Below the pieces are notes generated by a model. The model searched no databases. It was not told the origin of the DNA and worked only from the letters and a program-made list of their open reading frames with translations. The translations under genes were made by a program, and so were the position numbers. This document shows positions 1 to 64,000 of a stretch of 64,000 bases of DNA, piece after piece; the first letter of the stretch is position 1, and every line of letters begins with the position of its first letter. The DNA comes from Cercospora beticola (taxonomy: Eukaryota; Ascomycota; Dothideomycetes; Mycosphaerellales; Mycosphaerellaceae): assembly GCF_033473495.1 (NCBI RefSeq), contig NC_088939.1:4526001-4590000 (forward strand), in the 5' to 3' direction.

Positions 1-2910
1 GGTAATAGACCTAAGTACCTAAAAGTATATTCTTAGGCCTAGTAAAGTTAGGTTAATATAGAGTAGAAAGCCGGTTAGAGTAGATAGCGACGGCGACTCT
101 AGCTAATTAGACGCCGAGAAATACCTCTAAACTATATAAGAGAATATAGAGAATATAGAAATCGATTATTCTATAGTCTTAGTAGCCTTCTCGCTATTAT
201 TATCGTCGGAAGTTATATCGCTAGTATAATTAAGCGTAGGCTTAACGTTAATAGCCTCTTCTATAGCGTAGTTCGTATACTCTATTAGGTAATAAGGTTA
301 TAAGATAGTAGCTAGATTAGAGATATCTAGCTTAATAGCTTCTAAGTATTTAATATCGTTATCTTATACTTAGTAGTTCTAGTATAACTTCGTTAACTTA
401 GTAGCTCGCGTAGCGCTTAGTCGATTGCGTTTCTTAGTATAAATAATACCGAAGGCACTCTAATTACGCTTAGTAGAGCCTATAGATATCCGGATCGATA
501 AAGCTTTCTTTATAAGCTTTATAAGCTAAGGATCCTTCTAAATACTCGATATAGACTATAAGGTAAATACGTCGGTATACTTCTAGTTAGCTTTACTCTA
601 CCGAGCGAGCTTAATATATTTCTACTACTATTAAGGAAGATTATCGCCCTATATCTTAATCGGTACGCTAAGTCTCTAGTCGCTATTTAAGGCTATATTT
701 ACCTAGATTATCTATAAGCTTACGTAGCTCTATTTCTATATATACTATCTAGCTATAAGGTAATTAAGAGTTATAGATAGCTTATTATTCGTATAAGTAC
801 TACTTAATCGCCTTTTACTTATTCGATATTAGAGAGCTATTCTATTTAGCTCGTTCGAATAGGTTACTAAAGTACGCTATAAGCGTAAGAGAGTAATTAA
901 GTACGATCTCGTCGTAGCGTAAACTTAAGGCTTAGCGTAGTTCGTTTAGTAACCTAATAGGACTAGTCTTAAAACTAGTTATAATAGTAGAGTCGATCTT
1001 AAGCTAGAATAGCCTCTTTTTAAGTAGGTTAAATACTAGATAAACTACTAATATTAGTAGCTTATTTGCCTCTAATTAAATAGTTACTTTAAGTAGTAGA
1101 TTAAAGAGCTTAAGGAGATAGTCTACTATAGGCTATAGGCCTAGTAGGTTATAGTAGTCTAATATCTCCTTAAAGACTATCTTCTATCTACTATTAAGCT
1201 TCTAAAGTAGATTATCCGAGTTAGTTAGGAAGGCCTTAATTGCTTTCTTTATAGTATTAAGAAACTTAAGAAGCTCGACGGTACCTTACTAGCGCGTATA
1301 GCTAGATAGTCTCGGTTTAGTCTATATAAGCTTCTTATTCTATAACTATTTCTATATACGTATATATAATAGTCTATAAGCCTTAATCTAGCGTATAATA
1401 CTCTTCGTAATTTAAAGCTAGTACTTAATTATATTATTTAATTGCTAGTCTATACTAATAAAGTTTATATAGTACGAGAAATAGATAATATACTTAATCT
1501 ATAGATAATCTTTATAGATAAACTAAGTAGTAGTTTTATTATTCGAGGCGCTATCTAGATAGACGGCTAAGATCTATATATTATTAGATTCGGCTTAATC
1601 GATAATAAGCTTTAGCTACTAAAAAATATATTTACCTATTATTAACTTAGTATCTATCTTAACGTAAGAGTATAGCTAGGACTTCGAATATATATAAATT
1701 AGTAGATTAAGAACGTACTAACTCCGAAGGTTTAACTAGCCGTCGCTAATTAGAGTAACGCTCTCGTAATTAGTAGGCTTACTAATATCGTTCTATAGAA
1801 GTTTCGTATCTTTGCGATCTACTTTATCTAATAGTATACTAGATAAGGTAGGTCTAGATAGTAGACGCTAGTTAACTCCGAGAAGCTTAAAAACCTTTAA
1901 GAGATTAGCGTTCTAGCCTATATTAAGCTCCTTCGTATTATCGAAAATATAGGTATACTAAGTATAATTAAGAGCGACCTTTAGCTCGATAGTAAGACTT
2001 CGAACTTAAGGTACTATTACTAACTCTTAATACTATAGTTTTAAAGAGCCGTTAGGTAAGCGTTTATAGATACGCTAGTATCCTTTAATATAGGTATAAT
2101 TATCGCTAGATTACTAGATACTATAAAATTTATATATAAAGCGCTTAACGCTAGAATACTAGTCCTTATTACGTTCGACTATTAACTAGTATATATTCGA
2201 GTTTAGAACTATACTCTTATAAACTACTACGTCTTCGATTTTATACTACTTCTAATTATATAAAGGAGCTTACTATAGTAGTATAGCTAGTAGATTAGCT
2301 CCTTTCGCTAGCTAGTAAGGCGATTCTATAGTAGTAGTCTCGCTATAACTACTACTAGATAATACTATAGTTAGAAATACTATTCTTCTAGGCGTCTTTA
2401 GAATCGGCTTATTTCGTATAGACTACTTAGTATTCTTCTACTACCTATAAAGTATCTAGATTAGTAGTAATACGTTCGTATTATCTATATTAACTTCTAT
2501 TTCGTCCGCTATAGTATCTATATCGCTAAATACTAGAGATTCGCGTAGCTTCTATATTATCTTCCGCTTATACTTTTTTAATAATTCTATCTCTACCTCG
2601 TTATTACTAAAGCTCTCGAATATATTATCGGTAGCTAGCGGCTAGATAAGTAGCTAGATAGACGTAGTTTAGTACCTATTCGAGCGTCGAGTCGCTAGCG
2701 GAAGTAGTTTCTTAAGTAGAGGTAGTTTCTTAGAGTCGATATCGTTACTAATATATTTCTTTATAGTATTCGCTACCTTCGCGGCCTTCGCTAGTTTCTT
2801 CGGTACTATTAGCGATACGCCTACTAAACTACCTAGGACGAGTTTACCGTTAGAAATCGTATAAGCCGCTAGATTAGCTAATATAGGCCGTATAGTTTAT
2901 CGCTACGTAC

Positions 2911-3140
2911 TATTAAATTGTATTCTCGTAGGCACTCGTCGGATAGATATAATATAGTAGAAGTAGAGATAATAAGTAGGAACTAACCGAGTTGATTATA
3001 CTAGTTAGTTATAGGTTATATCTTACTCCTAAGATAGGTATTAGCTAGGTTATATAACCTAGTGTTATATAACCTATATTACCTAATCCTAATCTCTAAA
3101 GTATCTCTTAGAATATCTAACTAGACTGCACTTTCTAATA
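2911..3140. repeat. left LTR of the TRIM-like element
   Basis: 230 bp copy, nearly identical to 3706-3935. The differences are mainly C/T and G/A, as expected from RIP after insertion. Confidence 0.85.
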
Positions 3141-3705
3141 CTCCTACTTAGGCTAGATAGTCTTCTGCCTATATTCCTATATTTAAATCTATCCCTAAAT
3201 TATAATAAGTTATTAGGTGCTATAGTTATATAGTTAGAGCTATATACCTAATCTATCTTAGTTTAACTCCTTAGCCTAGTATCTACGAATCCTTCTTCTA
3301 GTATATACTATAAGGGAGATAGCTTCGTTTTTGCTTCTCTACTAGGCTTTTCCTTTTAGACTATATATAGATTCCTAGATCCTAATTACTTATTATATAT
3401 AGCAAGCTACTTCTCCTATAGTACAACTCCTAGGCTTAATATTACCTAATTAAGGATATTATATATCTCTTAATTAAGTATCCTCTTTTATTAATTCTAG
3501 GTCTAGAGTTCAATCTATAGTTAGAGCTAGAATCTTTTGCCCTTTTCTATATAAGCTAGAGTTGTCTTATAAACTCCTAAAACTATAGCCTACTCTTTAG
3601 TTTAGTTAGGCTATTAGTAACTATCTCTTTTATTAGAATATATTCTACTATAATCTTTCTCTGCTACTAGAGATGTCTAATATAGTTATATATAATATTA
3701 ATATA

Positions 3706-3935
3706 TATTGAATTGTATTCTCGTAGGCACTCGTCGGATAGGTATAATATAGTAGAAGTAGAGATAATAAGTAGGAACTAACCGAGTTAATTATATTAGT
3801 TAGTTATAGGTTGCATCTTACTTCTAAGATAGGTATTAGCTAGATTATATAACCTAGTGTTACATAACCTATATTACCTAATCCTAATCCCTAAAGTGTC
3901 TCTTAGAATATCTAACTAGACTGCACTTTCTAACA
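3706..3935. repeat. right LTR of the TRIM-like element
   Basis: 230 bp copy ending in CTAACA, directly followed by the target duplication CGTAC. It is slightly less mutated than the left copy and keeps some TGC/CAC sequence. Confidence 0.85.
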
Positions 3936-4060
3936 CGTACTACTATTATAGTATAGCTAGCCTATTAAGGCGTAGCTAGCCTATTAAGGCGTATCGATAG
4001 GCATAAGACAGTTAAAGTACTATAGATCGTATAGTAGGTGCGGAGAGGTCGCTTACGGAT

Positions 4061-4743
4061 GCCTTACAGCCTAATTCCTTGGCTTATAAGCGGATTGTAA
4101 GCGCTTACGTAAGATTTTACATCGCTACTTTTGAACAAGTCTTCGGCTTCAATAGCTCCCTGCTAGAAATGAGTGAGATGCTTAGAATGCGCATGACTGA
4201 TCTGTTTCTCACATCTTCTGGTCTTGGTCCATGAGGCAATGCAGCAGCAAGAGCTGTGATAAGGAGAATGGCGATGTGGGAACGCATGTCGGTAGTAGTT
4301 GCGATGAGATTGCTCTTTTGGTGGACTATCGTGGTACAGGTGTGTTAGAACAGTCTACACGTTCGGATAGCGGGTGTATCTCTTATATGATCAGCAGCTC
4401 TAGCTGTTAGCTGTGATTCTTGCCTCATCGCAAGTCAAACGGGTCAAGTTCGGGCAGTCGTACAGACATGCAACGCCCGCAACCTAGCTTGAACCATGAA
4501 TTGAACCATGAGCTAGAGAAAAGTGGAATCGAGTTGCAACAACTATTGCTCAGAGCTCATGGATCTCCTTGCACGCAACCGCATGGGCCTGACATATGAG
4601 CTGCCAAATGACTTGCTCTTTCATGCTCCAGTGCAGTGCCCGTATCTATCAAACTCTTATGTCCCCAAGGACTTTCTTCCATCCGCGACCAGATACTTAT
4701 CAAGCATCCACCACGCCAGGAACGACTAGACAATCTCTGAGTT
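4061..4743. other. intergenic, edge of RIP block
   Basis: Composition returns to normal between about 4000 and 4090. A near-palindromic CTTACGTAAG lies at about 4103-4112. The short ORFs here show no recognisable protein. Nothing else was seen. Confidence 0.4.
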
Positions 4744-5702
4744 ATGGCATACACCGACAAAAGTGATCACCAGTCACTACTGGAGAGCAGTGAGCAGGAC
4801 GCCGACTACGTGAGAAGAAAGCCAGCACCAATCTGCAAGCCGGCATGCGCCTTCTATCTTCATATCCTCCTCTGGCTGGTCGCGATCGTCACGGGTTACT
4901 ATTGGACACAGAACCAAGTAGAGCGAGCGAAGCGACTGTGCGGCCAAATCATCTACTGTTTGTCTCACCAATATTGTGATACTTTACCATCCATGTTGAC
5001 GATCAGCAGCTCCTGTTCAAAATGAGATCGAATACGAAGTTCGTGTCTTCTCTCAAGCCTTCAAGCCCGAGGTTACTGAGTATTGGGGCCCGCCGACTGA
5101 GAAGAGCAATAAATTGTGGGAGGATCTGCTGAACAGTAAGCGCATTGTCACCACGTATAGCTCGCAACACTATACTGACAAGAGTGCATTGACAGTCGGA
5201 GGAGGAGTGACACTTACCAGAGAAGAAGCATCGCATCTTGCGAATCAAACATCGCGACTCGACCCGTACTACCCAGGAAAGTACTACGCTCAGATCGGCG
5301 TGATACATCAACTTCACTGCCTAGTGTGTTGTCCCCACATCTTCGACCGCAACTGCGCGCAAACTGATATCAGCATAGTACAACCTCCGGCTGGCATTAT
5401 TCTCGAATCGATCGATGTACGATGGCACACGTCGAAAGGGTCTGCTCGACGACGACCACATGTATCATTGCATTGAGAACCTTCGAGAAGCACTGATGTG
5501 TCACGGTGACATCTCATATGTTGTGATGCAGTGGCACGAGGGACGACAACGCAATGTTCTCCACGGCAGTACACCTCACAGCTGTCGCAACTTTGAGAAA
5601 ATCGTCGAGTGGATTAAACCTCGTGCTGTTCATAAGTTCAACTGGGCCGAGTATCATATGGACCCGACATTGGTTGTGGATGGGCCAAAGATCCAGATAT
5701 GA
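4744..5702 (+). CDS. UstYa-like (DUF3328) membrane oxidase, exon borders uncertain
   Basis: UstYa-family proteins act in fungal secondary metabolism, notably oxidative cyclisation of ribosomal peptides, and are single-pass membrane proteins with two HxxHC motifs. The first exon encodes a charged N-terminus and one hydrophobic segment at about residues 34-53. A second block (from about 5006) reads PVQNEIEYEVRVF and WGPPTEKSNKLWEDLL, typical of the family. It ends in HQLHC near 5306-5320. The third block carries HMYHC near 5457-5471 followed by IENLREALMCHGD. The blocks lie in three different frames and so need at least two introns. I could not find donor and acceptor pairs that join them all cleanly, so the gene may be degenerate. 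No other genes of a peptide-cyclisation cluster were recognised nearby. The family is fairly certain; whether the gene is intact is not. Confidence 0.6.
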
Positions 5703-6061
5703 GAGCCTCAACGGAGACCGGGTTTGTTTAGCCATTATCCAATGTGATTCCACTTCAGTATCTCCAGCAATCCTCTCCGAGTCTGCGAGATATCTTCTAA
5801 AACGGCACAGCAGATGCACTGTCTGTGCCTCTGATGCTTCAACGTTGAAAGATCAGCATGCTCGTGTATTGCCCTGTCTTGTACGTGGAAGTAACCTGGT
5901 CAGACTCATAATTGGGACTGTTGGCTATACGGAAACGGAGCAATGGACAATTCTGTCAAGCTCGGATCCGTTGAATCGATCGGGGTTTCCTGCTTGACGT
6001 TCTTGCCCTAACGGGGGCTATGTCGTGGATTCTCGAGGTGCACGTGCTACGAATCTCTGCC
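5703..6061. other. intergenic
   Basis: Between the UstYa-like gene and the convergent amine oxidase remnant. No gene or structured element seen. Confidence 0.35.
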
Positions 6062-8111
6062 CTACTGTAACGACCGTGCTGTAGGTTCAAGAGGTCCTTG
6101 CGCTTGAAACTTCTGCCCTCTGGAACGTTGCTGTTGGCTACTGCTCCTAGCAAAAGAGTCAGCTTGACGACCATGCGCCAGATCACTAATGAAACTGAAC
6201 TCTACCACATGATCTGCTGACTGAAAGCCCGACTTCATGAATGTGCCATGACGCTTCAAGAACTGCGCCTTGTCAGGATCAACGATCGCTGCAAAGTCAT
6301 TTCTAGCGTCCTGGTCGAAAGGATTGACTTTTGATCCCTCGTCTTGTTTGTAGCCGATTCGCACCCAACTGATGCTGTGCGCGCTTCGATCCTGCGGGAT
6401 GCAGTTCTGTGGCGTGAGGCGAATGCTCGAGTGTCCATTGGTTGCCAACGTACTGGGGCGATTCCCTGTAATGAGGACGTGGTGCACCCCTAGAACGACC
6501 CAAACAACAAGGTCAACTTGCTCCAAGCCCTAGCTATCAAGAAATGTGGCCAAATCGATTGGTGGGTCGTGAATTTCTTGATTGCTATAGAGCTGTGCAG
6601 CGCGGGCCTGGCAATCATGCTGCATAGTAACATATTTGGAACTGGAATGGTGATCGTCGATGCTGTTGCTCTACCACAAAGCGAGTTAAACCTTCTTGCT
6701 CGCGGTGACATACCCAGCAGCTGTATGCCGCTGCCAGGGTGCGTCAGCTGTGGCCTCAAAGATGCAGATCGCTTTCTTGTGGATCATAGGCCTACCGGCC
6801 TGAAAGTATGTGACATCGAGGTAGGATGAGCCGATTGGACAATCGTAGCCAGGTAAGAGCTCGAACGCATGCGTGCCAAATTCATCGGCTGAGTCCAGAG
6901 GGGCGGGGTTGGACTGGAATGGATTGCGGCCTGGATAGATTTTGGTCTTTGAGCACGGACAACAAGCTTGACTAAGTATATGCGTGAACAAACGAGCATA
7001 GTGAGCTAGCCCCTCCTGCAGACTGAGCTCGAAAATCAGAGGCAGCCCTTTGAAACGGAGATCAAAAAGCCCCAGGCCCGTTTCCTGGCTGAACCCCAGG
7101 AAAAATTCAAAACCCATCCATGATATTGAGCCTTCATCCGTATCCAAAGAGTATCGCAATGCGCTGAGACCCATCGGAGGCGTAATGATGTCCAATGGCA
7201 GCACGGGCTGCTGAGCATCGGTGCCCACCCAATCGCCGTTGAAGTTCATCCCCAGTTTGACAAAGCTTTCGGAGAGACAGGCGTCTCTGAGTTCTTGTGT
7301 AGTGGAGTATGCCTCATTGTCGTAGAACCATGATAAGATTTCCCAAGAGTGGGGATCCCTTCCAGTGACATCAGCCTCAAAGTAGAGGCCAGTCGGCAGA
7401 AGTGTTGAGCTATCGAACCTTGCGGAGGACACCCCACGAAAAGTGTACCAGGTGATGATTTGCCCATCTTCTTTCTGTCCGAGTGGATCAGTGGGCACAA
7501 TGTGTAGCGAATCATTAGCCGCGCCCACGGCAGCACCGTTCAGAAGGAACTGGGTAATGTCTGAGACTGATATTCCGATTTCGTGCAACCAGTGCTGGTA
7601 CGATTCGCTCTTCTTGTCGACACGCAGGTCGCGCACTCTGCCACTGGTCTTTCGGGTCCATGGAAAGTCCGAAGTCTGCCATTCAGTAGTGTTCTCTGAA
7701 ACAGGTAGGGGCCCAACTAGGATTTCCGCGAAATGCGGCTCGGACGTTGCGCTGAATTGCAAGAGTGCCCGCGCGTAACGCGCAGGGGCCTGATGTCTAG
7801 AGCGCATATAAGACAGGACTTGAGATTTATCCGGTCGTTAGAGCTCGATCGATGCACTGATCGGAATTGTCAGCCATGTGGGCTTGTACTCCGGGCTGTA
7901 GAGTTTGTGACATGGAGTTAGACCAGGTTGCAGCCATATCAGTCGCATCAGCCTTGCTCAAGTTCAGCTCTGGCTGCTGAAGTAGCCATGCTGCGACCTC
8001 GGCCATCTCCCTTGAGCTTAAATCTTTCCACGGATTTGTGGCGGTAGAAGTAGTAGTAACGACATGCCCAATGAGCACAAGGCTCCATGCCATGCAGTAT
8101 AGGTCTCGCAT
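6062..8111 (-). pseudogene. copper amine oxidase, decayed
   Basis: Copper amine oxidases convert primary amines to aldehydes using a topaquinone made from a tyrosine in an NY(D/E)Y motif. The minus strand starts at 8111 with a likely signal peptide and a family N-terminus (NPWKDLSSREMAEV, then QQPELNL). The frame is then lost: the continuation PDKSQVLSYM is in another frame behind a TAA. From 7807 a long open stretch carries the central and catalytic-domain blocks (LRFKGLPLIFELSLQEGLAHYA, GYDCPIGSSYLDV, AICIFEATADAPWQRH). After 6690 the frame breaks again. The topaquinone site and the copper-binding HxH are not readable, while the C-terminal block DLVVWVVLGVHHV reappears in a different frame. 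At least two frame breaks and one or more stops make function unlikely. The 3' end is approximate. Confidence 0.8.
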
Positions 8112-10322
8112 CGTGATGTTACAACTCGACAATAGTAGTGGATAGTTGACAACGCAGCACCCATTTATGCCTTCAGAGAGCAGCTCAGTTCCAGCCTTCT
8201 GATAAGGAACCGCGCACGAAACCTTCAGCTTTTGTCGGTGTGTGCGAACCAAGGATACTGTGACTGTCCCACGATGTAGCCGGGGTGGGGTGGGGATCCT
8301 CGACTGATGACTAGAAAGGCCCATGGCATTTCATCTGTTGCAACAACAGATGCTCTTCGTACAAGGGCCGGGGCTCACTGGATCTCATCGAACTCCACAA
8401 GGAATGCAACTAGCTGTATGAATCAGGAAAGCCGCGAAATGGCGTCGATGCCCTGTCACTCATATCAAGCCGCGTCACGTACGTGATATCTCTCTAGCCG
8501 TGGTCAGTGCGTGGCTGCTCGAGCCAAATGCTCCAGCCACTGAGCATGACACCGCGCAGAGAACAGTCTACATACGTACAACCCCGATCCATTCTGGCAC
8601 ATGAAACGCACCTGAATATGTGCTTCTGCAGATGGTTATCGAGCCAGCGCTGGTGGGAGATTTGTCGATCGAGATCCCGTGCGGCTTTGGGGAGAAGGCA
8701 GTACCCCCGGAAGCTTCAAGTTGACCCTAGATTTGCACGGGCGTCAAATTGCTTCGCACCGTCTGCGCGGTCCTGATGTTACTGCACTCGAAGGCACACA
8801 AGACGAGCGTGTTGGGGCTATCCGAATTGTTGCAACCGATCGAGGTCAGACGATTGGCCGAAATATGCTCTGAATCGGCCGTGAAAGCGGAACATGTCCC
8901 GCGCTGGAGCAGTATTTGAACAGGTCGTGAGCGATATGGCTGCCGGAAGGTCGAGAGAAACACTGTCGGACGAAGGATCTGTCAGCGTGGCGGTCGCTGT
9001 TGCTGGTGAGGTTGGTTGGAGCGATTGCCAAGACTTCTAATTCCGAGACTCGGGACTTAACCTTAAACTTAGTTAATCTCAGCCACATTCTTTCTTCCCC
9101 TCTCACATGCTCATCACCTCAAACCTCCGCACTCCATCGTGTGCCGACTATACTCGGGCAATCAGCGCGCCACAGCAATATATCGTAGGGAAGCACGATT
9201 CCTGGCGGTCTTTCGACTGGGTCTAGAAGAGCGGCTCGACAGCATCCATTTTACGACCTGGCATTTCTCGGCCACTCATTCAAATGCTACCAAGTCCCAG
9301 TCCCGATTGCAGCCGATAACGATGCGAACGCACAGAAGTCGCACAGCGCTATGCTTTCCCATACGGTAGCTATGTAGCCTGCATCAGCTGCAGCATGGCG
9401 CCGCGCTGCTGAGCCTTGACAGCGCTGATCAGTGGGCTCACGGACTCTTGCGCACGCTGACCTCGCGTGCCCAAGAGGCAGCGGCGTTGGTTGGAAGAGT
9501 ACAAAAGGGAAATTCGTAGGCGATCTTTGCGCGAAACATGGCCCATTCGGTATTGCGCAACAGCTACTGGGCATAAGGCGCCTCGGTGAGAAGTATTACC
9601 TTTCTTAGCAAACGGCATGTTCCATTTCTAAGCCGCCCTGGCCTACGTCTGTCGGCGCTTGGCATATGGCCCTGTGGCTTCTGAGGGCGCCGCCACTTGC
9701 GCCAAAGATGCAAGTCATCCTCAGCCCAGGCTGCTTGAAGCTGCGGAGGCGACGAGTATTTCACATGCCTTGCCAGAAACTCCTCGGCGATCCAGCCAGG
9801 TCTCCGTCGACGACGGTTCAACGCGTGGACGCAACAGAAGACTGGATATTTGCCATCACGACTGAAATACGCCATGTTTTTACAAATGTAACGAACCAGC
9901 TAGGAGCCTCGGTATATATCCACTTTCGAGGAAAAGCCACAGACTTTCTCCAGAGCAATGCTTGTTTTTCACTCTAACTTAGCTGAAAAAGGTAGGTGAG
10001 GGGGTAATCTGAAAGATATTGGACGACAGTGCTGGCGGTACTCATCTTGGTATTCTTGGCTCCTTCTCGAAGACGAAACGATCGGCCTGGCCAACAAATA
10101 TGAGTTCTGCGATCTACAAATTTTCTTCCAATGGCGCGTCAAAGAATACGGTGTCTGCTCTGGTGGTGAAGTGTGGCTTGCATCGGCTCCGCAAGAAGAG
10201 GCATCAACAGATACGCAACTACCTGCGTAGGTGAAACCCAGAGAGTACATAGGTGAACGAATCTGCCACCTGCAAAGGTCATCACCGCTGCTTCGTTCAT
10301 CCCTTCAGCACCTTTCATCAAG
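8112..10322. other. long intergenic stretch
   Basis: About 2.2 kb with only short overlapping ORFs on both strands, none with a recognisable motif, signal peptide or intron-joined continuation. The last few hundred bases should contain the promoter of the subtilisin gene that starts at 10323. No repeats or RNA genes seen. Confidence 0.4.
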
Positions 10323-11620
<1,298 letters not shown>

Positions 11621-13050
11621 ATTTACCAAGGCTGGGAGAAAAAGCAGGATGACTCCCACGATGCATGAAATGGGATACCTTGTATGAGGAATGAGGAATG
11701 ATTTAATGTGCATCTGATGATGGAAATACCAACAGGTAGAAGCTCAAGTGGGATGCTGCCGACTAATGCTGTCGGCATAAATGCAAAAATTTCAAACTTC
11801 CATATGCCGTCCAGGTTCATTGACCGTGATATCACTGATTGATCGTGACTTGCAAATAGTTGTTGTTCTTGGAGAACACGAGTCTGGCACGATATGTCCG
11901 TAATGCCAAGCTTGAGCTACGGCTACGCGTGACGATCCGCTTCCTCCACGGTCAGGCTTCTGCTTCTGCTTCTGCTTCTGCTGCTTCTGCGAGCAACGAG
12001 GTCCTTCCTTTGACGAACTATTCCAACATCTTTCAGTTCGCCATGGTTGTGGAACCATCGCTCATCACGTTAGGCTCACGTGGTAATCTGGACCGGGAAG
12101 AGATGACCCATACCAGCGTTCCAGAAACGCGGAGGCAAGGGCTGTGCGAGCCGCGAACTGCATCGTTTCGAGCGTGATCTATGGGCTGCAGGCGGGCTGC
12201 ATAGCTCTGACAGCAGCTCGCCTTGTACATTTCCTGGACTACACAAAATGCAGTCTGAGCTCAAGAGAAAGACCCTTCAGGGCTTGTGATGATGGTGCAG
12301 ACGATGCGTACCTTCGAAAGATCATTCGACCCGCCAGTTCAATTCCAAGCAGGCCCGCTAGCTCAATACGAAAGTCAGTTGCAAGACATATCGCAAATCA
12401 TGTCTGTGAATGCTTCAATCACTACCATGGACGGTATCGATTGTATCTTAGTCTGTGGAACTAGCACATTACTTCCTGAAACCAAGCTTCCCGACAATGG
12501 CCTCTTTCGACAATCTTTTGAGCGGCATGCATGATTGGGTCTGGTAGAGCAGAGAGAAAGCGTATGGTCTCGCTGCTCTGAGGGTTTCTCAAGCAGTTTA
12601 CGACCAGGCCCAGCGGAACATGACATCTTCCCGGGTCATTGGAAGACTGCTATGGGAAGGTGACACGGCCACCCGGCAAAACCATGCCCAAAGTTCCTTG
12701 CGCTTTGGAGATGACTTCACTACACAGGTACGATCTACCGATGCTGTGAGACTTCGGAGCAAGTCACCTCGGCCTGGCTAAGAGCAGCACGCTATTGTGA
12801 ACAATGCAAGCATCAAGCGCTTAGGCTGAATAGGTGCAGCATGGGCTTGACTGCCGCAGTGAATAGTGCCAGAGGATTCCAGTCGTGAAAGAGGCCAGGC
12901 TGATGGAGAGCAACCCAACAATACCGCCTAGCAAATTGCCCGCATGCAACATTTCTTCACCAATGCTAGCGTGGTTGCTGCCAAGATATAAGTACCCGGC
13001 TTCTACACGAGGGCCTTGCATCCTGCGCGAAACTTTCACGCTCCTTTGCC
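11621..13050. other. intergenic
   Basis: 3' region of the protease and upstream region of the next gene. A short imperfect hexanucleotide repeat (GCTTCT units) lies at about 11957-11990. The ORFs here are short and unrecognised. Confidence 0.4.
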
Positions 13051-13887
13051 ATGCCGGACATAGACTGGTCAGATGTGTTCGGTCCTGCGCCGCAACGACA
13101 ATCCTCCGCGTCCAACGCTAAGGATCTCGATGCGGCGACCAACGAATTTCGATCCATATCCGACCGAGCGTTGAAGCTCCGCAAAAGGTTGACCCGCTCA
13201 CATGCAGTCGGTCTCGAGGAAAGTGCACTCGCCAGTCCTCTGCTCCAAGAGGTCGAAGAAAGCCGAATAGTCAGCCAGAATGTGGACGCTGTGCTGAAAG
13301 TTGTCGACGAGATTTTGCGGGAGAAGAGAGAGAAGAGAATCGCAGAGGAATCAATTGTGAAATGGCCTTGGCACGACACCATGATGGCGAGAATGCGTGC
13401 AAGACCGAGCGTGAAGAATAAAGATCTGCCCAGGCAGGGCGCAGACGTTAAAGAAGAGGCAGAGCTGAAGAGCTTCTCGAAAGAACGATCATCCACGTCA
13501 ACTATAAAGCGTCAATCGGGTAACCCCAATCGTAGTGCGCACCAGGGACTCTCGAATGCTCCGCCGAAGCGCTCGCATGTTCAAAGTACGTCGAGGGCGG
13601 AGCTTCAAAGCCTTGCGCAACCACGACAGTCATCATGCATCAGAAGCCACTCGTCGAGCTTGTACAGCCGTTCTACTAACGACACGGCATCCCATCGTTC
13701 CGTACGAAGAGAGCTGGGCTTATCGACTGCGTCAACGGAGACATATACGGCATCTGACGATCCAATGATCGCATGGCCTTGGCCTTCGACCATTGTACAA
13801 GCAGCAACCGGAAGATCGAGTACGACCTCTTCGTTGAGCCGAGCAAAGATGGGCTCGCCTCCACCTACGAACGTCTATCATACTTGA
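13051..13887 (+). CDS. hypothetical protein, Ser/Arg-rich
   Basis: An uninterrupted 278-codon ORF with normal genic composition. The N-terminal third is charged and probably helical, with a possible coiled coil around residues 45-100 (EEV and REKREKR runs). The rest is rich in Ser, Arg, Thr and Pro and looks disordered. WPW occurs twice (KWPWHDT near residue 105 and AWPWPST near 245). There is no signal peptide, membrane segment or known domain. It lies just upstream of the DNA into which the copia element inserted. Function unknown; I consider it a probable gene because of its length, not because of similarity. Confidence 0.5.
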   Translation: MPDIDWSDVFGPAPQRQSSASNAKDLDAATNEFRSISDRALKLRKRLTRSHAVGLEESALASPLLQEVEESRIVSQNVDAVLKVVDEILREKREKRIAEESIVKWPWHDTMMARMRARPSVKNKDLPRQGADVKEEAELKSFSKERSSTSTIKRQSGNPNRSAHQGLSNAPPKRSHVQSTSRAELQSLAQPRQSSCIRSHSSSLYSRSTNDTASHRSVRRELGLSTASTETYTASDDPMIAWPWPSTIVQAATGRSSTTSSLSRAKMGSPPPTNVYHT

Positions 13888-14164
13888 CCGGTCAGCAACT
13901 TCGCCTTACGCCGCTTCAAGGTGTTCAGTAATCTGAATATCGACATCGACCCGGACCCTCGGCGAACGCTTCGGCAGCTGCTAGTACGTGGCGCCACTAT
14001 GAATACATGCATACGATCCGCAATTGAGCAGCAAAATGCCGATTTCAAGTTGGACTATATAGTAGTGTCCGTTCTGGCCGAACGCAGCCCTACTGTATTC
14101 TGTTCCCACACGCAGTACCTACGAATCTTCAAGCTCCTTGTTCATCAGTTACTCACAGCAAAGA
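13888..14164 (+). promoter_or_regulatory. severed promoter and 5' UTR of the small secreted protein gene
   Basis: This 277 bp segment ends ...CACAGCAAAGA at the left edge of the copia element; the right edge resumes AAAGATG with the start codon of the secreted protein at 19910. Before insertion it was therefore the upstream region of that gene. A TATA-like CTATATAG lies about 108 bp before the junction. Confidence 0.65.
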
Positions 14165-14344
14165 TGTCGGTTTGGCCATGGCAGCCACCTCGCATGAACC
14201 GGAATCAGCCCTGACTGCCGGTTCTTCCGTTCCGGCAGTAGTATATAGAGCTAGCTCGTTCGCTACCTTCTATAGAATTAGACATCTTTATTATACCGAC
14301 TTTGACACTTGATCGAATACTCTCTATAGAGGAGCCTACCTATA
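14165..14344 (+). repeat. 5' LTR of the copia element
   Basis: 180 bp, starts TGTCGG. The outer half (14165-14235) is unmutated, while the inner end is changed (CCTATA where the 3' LTR has CCCACA). Confidence 0.92.
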
Positions 14345-15999
14345 CTAATTAGTATAAGTTCTTTATTAATTCTTACGCAAATTAGCTAGCTAGAAGAGCG
14401 TAATTAGGAAGAGATTAAACCTACGTATAGTATCGTTAGGACCTTAATTAACCTCTAATTACGGCTAATTCTTAGCAAAACTACGACTAGTATAGTATCT
14501 TAGTTATATAGCTACTAAAGAGGACGCTAAAACCTACGTTCTTTAGATTAATTTAATATCTATAGTACGAAGTATTAACTATACGAAAGAGGATTACCTA
14601 CGTATAGTATCGTTAGGACCTCCGAGTAGCTACTACTATACCGTACGTACGTACGCGGTAATAACGATACTACGATAATATTAGAACTACTAGAGAAGCT
14701 ATAGAAGTTTAGCGATTTAATCGATACTAGTAACTAGAAGTATACCGAACTAGATAATTAAGCGACGCCGGAAGTTATCTATAATTAGATCGTACGCTTC
14801 CTTAATAACCTTACCTTTTATTATAATAGCGCGCTATTTAAAGAAGCCGTAGATACCTTTAGCTACCTTACTAGCGAGTAATAGAAGATAACCGATAGGC
14901 GATTACTCTATAAACTAATTAATACGCTACGCTACTAAGGAGTTCTTATTTTAATTACTAAATAAACTCTAGTAATACGTATTAGATAGGCGCTAGAACT
15001 AGAAGAATACTAACTCTAGCTAGAAGACGAGGTAAAGCAATAACGTAATACTCTTAGCTTTTATAAACGATTAATTTATAGCCCTTAGCGAGCTACTAAA
15101 CTATAATAGTCTCGCTAATATAAGGAGCGATTAGCCTCGAGATAAGCGACTAGTTTACTAGTACTAAGGCTAGCGACGATAGCGATACTAGTACTACTAG
15201 TAAGTAGCGATACGATTAACTCTAAGAACCTACTAGAATAACCGGTTCTTAGAAGCTAAGAACTAATTCTACCGCCGACTAGTAACTCTACCTATATCTC
15301 TTAGAACGAACACCCTAGCTAGAACTAAAACCCTACTAGTAATCTAAAATAAACTACTATAATTCCGGAGTTTAATAAAGGTAAGGCTACGATAAACCTT
15401 AATAAGCTTTATACTAATTAGAAGAAGTATTCCGAGGCTAAATACGAGATACTAGCAACCTACCTAATTCGGTTTAATAAGCGCTATAACTAGCTACGTA
15501 TACTACTATTAAGCCGTAAGAATATTATATATACTATACTTACTAGAAAGATAAAGGAACTATAGGAGCGATAGATTATACCTACCTCTATAACCTTTAA
15601 TTAAGTATACTAACTAATCTAAGACACCTTCGAAACGCGTAACTTAAAGCTAGAATACTAATCGGAATAGCGTAATACTACTCTAACTAAGGTTTACTAC
15701 GATAACTCCGATAAGCTACTAATTTAATATTTCTAAACTATATACGATAACCTAATAACTATTAAGCCTAGACTACTAATCTTACTCTAGTACGATACTA
15801 ACGTAATAAACTAGCTTATCCTTACTTACTAAGATAGAGCAGAATATTAAGTAGCGCTACTAGGTAACTACGAGTTATTAGAGGCTCTAATTACTACTAT
15901 ACGAACGTCTATTACTACCTAGTTAAATATTAATAAAGTATAATCGGAAACCTCTAACTAGTTTATTACCGATAGGCAATATAGAAGGAATACTAGTAA

Positions 16000-16190
16000 T
16001 ATCGGATAGGTATAGTATAGTAGCTACCTCGTATAAACCGGCTTAAGCTCTAACTACTAGAATATAGATATTCCGTTCTAGTAGTAGTATATAGAGCTAG
16101 CTCGTTCGCTACCTTCTATAGAATTAGATATCTTTATTATACCGACTTTAATACTTAATCGAATACTCTCTATAGAGGAGCCTACCTATA
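16000..16190 (+). repeat. nested solo LTR of the same copia family
   Basis: 191 bp aligned end to end with the flanking LTRs (TATCGG start, CCTACCTATA end) with small indels. It is bounded by its own 5 bp duplication AGTAA (15995-15999 and 16191-16195). It is a second insertion of the same family that then lost its body by LTR-LTR recombination. Confidence 0.85.
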
Positions 16191-19100
16191 AGTAACTCTT
16201 ATAGTAACCGAAGATAACCGAATAACTACTAGTAACGTTAATCTTAACTATAGAAGAAGTGCTTTATTTATAATAAACTAGGTTACTAGTTAAGTAATTA
16301 CTTACGCTAAGAATATAATAAGGTACGAGAACGATTTACTAAGAATAATTAAGTATACTACTAGTACCTCCTTAATTATAAAAGCGAAGGATTACCTAAT
16401 AGCGACGACGATTCTAATTAATTAGATAGCTAATAATTCCTTATAGAGTTTAGTACTATTATACCGGAGATAGCGAAAATAATACTTTTAGCGCTATTAG
16501 ATAATTCTACCTACTACGCCTTTACTCTATACGATCTATTTACTAAGCTATCTACTACGGTTCTAATTAAGTAGATCTTTATAGCTAATCGCTATTCGAG
16601 CGCTATATTCTAAGATATCTTACCTAATACTAGAGCCTCTAGCGTATTAACTACTAGAATTAATTAGGTTAAAGCTCTTTAGCGATTAATGCCTAATATC
16701 TAGCTAAACTAGTCGATATAAGGTACTTACTATATTAAATTCGGAGCTAGTAACGCCTCCTCCTTAGGATTAATCGTCGTACTAATACTATTCGGCAATA
16801 TCTAGTTCGAGGCTATTCTAACCGATATACTATTCCTCTAGTATATATAAGATATAGATAAGCTCGATATTATACTTAATAACTAGAAGAACCTACTAAT
16901 CTAAAGCGATAATAAGGTTACTATACCTATCGTTTGTAAATAGAGTTATCTATAGCTATTACTCGACGAATATACCTATCTAGCTATATATAACCTCTCT
17001 AAGAGCGAACTATAGACGCTATACTGCCGATTCGGCTACCTCTCTATTAATAAGCTAGTAGCCGTACTAGAGCGGATTAGTACTAATTATAATAAGTATA
17101 CTCTCTAGCGTATTACTAAGTACTATAGGTTATACTAGTTCTATAGATAACTACCTAGACGATTTAAATTTACCTTCTATAACAATAATATTAACTTTAA
17201 TACGGAGGTTATCGTTAATATTATATACCTCGGACAGCCTAAACGACTAGTTCTATACGTCGTTAATACGGCTACTACTTTCTAAGCTATACGATTCCTA
17301 CCTAATATAACTACTAAGGCAGTTTAGAATACCTTACGTACCTACTAGATTAACGTCTATTAAGGGCTACTAGAACGTATTATCTATAACGCTAGTACTA
17401 ACTTCTATACGGACGAATTCTAGTAGTATATAGCGGCTATAGATATTACTACTAAAGAGGTACCCGTAGAGGTATATAATAGTATTAGTAAGGTCGAACG
17501 ATACTACGTACTACTATAGCGAGCGTTCGATATTATTAAATCGGAAACTAACCTTCCGAACGACACGGTACTATAAATAGTAGTTAAGGCTATTAATAAT
17601 ACTACTAGACCTCGAGGTTTAGTACTAACTTTACTAGTATTCGGTGCCTATCTACCACTACTATTAATAAGCACTCCTACGCCTAATATTAAGTAACGAG
17701 CTCTCGCTATTTAAAAGGCTATAGCTAAACTTAAACGTCTTTAATTAGAACGTTTAATCCGTAATACTCTAAATACTCGTAATAGCTCTAATTTACTCGT
17801 AGTAAAGAAACTACTACTAGGGGATAAGGTACTCGTTTAGCGTAAATTAGGTTAATAGACTAGCCCTTACCTACTAAACTATATTAAGAACGAAGATTAT
17901 ACTATAGAGTTACCTAGTAGACTAACCCGATTTAGAATTACCTTAGTTAAGCTATACCTAAGTAATAATAACGAGATAGAGGTAGAAGCTAATAACTCCG
18001 AGTATAATTAACTAGAACTACTAGTAGTACTACGGAAACGTAGAAGGCTAAAAGAGTTAAAGAATAAGCTAAAATAGCTAGCGGAGGCTATAGTTAATAC
18101 TAAGGAATAGCGTACTATAGACGAATTAATTAGATTAAGAACTACTAAGGTTATTACTAAACTAGGTCGTCTATTTAAGGCATTAACTAAGGTAGAGATT
18201 AAAGGCCTAATTAATAGAGTTATCGTATTTAAACCTTACGACTACTAGAGGTATAGTAACTACCGACTATTTAAATTATATATAGTCTATAAGGTTAAGA
18301 AGCGTAGTAACGGATAATTTCACGAGAAATTAAGACTTGTTATTTAAGGCTATAATAATCGTAATAAGGAAACGATTCTAATATAGTTACTAACTATTTA
18401 GCGAGTATTATAGCGAGTAATTATTAGCCTAGCTACGAGTCTAATTAAGTAAGGTTTTACGCTAGAATTACGCGATATTAGCTAAGCGTATACCTAGTTA
18501 ACTACCGAACTAAACCGAGTCGTTTTAGCGTTATTACCTAAAGAACTAGAACGCGACTACTATAGAATAATTATAAGAGTCGTCCTACTACTCTATAGAC
18601 TAGTAGAATTAGGTACCTATTAGTTTAATACGTATAGTAACTACTATAAGGATAAACTCTATATAGTAACTAGCTCGTTTAATCTATACTTACTAATTAC
18701 TATCTCGGAATTACCTAGAACTAGAATCGTCGGAATATAAACCGATAATATACTAATCCTCGCTAACTAAGAGTTCTAGTATATAGAGGCTAAATACCTC
18801 GTATTTACTAGTAAGCCTAAGGAACGACTAATAGCCGATACGCCTCTAACCTTTAATAGATATACTATATCGCTAAGCACTACTAGAACTATTCGTATTA
18901 TACTAAAAGGCTAAAGTAAATAACTAAGCCTTATCTATAATACTAATAGCTATATAGTATAGCGTATACGAGGCGCCTACCTAGTATCTATATATTAACT
19001 AGAAGCTACTTTTAACCTCTTAGTAGTAGCTTAATCTAAGGTACTAACCTCTAACGATATTAAGGCTCTTAATAAGCGAATCTAATAGTAAATAAATAAC

Positions 19101-19725
19101 TTTAACTATAGTTTAATATACTAACTACTAAATCTTAATTCGATAGTATTATATATCTTTATTAATAGCTTATTTACGAATAATAAGGACTTCTCGTTAT
19201 AAATCGGTTACCTAATCGTTATTAGTACCGAATTAAACGCTACTAGCTTATTTACTATAACTAGTAATATCGTCTATTAGAGCTTAACTAAGAGTAAACA
19301 AGTAATACGCTTAGTTCTTATATTAGAGATATATACTATTAGCTATAGTATTAATATAGTATTTAGTATTAATACTACTCTATCTATAATCTTATAGCGA
19401 CTAGACAAACTAGCCTTACTATTAATCGTCTATACCGATTTACTCTCGCTTTATAAATATATAGTTAAGCTCGGTACTACTAAGGAGAAACGCTTAATAA
19501 TCGATATTATAGTACTAAGGCAGATATACGAGGCTAGAGAGGTTTATAAGGTACGCTAGATTAATAGTACTACTAACTCTACTAACTCTATAACTAAATT
19601 AATACCGAATAAGGCATTAACGACGCTTATTAATTAAGGAACGATATTATATAACGTCTAAGGATAGGTTAAAAGGTAAACCAACTAGGTTCTAAACGAT
19701 TTATACGAGAAAGAGAGATTGCTAG

Positions 19726-19905
19726 TATCGGTTTAGCTATAGCAGCCACCTCGCATAAACCGGAATTAGCCCTAACTGCCGGTTCTTCCGTTCCGGCAGT
19801 AGTATATAGAGCCAGCTCGTTCGCTACCTTCTATAGAATCAGACATCTTTATTATACCGACTTTGACACTTGATCGAATACCCTCTGCAGAGGAGCCTAC
19901 CCACA
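19726..19905 (+). repeat. 3' LTR of the copia element
   Basis: 180 bp, ends CCTACCCACA. Its inner start is mutated (TATCGG for TGTCGG) and its outer half is essentially unmutated, the mirror image of the 5' LTR. Confidence 0.92.
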
Positions 19906-19909
19906 AAAG

Positions 19910-20220
19910 ATGAAGAGTTTTACGCTATTTACATCCCTGTTCATGTTTGCTCTCAGCGTTGCTGCCGAACCTTTCTCGCCCAGAGGGCCAATGGACGCCA
20001 CTTTCGGGAAAAGACAGGACTGTCAAGCAAAATGTCCTGACGATGTGAGCATATCGATGACTCGTTCGAAAAGACTACAGACATTGATAGCGCATAGACT
20101 TTAGTCTGGTGTCATTGTGGAGGTGGTCTCGCTACTTGCATGGATGGCGTCACGCAGGTTTCCTGTGTACGTTGGATTTGGAACTACGGCAATTCGCAAT
20201 TGCGCTGACCTATGCAGTAA
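19910..20220 (+). CDS. small cysteine-rich secreted protein, Kex2 site, candidate effector
   Basis: The most coherent model has exons 19910-20044 and 20098-20166 plus the stop codon in 20218-20220, giving 68 aa. Intron 1 is GTGAGC...CATAG. Intron 2 has an ideal GTACGT donor and a GCTGAC branch before TATGCAG. If intron 2 is retained the protein gains a short tail and ends at about 20206. Residues 1-19 form a signal peptide. A dibasic KR at 34-35 suggests Kex2 cleavage, leaving a mature peptide of about 33 residues with six cysteines, including a W-C-H-C pair. Size, secretion and cysteine content fit fungal effectors or small secreted peptides; the function is unknown. The ATG begins with the last base of the copia target duplication, so the natural promoter now lies 5.7 kb upstream and expression is doubtful. 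Confidence 0.72.
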
Positions 20221-20520
20221 TGCGAGTGTTCTGAGTTCGGGTTGAGGCGCGTTCTTGCCACTTGAAAGACAAATTGTGCTATGCTATGCCTCTGCTTCCA
20301 TTGACCGGACTCGTTCAAGGCGGTGCCATGTTAGGATCAAGTCGAGCAGACGCAGAATTGACACTGTATCTTGCAGGGCCACCAACTACAATTGCTGATG
20401 TTCGGACCCAGGAGTGCAATGCCCCCTTCTCATTATCAACAAGCGGAAAAGGACAAGATAGAAGAAGGTTGCGTCGTTCGCAAAATCAATCCAACGCTGT
20501 ACAGCACATTGAAGCCTTTA
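20221..20520. other. intergenic
   Basis: Convergent 3' regions of the secreted protein and GTP cyclohydrolase genes. Only short ORFs; no recognised feature. Confidence 0.4.
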
Positions 20521-21411
20521 TCAAGCTCTTGCCACGCCAATGAGGCTCAGGAATTCGTTGCGCGTCTTTAACTCATCGAAGCAACCGAGGACGCAGCTCG
20601 TAATGGTACTAGTACCAGTCTTCTCAACACCTCGCATGACCATGCACAAATGGCAGGACTCCATAACAACACCGACGCCTTGCGGCTTGACAATATCGTT
20701 GACAGTATATGCCACTTGTTTGGTCAATCGCTCTTGGATCTGCAGCCTACGGGAGAACATCTCGGCGATACGTGGTAGCTTGGAAAGTCCGATGACGACG
20801 CCATTCGGAATGTAGCCAATGTGCATCTACGAACAATTATCAGCTTGAACCAGAATGACGATCGCTAGTTGGAGGAGTAGTACCTTTCCAATGAAAGGGA
20901 CGAGATGGTGCTCGCACATGCTGTGGATCTCGATGTCCTTGACAATGACCATCTCATGGTGAGCCTCGCGGAACAGGGCTTTGTTGACAATGCTTTCGAC
21001 GTCGACTCGATAACCTTGTGTCAGGAACAACAAAGCCTCCGCATACCTTGACGGAGTGGCAAGCAGGCCCTCTCGATCGGGATTCTCGCCCACACATTCG
21101 AGCAGTGTTCTAACGGCCCCACGCATCTTTTCCAAGCGCTTGCTTGCATGTTCAGACTCTCCACCCATGAAGCTTTCGGAGCCGCTGCTTGGCTGCCTCA
21201 ACCTGTCAACCTCGAAAAATGACGATCGGGTCAGCAATGGGTTTGTTACCTCGGCGATCTGCTCCGCAGACTCGGCCCTGATATTCTGAATACAATTGGA
21301 ATGTTCTGGAGTAGACAGTCCATGGCTATCGAGGCCACGCACTGAAGCAACAGTATTGTCATGTTCGATGAGCCTCTCAGTGGTCAAAACGAAGTTGTCG
21401 GTGCTGGCCAT
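20521..21411 (-). CDS. FOL2: GTP cyclohydrolase I
   Basis: Converts GTP to 7,8-dihydroneopterin triphosphate, the first step of folate and pterin synthesis, as a cytosolic homodecamer. It has two exons on the minus strand (21411-20884 and 20826-20521) with a 57 bp intron starting GTACTA; the protein is 277 aa. The first ~75 residues are a variable extension. The catalytic domain then shows [18 protein letters not shown], the zinc/active-site block [14 protein letters not shown], and across the splice MHIGYIPNG. The last part has [17 protein letters not shown] (second zinc Cys) and [11 protein letters not shown]. All key residues appear present. It is divergent from the multidomain gene at 21982, so they share an upstream region. 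Confidence 0.95.
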
Positions 21412-21981
21412 GATGGCAAGTCGTGGTATGCCTGTAGGGATGTATCACTCTATCTCGGACGGTGCCTCAGGGAAATAAGTATCTTTCCTGAGCCCCGTTT
21501 GTCAAAAGCAAGTATTGCGCTTGTCGTTTGAACAGATTTGGCTTGAGATGAAGCGTACACTGGGCACAATTCTACAACAAGTATCTGACATACGATTGAT
21601 GTGATCAGGCGACCGGCACCAAGCTCCGTGAAGAGTTTGCTAATTGTATGTGTTTCAGTAGTGTCGGCGGCAGACAAGAGTGCTCACAGGAGTCCATTGG
21701 AGTCTGCCCCTTACCGAGAAGTTTCGCGCCTGCAACAGCTATTTCGGGCATTGTCGGTCAATCTGCTGGATGTTAGTGTCTACTCATCTTCTGTGTTTGT
21801 CAGCCCCTGCCCGTTTGCTGCGTGACCGGCCGGAAGGGTGCAGAACGCTTGATTAGGACTTTTCTGAGCAAACGGCTTCTTTGTGCACTGACTTGCTCAA
21901 CAACTTCATCGAATTCCAAATTGATTACTGATGCTAATTCAACTTTTGGTAGAAGTCACACCACTGTCGTACAAGATCGAG
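21412..21981. promoter_or_regulatory. divergent intergenic region
   Basis: 570 bp between the starts of GTP cyclohydrolase I (minus) and the multidomain gene (plus). It should hold both promoters. No specific motif could be assigned. Confidence 0.4.
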
Positions 21982-24900
21982 ATGGCGACCCTCGATGCCC
22001 TCAAAAGCGCTCTCCGTCGCAAAGTCACAGAAATCGCACTGTCTCCCACGAGACCGCTGTCCGACCTTGAATACGATGTTGGCTTCACCGCACTCGCCGA
22101 AGACTTCGGCAAAGCAACTTACGACGACTTCATCATTCCCCAGCTATCTCTTTTGCTGGAGCCACTGCTCAACTCCCGTACTCAAGTTTCAATCCTTGAG
22201 ATTGGACCCGGTCCCAAAAGCGTACTCGCAGAACTGCCTGATCGTCAAAAAAGCAAGATCAAGAGATATTCTGCCTTCGAACCCAACAAAGTTTTTGCCA
22301 CCAGACTAGAACAGTCTTTCTCCTCCATGTTCCAGTTCTCATCCTCACTACCGAACTTGCAGACTGCACCAGACATCCGTCGACATCGGTTCACTTTGGA
22401 TCCCAGAATAAGCACGAACGCGAACCACGAGGGAGAGGGCTTCGATGTCATACTCTTCTGCCACAGCCTGTATGGCATGGAACCGAAGCGAGATTTTGTG
22501 GAGAAAGCACTTGAAATGCTTACAAAGTCACTGGAAGACGGCATGGTCATTGTATTCCACCGGCAGAGCTCGCTACAACTCGATGGTCTAATGTGCCATC
22601 GAACCGCTTCTTTCCCAACGGGAGTGTTTCATGTCGAAGACGACGACAAAAAATTGGACTGCTTTGCTCGTTTCATCGCGGGTGTCGTCGTTGAGAATGA
22701 GGGAGAGGATGAAACTGTTCGATTGGAGTGGCGGAAGGAATATCGACTGCTCGGTCGTCGTGAATCTGGTCATCCAAATCATCTCTCCTTCGACGCACCC
22801 AACATCATGGTAGCCTTCACAAGACATGCAACTTCTCTGCCTCAGCTGATGACGAAGATGCCGACGGCGCCTGCATAATACAAGGTCAAAAGCCGCGAGG
22901 CACGACAGCATCAATCTGCATTGATCGTGAAGCCACAAGAGATCAGGCATGTGCAGTACTGCGTTCGTTGGGCTTTGTAAAACCAGACTGCTCTGACAAT
23001 CATCGGTGGTGGACACAGCGGTCACTGTCTCCAGCCAAATGTAGTTGCTGTTGATATGGGGGCCTTCGATAAGATACATATCGTCGCTCCTGCTGCAGGA
23101 GTGTCAGATACCGTGATTGTCGTCGGAGCTGGCAGCAAGGCCGGCGATGGATTCGCAACAGCCATGGCAGCAGAATTGACAGTACCTCTAGGATCACGGC
23201 CAAGTGTTGGTGCTGGACTGTGGCTCCAAGGTGGCATCGGTCATTTGGCTCGACTGCATTCACTCACGTGTGATGCCATTCTGGGTGCCGTGGTGGTCAG
23301 TGTTGCCTCTGGTCAAGTCTTCTGCGTTGGCCAAGTTCCAAAAGACCATCAACCACAAGGTGCAAAGTGCATCGACGGCGACAGCGATCTTTTGTGGGCA
23401 TTGAAGGGTGCCGGCAGTAACTTTGCAATCACTGTCAGCGTCACTTTCAAGGCCTCGCCTGCACGACAATTTGCTATTCAGAATTGGGTCATGCCGCTGA
23501 ACGATAAATCTGATGCGCGACGAAAGCTCCAGGACTTTGATCACCTTGTCGCCAGCAAGCTTCCCCAGCATTGCTCTGCAGATGCATATCTGTATTGCGA
23601 AAATGACAAGCTGCGTTTTGGAGTCAGTCTCTGCGAGACCTTCACGACTGAGCACACAGGCGAATGGCTGTCCATTGTCAGAAAGACATTTGGGCCCGAG
23701 AACGGCTCTCAGATCGTAGATGGTGTTGATCTCTTCGATACTGAGATGTATGTTTCTGCAATGCACGGAGATCATGCTGGCGGCAAGACGTCCTCTTTCA
23801 AGCGTTGTCTGTTCCTCAAAGACATCTCGGCATCAAGAATGGTCGATTCATTGATTGCGGCACTCAAATCTCGTCCCTCCCCATACTGCTACTTCCATCT
23901 TTTGCACGGTGGAGGAGCAGTCAGCGAGGTATCGGACGTCACCACTGCTTTCGGGTGTCGAGACTGGGACTTTGCGTGTGTGATCACTGGCGTATGGGAC
24001 CGTAGCCAAGAGGACACCGACATAGCCCGATGCACCACACAGTGGGTGTATGATGTGGCCAAAGGACTGTTGCCCATAAGCAGTGGAATCTACAGCGCCG
24101 ACCTGGGGCCAGATCTTCGAGATGCTGATCTAGCAGTCAAAGCCCTTGGGCCCAATCGCCCACGTTTGGCTCATCTCAAACAGAAATACGATCCAGAGAA
24201 TGTGCTAGCATACACTTGCCCCTTGCCGAAAGTACCGGGAACTCCGAAGCTCATTGTACTGGTCACAGGTGAACACGGCGCTGGCAAGGACTATAGTGCT
24301 GCTGTATGGGTCTCGGTCTTTGGTTCCAGCACTCACAAAGGGCTCACGGCACGCACAGTCAGTATAAGTAACGCCACCAAGCGAGAGTATGCGGAGGTGG
24401 CTAGTGCGGACTACAACCGTCTGCTTGAGGATCGGAAGTACAAGGAGCAGCATCGAGGATCCTTGACAGCATTCTTCGAAAATCAGCTACATCTGAGACC
24501 TCAACTAGCCGAGGAGCACTTTATGAAAGTGGTGAGCGACGCTGAGGGTGTCGATGTTCTTTTTATCACCGGCATGCGAGACGAAGCCCCGGTTGCTGCC
24601 TTCTCACACCTGGTATCCCACAGCAGGCTGCTCGAAGTGAAAGTCAAAGCTAGTAAAGAGACGCAGCGAGCTCGACGAGGATTTTTGGAAGATGACGATG
24701 ACGATTCCAATGACACTGCCACTGATGAAGATCAAGGCAGTAACAGTTGCCCCAACCTCGTTTTCACTAATGATGGTCTTGGAAAGGACGCAGCGATCAA
24801 ATTTGCTGAAATTCACCTCCTGCCTATCTTCGATGACGATCTGCTACAGCTCAGGCGTTCGATCCGCCTGGTACATGATTCTCCACGTCCGGGTTTTGCG

Positions 24901-25419
24901 TTCCGCGATGTACTCGGTATCTGTCAGCAATCGCCTGAACGAGATTTATGCACAACCTTATTGCAAAAGCATTTTAACGGCGACCGGAAGAAGGTTGATT
25001 TGATCGCTGGCTGCGAGACGGGCGGTTTAGTGCTGGGGCTACTGTTGGCGACACATCTCAATATGCCATTTGCGATGATACGCAAAGACGGTGAACGCCC
25101 TGATCCAAAGATCGCGGTTACAAAGTCTCTCTCGTACGTCTCATCTTCGGCGACCGAGAATCCCATGGCGGAGAACATTGAGATGGATGTTGGTTTGGTG
25201 TCCAAAGGCGATAGAGTGGTGGTGGTGGATGATGTTCTTTCCACTGGCGAGACTCTCTGTGCTGTCCTACAGCTCCTGGCTGAAGCGGGAATCGATACTG
25301 AGAAGATGAACGTCCTCGTCGTAGCTGAGTTCCCTGCTCACCGTGGACGGAACCTGCTGCGTCAGCGTGGTTTTGGTGGAGTCAACGTGCAAAGTTTGTT
25401 AGTCTTCGGTGGTGAATGA
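21982..25419 (+). pseudogene. four-domain fusion: methyltransferase / FAD oxidase / PMVK-like kinase / APRT-like, with two in-frame stops
   Basis: One frame runs for 1,146 codons from the ATG at 21982, broken only by TAA at 22876-22878 and at 22978-22980. Domain 1 (residues ~1-290) is an SAM methyltransferase of the EIGPGPKSVL type. Domain 2 (~305-750) is an FAD-linked oxidase with TIIGGGHSGH, GGIGHLARLHSL, GDSDLLWALKGAGSNFAI and a C-terminal LKQKYDPENVL. Domain 3 (~750-950) resembles animal-type phosphomevalonate kinase, with P-loop TGEHGAGKDY and KYKEQHRGSL. Domain 4 (~955-1145) resembles adenine phosphoribosyltransferase, with PRPP loop VVVVDDVLSTGET. The sequence between the two stops still encodes family-like FAD N-terminal residues, which suggests nonsense mutation (CAA to TAA fits both) rather than a gene boundary. 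A 177 bp in-frame intron (22810-22986) is a possible alternative that would remove both stops. No overall function is proposed. Confidence 0.75.
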
Positions 25420-26126
25420 GAACCGCGGATGGCAGGGCAAAGGAGATTCGGATACGAGAACGGACCGGAGGGCTTCGTACGGTTACACCAGAGCTGTGGT
25501 CGGTAGCCAGGTGGGTGGACTTTTGCACGTACTCGCAACAAGAGTGAAACATGGATTCAATACTGCATACAGGCCACGGTACGAGCGATAGCTAGTCTCG
25601 TCTGGTCGATATCTATTGCAGGAACAGTCGCATCGTGCCTGTTCGACGACCGTAGTCATGTGAAAATTGATCTAGCATTCTTCTACCACATCGAACAATG
25701 TCAGCTCGTTAGGTTTGCATGATCATGCTCCCATTTCTACATTCTCTGTCAGTTCGCAAAGCTCAATCATGACTGTCAGATTCTCAGCACATCCAAGGAC
25801 AGACGTCAAGTATTCGTCAATATACATAGGCTGGTAGCCAATGTCTCGAGGCCGCAGAGTGGCAATGCAAGAAATGCAGGGACCATAGGACGGAGCAGAA
25901 AGCACGATTTAGAATGGTGTGGCGGATGTGGATGTATGTTGATTATTGACATTATATGTATGAGAGGACAAGTTTCTGTGTCCGACACGGCTTTGACGCA
26001 AACTGCATTACAATTTTAATTTCAGAATCATAACCCATCGGTTTATCAGTCTTGATTCGAATTTTTAGGAAATGGATGATAGAGGTCGACCAGGTTGTCG
26101 AATCATCATGTGGGGCTCTCAGCTCC
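25420..26126. other. intergenic
   Basis: Convergent 3' regions of the fusion gene and the adhesin. Short ORFs only, none recognised. Confidence 0.4.
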
Positions 26127-29100
26127 TTAGAGCTGCATACCAAAAGCTGGGAATCGAGGCGCAGATGTCTCATCGCAAGAGTACTGTACGAGGTATGGCG
26201 ACGCCTGGGTCTGGGGACCCAAGAACTCCGTGCCGTCCGGAGCGGTGACGAGGAGATGGAATTCGGCCTGCAACTGAGCGTTCGCGGCCATGACACGGAT
26301 TGGATAGTAGACGCCTGCTTCGAGTGTGATAGTAACACTGACCGGGGGTTCACCTGTTGTGCAAAGTCAGTTCAATTTCTGTCAATATGTATGAGAGCGA
26401 TTTACCTGGATAACCAGTGAAGCCCTGTGGTGGAGTTGCATAGACTTGCTCCAAGATGGCGTTCGTTCTTGTCCAGCCTGCATATGCGGTTGGACCAATC
26501 CACACGAGCACAATATCGTCAGCATTGTAAGATGTGAATGTGTAGTCTCCAGAGACGCCGGGGTAGATGTAAGCCTGGTGGTTGATTACCCAGTAGTCGC
26601 TAGGAATGACAACGCCGTTGTAAATTTCGAGTGTACCAGTGACACCGATCGGCTTGAAGGAGAATCCGCCAATGGAGGTGGTCACTCCTTGGTGTCTTGG
26701 TGTAATGGTCTTATAAGGCTGCAGTGTTTCGTTAGCGACTTTTCCGCATATTATGGAGCAAGTTACCACTTACCGCGGCTCTGAAGGTAGGGTAGCCTGG
26801 AGCATAGCCACCGCCAATGTTCGCGTAGTCAGCCCAAGCAAGACCTTGGTTGCCACACTGAGTCGGCGCAGGTATTGGTGGAACGACCGGATCGGTGGGA
26901 GGCGCAGGGATCGCGAATGGAGCACTCTGAGAAGTGCCGACGGACTTAGTGACAACTACGATTGGTGCTTGAACAGCTTCGGTCGCGGGGAGGACTTGAA
27001 GAATCGTGCCTTGCGTCATCGGATTACCTGTGACGATAGTGCTTGTAGAAGAGGCCAAACCGTAGCTGGTCGTTGTCACGTACAGTGGACCTTGTTGGAT
27101 CACGGTTCCGGAAGGTGAGCCAGGATCGTAGTTAATCGAAGATGTGGAGACAGGGAAATCGCCAAATGCAGTCGTTGTAGTGTACTGCACAGGGACATCG
27201 ACCTCGACAGTCCCGGTGGGCGCACCATCGACGTAGTTAGTGGTGGTGGCTTCGGCAGGGAAGTTTCCATACGAAGTGATGGTGGTGAGCTGAGGAGGCG
27301 AGTCGACCTCGACTGTGCCTGCAACTTGAGGTGGACCTGGGTTGAAGAGTGCAACGGTAGACGTGGCGACAGCAGCGAACTGGGTTCCAAACGATGTTAT
27401 AGTTTCGTATACCGCCCTCTCGGTGACAGAGACGGTTCCACTTGGCCCACCAGTGTAGATTGTCGTTGAAGCTGGCGTATCAATCAACGGATCATAGACA
27501 GTGGTAGTCGTGAAGACCACTGGTTGATCAACACGGACAGTACCTGGCACAATGGGGGGACCTGGGGTGAAAGACGCCAGAGTGGTTGTAGCTGGAGCTG
27601 CAAACTGCGTACCAAAGTTTGTGGTTGTCTCATATACCGCCCTGTCGGTCACTGAGACGGTTCCGCTTGGCCCACCAGTGTAGATTGTCGTCGAGGCTGG
27701 TGTGTCGATCAGAGGGTCATACACAGTGGTAGTTGTGAAGGTCACTGGTTGATCAACACGAACGGTACCTGGCGTCAAAGGTGGGCCGGCGTTGAACAAT
27801 GCGACAGTCGTCGTGGTCGGCTCGGCAAACTGTGTTCCGTAGTTGGTGGTTGTTTCATACACTGCCTTGTCGGTCACTGAAACGACTCCGCTGGGGCCTC
27901 CCGTGTACACTGTGGTGCTGATGGGGGTATCAACCAAAGGATCATAAATTGTAGTCGTCGAAAGAGTCACTGGCTCATTCAGCTGTACGAGTCCAGTGAC
28001 GATCGGTGGTCCAGGTTGGAACGTGGTGAGCGTTGTGGACGCTTCAGCAGTAAAGGACAGGTCGTAAGATGTGCTTGTCTCATAAACAGCTCTATCAGTG
28101 ACCGAGACGACTCCGCTTGGGCCTCCCGTGTAGACAGTGGTGCTGATAGGGACCTGGATGGCAGGGTCATAAATGGTTGTTGTCGCCAGGCTGACTGGCT
28201 CGTCAAGCTGGACGAGTCCGGTAACAATTGGTGGACCAGGTCGGAATGTGGTGAGTGTTGTTGAGGCCTCTGCAGTGAAAGAGAGGTCATACGATGTGCT
28301 TGTGACGTACACGGCACGGTCAGTGACCGAGACGATGCCGGTAGGGCCGCCGGTATAGACGGTAGTGCTGACAGGGTTCTGAATCGCAGGATCGTAAATG
28401 GTCGTCGTGGAAAGGGTGACTGGCTCGTCAAGCTGGACAACACCAGTGACTACAGGTGGCCCTGCTTGGAAGGTAGTCAAAGTGGCCGAAGCCTCTGCGG
28501 TGAAAGAAAGATCGTATGAGGTTGTCGTAGTGTAAATGGCACGATCCGTCACGAAAACTGTCCCTGAAGGTCCTCCAGTATAATCAGTGGTAGACACGGC
28601 ATCGACGATAGCCGGATCGTAAATGGTTGTCGTGGTTAGAGTAACTGGCTCGTCAAGTTGGACAAGACCAGTAACTACAGGTGGCCCTGGCTGGAAGGTA
28701 GTCAAGGTCGTTGAAGCCTCTGCGGTAAAAGAAAGATCGTACGAGGTCGTCGTAGTGTAAATGGCACGATCCGTAACAAAGACTGTGCCAAGAGGACCTC
28801 CGGTATAAACGGTAGAAGAAACTGCCTCTACGATAGCCGGATCGTAAATAGCAGAGGTAGTGAAGGAAACAGGCAGGTCCAGCTCCACAAGACCAGTTAC
28901 GACAGGTGGGCCAGGAGCAAATGATGTAAGAGTAGAGCTTGAGGGGGCTGCAATAGCGGTGTTGTAAACGGTGGTAGTCGAGTAAATAGCACGATCGGTT
29001 ATGAAAACTGTGCCCGAGGGACCACCCGTGTAAACCGTGCTAGAAACTGCAGATTCGATAGCAGGGTCATAAATCGCGGATGTGGTAAATGAGACTGGAA

Positions 29101-30448
29101 GGTCCAGCTCGACTAGGCCAGTCGTAAGAGGAGGTCCAGGCGTGAAAGATGTCAGTGTAGAACTAGAAGGGGCCGCAATGGCAGTGTTATAGATTGTAGT
29201 CGTCGAGTAGACAGCACGATCCCTGATTACGACCGTACCAGATGGACCTCCATTGTAAATAGTTGTCGTAATTGGCGATTGAATTTCCGGATCGTATACC
29301 GCAGATGTGGTGTACGACACGGGAAGATCAAGCTCTACCAGTCCAGTCGTGAGTGGCGGCCCCGGCGCGAAAGGCGTAATAGTGGTGCTAGTGGCGGCCG
29401 AAATAGCAGTGTTGTAGACAGTAGTCGTAGAGTAGACAGCTCGGTCAGTGACGATCACCGTTCCAGATGGGCCTCCATTATAGATAGTGGTTGTGACAGG
29501 TGACTGAATTTCTGGATCGTATACCGCAGATGTAGTGAACGATACTGGGAGATCGAGCTCCACCAAGCCAGTCGTGAGAGGCGGTCCGGGCGCGAAAGTC
29601 GTCAGAGTTGAAGTCGCGGAAATTGTGATCGCAGTGTTGTAGACAGTGGTGGTCTCATAAACTTCAGGTGCTCTGACGACAATCAATCCGGTAGGCTGGC
29701 CGGGGACATACTCAGTGGAAGTCGTACCCTCACGAAGCGACGGGTCGTAGATCGTTGTGGTTTCAAAATCCACTGGCTGGTCGATGATGACAGTCCCGGG
29801 ACCACCGGCAACACCAGGAACTGTGGTCGTGGCAGACGCTGTGATGGTAGGATCGTATTCGGTGATGGTAGTCAAGTTGGGAAGTGCAGTAGCGCCAGGC
29901 TGAGGAGTTGTAGTCGTAGGGCCAGTAGCACCGCCTGTTGGTGGCAGTTGAATGATGATAGTCCCAGGCTGGCCAGTGACAGTCTGAGTCACGGTAGTGG
30001 TAACAGGCGCAACGATTGTAGAGACAGTGACGGTTGTGGTGGTGTAGTTTCCTGGAAGAACGATGATGACTGTTCCTTGCTGGCGTCCGCTTGGTTGTGC
30101 GATGGTAGTCGTCACGGTTGTAGTCACAACGCTGGTAGCATTGAGGGTGAACGATGTCGAAGTCACGTAGTCGGTTTCGCAGGGTCCATAGCCGTTGCAG
30201 GTTGGCTGATCGTACGACGGTCCATATGCAGGAGGCGGGCTGGGTTGGTCGTATTTCGGAGGTGCTGGCTCAGCATATTCTGGCTGATCATATGCTGGAG
30301 GTGCTGGCTCGTTGTACGATGGATGATCGTACGTCGGAGGTGCAGGTTCGTTGTACGAAGGCTGATAGCGATCAGCTAGCTGTTTATACGAGACAGGCTT
30401 CGCGAGCACCAGGCTCTGCGAAGCCAAAAGGAGGAAAAACGAAAACAT
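26127..30448 (-). CDS. GPI-less repeat adhesin with C-terminal PA14/GLEYA-like domain
   Basis: Cell-surface or matrix adhesin of 1,404 aa. Exons on the minus strand are 30448-26774, 26718-26406 and 26353-26127; introns begin GTAAGT and GTAAAT and the frame is kept. I start at residue M62 of the longer open frame because it opens a clear signal peptide (FSFFLLLASQSLVLA). Next comes a Pro/Tyr-rich region with P-x-Y-x-x-PAPP units (residues ~30-85). Thr-rich degenerate repeats lead into about ten tandem 75-residue units. The C-terminal ~190 residues carry YWVINHQAYIYPGVSGDYTF, then ADDIVLVWIGPTAYAGW and LEAGVYYPIRV, matching PA14/GLEYA carbohydrate-binding lectin domains of fungal adhesins. No GPI-anchor tail is visible. 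Very high Thr/Ser content predicts heavy O-glycosylation. Confidence 0.9.
27320..29600 (-). repeat. ten tandem 225 bp repeats within the adhesin
   Basis: Each 75-aa unit contains PGPP, TGLVELD or TGLVQLDEPV, a YDP motif, YTGGPSGTV, VTDRAVY and a Thr-rich end. Three sequence groups follow each other (YDPEIQ, YDPAI, YDPLID variants), indicating stepwise intragenic duplication. Confidence 0.9.
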
Positions 30449-32634
30449 CCCGACGGGGCGACTCCGTACGGGAGGTAGAGAGCGGGTTTGCTGCGGCGAG
30501 CGGACGTGCAAATGTATTGCGTGACTTGCAATCAAAGGAGCGAGGGCACTACTTATCTTTTGGTTGGTTTCGAGCCTCCATGGTCGCTGGCGGACGGTAT
30601 GAAACATTACACTTCTGCAAGCATACTGCATGACGCGTTGGTTCCTGCATTACCACGCGCGAGAGTATTGCCGACATGTCGATATGCCAGCTGAAGACGG
30701 GTGGAAGACACGTGCTAGCAGTTCAATAGCAATGTCTTATCCTGCCCGCGATCTGTGTCGTCCGATTATAGACAGGATCGGCGGAGCGGCAGCGTGAAAT
30801 TCCTATGGAATTTTGGAAACCAAGTGCCCAAAGGTGAAACAGCGGCAGATCTCAAGAGCACTCTCACAGAGAGAAATTGCAATGAGCCATGCAGCTATAC
30901 GTTGATCGAGCATCGAACGCATGCCTCCGGCGATGTAAGAGCGAGCGAGGCTAGTCTCTCAGTCGATGCCTTCCATTAGCACCCAGTAAGCATTGTGTAA
31001 TACAACATCGTTTGCCTTCACTATTTTCGATTGAAGATCTTGGATAAAGCCGATGAAGCGGGAGCGAATGGCATCTCTGACCGGGACGGAAATGCAACGA
31101 TCGATAGACTGTCCTCCTACCCATGCCGCGTTTGCCCCGCATCTGCCATCTCGCAGACTGGTCAAATGGAACGCGCCGTAAGTGACGTGCCTGGACTCAC
31201 TCACGGGCCGTTGAGCAATCGATAGCAGCTTTGGTACAGCTGACCTCATTCCTGTTTACGTTTGTGGAAAACATCGTGGGAATTGTCACAGCTGCAGGGC
31301 GTTGCAAAGTCAGCTGTGAATAGCATACGAAGTGACAGCCCGAAAGAGGTTAGCCGGCGGGGACTTCTCAGCTTAAGCATGACTGGTTCCATGGATACAG
31401 CTTTGCAATCTCCAGAAGACGTTGGACTCAACCGTAAAGAGATCGCGATCCGAATCCGAAGCACCCCGGCCGATGCTTTTTGCCGTTCAGACCACATTGT
31501 GATTCCTTCCATGGCATCGCAAAGTGTTTGGATATCAGCGTTCGAATAGCCAGAGCTCCCTCGCAATATGTCGAATCGTAGCAACAAGCATTATTCTTAG
31601 ACTGAGCGTTGGTTTACCAGAGCTTGAGTTCCGCTTAGCAGTGTAGGCGTACTGTTCGTTGGCCACACCTACAATGCGAAGGCGGCCGATCGCATTGCTC
31701 TTATTAATGAAATAGCACTGTCTTATTCGAGGTGGATCCCATCACTTGGATCATCGTTGGACGATTCTGAACACATGTCGAAGTGAAATGATTCCAATTC
31801 TTCCCTCGTGGACCAGTGAACATTCATGTTCTCGATGCAGTTCATCTCTGGGCGCTATCACATCTCATAAACATCAATCTGCGGTCTGCTCCGATGTTTC
31901 CTTTGTGGACGTCAATCTCGTCCTCTTCAGGCGTTGTCCTTGGCACAGAGGGCAATCTGTCTGGTCTCGACTTACAAGCCGGCCGCTCACTGGAGCGAAT
32001 CTGGTGTGCCATCGCAGCGTTAGGCAATATTTCAACAACATCTCCCGCAAGTCGCCCGACTGGGTAGGTTTTCAGGTCAAAAGCGACAGTGCTCAATGGC
32101 ACATAAGCGGGGATGTCCCCACCCATGCATGCAATGCTTCTCGACACAAGCACTCGACTTTGATCCCAAATAGTCAGAGTCCTGTGATGTTGTTTGACGA
32201 TCTCCGGCTGAGGACAAATGGACAGAGGACTTTCACCGTGAGCGCAATGCAGCTCTACCTCCCAAGTCAACCGGCGGGTATTGCTGTAGAATACGATTGG
32301 CGCTCGACATTCAAGTTGTGCCGTCGAGTTGTAAGTTTCGGCGTGGGCGCCTTTCTTGGCAGGTACATGCAGTCTACGCCCGTGGCGAATGATTATAGCC
32401 ACTATCCGATGGCATCGTAAACAGTCTGCTTCCAATTTTTCGTGCAACTTGATGAGGAGTTGCTGCGAGCTGAAACGCCATGTGGCGGAGGCGAAGCGCA
32501 CCGGCGTAAAGCTTCCTTGCGCGGAGCGGCACGACAAGGCTGTATTGTTTTGCACCTCTCAGCCCCTCCCCATGCCGTAGCCAGATCGTATCCTCAACGA
32601 GCAGGTCATTTGCAAAGCTTCACTCAGGCATCTT
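30449..32634. other. long intergenic stretch
   Basis: Starts with the adhesin promoter. Two overlapping opposite ORFs (31746-32420 plus, 31842-32555 minus) reach 224-237 codons but show no motif, signal peptide or family resemblance. I do not call either. No repeats or RNA genes seen. Confidence 0.35.
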
Positions 32635-34427
32635 GTGAAGAACAACGGCTATAGCATGGTTTCACGCACAGCCGCTTTCCAACGGATCGAAAACGCACAC
32701 GGCAGCGACATCGACCTTGTGCCACTGACAGACACACGACACGATGCAGGCTCGACCCTCCGCAAGCAAATAAAGCAGCAGCAACATGGCGTGCCTGCAA
32801 GCAAGCCTCTGCTTGACGGGAAAGATACCCTCGCGGCCTCGGTCTCCATTGTATGCTGTGCCACAGCATCGATCGTGGTAATGGACGAGCACCTCGCCTG
32901 GAGTCTGGGCGTAAAGTACCAACTCATTGTTGTTGGCTTCCTGCTCAGCATCATGAATCTTTGACTCGATTACACTGCGCCGTTGTTCTTTCTTTGCTGC
33001 GAGGCTCGGGGAGCAGCGACTTTGCAGAACTTCGAAGCGATCATGCGCGCCACGCTTCTTGGAGAGAACATCAGCTATATCTGGAGGGCCGTTTCTCTGC
33101 TGCTAAAGATCTTGCCAATAGCACTGAGCGTTGGGTACAAACTGTTCGTGGGCGGCATCAGTACGCATGAGATTGGCGCCAGCGGCGAGATGTACCCTAA
33201 GTTCTTCGGCTTGTACGCTCCTCCTGGATTGGACTGGACTGGCCCGATCCTGATGACGAACGTGACTTTACCATTCATACAAGCGACAGCAACGAATGTG
33301 TCTTTCTACTCTGCTGAAGGAGTTCCGAAGCTCGATCCGCCGTATCGCAAACTTCCTCGAGCGTATGGTTACAACATGCTTATGCTTGACGAACACTCTG
33401 TCGCCATGCTCGACACTCCAAAACCTGAGTGGGTGAGCCGAGTGCAAGCGGATCTTGAATTGGGAGAGCGATGGAATGTAACTGCAACAGTCACAGCCAC
33501 CGTTTCTGTCAAGAATGACACTGCCGACGAGTTTCGCAACCTGGATCGAGACGAAGATGAGGCGTACTGGGCAGGATATGGTGCCATTGCGGGCCAAGAG
33601 TGGCCGAATAGTACTTTCGCCACTGCGAACCGGCACAATGGCTGGAGCACAGGTCTCATGTCAAATCGAGGCGGGCAAGGCGACGAGTCTTGGACTTATA
33701 TTGGCCTGTACCCGAATGTACGCACACGATCCGAGTAGCGTGCAGTGGGACATGGACCATTGCACGGGGCATCGTGGAGCTAGTGGAAGGGAAATGCGAC
33801 CTTGCAGAGGGGATGAAGTCGGAGAATTTCGAGCGGGATCAAAGAGTGCTCCGAGACAATAATCTGAATATGGCAGAGCACTATTTGCCCAACCTCAACC
33901 ACTTCCTGGGACCGTTTACCGTACTTCGAAATGACTCTAGGTGGATTGCGCCCACCATGACGGCAGTGGTTGCTTCGATGAAGTGGTCGCTCATTACCGT
34001 TGTGAACGACCCGTCCAGACCTGGCTGGGATACGAACTGGGATGGCATCTACGCCAACACTGGACTGAAGTACACTGCAAGGCCTAAGATCGTGTCTTCG
34101 AAATTGACCTTACAAAGATCATACTTGATTTTGCTACTCTTCGCAGTCCAGCCAACCATGACACTCGCGATGATCGCAGGCAGTATGATGCCCCGCAAGG
34201 TCCCAGTGGGCAAGGGCTTTGGTATCATTGCCGTGTTGGCAGGTGTACGACCGGAATCGTTGGGCATTCTCAAGGGCGCAGGGTTCTCGGGCGAGGTGAC
34301 GGAGCCCATTCAATTGAACATTCACATCGTAGAGGATGAGAGCAGGTCGGCCAAGATAGTCTATACCCTGAGCGACCAAGGCCCGGGCCCAGCAGAGGAT
34401 TTACACCGACGTTGGCGATATAGCTAG
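32635..34427 (+). pseudogene. fungal multi-pass membrane protein of unknown function, broken
   Basis: It resembles a family of ~550-600 aa hypothetical membrane proteins common in Dothideomycetes, which have two or three helices near the N-terminus, a long extracellular part and one C-terminal helix. Readable family blocks are GFLLSIMNL, FFLCCEARGAATLQNFEAIM and LPIALSVGYKLFVGG. Further on are AYGYNMLMLDEHSVAMLD, TWTIARGIVELVEGKC and the C-terminal YLILLLFAVQPTMTLAMI and GKGFGIIAVLAGVRPESL. An in-frame TGA (32962-32964) sits between MNL and LDY. The frame also shifts near 33715-33740, where a TAG follows YPNVRTRSE but the family sequence continues in another frame. No plausible intron removes either defect. 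The molecular role of the family is unknown. Confidence 0.65.
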
Positions 34428-35336
34428 TAGCTGTTGAGATTGGGCTTGGACCATTGCTTTTGTACCTCGCTGCTGCTCAAAATGTCCAGCACGGAGAGCG
34501 TGACGATAAGGCGAAAATATCAGAGCCCCAAGTAGCATTCAAACAACCACTCGGGCATGTATTTCATTGCAGCCGAACTCCAGACCTCCACTTTCTGTGC
34601 GACGGTGATGTCGGTAGATGGATTATGTGATCCAACAGTCTCCAATGTTGAATTCTGATTTCAATCGGGCAAATGCACTTCCAAAGTTCTTCAAATGCTG
34701 GCATATTCCCGGTGAGCAAAGTGTAAACTTCCAGGATCTTGTATAGAGAAACTGGCAGCGGATAAAGTCTGTCAAGAGTCGTATCTTTATTGGCTTCCGC
34801 ACTCCACGACGTCTCCGTAAAAAGTCCGAGGTAGTCGTGGGTTTGTTGAAGAGTTGAAATGGTTCTAGCCCTGGAAATTTTGTCTCGGCGCATCTTCGCC
34901 CATGTCGAAAATGACGTCCAAGTCAAGCTCACCGCAGCAGTTTCAAGGTTCACTGCCTCCATTCAGCTCTGCACCGTAGTGCGCATGAGCTTCAGACATG
35001 CGATGCTGTTTCGATTTAATGTGCATTGCGTTTGTTCGATATTGGTCCAATAGAGATGGGCGTTGAAGTGCCGCACAGGGTTGTAGTCTGAGAGCAGTCA
35101 GAAGGTGAAGTCCAAGTGGGAGTCATGCTTCTTCACAATTGCATCGCCCTTGCAAGGGTTATCCTTGTAACTTAGCCCATCAATGGACAAAATGTTCCTG
35201 GCGATGCAACGTCATTGTTGTTGGTCAAGACATGCGTATGTGAGAAGCTGTTCGGACTTCACACGCAGCTCCAGCATAGGCCCGAGCATCGTTTTTCCTT
35301 TCGCTAACGCTCAGTCGAAGACTGTCCTAGCACAAA
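34428..35336. other. intergenic, one weak ORF
   Basis: A 132-codon minus-strand ORF at 34564-34962 has normal composition but no recognisable domain. It is left as a doubtful hypothetical. The final part is the promoter of the DUF3237 gene. Confidence 0.35.
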
Positions 35337-35904
35337 ATGGCTCCAACTCTCGAACACCACTTCACAGTCCGAGCATACTTCGATGGTCCCAACATCCTCA
35401 ATTGCGGAACAGTCAAAGGTGGACCACAAAGAACAGTCGTTCCTCTCAACACCGGCTGGCTGATAGGCCTTGGCCCATCTGCAGGTGCAACAGCAGAATT
35501 GCTTCCAGGAAGTGGAGACTGGCTCTCGTGAGAAATGCTCCTTCACACGCTCTCGTGTCGAGACTCTAACAATCGTTCTCCAACAGCTCAACCCGCAAAC
35601 CAACACCAGCCACCTTGACGTCCGACTCAGTTTCAGAACACCCGAGGGTCACGGCATTTATGTGCATTATGATGGCATGATGCAAGTGGATGAAGCTTGC
35701 CTGGCAGCAATCCTGAACAAGGATGCTAAGACAACACAATATGGCGACCATGAACTGTTCTCGACGCCGATTATGGAGACGAGTGATGAGAGTAAGAAGT
35801 GGATTGAAAGCTCCAGCTGGGTTGCAGAAGGGCGATGGGTTGTGGAGGACGGCAAGGTCGCGATTGAGTATGAGGTATACCGTGTCCGACCAACGAAGAA
35901 GTGA
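35337..35904 (+). CDS. DUF3237 domain protein
   Basis: 161 aa in two exons (35337-35527 and 35610-35904). I place the acceptor at AACACCAG (35609) because it restores the family sequence GDWLS-HLDVRLSFRTPEG in frame; an earlier AG would not. The family is a small single-domain beta-barrel protein of unknown biochemical role, common in fungi and bacteria, often near oxidoreductases. Visible blocks are an N-terminal HHFTVRAYFDGP, GTVKGGPQRTVVP, GTAA-like GATAELLPGSGDW, and the C-terminal AEGRWVVEDGKVAIEYEVYRV. No signal peptide. It lies convergent with a GMC oxidoreductase 135 bp away. Confidence 0.85.
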
Positions 35905-36039
35905 AAGACCTGGACTCTGTTGCTTGCGTGCTTGAAGTTGTATGTATGATGAGGCTGGTTCTTCCGCTGTTGATTGGTGCTGCATATACCAGAATTTGGC
36001 TTATTCTCGTCGTTCCAATGTCTGACTTACGTTCGTTCC

Positions 36040-37928
36040 TCATGCCCTCGCCTTGATCAAATCCGCAGCCTTCTCACCGATCATATAAATAGTGCTCTGC
36101 AAATGCTGACTCGGAATGATCGGGATGATGCTCGCGTCCACGATACTCAGCCTCTGAGTGCCGTAGACCAACAAGGTATCGCTGACACAGCCACCCAGTT
36201 CCTCTGGCATCATTGGGCAACTGCACGAAGGATGCGCGAAGCTTGGAGCTAGCGTCTGCTGCTCTACCAATGCGTCGTAAATTTCGACATCAGAAGTGTA
36301 CTGTGCTCCTGGCACGGTCTCTGAGATGGAGAACTTCTCCTGGAGGGGAGGGTACGAGAAAAGTTCGCGCAGATATCGCATTCCGACGGACAATATCCGT
36401 CGGTCGACAGGGTTGACGAATGCGTTGTAGAGGACGTTTGGAGGACCAGTTGGGTTGGCTGGATTCAGGTGAACTGTTCCACGCGATACAGGCTTCTGAA
36501 CAGCTACGATGCTGTAGGTTGCGTCTGCTGGAATGGGGAACTCGGCTACAGCGGCGTCTTTGCGACCGAAGATCGAGCTGATAATGTCCCTTTGAGCGGT
36601 AAAGCCAGCAAGAAGTTCGGCATTGTTCTGGTAGAGCGATGGCAGGTAGTCGAGGGCATTCTCGTTGTCAAGCTGGGAGCTGACGCTGCTGAAGTTTGCA
36701 GTCATGTCCGGAAGGGAAATGAATGCGAGGGCATTTCCGCGAGCATAGGTGTACGGTCCTGTCTTGCTGACTTCATATTCTTCCCAGGCAGAAGCATTGA
36801 ACGTCGCGTTGTTCATCAGCGAGTTCACGCTTGGGAATGTAGTGGAGGTAGTGTTGAAGATAACGGTAGCGTACGGGTGATCCTGGAAGTTTGATCCAAC
36901 AGCATCAAGCTCGACCTTCACTTCAATACCGGCTGCTTCGAGAACTGGTTTTGGACCAACGCCGCTCAATTGCAGAAGTTTGGGAGTCTGGATCGCACCT
37001 GCTGCGAGAATGACTTCCTTTTTTGCATTGACAATAGCGGTTTCTCCAGTGCCGCCAGATACAACCTCAACACCAGTGGCGGTGGACGGAGAATTGGCAT
37101 CGCCAAAGACAATCTTCTCTGCTGTAGTGCCAGTCAAAACTTTGAGGTTTTTGCGTTCAGAGACCGGATCGATGAAGGCGTAGCGAGCATGTGCTCTGCG
37201 CCCAGTGTTCTTGTCCACCGTGTTCGGGTACCACGACGGTCCATAAGCCTCGCCATTGTTGCCGTCAATTGGAATATGAACTCCAGTAGCTCTCCAGGCA
37301 TCCCAGTAGTCCTTGATATCAGGATACTGAGTATCAACAATGCTCACAGGCAAAGGCCCATCACCATACGCTTCAGGATCCCAGGTAATGTTGAAGTTCT
37401 CGGCGACAGCTGCAGATGGAGGCTGGAAGGTGGTACCCTTCTTGAAGTATGGAAACAGGCCTTGCCAGCCCCAGCCTTCGTTTCCAAGCGCTTCCCAAGC
37501 ATCATAGTCAGCGGCAGAACCCCGATCATAAACCATTCCATTGATCACTGAGCCTCCTCCCAGCACCTTCGCCACAAGGACGTTGAAGGTGGAGTTTCCA
37601 AGTGCCGGCTCGGGCAGCGATGTGATATTCTCCCATATGAGACCAGCACTGGAGGTGAGATCGTTGGCCTTGTACGGAATTTTGGTGGCATCAGTGTCCA
37701 CTGACTCGCCGCTCTCGATAACAAGGACGGTGACTGGTACTCTGGTGAGTGACTGGCTCCTGCCGCATTGTTCCCGGACTAACCTTGCTCATCTTCGCTG
37801 AGACGGTTTGCAACGACCAGACCGGAGACGCCGCCACCGACTATCACATAGTCATATTCTTGAGTTGCCGGTGCAGCGCATACAAGTCCCAAGGCGCCGA
37901 GAAGCGAGTATGCTGTGAAGGACTTCAT
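36040..37928 (-). CDS. secreted GMC family FAD oxidoreductase
   Basis: 614 aa in two exons on the minus strand (37928-37784 and 37739-36040) with a 44 bp intron starting GTTAGT and ending CCAGAG. Residues 1-19 are a signal peptide (MKSFTAYSLLGALGLVCAA), so the enzyme is extracellular. The FAD-binding motif YDYVIVGGGVSGLVVANRL follows, then the GMC signature LGGGSVINGMVYDRGS. The C-terminal domain has HPSCSCPMMPEELGG, DASIIPIIPSQHLQSTIYMIGEKAADLI with the catalytic His. Length is usual for aryl-alcohol oxidase, glucose oxidase and versicolorin B synthase-like enzymes. The alcohol substrate cannot be told from the sequence. Confidence 0.93.
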
Positions 37929-39691
37929 ATTTCCACTTTTCAGCACAGAACGAAGTGACACTGTGAAGTACTCTCAAGCAGGAGAGACGGATGATATGTA
38001 GTAGACATCCCCGGCCACTGACAGCGCGAGCACAAGCACCTCAAATGCGTAAGCGAAGTTCTTGTCTTCCGCGAGGGCCCATCTTGGCGATGGCTATGTG
38101 GGCCACTAATATGTGATCCTAGTCATTCACGCGTTCGAGATGCCCAAATGGTGGCCGAAATTGGGTTCGTCCCTCGCCTGTTGCTGTTGTCTAAAGTACC
38201 TTCTACGGCCGTGACTCGTTCAAGGTGAAACTCCCGACCGCTGGCCATCACTCAATCTTGCTCGACTGCGACTAGGCCTGGAGAAGGAGCTCATCCGGTG
38301 AAAATAGACAGCTCGTGTTATTTATCATACGAGAAGCTCCGCCTTTCGTGTGTGGAGTAGGCCGGGCATATTGTTGATGCAAAGGCGGCGACGAAGGCAC
38401 AGGACTTGAAGTCGCCCATCACTGGCCAACCGCCTTTCCTGGCTGTGAGCCGATGTGATGATCCTCAGCTGTATGCATGATCCGGCAGGCATATCTTCCG
38501 CAATCCCATTTGGCTGATGCGAAGGTGCGCTGAGGTTGAGTGGCGGTGGCAGGAGGAGTCGATGGAATCCGGACGGGAGAGCCAAGCAAGACTTTGTGCC
38601 TCAGGCTTCCACATCAACTAGAATATTCAAGCTAGGCTGCGAAAACACTGTCTTGACACTTTCCTTTCAGTTGGCATGGGGCTTCTCGTTGTTCGTACGA
38701 GACAAATCGTCCAGTCGGATATCCGCCTGCCCAAATCATGAGCTTCGACGTCAAGACCGAGAACTGATATCGGCCGCGACTCCGATTCAAGAAAGTGTCC
38801 GTTGGCTCGCTTTTGTGGCGCTTTTTGCAACGCGTCTCGTGAAAGCCGTTTCTCTTCCTCCAGGGATTTGGGCCAAACTCTTCATGTTAGAAGAACTGCT
38901 CGGAATCGGAGTGATTAAGAGTAAGTATCGGGTATGGTTTTGGGGAGCTTCGCGGCCAACGGCTAGCGCCGCCGAAGAGGACGTGACTTGTACACACTGG
39001 ACTGGTTAGGACGTTGCTGTCTGCCCTTTCCAAACTCATGAAGCTGTACGAAAAGATCAATGATGTCGTCGAAGGTCTGTCTCGCATCCAAACCACTGGG
39101 AGGAATGAGGTGAGGTCGGCAAGTCTCGGGTAAGTCGGAAGTGTATATGTGGTTGCCCTAGTTAATGCCAGCTTGCTCACCACACTTTCATGTTCCCAAG
39201 GAACATCCGAGAGTCAGCATGAAGATGACGTCCTTTGAGCCTTCATGCTTCATGCTGGACTACCAGAGCGATACACGATCAAGTCACACACTGTTTACTG
39301 CACTGGATCGCCAGACTTGTTTCTGCGAACCACCATGCCAGACACCTGAGTTGCAGTGATATAATCGAAATCTAACGTCCTGCTTCCTTCGACGAGATCG
39401 ACATGTCGTTGGCTCAAAGACATAGCAAAAGTCTGCATCTGTACCTCAGCGCCCATCATCACAAATTTATACCGGTTCCCAAAGGTGGCTCGAGAACTGA
39501 GCATCTCCATCGAGCCCGCCGCGACACTCTCTGGACCAAGACCTAGACCTGATGCATTCGCTGAATGGTATCAAAAAGAAAGTGGACATCATTACTATAT
39601 TCAGCTCAAGGAGAGTGTTCAATCGAGCACAAGCAAATGCTGATCGGGTCTTGCAGGTAATATTCCAGATTCCTATCACCCAATGAGTCTT
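37929..39691. other. intergenic
   Basis: Promoter of the GMC gene followed by about 1.5 kb without a recognised gene. A 157-codon ORF at 38536-39009 shows no known motif. A poor resemblance to the array unit near 39393-39440 was not accepted. Confidence 0.35.
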
Positions 39692-39719
39692 GATATACCA
39701 GCCGCATGCGGAATCCACG

Positions 39720-39871
39720 ACAATCGGTCTTGGCTAAATGGTCGAGTCGTAAGTCGCTCACGAGAAGTGCAGGCTTGGTGCAGCATCACAGCACCCGCTC
39801 AAGTCGCCCTCTGCGATGTTGCGTTGGGAGCCTGGGGCAAAGCACGGTCCATGAGACAAGGACGATTTTTT
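39720..39871 (+). ncRNA. array unit 1
   Basis: 5' arm ACAATCGGTCTTGG, A box TGGCTAAATGG, GTCGTAAGTCGC, 3' arm CAAGGACGATT and a T6 terminator. TATA-like TATACC lies 26 bp upstream. It has no clear -60 element. Confidence 0.7.
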
Positions 39872-40004
39872 GCTTTTGCGTCAGATTCTTTTCCTTTTGC
39901 CTTGGTATACAGACTCTGTTGCCTCTCTAACCCGCCCAAGTCTTCAATATCATTCAAGGCAGCCTCGAACAGGCATCATATTCAAACTGGCGGCCACCTC
40001 ACAT

Positions 40005-40171
40005 AACGATCGTTCTTGCCTTCATGGTTGAGCCGTAAGTCGCCATCGCCACTAAATCTGGACTGCGCTGCTCGCTTGTGGAACGACATGCTATCACAGA
40101 GATATTGACAACTTCTCTATACCAGTGCTTGTTCTTTGCTGCAGGTAGCTATGAGCCAAGAATGATTGTTC
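40005..40171 (+). ncRNA. array unit 2
   Basis: 5' arm AACGATCGTTCTTGC pairs with 3' arm CAAGAATGATTGTT. The TTCTT/AAGAA pair replaces CCTT/AAGG of other units, a compensatory change. The core is CCGTAAGTCGC. The T run at the end is interrupted; the first clean T4 is at about 40191. Confidence 0.6.
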
Positions 40172-40237
40172 TTGCTTCTTCTAGTCACCCTTTTCTTCTT
40201 TTCTTAGCGAACGCTCTTGCGGTTCAAGAGGGGCACA

Positions 40238-40393
40238 AACATGGACTCTCGCGTGGCTGTGCAACAGTCACCGGCAATTCGCCCAGCGAGCTTCGAGAAC
40301 CACATTTTGGGGGTCTTCTGCGTCGGGCGATCGATGAATGAAGCACAAATGCACCGTTGACTGTGGTTAGACTTTTGATCGGCGGACTGTTTG
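40238..40393 (+). ncRNA. array unit 3, degenerate
   Basis: Recognised mainly by position and by a 3' GGCGGACTGTTTGC resembling the usual GGGCGATTGTTTTGC. The 5' part is poorly conserved and lacks TAAGTCGC. Probably dead. Confidence 0.35.
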
Positions 40394-40551
40394 CACTTTT
40401 GCCCTTCGCTTGGCCCCTTTCCTCTGCCATTTTTTCGTCCCTAACGTAGCCACCGTGTATGCTTTCGCTCCAACCTGGTCCCCTAAGACCTTCTTTTGCA
40501 ATGCTTGCAACAACGGGCAGCATTATATGTCCTTCGAGATTCTAGCCATTC

Positions 40552-40703
40552 AACGATCGTCCTTGCAAGCGTGGTCCAGTCGTAAGTCGCTTAGGATTCG
40601 TGCTGTCTACAGGAAGTCTCGGGAAGCACAATACAGACCATCTGGTCTATGTGGCTTCGCGCTTGCGCTTTCCGCGTGCTGCGTAGCAAGGGCGATTGTT
40701 TTT
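40552..40703 (+). ncRNA. array unit 4
   Basis: -59 CTTTTGCA, -28 TATATG, 15 bp closing stem AACGATCGTCCTTGC with GCAAGGGCGATTGTT, GTCGTAAGTCGC core and a T5 terminator. The A box TGCAAGCGTGG is weak. Confidence 0.78.
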
Positions 40704-40833
40704 ATGTTTTGCCCGTCTTTTGTTCTTTTCTTGCAACGTCTGCCTCTGGAATTTTTGTCTCGCGCTACTCGACTCTTCTACTATGTATGACTTGGAAAGA
40801 TGGTTTACAAAGGACTCAAAAGTCACTCCGTTC

Positions 40834-40983
40834 AACGATCGTCCTTTGGCGAGATGGCTTAGTCGTAAGTCGCAGCATGCTGTGCTGTCTAAGATACTAG
40901 CATCGAGGGGTTAAGTTGCAGGCCATATAGACCTGTGCTCTTACCATATCCGGCCTGTGCTATGCGCTACGGGCGATTGTTTT
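40834..40983 (+). ncRNA. array unit 5
   Basis: 5' arm AACGATCGTCC, A box TGGCGAGATGG, GTCGTAAGTCGC, hairpin CGCAGCATGCTGTG, AGGCCATATAGACC element, 3' arm GGGCGATTGTT with T4. The TATA is weak (TTTACAAA near -30). Confidence 0.72.
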
Positions 40984-41101
40984 GTCCATCCCTTACCTCT
41001 TTCTTTTTCTTTTTGCTCCTTCTGCCCCAATGAGCATAAATCTCTTTTGGTAGAAAGATACGGAAGTCACCCCTAGAATACAAGCCTTCCTCCACCACCT
41101 T

Positions 41102-41262
41102 AGCATTCGTCCTCTGCATCGTGGCAACGTCTTAAATCGGATCAACAAGACTTTGTCTGCAAGAAAATTCCATAGTAGCGTGCTGCGAGGCATACTGCAA
41201 CTTGTAGCATCTCCGTCCTTCCTGCATGCTGTGTGCTAATGGCCAAATTTCGGGATTTTTTT
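41102..41262 (+). ncRNA. array unit 6, degenerate
   Basis: The 5' part ATTCGTCCTCTGCATCGTGG and CTTAAATCGG correspond to the usual arm, A box and core with changes. The 3' arm is eroded but ends in T7. A CTTTTGGT lies near -58. Function doubtful. Confidence 0.5.
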
Positions 41263-41363
41263 GTCTTTTGTCTCGCCCGTTCGCTCCGTACTTCGTGCCT
41301 GCTCTCCTGCCAGCCCTCGATTCCGAATCTACGCATTATATGTAGTTTGAAAACTTCCACAGC

Positions 41364-41511
41364 AACGATCGTCCTTGGTGTCGTGGCAAAGTCGTAAGTC
41401 GCTTTTTTCAGAAAGCGCTGTCTGTAATGCATGCGTGAGGCATATTAGATAAATCTGTTTTCTATCAAAGATGTCGCGGACGTGGTGCTACGGCTTAAGG
41501 GCGATTGTTTT
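41364..41511 (+). ncRNA. array unit 7
   Basis: -27 TATATG, AACGATCGTCCTTGG arm, GTCGTAAGTCGC core, hairpin CGCTTT...AAAGCG, 3' arm TTAAGGGCGATTGTTTT. The hairpin carries an internal T6 (about 41403-41408) that should stop Pol III early, so a full-length transcript may not be made. Confidence 0.65.
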
Positions 41512-41634
41512 GCCCTTTCCATCCACTTTTCTGCTCTGCAGATTGCCTTCTCTGCTCTTCTTGGACATGTATTCTTTTGCTGCCTTCTTACCCGTTAGAC
41601 AACCGTTATATAGCATTTCTACTATCGCTGCTTC

Positions 41635-41784
41635 AACAATCCGCCCTTGGCTAAGTGGTATAAGACATAAGTCGCATCCTTGGAATGCGCTGTCTGTTAC
41701 GACCCTTCGCTCCTGTAATGGTATGAGGCCGACAGACCCCCACCATTTCGGGTGAGTGGAACCCACACCAAGCGCGATTGTTTT
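41635..41784 (+). ncRNA. array unit 8
   Basis: -61 CTTTTGCT, -28 TATATA, 5' arm AACAATC with 3' arm GATTGTT (A-U replacing G-U), A box TGGCTAAGTGG, GACATAAGTCGC core, hairpin CGCATCC/GGAATGCG, AGGCCGACAGACC element and T4. Confidence 0.8.
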
Positions 41785-41908
41785 GCCTTTTGCACGTTCT
41801 TTTGCTTTCAGTCCATCATGGTTCATATCTTGCCAGCCTGTCTCTCCCTTTTGCTAGCCCTCATCTGCGAATCCAAGCTATATGTGCTCTGCTTTCCACG
41901 GTTTATAC

Positions 41909-42069
41909 AACGATCGTCCTTAGTCTAGTGGTACCAGACATAAGTCGCAACCAACAGAATGCGCTGTCAAAGAACGCAACAGCAAGGGAGTAGATCCAGG
42001 AATCAACTCGTTTCCCGGATCGCCTCGGCCCATGGGTTGCAAGCCACGCGCTCTGGACGATTGTTTTTT
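41909..42069 (+). ncRNA. array unit 9
   Basis: -61 CTTTTGCT, -30 TATATG, 11 bp stem AACGATCGTCC with GGACGATTGTT, A box TAGTCTAGTGG, GACATAAGTCGC core, hairpin CGCA...TGCG and T6. A B-box-like GGGTTGCAAGCC lies before the 3' arm. Confidence 0.82.
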
Positions 42070-42191
42070 GCCTCTCACACGCCTACTTTTCCCTTATTTT
42101 CTCACGAACTTATCGTTCGACCATCTGCTCGTTTTGCTAGCCTTTGGTTCCTAGCCCAAGCATTATATGCCATTCCTGTCGCACCTCTTCT

Positions 42192-42350
42192 AACGATCAT
42201 CCTTGGTCTAGTGGTAACAGATATAAGTCGCGAACATCACGATCGCGCTGTCTTCAGACCAGCAACGAGTTCTCTTCCAAGGCTAGCTAGTAGACCTTCG
42301 TCGATAGAAAAACTGCCTGCATCGTGCTACGGCCCAAGGTTGATTGTTTT
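42192..42350 (+). ncRNA. array unit 10
   Basis: -61 GTTTTGCT, -28 TATATG, 5' arm AACGATCATCCTTGG with CCAAGGTTGATTGTT (A-U replaces the usual G-C), A box TGGTCTAGTGG, GATATAAGTCGC core, hairpin CGCGA/TCGCG and T4. Confidence 0.82.
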
Positions 42351-42471
42351 GCCTTATCCGAGAACTTTTGCTTTTCAGGTCTGCATCATAAGTCCTCATG
42401 GCATCTCCTTTCGCTTTTGCTAATCTCACCCTGATGTTCACGTATATCGATGCCTTGAAAGCATCGATGTT

Positions 42472-42625
42472 AACGATCGTCCTTGGTCTAGTGGTAAAGA
42501 CATAAGTCGCACCTTCGTGCTGCGTTGTCCGAAAGCAGTACTTAATGCCGGCGCTATCAGGCCGGTTAGACCTGTGACCTGGCATTAGAGTAGCTGCTCT
42601 GCCCCTTCCTAAGGGCGATTGTTTT
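42472..42625 (+). ncRNA. array unit 11
   Basis: -58 CTTTTGCT, -29 TATATC, consensus 5' arm and A box, GACATAAGTCGC core, hairpin CGCA/TGCG. A long second stem pairs TAATGCC with GGCATTA and AGCAG with CTGCT around AGGCCGGTTAGACC. T4 terminator. Confidence 0.85.
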
Positions 42626-42749
42626 GCCTCGTCTTTGCACTTTTTGTCCGAATCCTTCATCGCCAAATTTTGAACCATATCTCTTCCTTTTGCTGATTAT
42701 CCGGCCGTTGGTTTGAAGCCGTATACACCAGTTGAAAAGCATGCGTTGT

Positions 42750-42905
42750 AACAATCGTCCTTGGTCTAGTGGGTGAAGACATAAGTCGCTTTCCACAATG
42801 CGTTGTCTAAAAGCGGTACTCACTGGCAGCCGTACTAGGCCGATCAGACACATCTGACCGGTCGCGGTGCGGGAATGATAGACCACTTCTAAGGGCGATT
42901 GTTTT
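42750..42905 (+). ncRNA. array unit 12
   Basis: -63 CTTTTGCT, -28 TATACA, AACAATCGTCCTTGG arm with CTAAGGGCGATTGTT, A box TGGTCTAGTGG, GACATAAGTCGC core, AGGCCGATCAGAC element and T4. Confidence 0.83.
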
Positions 42906-43027
42906 GCCCCCTTTCATCCTCTTTCCCTTCACATCCACAATCGCCATCCTTACAGCATACCCTCCCCTTTTGCTCCCCCCACCCCTTAGAATGAGGCCAT
43001 ATGTACCAGTTACCGAGCGTGGTTGTC

Positions 43028-43180
43028 AACAATCGTCCTTGGTCTAGTGGTAAAAGACATAAGTCGCAGTTTCGAGATTGCGCTGTTCGTAAATACATAC
43101 ATGGAGCGGACCGACGCGAGGCCGAAGACCTCCGGGACCTGTTGCGTAGGTCGTAACCACACACCAAGGGCGGTCGTTTT
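43028..43180 (+). ncRNA. array unit 13
   Basis: -61 CTTTTGCT, -29 ATATGT, AACAATCGTCCTTGG arm with CCAAGGGCGGTCGTT, A box TGGTCTAGTGG, GACATAAGTCGC core, hairpin CGCAG/TTGCG, AGGCCGAAGACC element, B-box-like GGTCGTAACC and T4. Last unit of the array. Confidence 0.83.
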
Positions 43181-43565
43181 GCTACTTTTCCTCGTTGGCT
43201 TTTCAAATACCGTTTCGTAGTCTTTTGCATTTTGATACCACCTTTTGCCAGACTGTGCAATTTTGAGTGGTGGGCTGAGAGGTACGATATCGCCCATGTC
43301 AGTGATCAGACGGAGGGTATGGGGCTACAAGACAGGTAATCATCCATTGTACAGTTATCAGCATGTAGCAGTTCGCAAGCGCTCAGCAGGTATCTCTCAT
43401 TCGTTCGATCAAGCAACTCAGTTCGCCTCCAGCAAGACGCCATCATACACTACCGCGGGTCGCATAGCTCCTCGTCCCTACCTTCATTGCAGAGTTCCTT
43501 CAAAATGTCCCCACATTTGAAGTCGATGGATACGGAAGAAAGAGATGTTCCGAAGGCTGGACTTC
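43181..43565. other. intergenic after the array
   Basis: No further unit is recognisable after 43180. The segment also contains the 3' region of the convergent HMG-box gene. Confidence 0.4.
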
Positions 43566-44969
43566 CTAAGCCGCAGCTGCTTCGCTCTTCCTCTTCTTGC
43601 GCTTCTTCTTCTCGGTTCCACTGCCAGCTTCCGCTTGACTCGACTCAGGCACTTGTAGCTGTGCAGCAGAAGCAGCTTGCTCAGCCAGCACATCATCCTT
43701 CTTACTCGACTTGCCACGCTTCTTCTTCTCGCCACCCTCAGCAGTGCCCGGCGTCTCGACCGCAGCTGCAGCCTTGCGCTTCTTCGAGCTCGCTTGAGGT
43801 TGCGATGGAGGTAATGCGAGGGAGCTGGAGGGTGTCATTTGAGCGATGGGAGCACTCGAGGTCAGTTGCGGGTCGATAGCCATGTTGGCGGCAGGAGTGG
43901 CATCGGCAGCGGCCTTGACTTTCTTTGGTCCAGCTTTGGGTGTCTTAGCCTTCGGTGGCGGAGGAGTCGGCAGCTTGGCTGGGACATCCTCATGCTCGTC
44001 GGACTCCTCACTGCTAGAGCTGTCGTCGGATGAGGAATCGTCGTCGCTCTCATCTTCTGCAGCGGCGACCACATCCGCAGGCAGAGCAGAGGGAGATTCC
44101 ACCTCTGCATCTCCATCTTCAACATCCTCAGCCTTGCCACCTGCAGCTTTGTATGCCTTGGTAGCCTCCTCGTACGCGCTCAGCTCGCTCTGATACGCAG
44201 CGTGATATGGCTTGCGCTGAGCTTCAGTCATGGTCCTCCATCTTTCAGTGGCGATCTTGCTGATGTCGCCAGCCTTGGTGCCATCGCTGGGCGGGTTTGT
44301 AGCAACCTCTTTCGCGATGAATGGGCGCACCTCCTTCAAGTAGCGGAAGTAGGCGGTGAGTGGTCGCTTGGGCGCATTGGGGTCGCGTTGCTTGTATGGG
44401 CGCTTCTCTCGCTTCTTGGGATCGACCAGATTGCCGTTCGCATCGATGGGCGCGGCGGCGAGCTGGATCAAGCCATTCTGAATAGCTTGCTCTGCGACTT
44501 GAGCAGCGCCTGCGACGCCTTGAAAGGGCAGAAGCAGTTGGCTGATGTCGAAGTTGCCGGCGCCTTGCAGCACGACGTCGGTGTGGGCGATGTAGGCCTT
44601 GATGGCGGTGTCGATGGAGCTGCTCAGGCCGATGTACGCGCTGGTGAGCTGCGACGCGTTAGTTCATCGTTGGAGGTGAAGTTGCATCGGCTGTTGCTAT
44701 GCGCCAGTCGCGTCGAGGCTGCCTTTGTTGTCGCGTCGCAAAGTTCGGCGTAGGTGAAGTTGGCCGTGATGCGACGAGGGAGTGTGAAGACATACAGCAT
44801 TGCGCGTCTGGATGAAGCGCTCCGTGTCGACCGACACCTGCAGCGTTGGAGGATAGGCCATCGCGTTGCCGTTGCTGTTTTGATTTGTGTGGTTTGGGCT
44901 GTTATTCGCGGCCCACGAGACGAGCTGGTGAAAGTGGTCGGGATATTGGTGGCCGTTGGTGGAAGCCAT
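43566..44969 (-). CDS. HMG-box protein
   Basis: 418 aa in two exons on the minus strand (44969-44796 and 44648-43566). The 147 bp intron has a GTATGT donor and a CTAAC branch before CGCAG. A single HMG box at about residues 149-225 (PNAPKRPLTAYFRYLKEVRP, then ERWRTMTEAQRKPYHAAYQ) indicates a DNA-bending chromatin or nucleolar protein. It is preceded by a basic KKREKRPYKQRD patch. The rest is acidic and Ser-rich (DESDDDSSSDDSSSSEES), followed by Lys/Pro/Ala-rich low complexity ending in a KKKRKKRKSE nuclear localisation signal. It belongs to a conserved fungal group with no firm functional assignment. Divergent from urease. Confidence 0.9.
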
Positions 44970-46228
44970 GCCGCGTGGTTGATGGAGGATTTGATGGGGA
45001 AATGAGTGTGACGAGACGAGAATTTCAACGAGCGCGTGCTGGAAAGTCGGTGGCTGCCCATCGGATACTCGGGCTCAATTCGGCTTAGCGGGGAGCAGGC
45101 CAAAAGAAACTTCCCCTCCAATTTCATGAGACAAGCTCCCTCTCTGTCCACCACCACAAATCACTTGCTACTCCGCATCTTCTTCCAATGGCCAGTCGTC
45201 TCCGAATGCTCTGGAAGGGGATGTTGATAACCTGCAGTATCAGTTTCTAGCCCAGCCAGTAGAAACGGCGCAGACAAGATACATCTCCTCTGCTTTTGGT
45301 CAGGTCATGGGCTGGCAGATGAGTTAATCAAATCTGGCCTAGGAATAAGCTGCAAGGGTCGCCCGCTGCATCAAAAATCACGACTGCTTGTTCCACCCTT
45401 CAACCTGCCCTCAATTGCTTCGGCTTCCACTTCACTAACGAAGATTTGCTTGGGAAACCATTCAACCAGCCGAGCCATTGACATGAGCAGTCTTCATGGC
45501 CGAATCGTCCGGCTCACGCTCGCGACTATGGGCACATTGGATTGACATGTTTGACGCACTCACAGATCAGGAGTCTATACATATGTCCAGCTTTTGCAGC
45601 GCTACTGCCAGGCCTTTGCATCCCTTCGTACGCCGGGCGCAGTCGGGGCGTGTAGTCCTCTCTCGGATCGACATTGCGAATGCCATCAGGCAGGTTGTGC
45701 TGGGCTGCACGGCGATATGCAACATCCCATGACAAGTGAACTTGCATGGCCAATCTAGTTAGCTATTGAGCACACTTGCATCCTGACCGACTACTATTCC
45801 TCATCTCCTAGCTTTGGCAAGAGCGTCGACATCTCGGCCGCGCACGTCCACGGCAGCACCCGCTAGTGCCAAGTGCATCTTTCCAAGTGAAGCATTCCAC
45901 CATTTGCTCCCTCTCCTCCTGCATCAAACTCCCACAATCCATCACTTGTATTCATCTCTCCATCCCGCTTCAAGACAAAAGACAGTCTTACTCGATAGGT
46001 TCAAGTATACATTATCCAACAAACTCTCTTATCTCTTATCGCTCGCCTGGAACAGCGGCCGCCCCAATTTAACCTACACCCCCCCCGCTTTTGCGCTCTT
46101 CAAACTACTTTGCTACTCTTTCTGCTGGAGCTGAACCCTGCCATGCATTTCCTATTTACCCAAACGTAACCGTTTCCATGCGACAGCTCCTCTCACCTAA
46201 ACAGATCGTCACTCTTTCCTAACTCACC
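44970..46228. promoter_or_regulatory. divergent intergenic region HMG / urease
   Basis: 1.26 kb between divergent starts. The half next to urease is rich in pyrimidine tracts on the plus strand (about 45790-46228), as is usual in fungal promoters. No GATA cluster or other site is claimed. ORFs are short and unrecognised. Confidence 0.45.
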
Positions 46229-48083
46229 ATGCAATTGGCACCGAAGGAGGTAAGTACTCTCCCCATGCATCCCAATGGCTCTCACAACAAACTTCCAACC
46301 CTCCAAACACCCATTGACACTTTGCGCATAGATCGACAAACTCCTCATAACCCAAACCGGCTTCCTCGCCCAACGCCGTCTCGCCCGGGGCGTCCGTCTA
46401 AACCACACCGAAGCCCTCTCCCTCATCGCCTGCGTCCTCCACGAACTCATCCGCGATGGAACCCACTCTGTCAGCGACCTCATGTCCCTGGGTACAACCC
46501 TCCTCGGCCGCCGCCACGTCCTCCCCTCCGTGCCCCACACCCTCAAAGAATTAATGGTCGAAGGCACATTCCGGAATGGAACCTACCTCGTCACCGTCCA
46601 CGATCCTATCGCGACCGATGAAGGGAATTTAGAAAGGGCGTTGTATGGATCACTATTGCCTGTGATGGATAAGGGGAGGGAAAATGAGGTTTTTTCGTGG
46701 CCGCCTGTGGAAGGGTTGGAGGTTTGGGGGGAGAAGGAAATGCCGGGGGCTGTTGTTGCTGTGAGAGGGAAAGAGGGGAGGATAGCATTGAATGAAGGGA
46801 GGAAGAGGTTGAAGTTGAAGGTCACGAGTAAAGGTGATAGACCAATTCAAGTGGGGAGTCATTATCATTTTGTGGAAACGAATCCGAAATTGGAATTTGA
46901 TCGGTTGAAGGCTAGAGGGATGAGATTGGATATTCCGGCGGGGACGTCGGTGAGGTTTGAGCCCGGGGAGAGTAGGACTGTTACGCTGGTGGAGATTGCG
47001 GGGAATAAGGTGATACGAGGAGGGAATGGGTTGGCGAGTGGTGGGGTGCATGCTGTGAGTGATGAGGGGTTGTTGCAGAGGTTGAAGGAGGGTGGGTTTT
47101 TGCATGTGGAGCAGCCGAGGGCGGATGCGAGGTTGTTGGAGGGGTGTACGATGGATCGGGAGAGTTATATTGCTATGTTTGGACCTACGACGGGAGATCG
47201 AGTGAGGCTTGGAGCGACGGATCTGTGGATCTCAGTGGAGAAGGACTTGACAGTCTACGGAGACGAGTGTTCTTTTGGAGGCGGCAAGACGATTCGTGAC
47301 GGCATGGGACAGGCTTCGGGAAGAGCTGACAAGGACTGCTTGGATACCGTCGTTACCAATGCGCTCATTGTGGACTACACGGGCATCTACAAGGCGGATA
47401 TTGGCATCAAAGATGGCATCATTGTTGGCATTGGCAAAGCTGGAAATCCGGATGTGATGGAAGGCGTCGATCCCAACCTCATTGTTGGCGCTGCGACAGA
47501 TGTCATTGCTGGCGAACACAAGATCGTCACATACGGAGGCTACGATTCGCATATTCACTTCATCTGCCCTCAGCAAGCATACGAAGCAGTGGCGAGCGGC
47601 ATCACGACTTTCCTGGGAGGAGGTACAGGACCAAGCACCAGCACAAATGCTACGACTTGCACGCCAAGTGTCAATATGATGAAGTGGATGCTTCAAGCAT
47701 GCGATGACTTACCGATCAATGTTGGAATCACGGGCAAAGGTAACGACGCAGATCCCGCAGGTCTGATAGATCAAGTTGAAGCTGGTGCATGCGGACTGAA
47801 ACTGCACGAAGACTGGGGCACAACACCTGCCACAATCGACACATGTCTCTCCGTTGCCGATGAACACGATATCCAAGTCCTCATCCACACCGACACCCTG
47901 AACGAATCCGGCTTTGTCGAAACCACAGTCGCAGCTTTCAAAGACCGCACAATTCACACCTACCACACCGAAGGTGCCGGCGGCGGCCACGCCCCAGACA
48001 TCATCTCCGTAGTCGAACACCCTCACGTCCTCCCTTCATCCACAAACCCCACCCGCCCCTACACCGGCAACACCCTCGACGAA

Positions 48084-48116
<33 letters not shown>

Positions 48117-48917
48117 TCCCGCAACATCCCCGAAGACGTCGCCTTCGCCGAATCGCGCATCCGCGCCGAAACCATCGCAGCCGAAGACGTCCTCCACGAC
48201 ATCGGCGCAATCAGCATGATGTCCTCCGACTCCCAAGCCATGGGCCGCTGCGGCGAAGTCATCCTCCGAACCTGGAACACAGCCCACAAAAACAAAGTCC
48301 AACGCGGTTTCCTCCCCGAAGACGCCGGAACAGACGTCGACAATTTCCGTGTCAAACGTTATATTTCGAAATATACCATCAACCCGGCCATCGCGCAAGG
48401 GATGTCCCATCTTCTCGGTTCTATTGAACCAGGGAAACTCGCGGATCTTGTCCTCTGGGATCCTGCGAATTTTGGTGTGAAACCTGCGCAAGTTGTGAAA
48501 GGGGGGATGATTGTTTATTCGCAAATGGGTGATCCGAATGCTAGTATTCCGACTGTGGAACCTGTGATTATGCGGCCCATGTTTGGGGCGATGGTTCCTG
48601 GTGCGAGGGGGATTGCGTGGGTGAGTGGGAGGAGTATTGAGAGTGGGAAAGTTGCATCTTATGGATTGAAGAAGAGGGTGGAGGCTGTGAAGAATTGTAG
48701 GAGTGTGAAGAAGGGGGATATGAAATTTAATGGGAAGATGCCGAGGATGAAGGTTGATGCGGAGAGATATGTGAGTTCTTGATCTCCAGATTTTCTTCGC
48801 TATGGTGTTTGTTGTTGTTGCTGACTTGTGTGATAGATTGTCGAAGCGGATGGCGAGGAGATGAAGGCTGAGCCGGCGGATACGCTGCCTTTGAGTCAAG
48901 GGTATTTTATCTTCTGA
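46229..48917 (+). CDS. ure1: urease
   Basis: Hydrolyses urea to ammonia and carbamate with a two-nickel centre in the cytosol. 846 aa in three exons: a 7-codon first exon 46229-46249, then 46332-48770 and 48837-48917. The fused fungal/plant order is visible: gamma domain ([17 protein letters not shown]), beta domain ([11 protein letters not shown]), alpha domain from about residue 270. Metal and active-site residues are present: His414 and His416 in SHIHF, Lys497 in GLKLHEDWG, His in [24 protein letters not shown], and [22 protein letters not shown]. The C-terminus is YFIF, near the usual urease end. Third-position base choice swings from C-rich to G-rich and back along the gene. The accessory proteins UreD/F/G are not in the window. 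Confidence 0.97.
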
Positions 48918-50141
48918 GCAGGTATGGATCAAAATTAGGAAACAAATGAACCTCGATGACTCCAAAACACAGGGCGTGACCAGAACTCGCAGCATAAGCA
49001 CAATTTTTGCGTTGGCTTTCTTGCACCTGCCTACCTGGCCTTGCTCTGGTCTTGTGCCGAGATCGGGTTCGCGGCATTGTTGTGAACGCTGGAGACCAGT
49101 ATGCTTCCGAGAAACAACAGAAAAAATGGGCCGGAATGTTTGAGCTTCAATGAGCTACTCGAGCAACAGCAGGTTTTCTGTCCTGCCTATTAGCCATACC
49201 ACTCGGCGCGGCAACTCCAAGTCCCAATGGCGAGGTGCCTGGGAGTTCGGCATCGCGATGATCTTGCGGATGACGATACAGCCACTGAGGGAAGCCACAT
49301 GCATAAGAGTATGCTGTCGTCATCAAGCACGAAGACGTGGTCTACTGACAATGACATGTATTGCACGTGGAGTCGGTGCGCGCCGGATCGTCTGCTTGCT
49401 GATCGCAGTGACCTTACATGGCTAATGCAAAGCCCCATCAGCTGAGCTCGAAAGGCCCGCCACCAGCCGCAACAATGTACGAATGACGAATGTGTACCAA
49501 CGTGCCTTGGAGCAGAAGACCTCCAGTATCACGCCACAAGCCGGCAGTTGTCGAATACCTGGCGTCGATCATAGCAAGAACAACCTCTTCACCCAAAAGC
49601 ATGGCCACGGACAGCCCGGAAACATGCCCTAAACCGCGGTATGCCGAACATGATGTGATGCCCAGTGCGCGAGTGGCTGTGTATCCCGATTGCCGATTCC
49701 TTTCTCAGCCTGCCGGTTCCTTCAAGCCGGTGGACAGAGCGTCATCTTGAGCAGACGATTGAGATTGCCTTTCCTGCGTGCCGCGCACACGGCACAACAT
49801 CCCATACCTCAACGTCCATTGGTCTTGGAGCTATCGTGGGATCCACGATCTCGACAGCTGACTCGCAGATGGACAAAGGAATGCATACGATTTGCTGTGA
49901 CTGTGCGCCACACATCGCGGCAGATGCGCCACTGACAGAGCCAGAAAAGCGTAATAAGTCGAGCTAAGTGCCAACTTCTCAGCGTCGTCCTAACTCCCAA
50001 ATAGGAAAACACTGGAGTAGCGTGTAGATTCGCGAGCGAACGACTATAACCTGGTCGCTGCACAAGCCTGTCTGGGGAATCCTTGCCCCCTGTCTCATCT
50101 ATCGACTTCACGTTGCACACGTTGCACGCAGTGTTGCAATC
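48918..50141. other. intergenic
   Basis: Between urease and the aquaporin. Several ORFs of 60-100 codons overlap on both strands without a recognised product. Nothing structured seen. Confidence 0.4.
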
Positions 50142-51266
50142 ATGAATACCGACGCGAAGGTCGTGAAGCATCCTCACATTAGCAAGCTCATTCGAAAGAT
50201 CCCCATTAACAGGCACTGGAAGGGGCACATCGTCGCAATCATCGGAGAATTCGTTGGCACGTTCTTCTTTCTCTTCCTTGCATTTACAGGAGCACAAACT
50301 GCCAATGTATCGTCAAATCCGAATACTGGCGACACGGTGATCACGGAAGCGCCGCAAAAGACACCACAACAACTTCTCTACACTGCGCTGTCATTCGGCT
50401 TCTCTTTAGCCGTCAATGCCTGGGTCTTCTTCCGCATCAGCGGAGGGCTATTCAACCCTGCCGTACGTTGCTCTTCACCTGAGCAATGCTTGCCATGTAA
50501 AACTGACATCGTATACAGGTCACCTTGGGTATGGCACTCATCCGCGCCATCACCATCACGCGTGCCATCTTCCTGTTCGTCGCACAGATGCTCGGAGCCA
50601 TCGTTGCCGCATTCGTATGAAATTCCCGAGAGCTGCGACGGTCGAGCCACAACTAATGTATCGCAGGTCGTACAAGCGCTATTCACAGGAGACTTGAACG
50701 TCGCAACAACTTTATCAGACACAACAACAATCGCGCAAGGCGTCATTATCGAGATGCTTCTCACCTCTGTCCTAGTCTTCACGATCTTCATGTTGGCCGC
50801 AGAGAAGCACGTCGGAAATTTCATCGCTCCCGTTGGAATCGGTCTCGCACTCTTCAGCGCAGAACTCACTGGTGAGCAAAAGAGCAAGCAAAACAACACA
50901 TACTTATCGCAGGCATACTGACCAAGTATTCCTCCAGGTGTCTTCTGGACCGGAGGCTCCCTCAATCCCGCACGCAGCTTCGCCCCTTCAGTCGCAACCT
51001 CCGCCATCGGAACAGCCGGCTGGGATTCAGAGCAGTGGGTCTATTGGGTCGGTCCCTTTGCCGGCTCAGGTCTTGCAGTGCTCCTCTACAAGTTGATCAA
51101 GATTCTGGAGTACGAGACTGCAAACCTCGACGATGATCCGGAGGCGGGTGTCAATCCAGCGGCACCTACAGAGCCTCCTGCTCGACGGATCGCGAGCGAC
51201 GACACATTAGATCGCAAGGGGCACAGTTCTGATATGGATCCCATACCACCAGCTGGCAGGGTGTGA
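50142..51266 (+). CDS. aquaporin / MIP family channel
   Basis: A membrane channel for water or small solutes, 316 aa. Four exons: 50142-50462, 50519-50614, 50667-50871 and 50938-51266; donors are GTACGT, GTATGA and GTGAGC. The six-helix fold is visible, with GEFVGTFFFLFLAF in helix 1. The first NPA (residues 105-107) ends exactly at the exon 1/2 border (GGLFNPA then VTLGMALI). The second is SLNPARSF in exon 4, followed by WVYWVGPFAGSGLAVLLY. Both NPA motifs are canonical, which favours water transport over glycerol. The N-terminal 35 and C-terminal 60 residues are cytosolic. Fungal aquaporins of this type are often plasma-membrane. Confidence 0.95.
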
Positions 51267-51804
51267 GTTCTGCGGTAATTGCTACATGAGGTATAGAATG
51301 TTACGACTTTACGAAGTTATGGATATGTAATAATATACATGAGTGATGAATGACCTTGATGGACATGCATCTTTTGCTTGGCCACATTATAAAAGATTCT
51401 TCTATCCAGCATTGCCCCCACTAGAGTGCCGTTCTTCACACCTTCTCGTCAGCAGCTGGAGCTCCAGCTCCACGACAGCCCAGACGTCATCGACTACTTT
51501 CGAACCGCTTACCAATAGTGTCACCGACGATGAGCAATCAGCATGCAAGTCAGAGCTCTGAACACAAGCACTGCTCTGTATTGTGTTCGTTATCTGATTG
51601 TCCCGCTGCTGCGACTTCCGTGTAGCCCTTGGACTGCGTCCAGACCGCTTACCTTGTCTACATCGAGGTTAGGTAAGTACAAATAGCTTCCTGCTTCAGC
51701 TGCAAGGACACTTCTTTCCTACCTCATTTCAAAGATCTCACCCTCTCCACACAAGACCTCTCGAAACAGAACTCGCCCCATAAGAACAAGCAGCTCGCTA
51801 CAAA
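51267..51804. other. intergenic
   Basis: 3' region of the aquaporin and promoter of the GFA-domain gene. Nothing recognised. Confidence 0.4.
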
Positions 51805-52427
51805 ATGTCTCCGAAAGAAATTGTCCTTCCATCCGAAGGAGCTCATGGCGAGAAGGATGGAACAGCAACGGCAACTTGCTACTGCGGTGCAGTACAAATC
51901 GAGGTGCCTACCGAAGGAGAAGGATTGGTAGACACTTTCATCTGCCACTGCACAGATTGCAGGAAAATCACAGCTTCGTGAGTAGCCACTTCCATCACCT
52001 TCATCAAAAGCGAAAAAAACCCAGGTACAAATCGATCTGACACTCTCCCAGCATGTTCGCCTCCAACTTCGTCGTCAAAGACTCCCACCTCAAACACCTT
52101 CGCGGCGAAAACAAACTCACAAAATTCAAACAATCCGCCACAATCGCCACAGGAAACTGGATGGAAAATTCTTTCTGTTCTGTCTGCGGAACTCTCATGT
52201 ATAGACGTTCCGAAGGGTTTCCTGGAATGTCGATTCCAAGGATCGGAACGATTGATGATTTTGGATTGCAGGAGACGAAGTTTAAGCCGAGGATTGAGAC
52301 GTTTGAGAAGGATCGGTGTGCGTGGTTGAAGCCGGCGGAGGTGAAGGAGCATGTTGAGGGGGCGTATTATACGGCGGGGAAGGAGTGGAAGAGTAGTCAT
52401 GATGGGGTGGGAGGGAAGGGAGAGTGA
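51805..52427 (+). CDS. GFA / CENP-V domain zinc protein
   Basis: 182 aa in two exons (51805-51977 and 52052-52427; GTGAGT donor, CTCCCAG acceptor, frame kept through TC|C). The glutathione-dependent formaldehyde-activating fold is shown by zinc ligands in TCYCGAVQIEV, FICHCTDCRKITAS and SFCSVCGTLMYRR. The family binds zinc and has been linked to thiol-adduct chemistry; true formaldehyde activity is shown only for some members, so no reaction is assigned. The C-terminal 25 residues are a Lys/Gly-rich tail. Like urease, the gene moves from C-rich to G-rich codon choice from 5' to 3'. Confidence 0.92.
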
Positions 52428-53507
52428 CTGGGATGGAGGAAGGAGGGGAAGGGAGGGAAGTTGTGAGACATGAAGCCGTTGGTGGAACCATGGAGGACTG
52501 GAGTAATGCGATTTACTTGTAAGTGGGACTTGGCATGTACTACTCAACAGACAGAAGACTGCCTAGCTGCCGACAGCCAAATGGAAACTGAGTAACACCC
52601 ACACATTGTCCTCTGTTCTCGCGACCTTGGCTGCACGGCACGTTTCTTGAGACAAAGTGCACTCAAATGCTCCGGGCAGACAGAGTGCGCAGCATTGGCC
52701 TTAGGTAACTGTTCTGCTTTCCGGCGGGAGACTGCGTCCGATTGTTTTCCAGAACATACTGACTGCAAATAGGGCTAATCCATGTCCAAGTTACAGATAT
52801 GAAAAGCTTCATGCTGCCCAAGCTGCTCACTTGACTTTGCTGCAGGCTGTTCCGATGGCACGAACGTGGGCTCACAGTTGGTGATGTTCTGTTGAAAGAG
52901 CAAAGCAAAGAAGTCGACAAACTTTGATCGTCTCTTTGGAGCGAACTAGGACCGAGCGATTCTGTTTGCTGTAACGTATCAGAGCGATTTTTGAGAAGCA
53001 GGCATTGGATTGCACACTGCACGGATCTTCTCTTTCCGCCTGCGATGAGCACTTCGCATCATTGATTCGCTTACACAGACAAGCGCGACATACGACATGG
53101 ATCCATGAAAGCAACTTTGGACTCACAGCCTACATTTCGGGCAGTGCTGGCTTGCGGTTTGCAGTTGGATGAGATAGTAACCCGTCTAGACCTGGGCGCA
53201 GCCGGCCTCACGATAAAGATACCTTTGAGGGTGGAGTTCACCCACTTGTACCCACTCTTCTACGGAATCTTCGCGTCCATCCATCGTGCAGTAGGCAAAA
53301 TGTCCAACGCAGGATCCCTGCAGTCCATCACACTGAGTGACCGGGGCTGAGTGCATGATGCGAGCGATTAAGTGCATGCTGTGCCACTGCTGTGCGTTGT
53401 GGGCGCTTAGAACAGCTATCTCCACACAGCTCAGCTCGTTGCAAACATCCAAAACATCGAAACTCGCAACATTCTGTGGGACGACACTCGTGCAAAAGAC
53501 ACCAGAT
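52428..53507. other. intergenic
   Basis: About 1.1 kb between the GFA gene and the NLR-like gene. Scattered short ORFs, none recognised. Confidence 0.4.
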
Positions 53508-56485
53508 ATGTCAGGCGCAGAGGTTGTTCAACTTGTGAGCGCTTGTATTGATCTTACCAAAGCAATCGTTACCATCGCCCAAACGGCAAAGGACTCCCAA
53601 GGACTCCCTCCAAAGGTCTCCAGATTATTTGAAGAATTGCCGGCTGTGTAAAGTCTTTTCCAAAGGGCGCTGCAGCGCAATGTTGACGTCGAACTCCCAC
53701 AAGACACACAACCTGGTGTCACACTCGTGCTAAAGCATTGCGAGCAAGATCTACAAACAATGAACCAACTATTCGAGAAGATCTGTCCCAAGGTTGGGGC
53801 GAATAGCCTGCAGCGTACATGGAAGGGCACATCTGCGATCGTCTCAGGCAAGGATGTCAAATTGCAAGATTTGTGGGCCTCTATGAGAAACCATCTGGAC
53901 ACTCTGGAGACGAAGCACATTCTCGACATCGGAGACCAGCGGGATGACTTGACCAAGATCGTGCGTTCTTTAGCGGATGAACGAGAAGCAACCAACCAGT
54001 ACAGCGTGGCTGGAAGCATGTACCAGATCAATGGTGGAACCATGTTTCACAATAGTGGTGATCAAGCGACCAACTATCAAGCTGGAGGCAGCCAGTCATT
54101 TGTGTTCAACAACAGAAGTAGGTAAATATTGCACCATGGAAAGATCATCGACACGATGATGGAACCGCACGAATTGTGATTTGAGGTTGATGTGCGAGTG
54201 TGTGAATCCTGTTCATGACCATTACTTATTTGTTTCGCTTTCCAGACGTGCATGTACATGCGAAGAAAGACGATGACGGCTCCCCACTTCAATGTCTATC
54301 CTCTCTTGCTTTCCCGCAGATGACAGCGCGAGGGGACTTTGGTCTGAAGCAGCACGTTTCATGTGATTGGGCGATGGAGAATTCTTTCTATACTAAGTGG
54401 CATGATGAAGGCGGTCTGTTATGTATCAGGGGCAGAGCCGGCACTGGCAAATCGATGCTCATGGAGGCCATTGTGACAAGTCTAAGACACAAGATGCCGA
54501 ATACCCTGACGCTCTCGTTTCATTTCAATAGGCGCGGACAGCTTCTACAGTACACCCCACACGGACTTTTTCGATCTATGCTTCATCAGCTGCTTTCGCA
54601 AGATGAGGCACTGCTTTCGAAATTTTGCCGAGATATTAGCTTCGAGAAACGTGTTAGAGAGTACGGAAAGCCAGGCACAAATTGGGACTGGGATGAAATC
54701 GATTTGGATTCAAGTTTTCTCAGGAGCTGTGAGCAGTACGTCCGAGAGCATAAGAAGATCAGGTTGCTGATCGACGCACTTGATGAGATTGGCGAGAACA
54801 GTGCCAGAGAGCTTCTCCGTTGGTTGGAAAAGCTCTTTGACAAGGCTCCAGGTGCCATTGCTATCTGTATATCTTGTCGACCATATCCTCGTGTAGGGTC
54901 ATCGTGGACATGTATGGACATGGAACAGATGAACAGGACCGCCATTGAGGCATATGTCCGCTCATCTCTGGAGGAAGGGATGTGTCGAATGTCCGCAATT
55001 GACAAGGAGCGAGTGATCAACGACATTGTTCAGAGAGCGAACGGTGTATTCCAATGGGTAGTTCTGGTCACGCGAAGAGTCCTAAGTCTCGAGCAAGAGA
55101 GTGTTGCATTCATCTTGACCGATATCCTCAAGACTCCCGCAGAACTGGACGAAGTATACCGACACATGATGGAGCAGCTGAATCCGAGCGACAAGAGACT
55201 TGCATTCCCTATTTTCCGCTGGATCACACTCGCTGGCCGACCAATGTCCCTGGTCGAACTGCGCTACGGAGTAGCGATAGACCCGCTTTCACGGTTGCGA
55301 TCGACCGAGGACTGCATGAGGTCAATTAATTGGTGCATGCACGATGATGAGCTTCGCGAGAGGGCTTCCCGGCTGTCACTAGGGTTGATTCGCGTCGTCT
55401 CTGATACGACTGGCCAGACGATCGTCCAATTCGACCATGAATCTGTGCGAAGTTTTATGCTTCGCGGTGGCTTGCAAATACTTGAAGGCGGAGAGAGCAT
55501 AAAGTCGGAAGAGCCAATGGTGGGCCGAGAACATAGCGCACTAGCTGCGATATGTGTGCATTTCTTGGCGGCACAGGATGTTCTCGATGCTGAGCTTGAC
55601 ACAGATGAGTTCAACAGGCTGCAGGGAGGATCGCAGGGGTTGGGAGAGGCCTTGAGATTCGTGAATTACGCCACTCATTACTGGATCATGCATGCAGCTG
55701 AGGCCGAACTTTCAGGAGTCTCGCAGAGACATCTGATTGGGATGACTGACTGGCCAGCGAATGAATTGTGGGTGCACTGGGATCAGCTATGGAAATCCCG
55801 GCGGTGGGGATCGCTAGCGAGAAGAGAACATTGTGAGCGTACAACATTACAGCATGTCGCTGCCCGATTCGGGCTTTTGAGCATAGTCACAGAACTGATA
55901 GCTCGAAGCAAACAGGGCGGAAAGCTGAAGGCAAAATTATCCAGGTGGCGCTGGCAGAATGATGGTACACTGGCAAAGGACGGCAATCGCTGGATGCCGA
56001 TCGTCTATGCAGCCTACGGGGGCCATCTCGAGGTCGTAAGGGCTCTTCTTACTGTCAGTGCATCGAGTGCAGACGGCTGGCACGGTGGCGGACGCACACC
56101 TTTCATCTGCGCGGCAGAAAGAGGACATCTTGAAGTGGCCAAGCTACTTTGGAGCACCGGAAGAGTGAACTTGTTTCACGTAAGCGATTTGAGGCCTTTG
56201 CCACTCTTCCTCGCAGCCATGAATGGACACGACGGCATCGTCAAGTTCATTCTTAAGGAGGGAATAGGAGACGTGAATGCAGCCGTTGACCGGGAGACGC
56301 CATTGCATAGAGCGGTTGAATACGGACGCACGCAGGTCGTACAAACACTCGTCCAGGAGAAGAAGCTGATCATCAACGCTGTCAATCATAACGGCCAAAC
56401 TGCGTTGGATCTTGCTCGTGAAAGCGGGCACGTTGAAATTCAGCAAGTGCTCATTGACCGAGGAGCAGTAACGGGCGAAAGGTAG
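53508..56485 (+). pseudogene. SesA-like / NACHT / ankyrin NLR-type protein with an in-frame TAA
   Basis: Fungal NLR-like proteins sense non-self or pathogens and trigger programmed cell death. The model is 53508-54117 joined to 54246-56485, 949 aa. The intron starts GTAGGT and ends TTTCCAG, and codons rejoin in frame. Residues ~1-130 resemble the SesA death-inducing N-terminal domain (GAEVVQLVSACIDLTKAI). A Gly/Asn/Gln-rich linker lies at ~165-203 (INGGTMFHNSGDQATNY). The NACHT NTPase has Walker A GRAGTGKS at ~266-273 and Walker B LLIDALDE at ~377. C-terminal ankyrin repeats span ~755-949. Codon 48 (53649-53651) is TAA in the same frame as the flanking SesA sequence, and no intron of plausible length removes it. 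Translation could restart at a later ATG and yield a NACHT-ankyrin protein lacking SesA. Otherwise the gene is open. Confidence 0.85.
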
Positions 56486-56838
56486 CAAAACGCTGGAATG
56501 TATACCCTTGAGCAGCAGTCTACCTCGACAACAGCTCAAACGTCAAGTGCCGCTGGTTCAGCACAAGAAATGGCAAGTGGCAGAGATAGCAATCATGGAC
56601 TTATTATTGACACCTGCCACATTCAGCGCACTTGGGTCTTGGAAGCCGCGCTGCTCCAAGGTTGCGGCTGCAGGTTTTGAATCAGGGAAGCTAAGGCTCG
56701 ACGGTCGACAGGACGCTTGGTCACAAAGAAAATTATCAGCTCGAATTCCATCCTTCGGTGGACCGTCGATCTCAACATTATCCATTATCATAACTATCTC
56801 ATCCGCATTATCATCATCAAGCCACAATAGTATCATGC
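56486..56838. other. intergenic between convergent genes
   Basis: About 350 bp separating the 3' ends of the NLR-like gene and abaA. Nothing recognised. Confidence 0.45.
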
Positions 56839-59448
56839 CTACGAAGCATGATACTGCTGATGCTGAAAGTCATAGATATCATACCCCTCGCTTCCCTGCC
56901 GGGTCTGCACCCCATCATGCTGCGAGTGCTGCTGATGACCATCTTGGTGATGTTGGCCAATATGCGCCATGTAACCGCTCGCATCTGCCAAAGCTGCCAA
57001 AGCGTCCTCGTCCTTGATTACCGCCTCCTGCCCGGCACCACCATAAGCTTGCTGGCTGTCGTGTGGTGAGATGCCGTAGGTTTGGCTGTATTGTTGACTG
57101 TCGTCATATGGGGTTACGCTGTAGTCTTGAAACGTTGCTGTTGTGGATCGGGATTCGACACCGCATGTCGCAGGGACGTCGAGATTGAAACTGTATGGGT
57201 CATGCTGTTCGGTACTGCTGTGGGCGTCGCCGTCCTCCAGAGTCGCGCCGGCAGACATGGCAGCTTGTGGAGCAGGCGTCTGGCTTTGTGGTAGATGATG
57301 CTGCTGAGAGCCATCGAAGCTTTCGTACCACTGCGTGTCGAAGTCGTGATGACTGTAGTCCTGTGTTCCGTAATTCTCCAGAGCAGGATCGGTGGCAAAG
57401 TCCGCTGTTGCACTGGCACCAAAGTCAAATGCGGATGCATCAAAGGCACTAAAGTCCATATTGTCGTAGGAGATGTTGATGTTCCCACCAGTGAAGTCGA
57501 ATGCATTGTCGCCATCTGGCGGGAAAAGTTCCACGGCAGAGTTTGGTGCTGTGTTTGTTCCGTCGTTCGTATCGAAGTCGTTTGATGAGGACCAGACTGC
57601 CGAATTGAGAGCGCTATTGGATGAAGACGATGTTTCGTACTTGAATGGCGATTGTAGCGTAGCCGGTTGTTGTTGTGTCATAGATACATATGCGTCCGCA
57701 CCGTAAGTCTGCAAGCCAGGATACTCGTAGACACTGTCCACCCTGTCGGTCTTGAGGTCCAAGTATGGAGCAGCGGCTTCAGCATAATCTGTTCCATAGA
57801 GAGCCACTTCTTTTGCCTCCGATTTGGCCGAGTCTGGAGTCGGCACACTCAGCTGTCTCCAATAAGCACGTCCTTCTTCCGCCCGACTCAATCGGAATTT
57901 CCAGTAGATGAGCAACAACCTCTGGCCAGTCCCGTCAGGCATCTTGATCACAATCTCTTGTAATGCCGTTGTATCTCTCAACTCCTCGTCGACCTTCTCT
58001 CTACCATCTGTTGTATTTCCGAACATCCCACACACGGCATCCCTCAATCCAGCAGCTGGACTCTTCAGCTTGTTTGCCAAAGCCCCCAGCTTCATCGCCC
58101 AGAATGTAGAACCGAACTTGATCAATGTCTCCAGCCTTGCCGACCCGTCACCATCATCTACCCAATCATCCCAGGGTACCGGATGCGAACTGCCGAAGTC
58201 CTTCTGCAAAACCCCCTTCTCGTAGAATCGGTTGCAGCAGAACACCATAGAGTCCTGGGGGAGTCGCTGCGAAGAACAGGACAACGAGATGCCCAGCTCA
58301 ACATTTGTCTTGTCCTTCCAAGTTCCTGTTGGAAAAGCGATGGAAGCCTCAGCAAATAGAACATTACAGTCAATGGGGCGAGCAGAATGCAAGCTTGCCA
58401 GAAGAGGGAACTCGGAGGTAAACTCATCCCAAGTAGGATGTATGTGGTCTTTGAGCGGAGCTGGGAGATTCTTGGTATAAGTATGTAGTCGTTCAGGCTC
58501 TGCACCCGGGGCTTTCCGTTGAACAAACATCTCGAACGCGATCGGGTGAAAGACAGAAAGGCTCTGTTTGATTTGTGGCAGAGTGTGGTAAAGGTTCGCA
58601 GTTTCCATTGACGGTGCTCCAGCGGCAATGGAGCTGCGTGTGGAGTAACTGCCGGGTGCTGTAGCAGGGTATTGTGATGCTCTTCGGCCTCCGACTGGAT
58701 AGTGTCCGCCTCCTTGGTAGTAATATCGGTGACTGTGCCCGGTCAAATCCTCCTTGGAGAGGTAGCGCATGATGTGTGGATCGGATTCGACGAAAGGTTT
58801 CAGTACTTGGATGTGGCTGGAAACTTGCTTTCGTGTTCGAGCTTCGCCAGTGTGTTCTTCGATATAGTCGGCGATTAGTTCGTTGCGGCCGCGTTGCTTA
58901 TCTTTGTGTGGAAGCTTTCTTCGGCCCATGGGAGGCCAGTTGACAAGTGCTATGAGACGTAAGCATTAGACACGAGGGTATGGAATTGTGACGAACGTAC
59001 CCTCGAAGAAAGCATACTCCAATCGATCGGGCCACTTCTGCTCCGAAACTCCCTTGTCCTCCTTGTGTTGTCGATTGCGATACTTCATGTAGCCATCTGA
59101 TGATCGAAAGCGATGGAAAAGATACCGTGCCTCCTTCCTGATCTGTTGAGGATCCCTCTGTCCATGATGAAACCTCTGCTGCGGGTGTCGAAGTCGATTG
59201 TGTTGTAGAAGCGAATGAGTGTTTGTGTGCAGTGGGCGGGGAACTTGTTGATAGGCGGGATAAGTGTTCTCCGTAAGGTATGAAGCAGGATACTTCTGAT
59301 CTACCGATGCGGCGTAGTAATCCTGCTGTCGATTGCCCGAATGTTCCTGTAGCACTCTTGATGATCGAGTGTATGACTCCTGATGATGAAGCGGTGCATT
59401 GGAGGGCACCACTGGTGTTGGCTGAAGCATCGTCATGGTAGAAGACAT
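56839..59448 (-). CDS. abaA: AbaA, TEA/ATTS-domain transcription factor
   Basis: A conidiation regulator in Pezizomycotina (central BrlA-AbaA-WetA pathway in Aspergillus) that binds CATTCY sites through a TEA domain. 852 aa in two exons on the minus strand (59448-59001 and 58949-56839) with a 51 bp GTACGT intron inside the TEA domain. I start at [10 protein letters not shown]; an in-frame ATG 11 codons upstream is possible. The TEA domain spans about residues 127-205: [24 protein letters not shown] across the splice (shown here as two parts, [12 protein letters not shown] and [12 protein letters not shown]), then [15 protein letters not shown] and [14 protein letters not shown]. The middle third is a conserved AbaA region. 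The C-terminal ~280 residues are acidic and Gln/Ser/Tyr-rich, typical of an activation domain. Confidence 0.94.
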
Positions 59449-60400
59449 GCAATCCGCTCCGGATCGAGGCACGAAGAACAAGAATGCCGCCCTTTCGAAG
59501 AATGTCTGAGAGCCCTCTCAACCGCTCAGGCCGTGATTCGTCGCAGTGAGTAGAGATATGTCTCTGACAAAAGGAACGCACACTGTAAAGGAATGACTAT
59601 GGTGAGCGTGATCAAAAAGAGCGTCGTGGTAGGCAGCAAAACCGCGGATGACGCCGTCGTTGCTACGCAGAATAGGCAGTATATACAGGTCGATGATCTA
59701 GACAGGCAAAGGGTGGCGCTGACAGAGTCTTGTGTCGCCATCAGGGACCCAGGAGGAACAGCAGCAATCTCGGCCACATCCTCTGCTCATGCGCGCAAAG
59801 GTGGGTCGGATAGTGTACCGATTGCACAACCAAAAAGTGGCCAGCATGAGCAGGTGAGTTCGCACAGACCGTGCAGACAGGTCTCATCAAAGTGGAGTGC
59901 AAGGGCATCGAAGGCGACGATGTAACGCCTGGCAGAAGAGCGATCGAGAGAGGGATGGGGATTGGCTTGGCAGTGGTGGCCAATCTCCAAGTAAGACAGT
60001 CGGCGTGGCATATGGAATGCGATATTGAAGGCGACGGAATGTAAGCATTGTGTTGGCCCGTGTCGTCGAGATAGAAAGGCAGTATTTTCCGAACGACGTC
60101 CGGCTCGAGTTTTTGTTGAAGTCATCGTCTGCAAAGCACTTGAACACTGCATCTCGGTAGCCTAAGGTTGCAGAAAAGGTCGCATCAGCCACGCAAGGGA
60201 TGTGTCATATGTAGTTCTCGATCTGAGCAGTAGTCCACGTGACTGCATAAACCGTATTAGGATAGCGCTTTTGCGATGTGAGTGGTTTGAGCAGAGGCCA
60301 GATGAGAACAATGTAAAAACACCGGCTGCCAGCAGCGAGTTCACATGACTGGTTGTCGATGGATGAGTTACTTGTATTGATGTTTCGGATATCACGCTTC
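59449..60400. other. abaA upstream region
   Basis: Nearly 1 kb between the start of abaA and the end of mrd1, both on the minus strand. It presumably holds the abaA promoter. ORFs present are short and unrecognised. Confidence 0.4.
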
Positions 60401-63068
60401 TCAAGCATCCTCGTCAGCGTCCTGCTGAGTAGTAAACTTCCTCCTCTTGCCACCTTCAGCAAGCTTCTGCAACGCAACCTTGTTGACTTGCGCGCCAACC
60501 TTCTGCTGCATCTTTTCAATCTCTGCTTCGGCATCTTCCGGATCTTCAGCAGCAAAGTCCAGCACGAGCCTTCGGCCCAGCAAGTGAGTATCTTTCAGAG
60601 CATCCATTGCACTTTGTGCTTCCTTGACAGTAGTGAAGTCTGCAAACGCGAAACCTCGGGCTCCGCGGTCCATCTTCTTCGGCACACGAACACTTCGCAG
60701 TTGACCGTACTCGCCAAATAGGGCTCGAACATCCTTCTTCGTTGCTTCGAATGGCAAGTTCTTGATGATGACTTTAGTCGTAGCTGCCTTCTTAGCCTTA
60801 TCAGCCTTCTTGCGCTTCTCCGCGGCATCTTCACCTTTGTGAGAAGCGCGGATCTGCAGCTTGTGACCTTCAAGACTGTAGCCGTCCATAGCACGCAGTG
60901 CATCCTGAGCCTGTTTGGCACTGTTGAACTCGAGAAAGCCAAAGCCCATACTAAGTTCACCTCGTTTAGGATCGACCCTGGTCTTGACCCGAGCATTGAG
61001 GAACCCATCGAGAGCCTTGAATGTTTGGGTAAGGACGTCCGTCGTGGTGCTAAAATTCAAATTGCGCACAAACAACGTCGCCGAACCTGCAGTGTCAGGC
61101 ACGACAGTGTCCTTCAGGTCAGACGTCGAGAGCTTGCTAACACCTTCAGCAGTTGCGGATGTGGCGGGATCATCGATCGGCTTGGCAGAGAAGACATCCT
61201 TGGGTGCCTTCTCCAAGAACAGCACGGACGACTTCACTCTTCGATACGCCAATGTCCCAAATGCGGCCTTGCACTGCGCAGGGTTGCTGTACTCCACAAT
61301 CGCTATTGTGCCAGCAGGTGGCATGAGGAATCGCTTGACGTCTCCCTGCTCGTCAAAGAGTCGCTGCAGCTCATCTCGGCTGCAGTCCGCTGGAATGTTC
61401 TTGACCAAAATGGCCGTGTCCCCACGCGCGCTTTTCTTGAACGCGTCTAGATCAACGCCTTGTTGTCGAAAGTAAGACTTTGTCTCTTGAATAATGTGTG
61501 TCTCAGCATGAGCTTGCTTGACGGCAGCGTCGCTCGAAGTTGGATCGAGAACTTCGGACTTCGCAATACCGAGTCGATTGGCAACACTGGAGATGACAGC
61601 ATCTTGGTTCATGTACAAAGCGTTCCAGTTGAAGACTGTGTTCGCAGCTTCTCGTTTCCGCTTGATCTCATGCTGCTTCTTCAGTGGAAGTTTGGCGAGG
61701 TCGAAGTCATCAAGCTTCTTCTCTCGTTTTGCAGCGCCAGGAAGGATGTGCATCAGTCTACCTTGGAAAATGCGCCCATCGAGCTCAATCAAAGCTCTTT
61801 CGGCAGAGTCCGGATCTGTGTACTGAACATAAGCAAAGCCCTTCGCTGCACCGGACGTCTTGTCTAGCGGAATGTGTATCTATGCAACAGAATTAGCCAC
61901 GTAGTCTTGCATGAGCATTTTGAAAACTGTGCGTAGTGTGAGATTATCAGAAACGACGAAGCATCTACTAAAATACGGTCCTCTTTTGGTCTAAGCATGT
62001 GCCGAAGCATAAGCTGTCCCTATCAGGAGATCATCAGGAAACGGGTGAGATGAAATGAAATTCACTGACCTGCTCAAGATTGCCAAATGGTTCGAATTGA
62101 CCCTCGAGGTCTTCGTACTTGACATCGTATGGCAGGTTGCGCACGAATAGGCGCATCGTGGTGCGCACCTGCTTGATGTCTTGGTCCTCGTGTTCGTCAT
62201 CGTCTTCCGCAGGCGGTGTGGGTATTGAGGATTCCGGCTCCGCGGGTGTCTTCTCTCGTTGGCCGGGAGCATCATCCTGCTGTGGAGACTCGGCTTCCGA
62301 ATCAGATTCAGCTGGCTTCGTGGGCACAGCTTCTTCTTCGTCATCCTCCAGCAGGCCAAGCAGGCGGCTTGTCCGAGAACGAGCCCATTCCGCATCAGAG
62401 ACTGCCGGTATATCATTGCTTCCATCTTGCCCAAGATCTGTCGCAGCATCGCCTGAAGGAGCTTCTGCCTCGACCACTTCCACCGCCGCATCTTGCATCG
62501 GTGTGTCCTGGATGGGCTTCGTCTCTGATCTTGTTCGTTTCGTTTTCTTTGGCACCTGCTCATACTCGTCATCGCTCTCCCCAGCCTCTACGACTGCAGC
62601 CTCCTCGTCTTGCTCTGCTCCTGCGACCATCGCCTGGTTCTCGAGCGCCTTCTTGTCGGACTTCGATTTGTACGAGTCGAGGAACTCTTTCAATTTGGGG
62701 TCGTTTTCGGTGGCGTCATCCTTGGGTTTGCTCTCGCTGTCGCGCTTGCGCTTCAGCTTGTTGCTCTCGGTAGCCGTCTGCTGGTTAGCACCTGTGACCT
62801 TAGCTGTAGGATGACGTCTGGTAGCAAGGCTCTCGTCAATGGGCTTGGCCATCTCTACGCCGATACGAGACATGCGAATGAAAGTCTTGTTGAAGTACTT
62901 GACCGCCTGTTCGGCATCCTCGCTGGTTTTGTAGCCAACATAGCCAATGCGACGATTGGGAAAGATCTTTGCATCTGTGATCTGCCCTTTTTGCCCAAAG
63001 TGCTTTCGAAATTGGGCTTCGTCAAAGGTGGGCGGGAGACCCTTCACGAAGATGCGTGACGAAGCCAT
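60401..63068 (-). CDS. mrd1: Mrd1, multiple RNA-binding domain protein
   Basis: A nucleolar factor of the 90S pre-ribosome needed for early 18S rRNA processing. 825 aa in two exons on the minus strand (63068-62070 and 61879-60401). The 190 bp intron begins GTCAGT and splits RRM2. Five RRMs are visible. RRM1 at the N-terminus opens SSRIFVKGLPPTFDEAQFRK. RRM2 is at ~305-380 (RLFVRNLPYDVKYEDL) and RRM3 at ~488-560 (TAILVKNIPADCSRDEL). RRM4 is at ~600-680 (ATLFVRNLNFSTTTDVL) and RRM5 at ~702-777 (KVIIKNLPFEATKKDVRALF). An acidic, low-complexity linker lies between RRM1 and RRM2. Arrangement and length match fungal Mrd1. Divergent from the LC8 gene. Confidence 0.95.
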
Positions 63069-63327
63069 GGTGGGTGGGAATGTGGTGAGGATGGGGCGGA
63101 AGTGATTTTTCGAGCATACGAAACTGAAAGCGTGAGGGAAAAGTTTGCGGGAGGCGGCCCGCTTCCCGCTGTTTTCCACTTCGCATCCCAGCCATCGCGG
63201 GCGTCACAGCGTCACCCAACTTCACCCTCAACTCCCACCCGAAATCGCACTTCGACGCGATTCTTTGATACAACCAACTGTACAGCTGCACATATATACT
63301 CTGGCCACACGCGCACATCCCATCAAG
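63069..63327. promoter_or_regulatory. divergent promoter mrd1 / LC8
   Basis: 259 bp between two divergent start codons, so both housekeeping genes are probably driven from this short shared region. It contains no assigned motif. Confidence 0.5.
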
Positions 63328-63988
63328 ATGGCAGACGACAAGCATGACGAGAAGCTTGAGGGTGAGTTCGGTGGCATTGCGGTGTGGTAGGCAACTCTGG
63401 ACTGACCAGCATTGCAGCTCAGATCAAATCGGTGGACATGGTGCGCAAGACTCCTCGATAGCGAGACTAGGCGACGAAGTCTGGGTACTGACCAAATGCT
63501 TTGCAGAACGAGGACATGCAGCAAGAAGCCATTGAAGTCGGTGGGTAGCGGGCATTTTTCCCCCAAAAGCTCCAATGCTGACTGATTTACAGCACAAGAA
63601 GCAATGAACAAGTTCACCATTGAGAAGGTACGCTCTCGTATCCTGAGATCCAGGATTGAGGAAGTTGCTAACAATCGAATAGGAAATCGCTCAGCACATC
63701 AAGCGCACGGTACGTCCCCGCAGTCACGACTGAAAGCACATCCACCTTCGATCAACATCTGACTTTTCCCTCAGTTCGATGAACGCAAGGGTGCAACATG
63801 GCATTGCATCGTGGGCAGGAACTTTGGGTCATTCGTCACTCATGGTGAGTTGTCAGCCGCGCTCTCCTGTCTGATGAGGCTGTTCCAGCCCCACTTGAGC
63901 CATTCCGCTGACTCGTGTCGCAGAGACGAAGCATTTCATCTATTTCTACCTTGGTCACTGCGCAATCCTGCTGTTCAAGACGCAGTAG
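63328..63988 (+). CDS. nudG: dynein light chain LC8, seven exons
   Basis: A small dimeric hub protein of the cytoplasmic dynein complex and other assemblies, 95 aa. Exons: 63328-63361, 63418-63440, 63507-63540, 63593-63627, 63683-63709, 63775-63844 and 63924-63988. All six introns are GT-AG (donors such as GTGAGT, GTACGC, GTACGT) and the frame is exact throughout. The joined protein shows the LC8 sequence: [37 protein letters not shown], then [19 protein letters not shown] and the C-terminal [17 protein letters not shown]. Exons of 23-70 nt make it invisible to simple ORF calling. Unusually intron-dense for such a short gene. Confidence 0.95.
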
Positions 63989-64000
63989 ATGGGAACAGTC

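Follow-up and report, generated by a model that had tools for sequence, protein, structure and literature searches.

A tandem array of repeated units

The window, a 64,000-nucleotide stretch of the Cercospora beticola genome, contains a tandem array of similar units on its + strand at 39719-43182. We modeled the units with two covariance models: R1, whose training set was the window's 11 clear units only, and R2, a retrained model that raised the unit count. The original prediction described about 13 tandem copies. The array itself is real, but by R1 and R2 only 11 units are clear; one more (U06) is decayed and one slot (U03) is empty. Adjacent units have a start-to-start spacing of 271-286, with larger gaps of 547 at the empty slot and 530 at the decayed one. 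The window has 11 occurrences of TAAGTCGC, every one on the + strand and within the array, compared to a mean of 2.05 and a maximum of 6 in 100 shuffles. The R1 scores listed below for the 11 clear units are so by construction, because all 11 were in the R1 training set. P1 denotes the closing stem.

39719..39874, + strand: U01, P1 weakened (R1 82.2 bits; TATA-like element 39694-39697)
40005..40174, + strand: U02 (R1 92.5 bits; ATAT 39978-39981)
40175..40551, + strand: expected slot of U03, no unit detectable with R1 or R2 (spacing 547)
40552..40704, + strand: U04 (R1 98.3 bits; TATA 40524-40527)
40834..40985, + strand: U05 (R1 107 bits; without TATA/ATAT at the usual place)
~41102..41262, + strand: U06, decayed (placed by alignment; without TATA-like element)
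41364..41513, + strand: U07 (R1 112.1 bits; TATA 41337-41340)
41635..41786, + strand: U08 (R1 101.9 bits; TATA 41607-41610)
41909..42069, + strand: U09 (R1 114.7 bits; TATA 41879-41882)
42192..42352, + strand: U10 (R1 112.5 bits; TATA 42164-42167)
42472..42627, + strand: U11 (R1 117.5 bits; TATA 42443-42446)
42750..42907, + strand: U12 (R1 117.2 bits; TATA 42722-42725)
43028..43182, + strand: U13 (R1 127.4 bits; ATAT 42999-43002)

U06 scored 5.9 bits with R1 (41163-41264) and 14.0 bits, E 0.048, with R2 (41107-41245). A TATA-like element lies 25-30 bp upstream of 10 of the 12 window units. All units share a layout: a 16-bp closing stem (P1), an A-box-like segment, a bulged hairpin (P3), a long arm (P4) and a T run. 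U13 serves as an example, with the family-wide evidence for each part in brackets.

43028..43043, + strand: P1 closing stem, 5' strand (P1 pairing across the family)
43040..43050, + strand: A-box-like TGGTCTAGTGG (A-box pattern test)
43055..43088, + strand: P3 hairpin, consisting of a lower stem, UAA bulge, one pair, U bulge and upper stem
43089..43162, + strand: variable arm P4 (stability test; sequence saturated)
43163..43180, + strand: P1 3' strand and T4 terminator-like run (pairing and T-run count)

The shared blocks do follow one another in a fixed order, as had been proposed, with two corrections. The hairpin that follows TAAGTCGC holds up (own vs. swapped arms, p 0.0033 in 11 units), and we found an additional lower stem. 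The block AGGCC..AGACC, proposed as common to the copies, is present in just 4 of the 11 units and almost in a fifth. The TATA-like element, the absence of a convincing B box and the ~100 units elsewhere in the genome had been missed.

Related units across the genome

We located further loci in the same genome by patterns from the window units' own arms and A-box region. Five patterns, read forward vs. backwards, matched 36 vs. 1, 26 vs. 0, 17 vs. 0, 11 vs. 0 and 112 vs. 28 times; weak patterns gave 43 vs. 34, 128 vs. 26 and 8 vs. 3. R1 matched at these other loci with a best E of 4.8e-13, then 1.5e-10, 2.9e-10 and others (rough calibration); the matches are not wholly independent, because the loci were found with window-derived patterns. 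With R2, the family comprises at least 113 units at at least 22 loci, on 8 of the 10 contigs of the genome, with a median unit length of ~157 nt. Loci hold 1-11 copies, 18 of the 22 being arrays of 2-11 units, and within every locus all units have a single orientation. L038 and L063, whose nearest units are ~3.6 kb apart in opposite orientation, were counted as two loci. In a bacterial genome collection there were five pattern matches, none credible by covariance model (best E 0.16).

The count of 113 excludes antisense matches of counted units, which reach 32.2 bits (E 3.5e-6) with R1 from the stem alone. It also excludes U06 (window 41107, 14.0 bits), window 52691 (14.6 bits), L057:2835 (20.3 bits), L050:5129 (14.8), L067:2333 (16.9), L074:1-107 (28.9, cut by the end), L074:870-896 and L076:455 (cut). 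L073:1217 (14.5 bits) was retained though no stronger than some excluded rows. Some units are decayed, for example U06 and L055:1914; the latter, whose core is absent, was also retained but does not enter the 92-unit P3 test. For the tests of P1, P3, A box, B box and P4 stability, we took the 93 units that were in the set when L073-L076 had yet to join; 92 of these have a core.

Structure and covariation of the predicted RNA

Sequence conservation sits in P1 and in the core of P3, where conserved UAA and U bulges, both on one strand, lie around UAAGUCG. Both helices pair better with their own arms than with arms swapped between loci, the best register being taken per unit and controls being treated identically: P3 formed 9.68 of 11 pairs vs. 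7.90 swapped (92 units), and P1, ungapped over 16 positions, formed 13.78 of 16 vs. 12.19 (93 units). The P1 pair table covers the 87 of 93 units with at least 12 pairs, and 104 of the 113 units have P1 in their predicted fold. Inside the window alone, P1 covariation was not significant (p 0.10). In a sample of 35 of the 113 units, hand-chosen from 16 of the 22 loci with the structure taken from one alignment row, closing stem and hairpin showed strong covariation, and compensatory changes outscored the controls, both shuffled and slid, on four measures out of five. There were 119 cells with changes in both partners vs. 46.6 ± 6.1 after shuffling, and the covariation score was 0.435 vs. 0.224 ± 0.012 after shuffling and no more than 0.133 after sliding. 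On the fifth measure, pairs with a change on both sides, we counted 15 vs. 13.2, and 79 of 500 shuffles were as high.

Could the arms instead be terminal inverted repeats of a MITE-like DNA element? The complementary ends of 15-16 nt and the many copies would suit one. However, P1 mismatches are mostly of the G.U type on one strand: with the register set by Watson-Crick pairs only, 107 of the 113 units gave 283 G.U vs. 57 A.C, and 160 vs. 53 without positions 4 and 9, as expected for an RNA of this strand. The TATA element stands outside the arms at a fixed distance, P3 covaries inside them, and units share one orientation per locus. We find a DNA element of this kind hardly credible.

P4 changes freely in sequence while its pairing is kept. 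Its stability exceeds that of shuffles (Stouffer -8.1 in 92 units) compared to -1.4 for downstream spacers. Inside the window alone the effect is modest (-2.07) and equal for the reverse complement (-2.07). An AGGC-type apical hairpin occurs in P4 of 18 of 92 units vs. 3.1 shuffled and is thus a feature of a subset. Diversifying selection on P4 is unsupported, P4 and spacers being about equally saturated. A further pairing, P2, joins the A-box strand with the segment just before the 3' arm; its own score of 10.98 exceeds the between-locus swap (10.15, p 7e-5), but the within-locus swap (10.59) comes near it, so we regard P2 as weak and do not claim it. Two other candidates were rejected: a tRNA-like D stem from GTC..GAC, whose GAC strand is part of the covarying P3 lower stem, and a 5' splice-site decoy (GTAAGT), since, of 92 units, 55 have G and 34 have A just before the core, which itself varies too.

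A further question is whether the units are precursors from which Dicer cuts microRNA-like small RNAs (milRNAs) out of P1 or P4. In Neurospora, another filamentous ascomycete, the major milRNAs are Pol III-dependent and their loci, like the units, carry TATA-like elements and T runs (PMC3547838). Moreover, the P4 arm reaches at least 18 bp in 21 of 113 units vs. 4 of 113 when each was shuffled once. In the remaining 92 units, though, the arm is shorter than 18 bp, and what is conserved in sequence is P1 and the P3 core rather than one long duplex. As far as the available text of that report goes, it describes no shared structural frame of this kind for the Neurospora loci. That the units are milRNA precursors appears rather improbable. 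We are nearly certain that they are real structured RNA genes.

Promoter-like elements, known families and a possible scaffold role

TATA or ATAT begins between -32 and -22 in 72 of the 113 units (it is missing there from 41) vs. 2-7 of 113 in five other windows, and this element stands outside the covariance model. The A-box pattern is present in 61 of 93 units, with 32 failing it, vs. 75 of 1860 shuffled (4%). A T run of at least 4 ends 107 of the 113 units, a count partly by construction, because the T run was included in the search model. B-box matches (at least 8 of 10) exceed chance slightly, if at all: 30 of 92 units (32.6%) vs. 25.9% of shuffles, and 21 of 93 vs. 22.9% downstream of the units. 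A TATA near -28, an A box near +13 and a T run of at least 4 hold fixed positions, as in Pol III genes of the TATA plus A-box type, and the units are very probably Pol III genes.

No known family was matched in the loci scanned. Rfam, searched at gathering and relaxed thresholds, returned no family that reached its gathering score over a unit; the scan covered the window and 17 of the other 21 loci (L052, L056, L059 and L062 were left out), and with relaxed thresholds no E-value was better than 2.2. ARAGORN (bacterial code) detected neither tRNA nor tmRNA genes in the window or in 17 loci (L073-L076 were left out); this and the lack of a clear B box speak against a tRNA or tRNA-derived SINE. 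Searches of the open-access literature listed no paper whose title or abstract describes a family of this kind. The searches described above did not identify the units as fragments of a known satellite or transposon. Covariation, the fixed TATA, A box and T run, and the lack of an Rfam match favor an unrecognized Pol III noncoding RNA family, as originally predicted, here with 113 units.

A Pol III repeat need not serve its host. The family could be a selfish tandem SINE-like element or satellite, its structure kept for transcription and binding of the surviving copies, and its 22 loci of 1-11 copies, its decayed copies and the saturation of P4 and spacers are all compatible with this. Covarying P1 and P3, on the other hand, are not required by promoter elements alone. 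There are no near-identical recent copies within loci (the closest pairs have identities of 0.71 in spacers and 0.72 in P4), arrays rather than single copies make up 18 of the 22 loci, and there is no clear B box. We consider a selfish repeat unlikely.

Vault RNAs are Pol III-type, with paired ends and an A box, and their genes carry an internal B box. The original prediction likened the architecture to Y and vault RNAs, and as a structural comparison this is fair: the units are Pol III-type and clustered, with paired ends, a U tail, a bulged helix and a variable inner domain. Kinship is another matter. The Ro60 domain (TROVE, PF05731) had no match in this genome at E 0.001 exon by exon, in a search where 1 of 14 control genomes matched, and the units, which have no clear B box and, in the loci scanned, no Rfam match, differ in this from vault RNAs. 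Major vault protein (PF11978) had no match in the genome, but also none in any control genome. Y RNAs and nematode stem-bulge RNAs share with the units the Pol III type, paired ends, retained U tail, bulged helix and variable inner domain (PMC4726728). These RNAs are ~100 nt, however, and as described there the Ro60 site combines a bulged C on one strand of the lower stem with a 3-nt bulge on the other, whereas the units have UAA and U bulges on one strand of the inner hairpin P3 and an ungapped P1. That they are true fungal Y or vault RNAs is very improbable. According to the same 2015 review, neither Y RNAs nor stem-bulge RNAs had yet been found in fungi (PMC4726728), and the family thus bears on an open question.

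The copies, their structure and the elements resembling promoter and terminator are demonstrated here; from these features we infer the polymerase, transcript ends, La binding, protein docking and function as follows. Every unit would be a separate Pol III-type gene, whose transcript starts near +1 under the direction of the TATA-like element ~28 bp upstream and the A box at ~+13 and ends at a run of at least 4 T. Both ends would then pair as the 16-bp P1, closing at the first nucleotide and leaving a short U tail, so that no end processing would be needed and binding by La protein would be expected. P1 may be the source of stability, the bulged P3 helix the docking site of a common protein, and P4 a copy-specific specificity element or spacer. 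The RNA would work as an RNP scaffold, like Y RNAs or dictyostelid Class I RNAs. We put the probability of this whole explanation, a family at at least 22 loci of Pol III-type genes for RNP scaffold RNAs of ~157 nt, at about 0.72; within it, the scaffold role is possible at a little short of even odds. More tentatively, the units may represent a new eukaryotic small-RNA class with over 100 diversified genes per genome, in whose RNP the P1 and P3 frame binds the common protein and P4 is a separately evolving specificity module. By that reading, the arrays would be a repertoire rather than redundant copies.

With more than 100 genes of one structured RNA in a 36-Mb genome, the family would in our judgement rank among the largest fungal noncoding RNA families after tRNA and rRNA. 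Its tandem arrays amount to a natural experiment in the growth and diversification of Pol III RNA families, and its structure is defined enough for direct tests of transcripts and bound protein.

The family is most likely a class of Pol III-type scaffold RNAs not described before, neither Y RNA nor dictyostelid Class I by the features tested. Fifteen fungal structured RNA motifs reported by Li and Breaker also came from a comparative structure search in fungi; judged by the section headings, they include no tandem, free-standing family of Pol III genes, and the words 'tandem' and 'Dothideomycetes' are absent from the main text (PMC5640933). We set these motifs apart by the headings and the Rfam scan, and Class I RNAs by their description and the same scan. 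Class I RNAs have a median of ~60 nt, a 6-bp end stem and a mostly unpaired 11-nt motif (PMC7919456), while the Cercospora units, from a different kingdom, have ~157 nt, a 16-bp stem and a bulged hairpin motif. In both, many clustered genes include few identical copies, a covarying stem joins the ends, and a short motif is conserved while the remainder varies (PMC7919456). Class I RNAs, as here, were discovered by a covariance model together with an upstream element (PMC7919456).

Organization of the array and its relatives across the genome

The original prediction placed about 13 tandem units, or candidate RNA genes, at 39692-43180. Eleven are clear, all on the + strand within 39719-43182; one further slot holds a decayed copy (U06) and one is empty. 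Two features of this region are listed here:

about 41102-41262, decayed unit in slot U06
43566-44663, - strand, HMG-box gene neighboring the array

The protein of the HMG-box neighbor is 98% identical to a Cercospora kikuchii protein (over 99% of the query) and 87% identical to a C. zeina protein; on this one neighboring protein the genome is assigned to Cercospora (Mycosphaerellaceae, Dothideomycetes). Starts of adjacent units lie 271-286 bp apart, with gaps of 547 bp over the empty slot and 530 bp over the decayed one. The short conserved blocks claimed for the units are present: the 5' and 3' arms recur together with TAAGTCGC, of which the 64-kb window has 11 copies, every one on the + strand and within the array (in 100 shuffles, 2.05 on average and 6 at most). 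The AGGCC..AGACC block that had been ascribed to the units was found in 4 of the 11 and nearly in a fifth.

We searched the genome holding the window (36.07 Mb, 10 contigs) with patterns drawn from the unit arms and the A-box region, using each pattern read backwards as the control. The 13-nt 5' arm pattern, with one mismatch allowed, gave 112 matches vs 28 backwards, a 3'-end pattern 36 vs 1, two 5'-part patterns 17 vs 0 and 26 vs 0, and a second-subfamily pattern 11 vs 0. Others discriminated less: 128 vs 26 for another 3'-end pattern, 43 vs 34, and 8 vs 3 for TAAGTCGC..GYGYTGTC, all eight forward matches being in the window's own array.

A covariance model trained on the 11 window units only, R1, was then applied to the fetched loci. 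It matched units outside its training with E-values, rough as for all covariance-model matches here, such as 4.8e-13 (locus L061), 1.5e-10 (L037), 2.9e-10 (L051), and 6.6e-10 (L064). The independence of this test is partial: the same arms had supplied the patterns used to pick the loci, and the stem is enough by itself to give a score, as in antisense R1 matches to counted units of up to 32.2 bits (E 3.5e-6). A wider model retrained on 53 units, R2, yielded an inventory of at least 113 units, spread over 22 loci on contigs C1, C2, C3, C5, C6, C7, C8, and C9, a lower bound since many pattern places lie outside the fetched loci. Each locus holds 1 to 11 units in a single orientation. At E 0.5, R2 had no match in seven arm-pattern loci (L039, L040, L042, L043, L044, L058, and L060).

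Four additional 3'-end pattern matches (C2:4928271, C2:3428710, C4:2232692, and C4:2044003) may mark further units. In the window, a short, weak R2 match at 52691-52750 (+; 14.6 bits, E 0.034) with a GTCCGATTGTTTT end is possibly a relic. Fourteen of the 22 loci lie no more than 0.65 Mb from a contig end, a cut-off set after the values were seen; a subtelomeric bias is possible. Four loci (L038, L055, L056, and L063; C5:43-146 kb), two per strand, span about 100 kb near a contig end.

Pairing of the unit ends and the bulged hairpin

The units have a median length of 157 nt. In the closing stem, P1, a unit's first 16 nt pair with its last part, and 104 of the 113 units form this stem in their predicted fold of lowest energy. 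Arms of the same unit pair better (13.78/16) than arms combined with those of other loci (12.19) or shuffled (9.89; 93 units, p 4e-20). Whole loci have altered both strands jointly: CCTTGG/CCAAGG in the window, CCCAGGCAC/GTGCCTGGG at L054, and CATCTGCAC/GTGCGGATG at L074. With the register set by Watson-Crick pairs only, the remaining P1 pairs comprise 283 G.U vs 57 A.C (107 of 113 units), or 160 vs 53 without two positions that are predominantly G.U; in a count of 246 vs 48, G.U had helped the choice of register. Such an excess is expected of an RNA from this strand, not of a DNA inverted repeat. A reading of the units as MITEs is disfavored by this G.U bias, by a TATA element outside the arms, and by covariation in the interior of the units.

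The internal hairpin, P3, is built from a lower stem of 5 bp and an upper stem starting with C-G, separated by a UAA bulge, one base pair, and a U bulge in that order. The lone pair between the bulges is G-C in 72 of 92 units, A-U in 8, and G-U in 7, so a compensated form exists. Pairing within the same unit averaged 9.68/11 vs 7.90 for swapped and 7.62 for shuffled strands (92 units), and at least 10 pairs form in 54/92 units vs 6.0% of swapped and 2.1% of shuffled combinations. Among the window units alone, covariation was significant in P3 (p 0.0033) and not significant in P1 (p 0.10).

For joint covariation of P1 and P3 we aligned 35 units of the 113, drawn from 16 loci. There were 119 cells with both sides changed vs 46.6 ± 6.1 in shuffles, a control that kinship of the sequences alone can exceed, structure not being required. 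Paired cells made up 87.6% vs 75.5%. The covariation score was 0.435 vs 0.224 ± 0.012 shuffled and at most 0.133 for slid partners, over which the structure is favored, chiefly on paired cells, by having been taken from one alignment row. Pairs showing at least one double change numbered 15 vs 13.2, which does not stand out from the control (79 of 500 shuffles were as high).

Promoter-like signals and the pattern of conservation

In 72 of the 113 units a TATA or ATAT has its start between -32 and -22; in five other windows of 11 nt the count is 2 to 7 per 113. Lying outside the search models, this element is the most independent signal. Among window units, 10/12 carry it at -25 to -30. An A-box pattern occurs in 61/93 units vs 75/1860 shuffles, and 107 of 113 units end in a run of at least four T, a count favored by the model, which itself ends in T. 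B boxes within units (30/92 vs 25.9% of shuffles) were at most slightly over chance, and those in the 80 nt downstream (21/93 vs 22.9%) at chance level. From the TATA distance, the place of the A box, and the start of P1, transcription is predicted to start close to the first A of P1.

Identity within loci is 0.92 in the core, the conserved motif of P3 (shuffled 0.57), 0.81 in the 5' arm (0.55), and 0.58 in the long variable arm P4 (0.54), compared with 0.58-0.59 in spacers (0.56-0.58); saturation is at about the same level in P4 and the spacers. The frame, promoter-like elements, and terminator-like run have thus been held while the sequence of P4 drifted. P4 nonetheless keeps its folding ability (mean z -0.84, Stouffer -8.1, 92 units; downstream spacers, -1.4).

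Each unit is most likely a separate Pol III gene, whose transcript would fold shut on itself and retain a U tail, with the bulged helix open to binding by a common protein and P4 forming the variable portion. The strongest alternatives are a selfish Pol III repeat and a set of milRNA precursors. In Neurospora, loci of milRNAs can belong to Pol III and bear TATA-like elements and T runs (PMC3547838), and P4 arms of at least 18 bp occur in 21/113 units vs 4/113 shuffled.

Comparison with known RNAs and the genomic setting

That the family would be an unrecognized one is supported by comparison with Rfam: across the window and 17 of the other 21 loci, no known family scored at or above its gathering threshold over a unit. 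ARAGORN found no tRNA in the window or in 17 loci. An exon-wise search of the genome found no TROVE domain (Ro60), with 1 of 14 control genomes positive; in a profile search for the major vault protein, neither this genome nor any control genome gave a match, which makes that search uninformative. Among the open-access papers searched we found no description of such an RNA family, which hints weakly at novelty.

As outlined in PMC4726728, Y RNAs share the proposed working principle: a self-closed Pol III transcript with a U tail, a bulged protein-binding helix, and a variable part. Dictyostelid Class I RNAs, as described in PMC7919456, have clustered genes, are rarely identical, and have a covarying stem joining their ends, features in which the units resemble them. 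On the features tested, the units belong to neither group; the likeness of working stands.

Elsewhere in the window, the blocks 1-4000 and 14000-20000 are AT-rich (GC 0.32-0.35, the remainder being mostly near 0.5) and by GC content look like RIP-affected regions. A tandem repeat at 27408-29602 has a period of 225 bp (73-85% matches); as this length is divisible by three, the repeat perhaps encodes a repetitive protein. An Rfam match to 5_ureB_sRNA at 47294-47584 (-) is antisense to a long open frame at 46332-48782 (+), read by eye as urease, and probably reflects likeness of the coding gene, not an sRNA. The C/D-box snoRNA Afu_335 was matched in Rfam at 61945-62041 (-; 65.7 bits).
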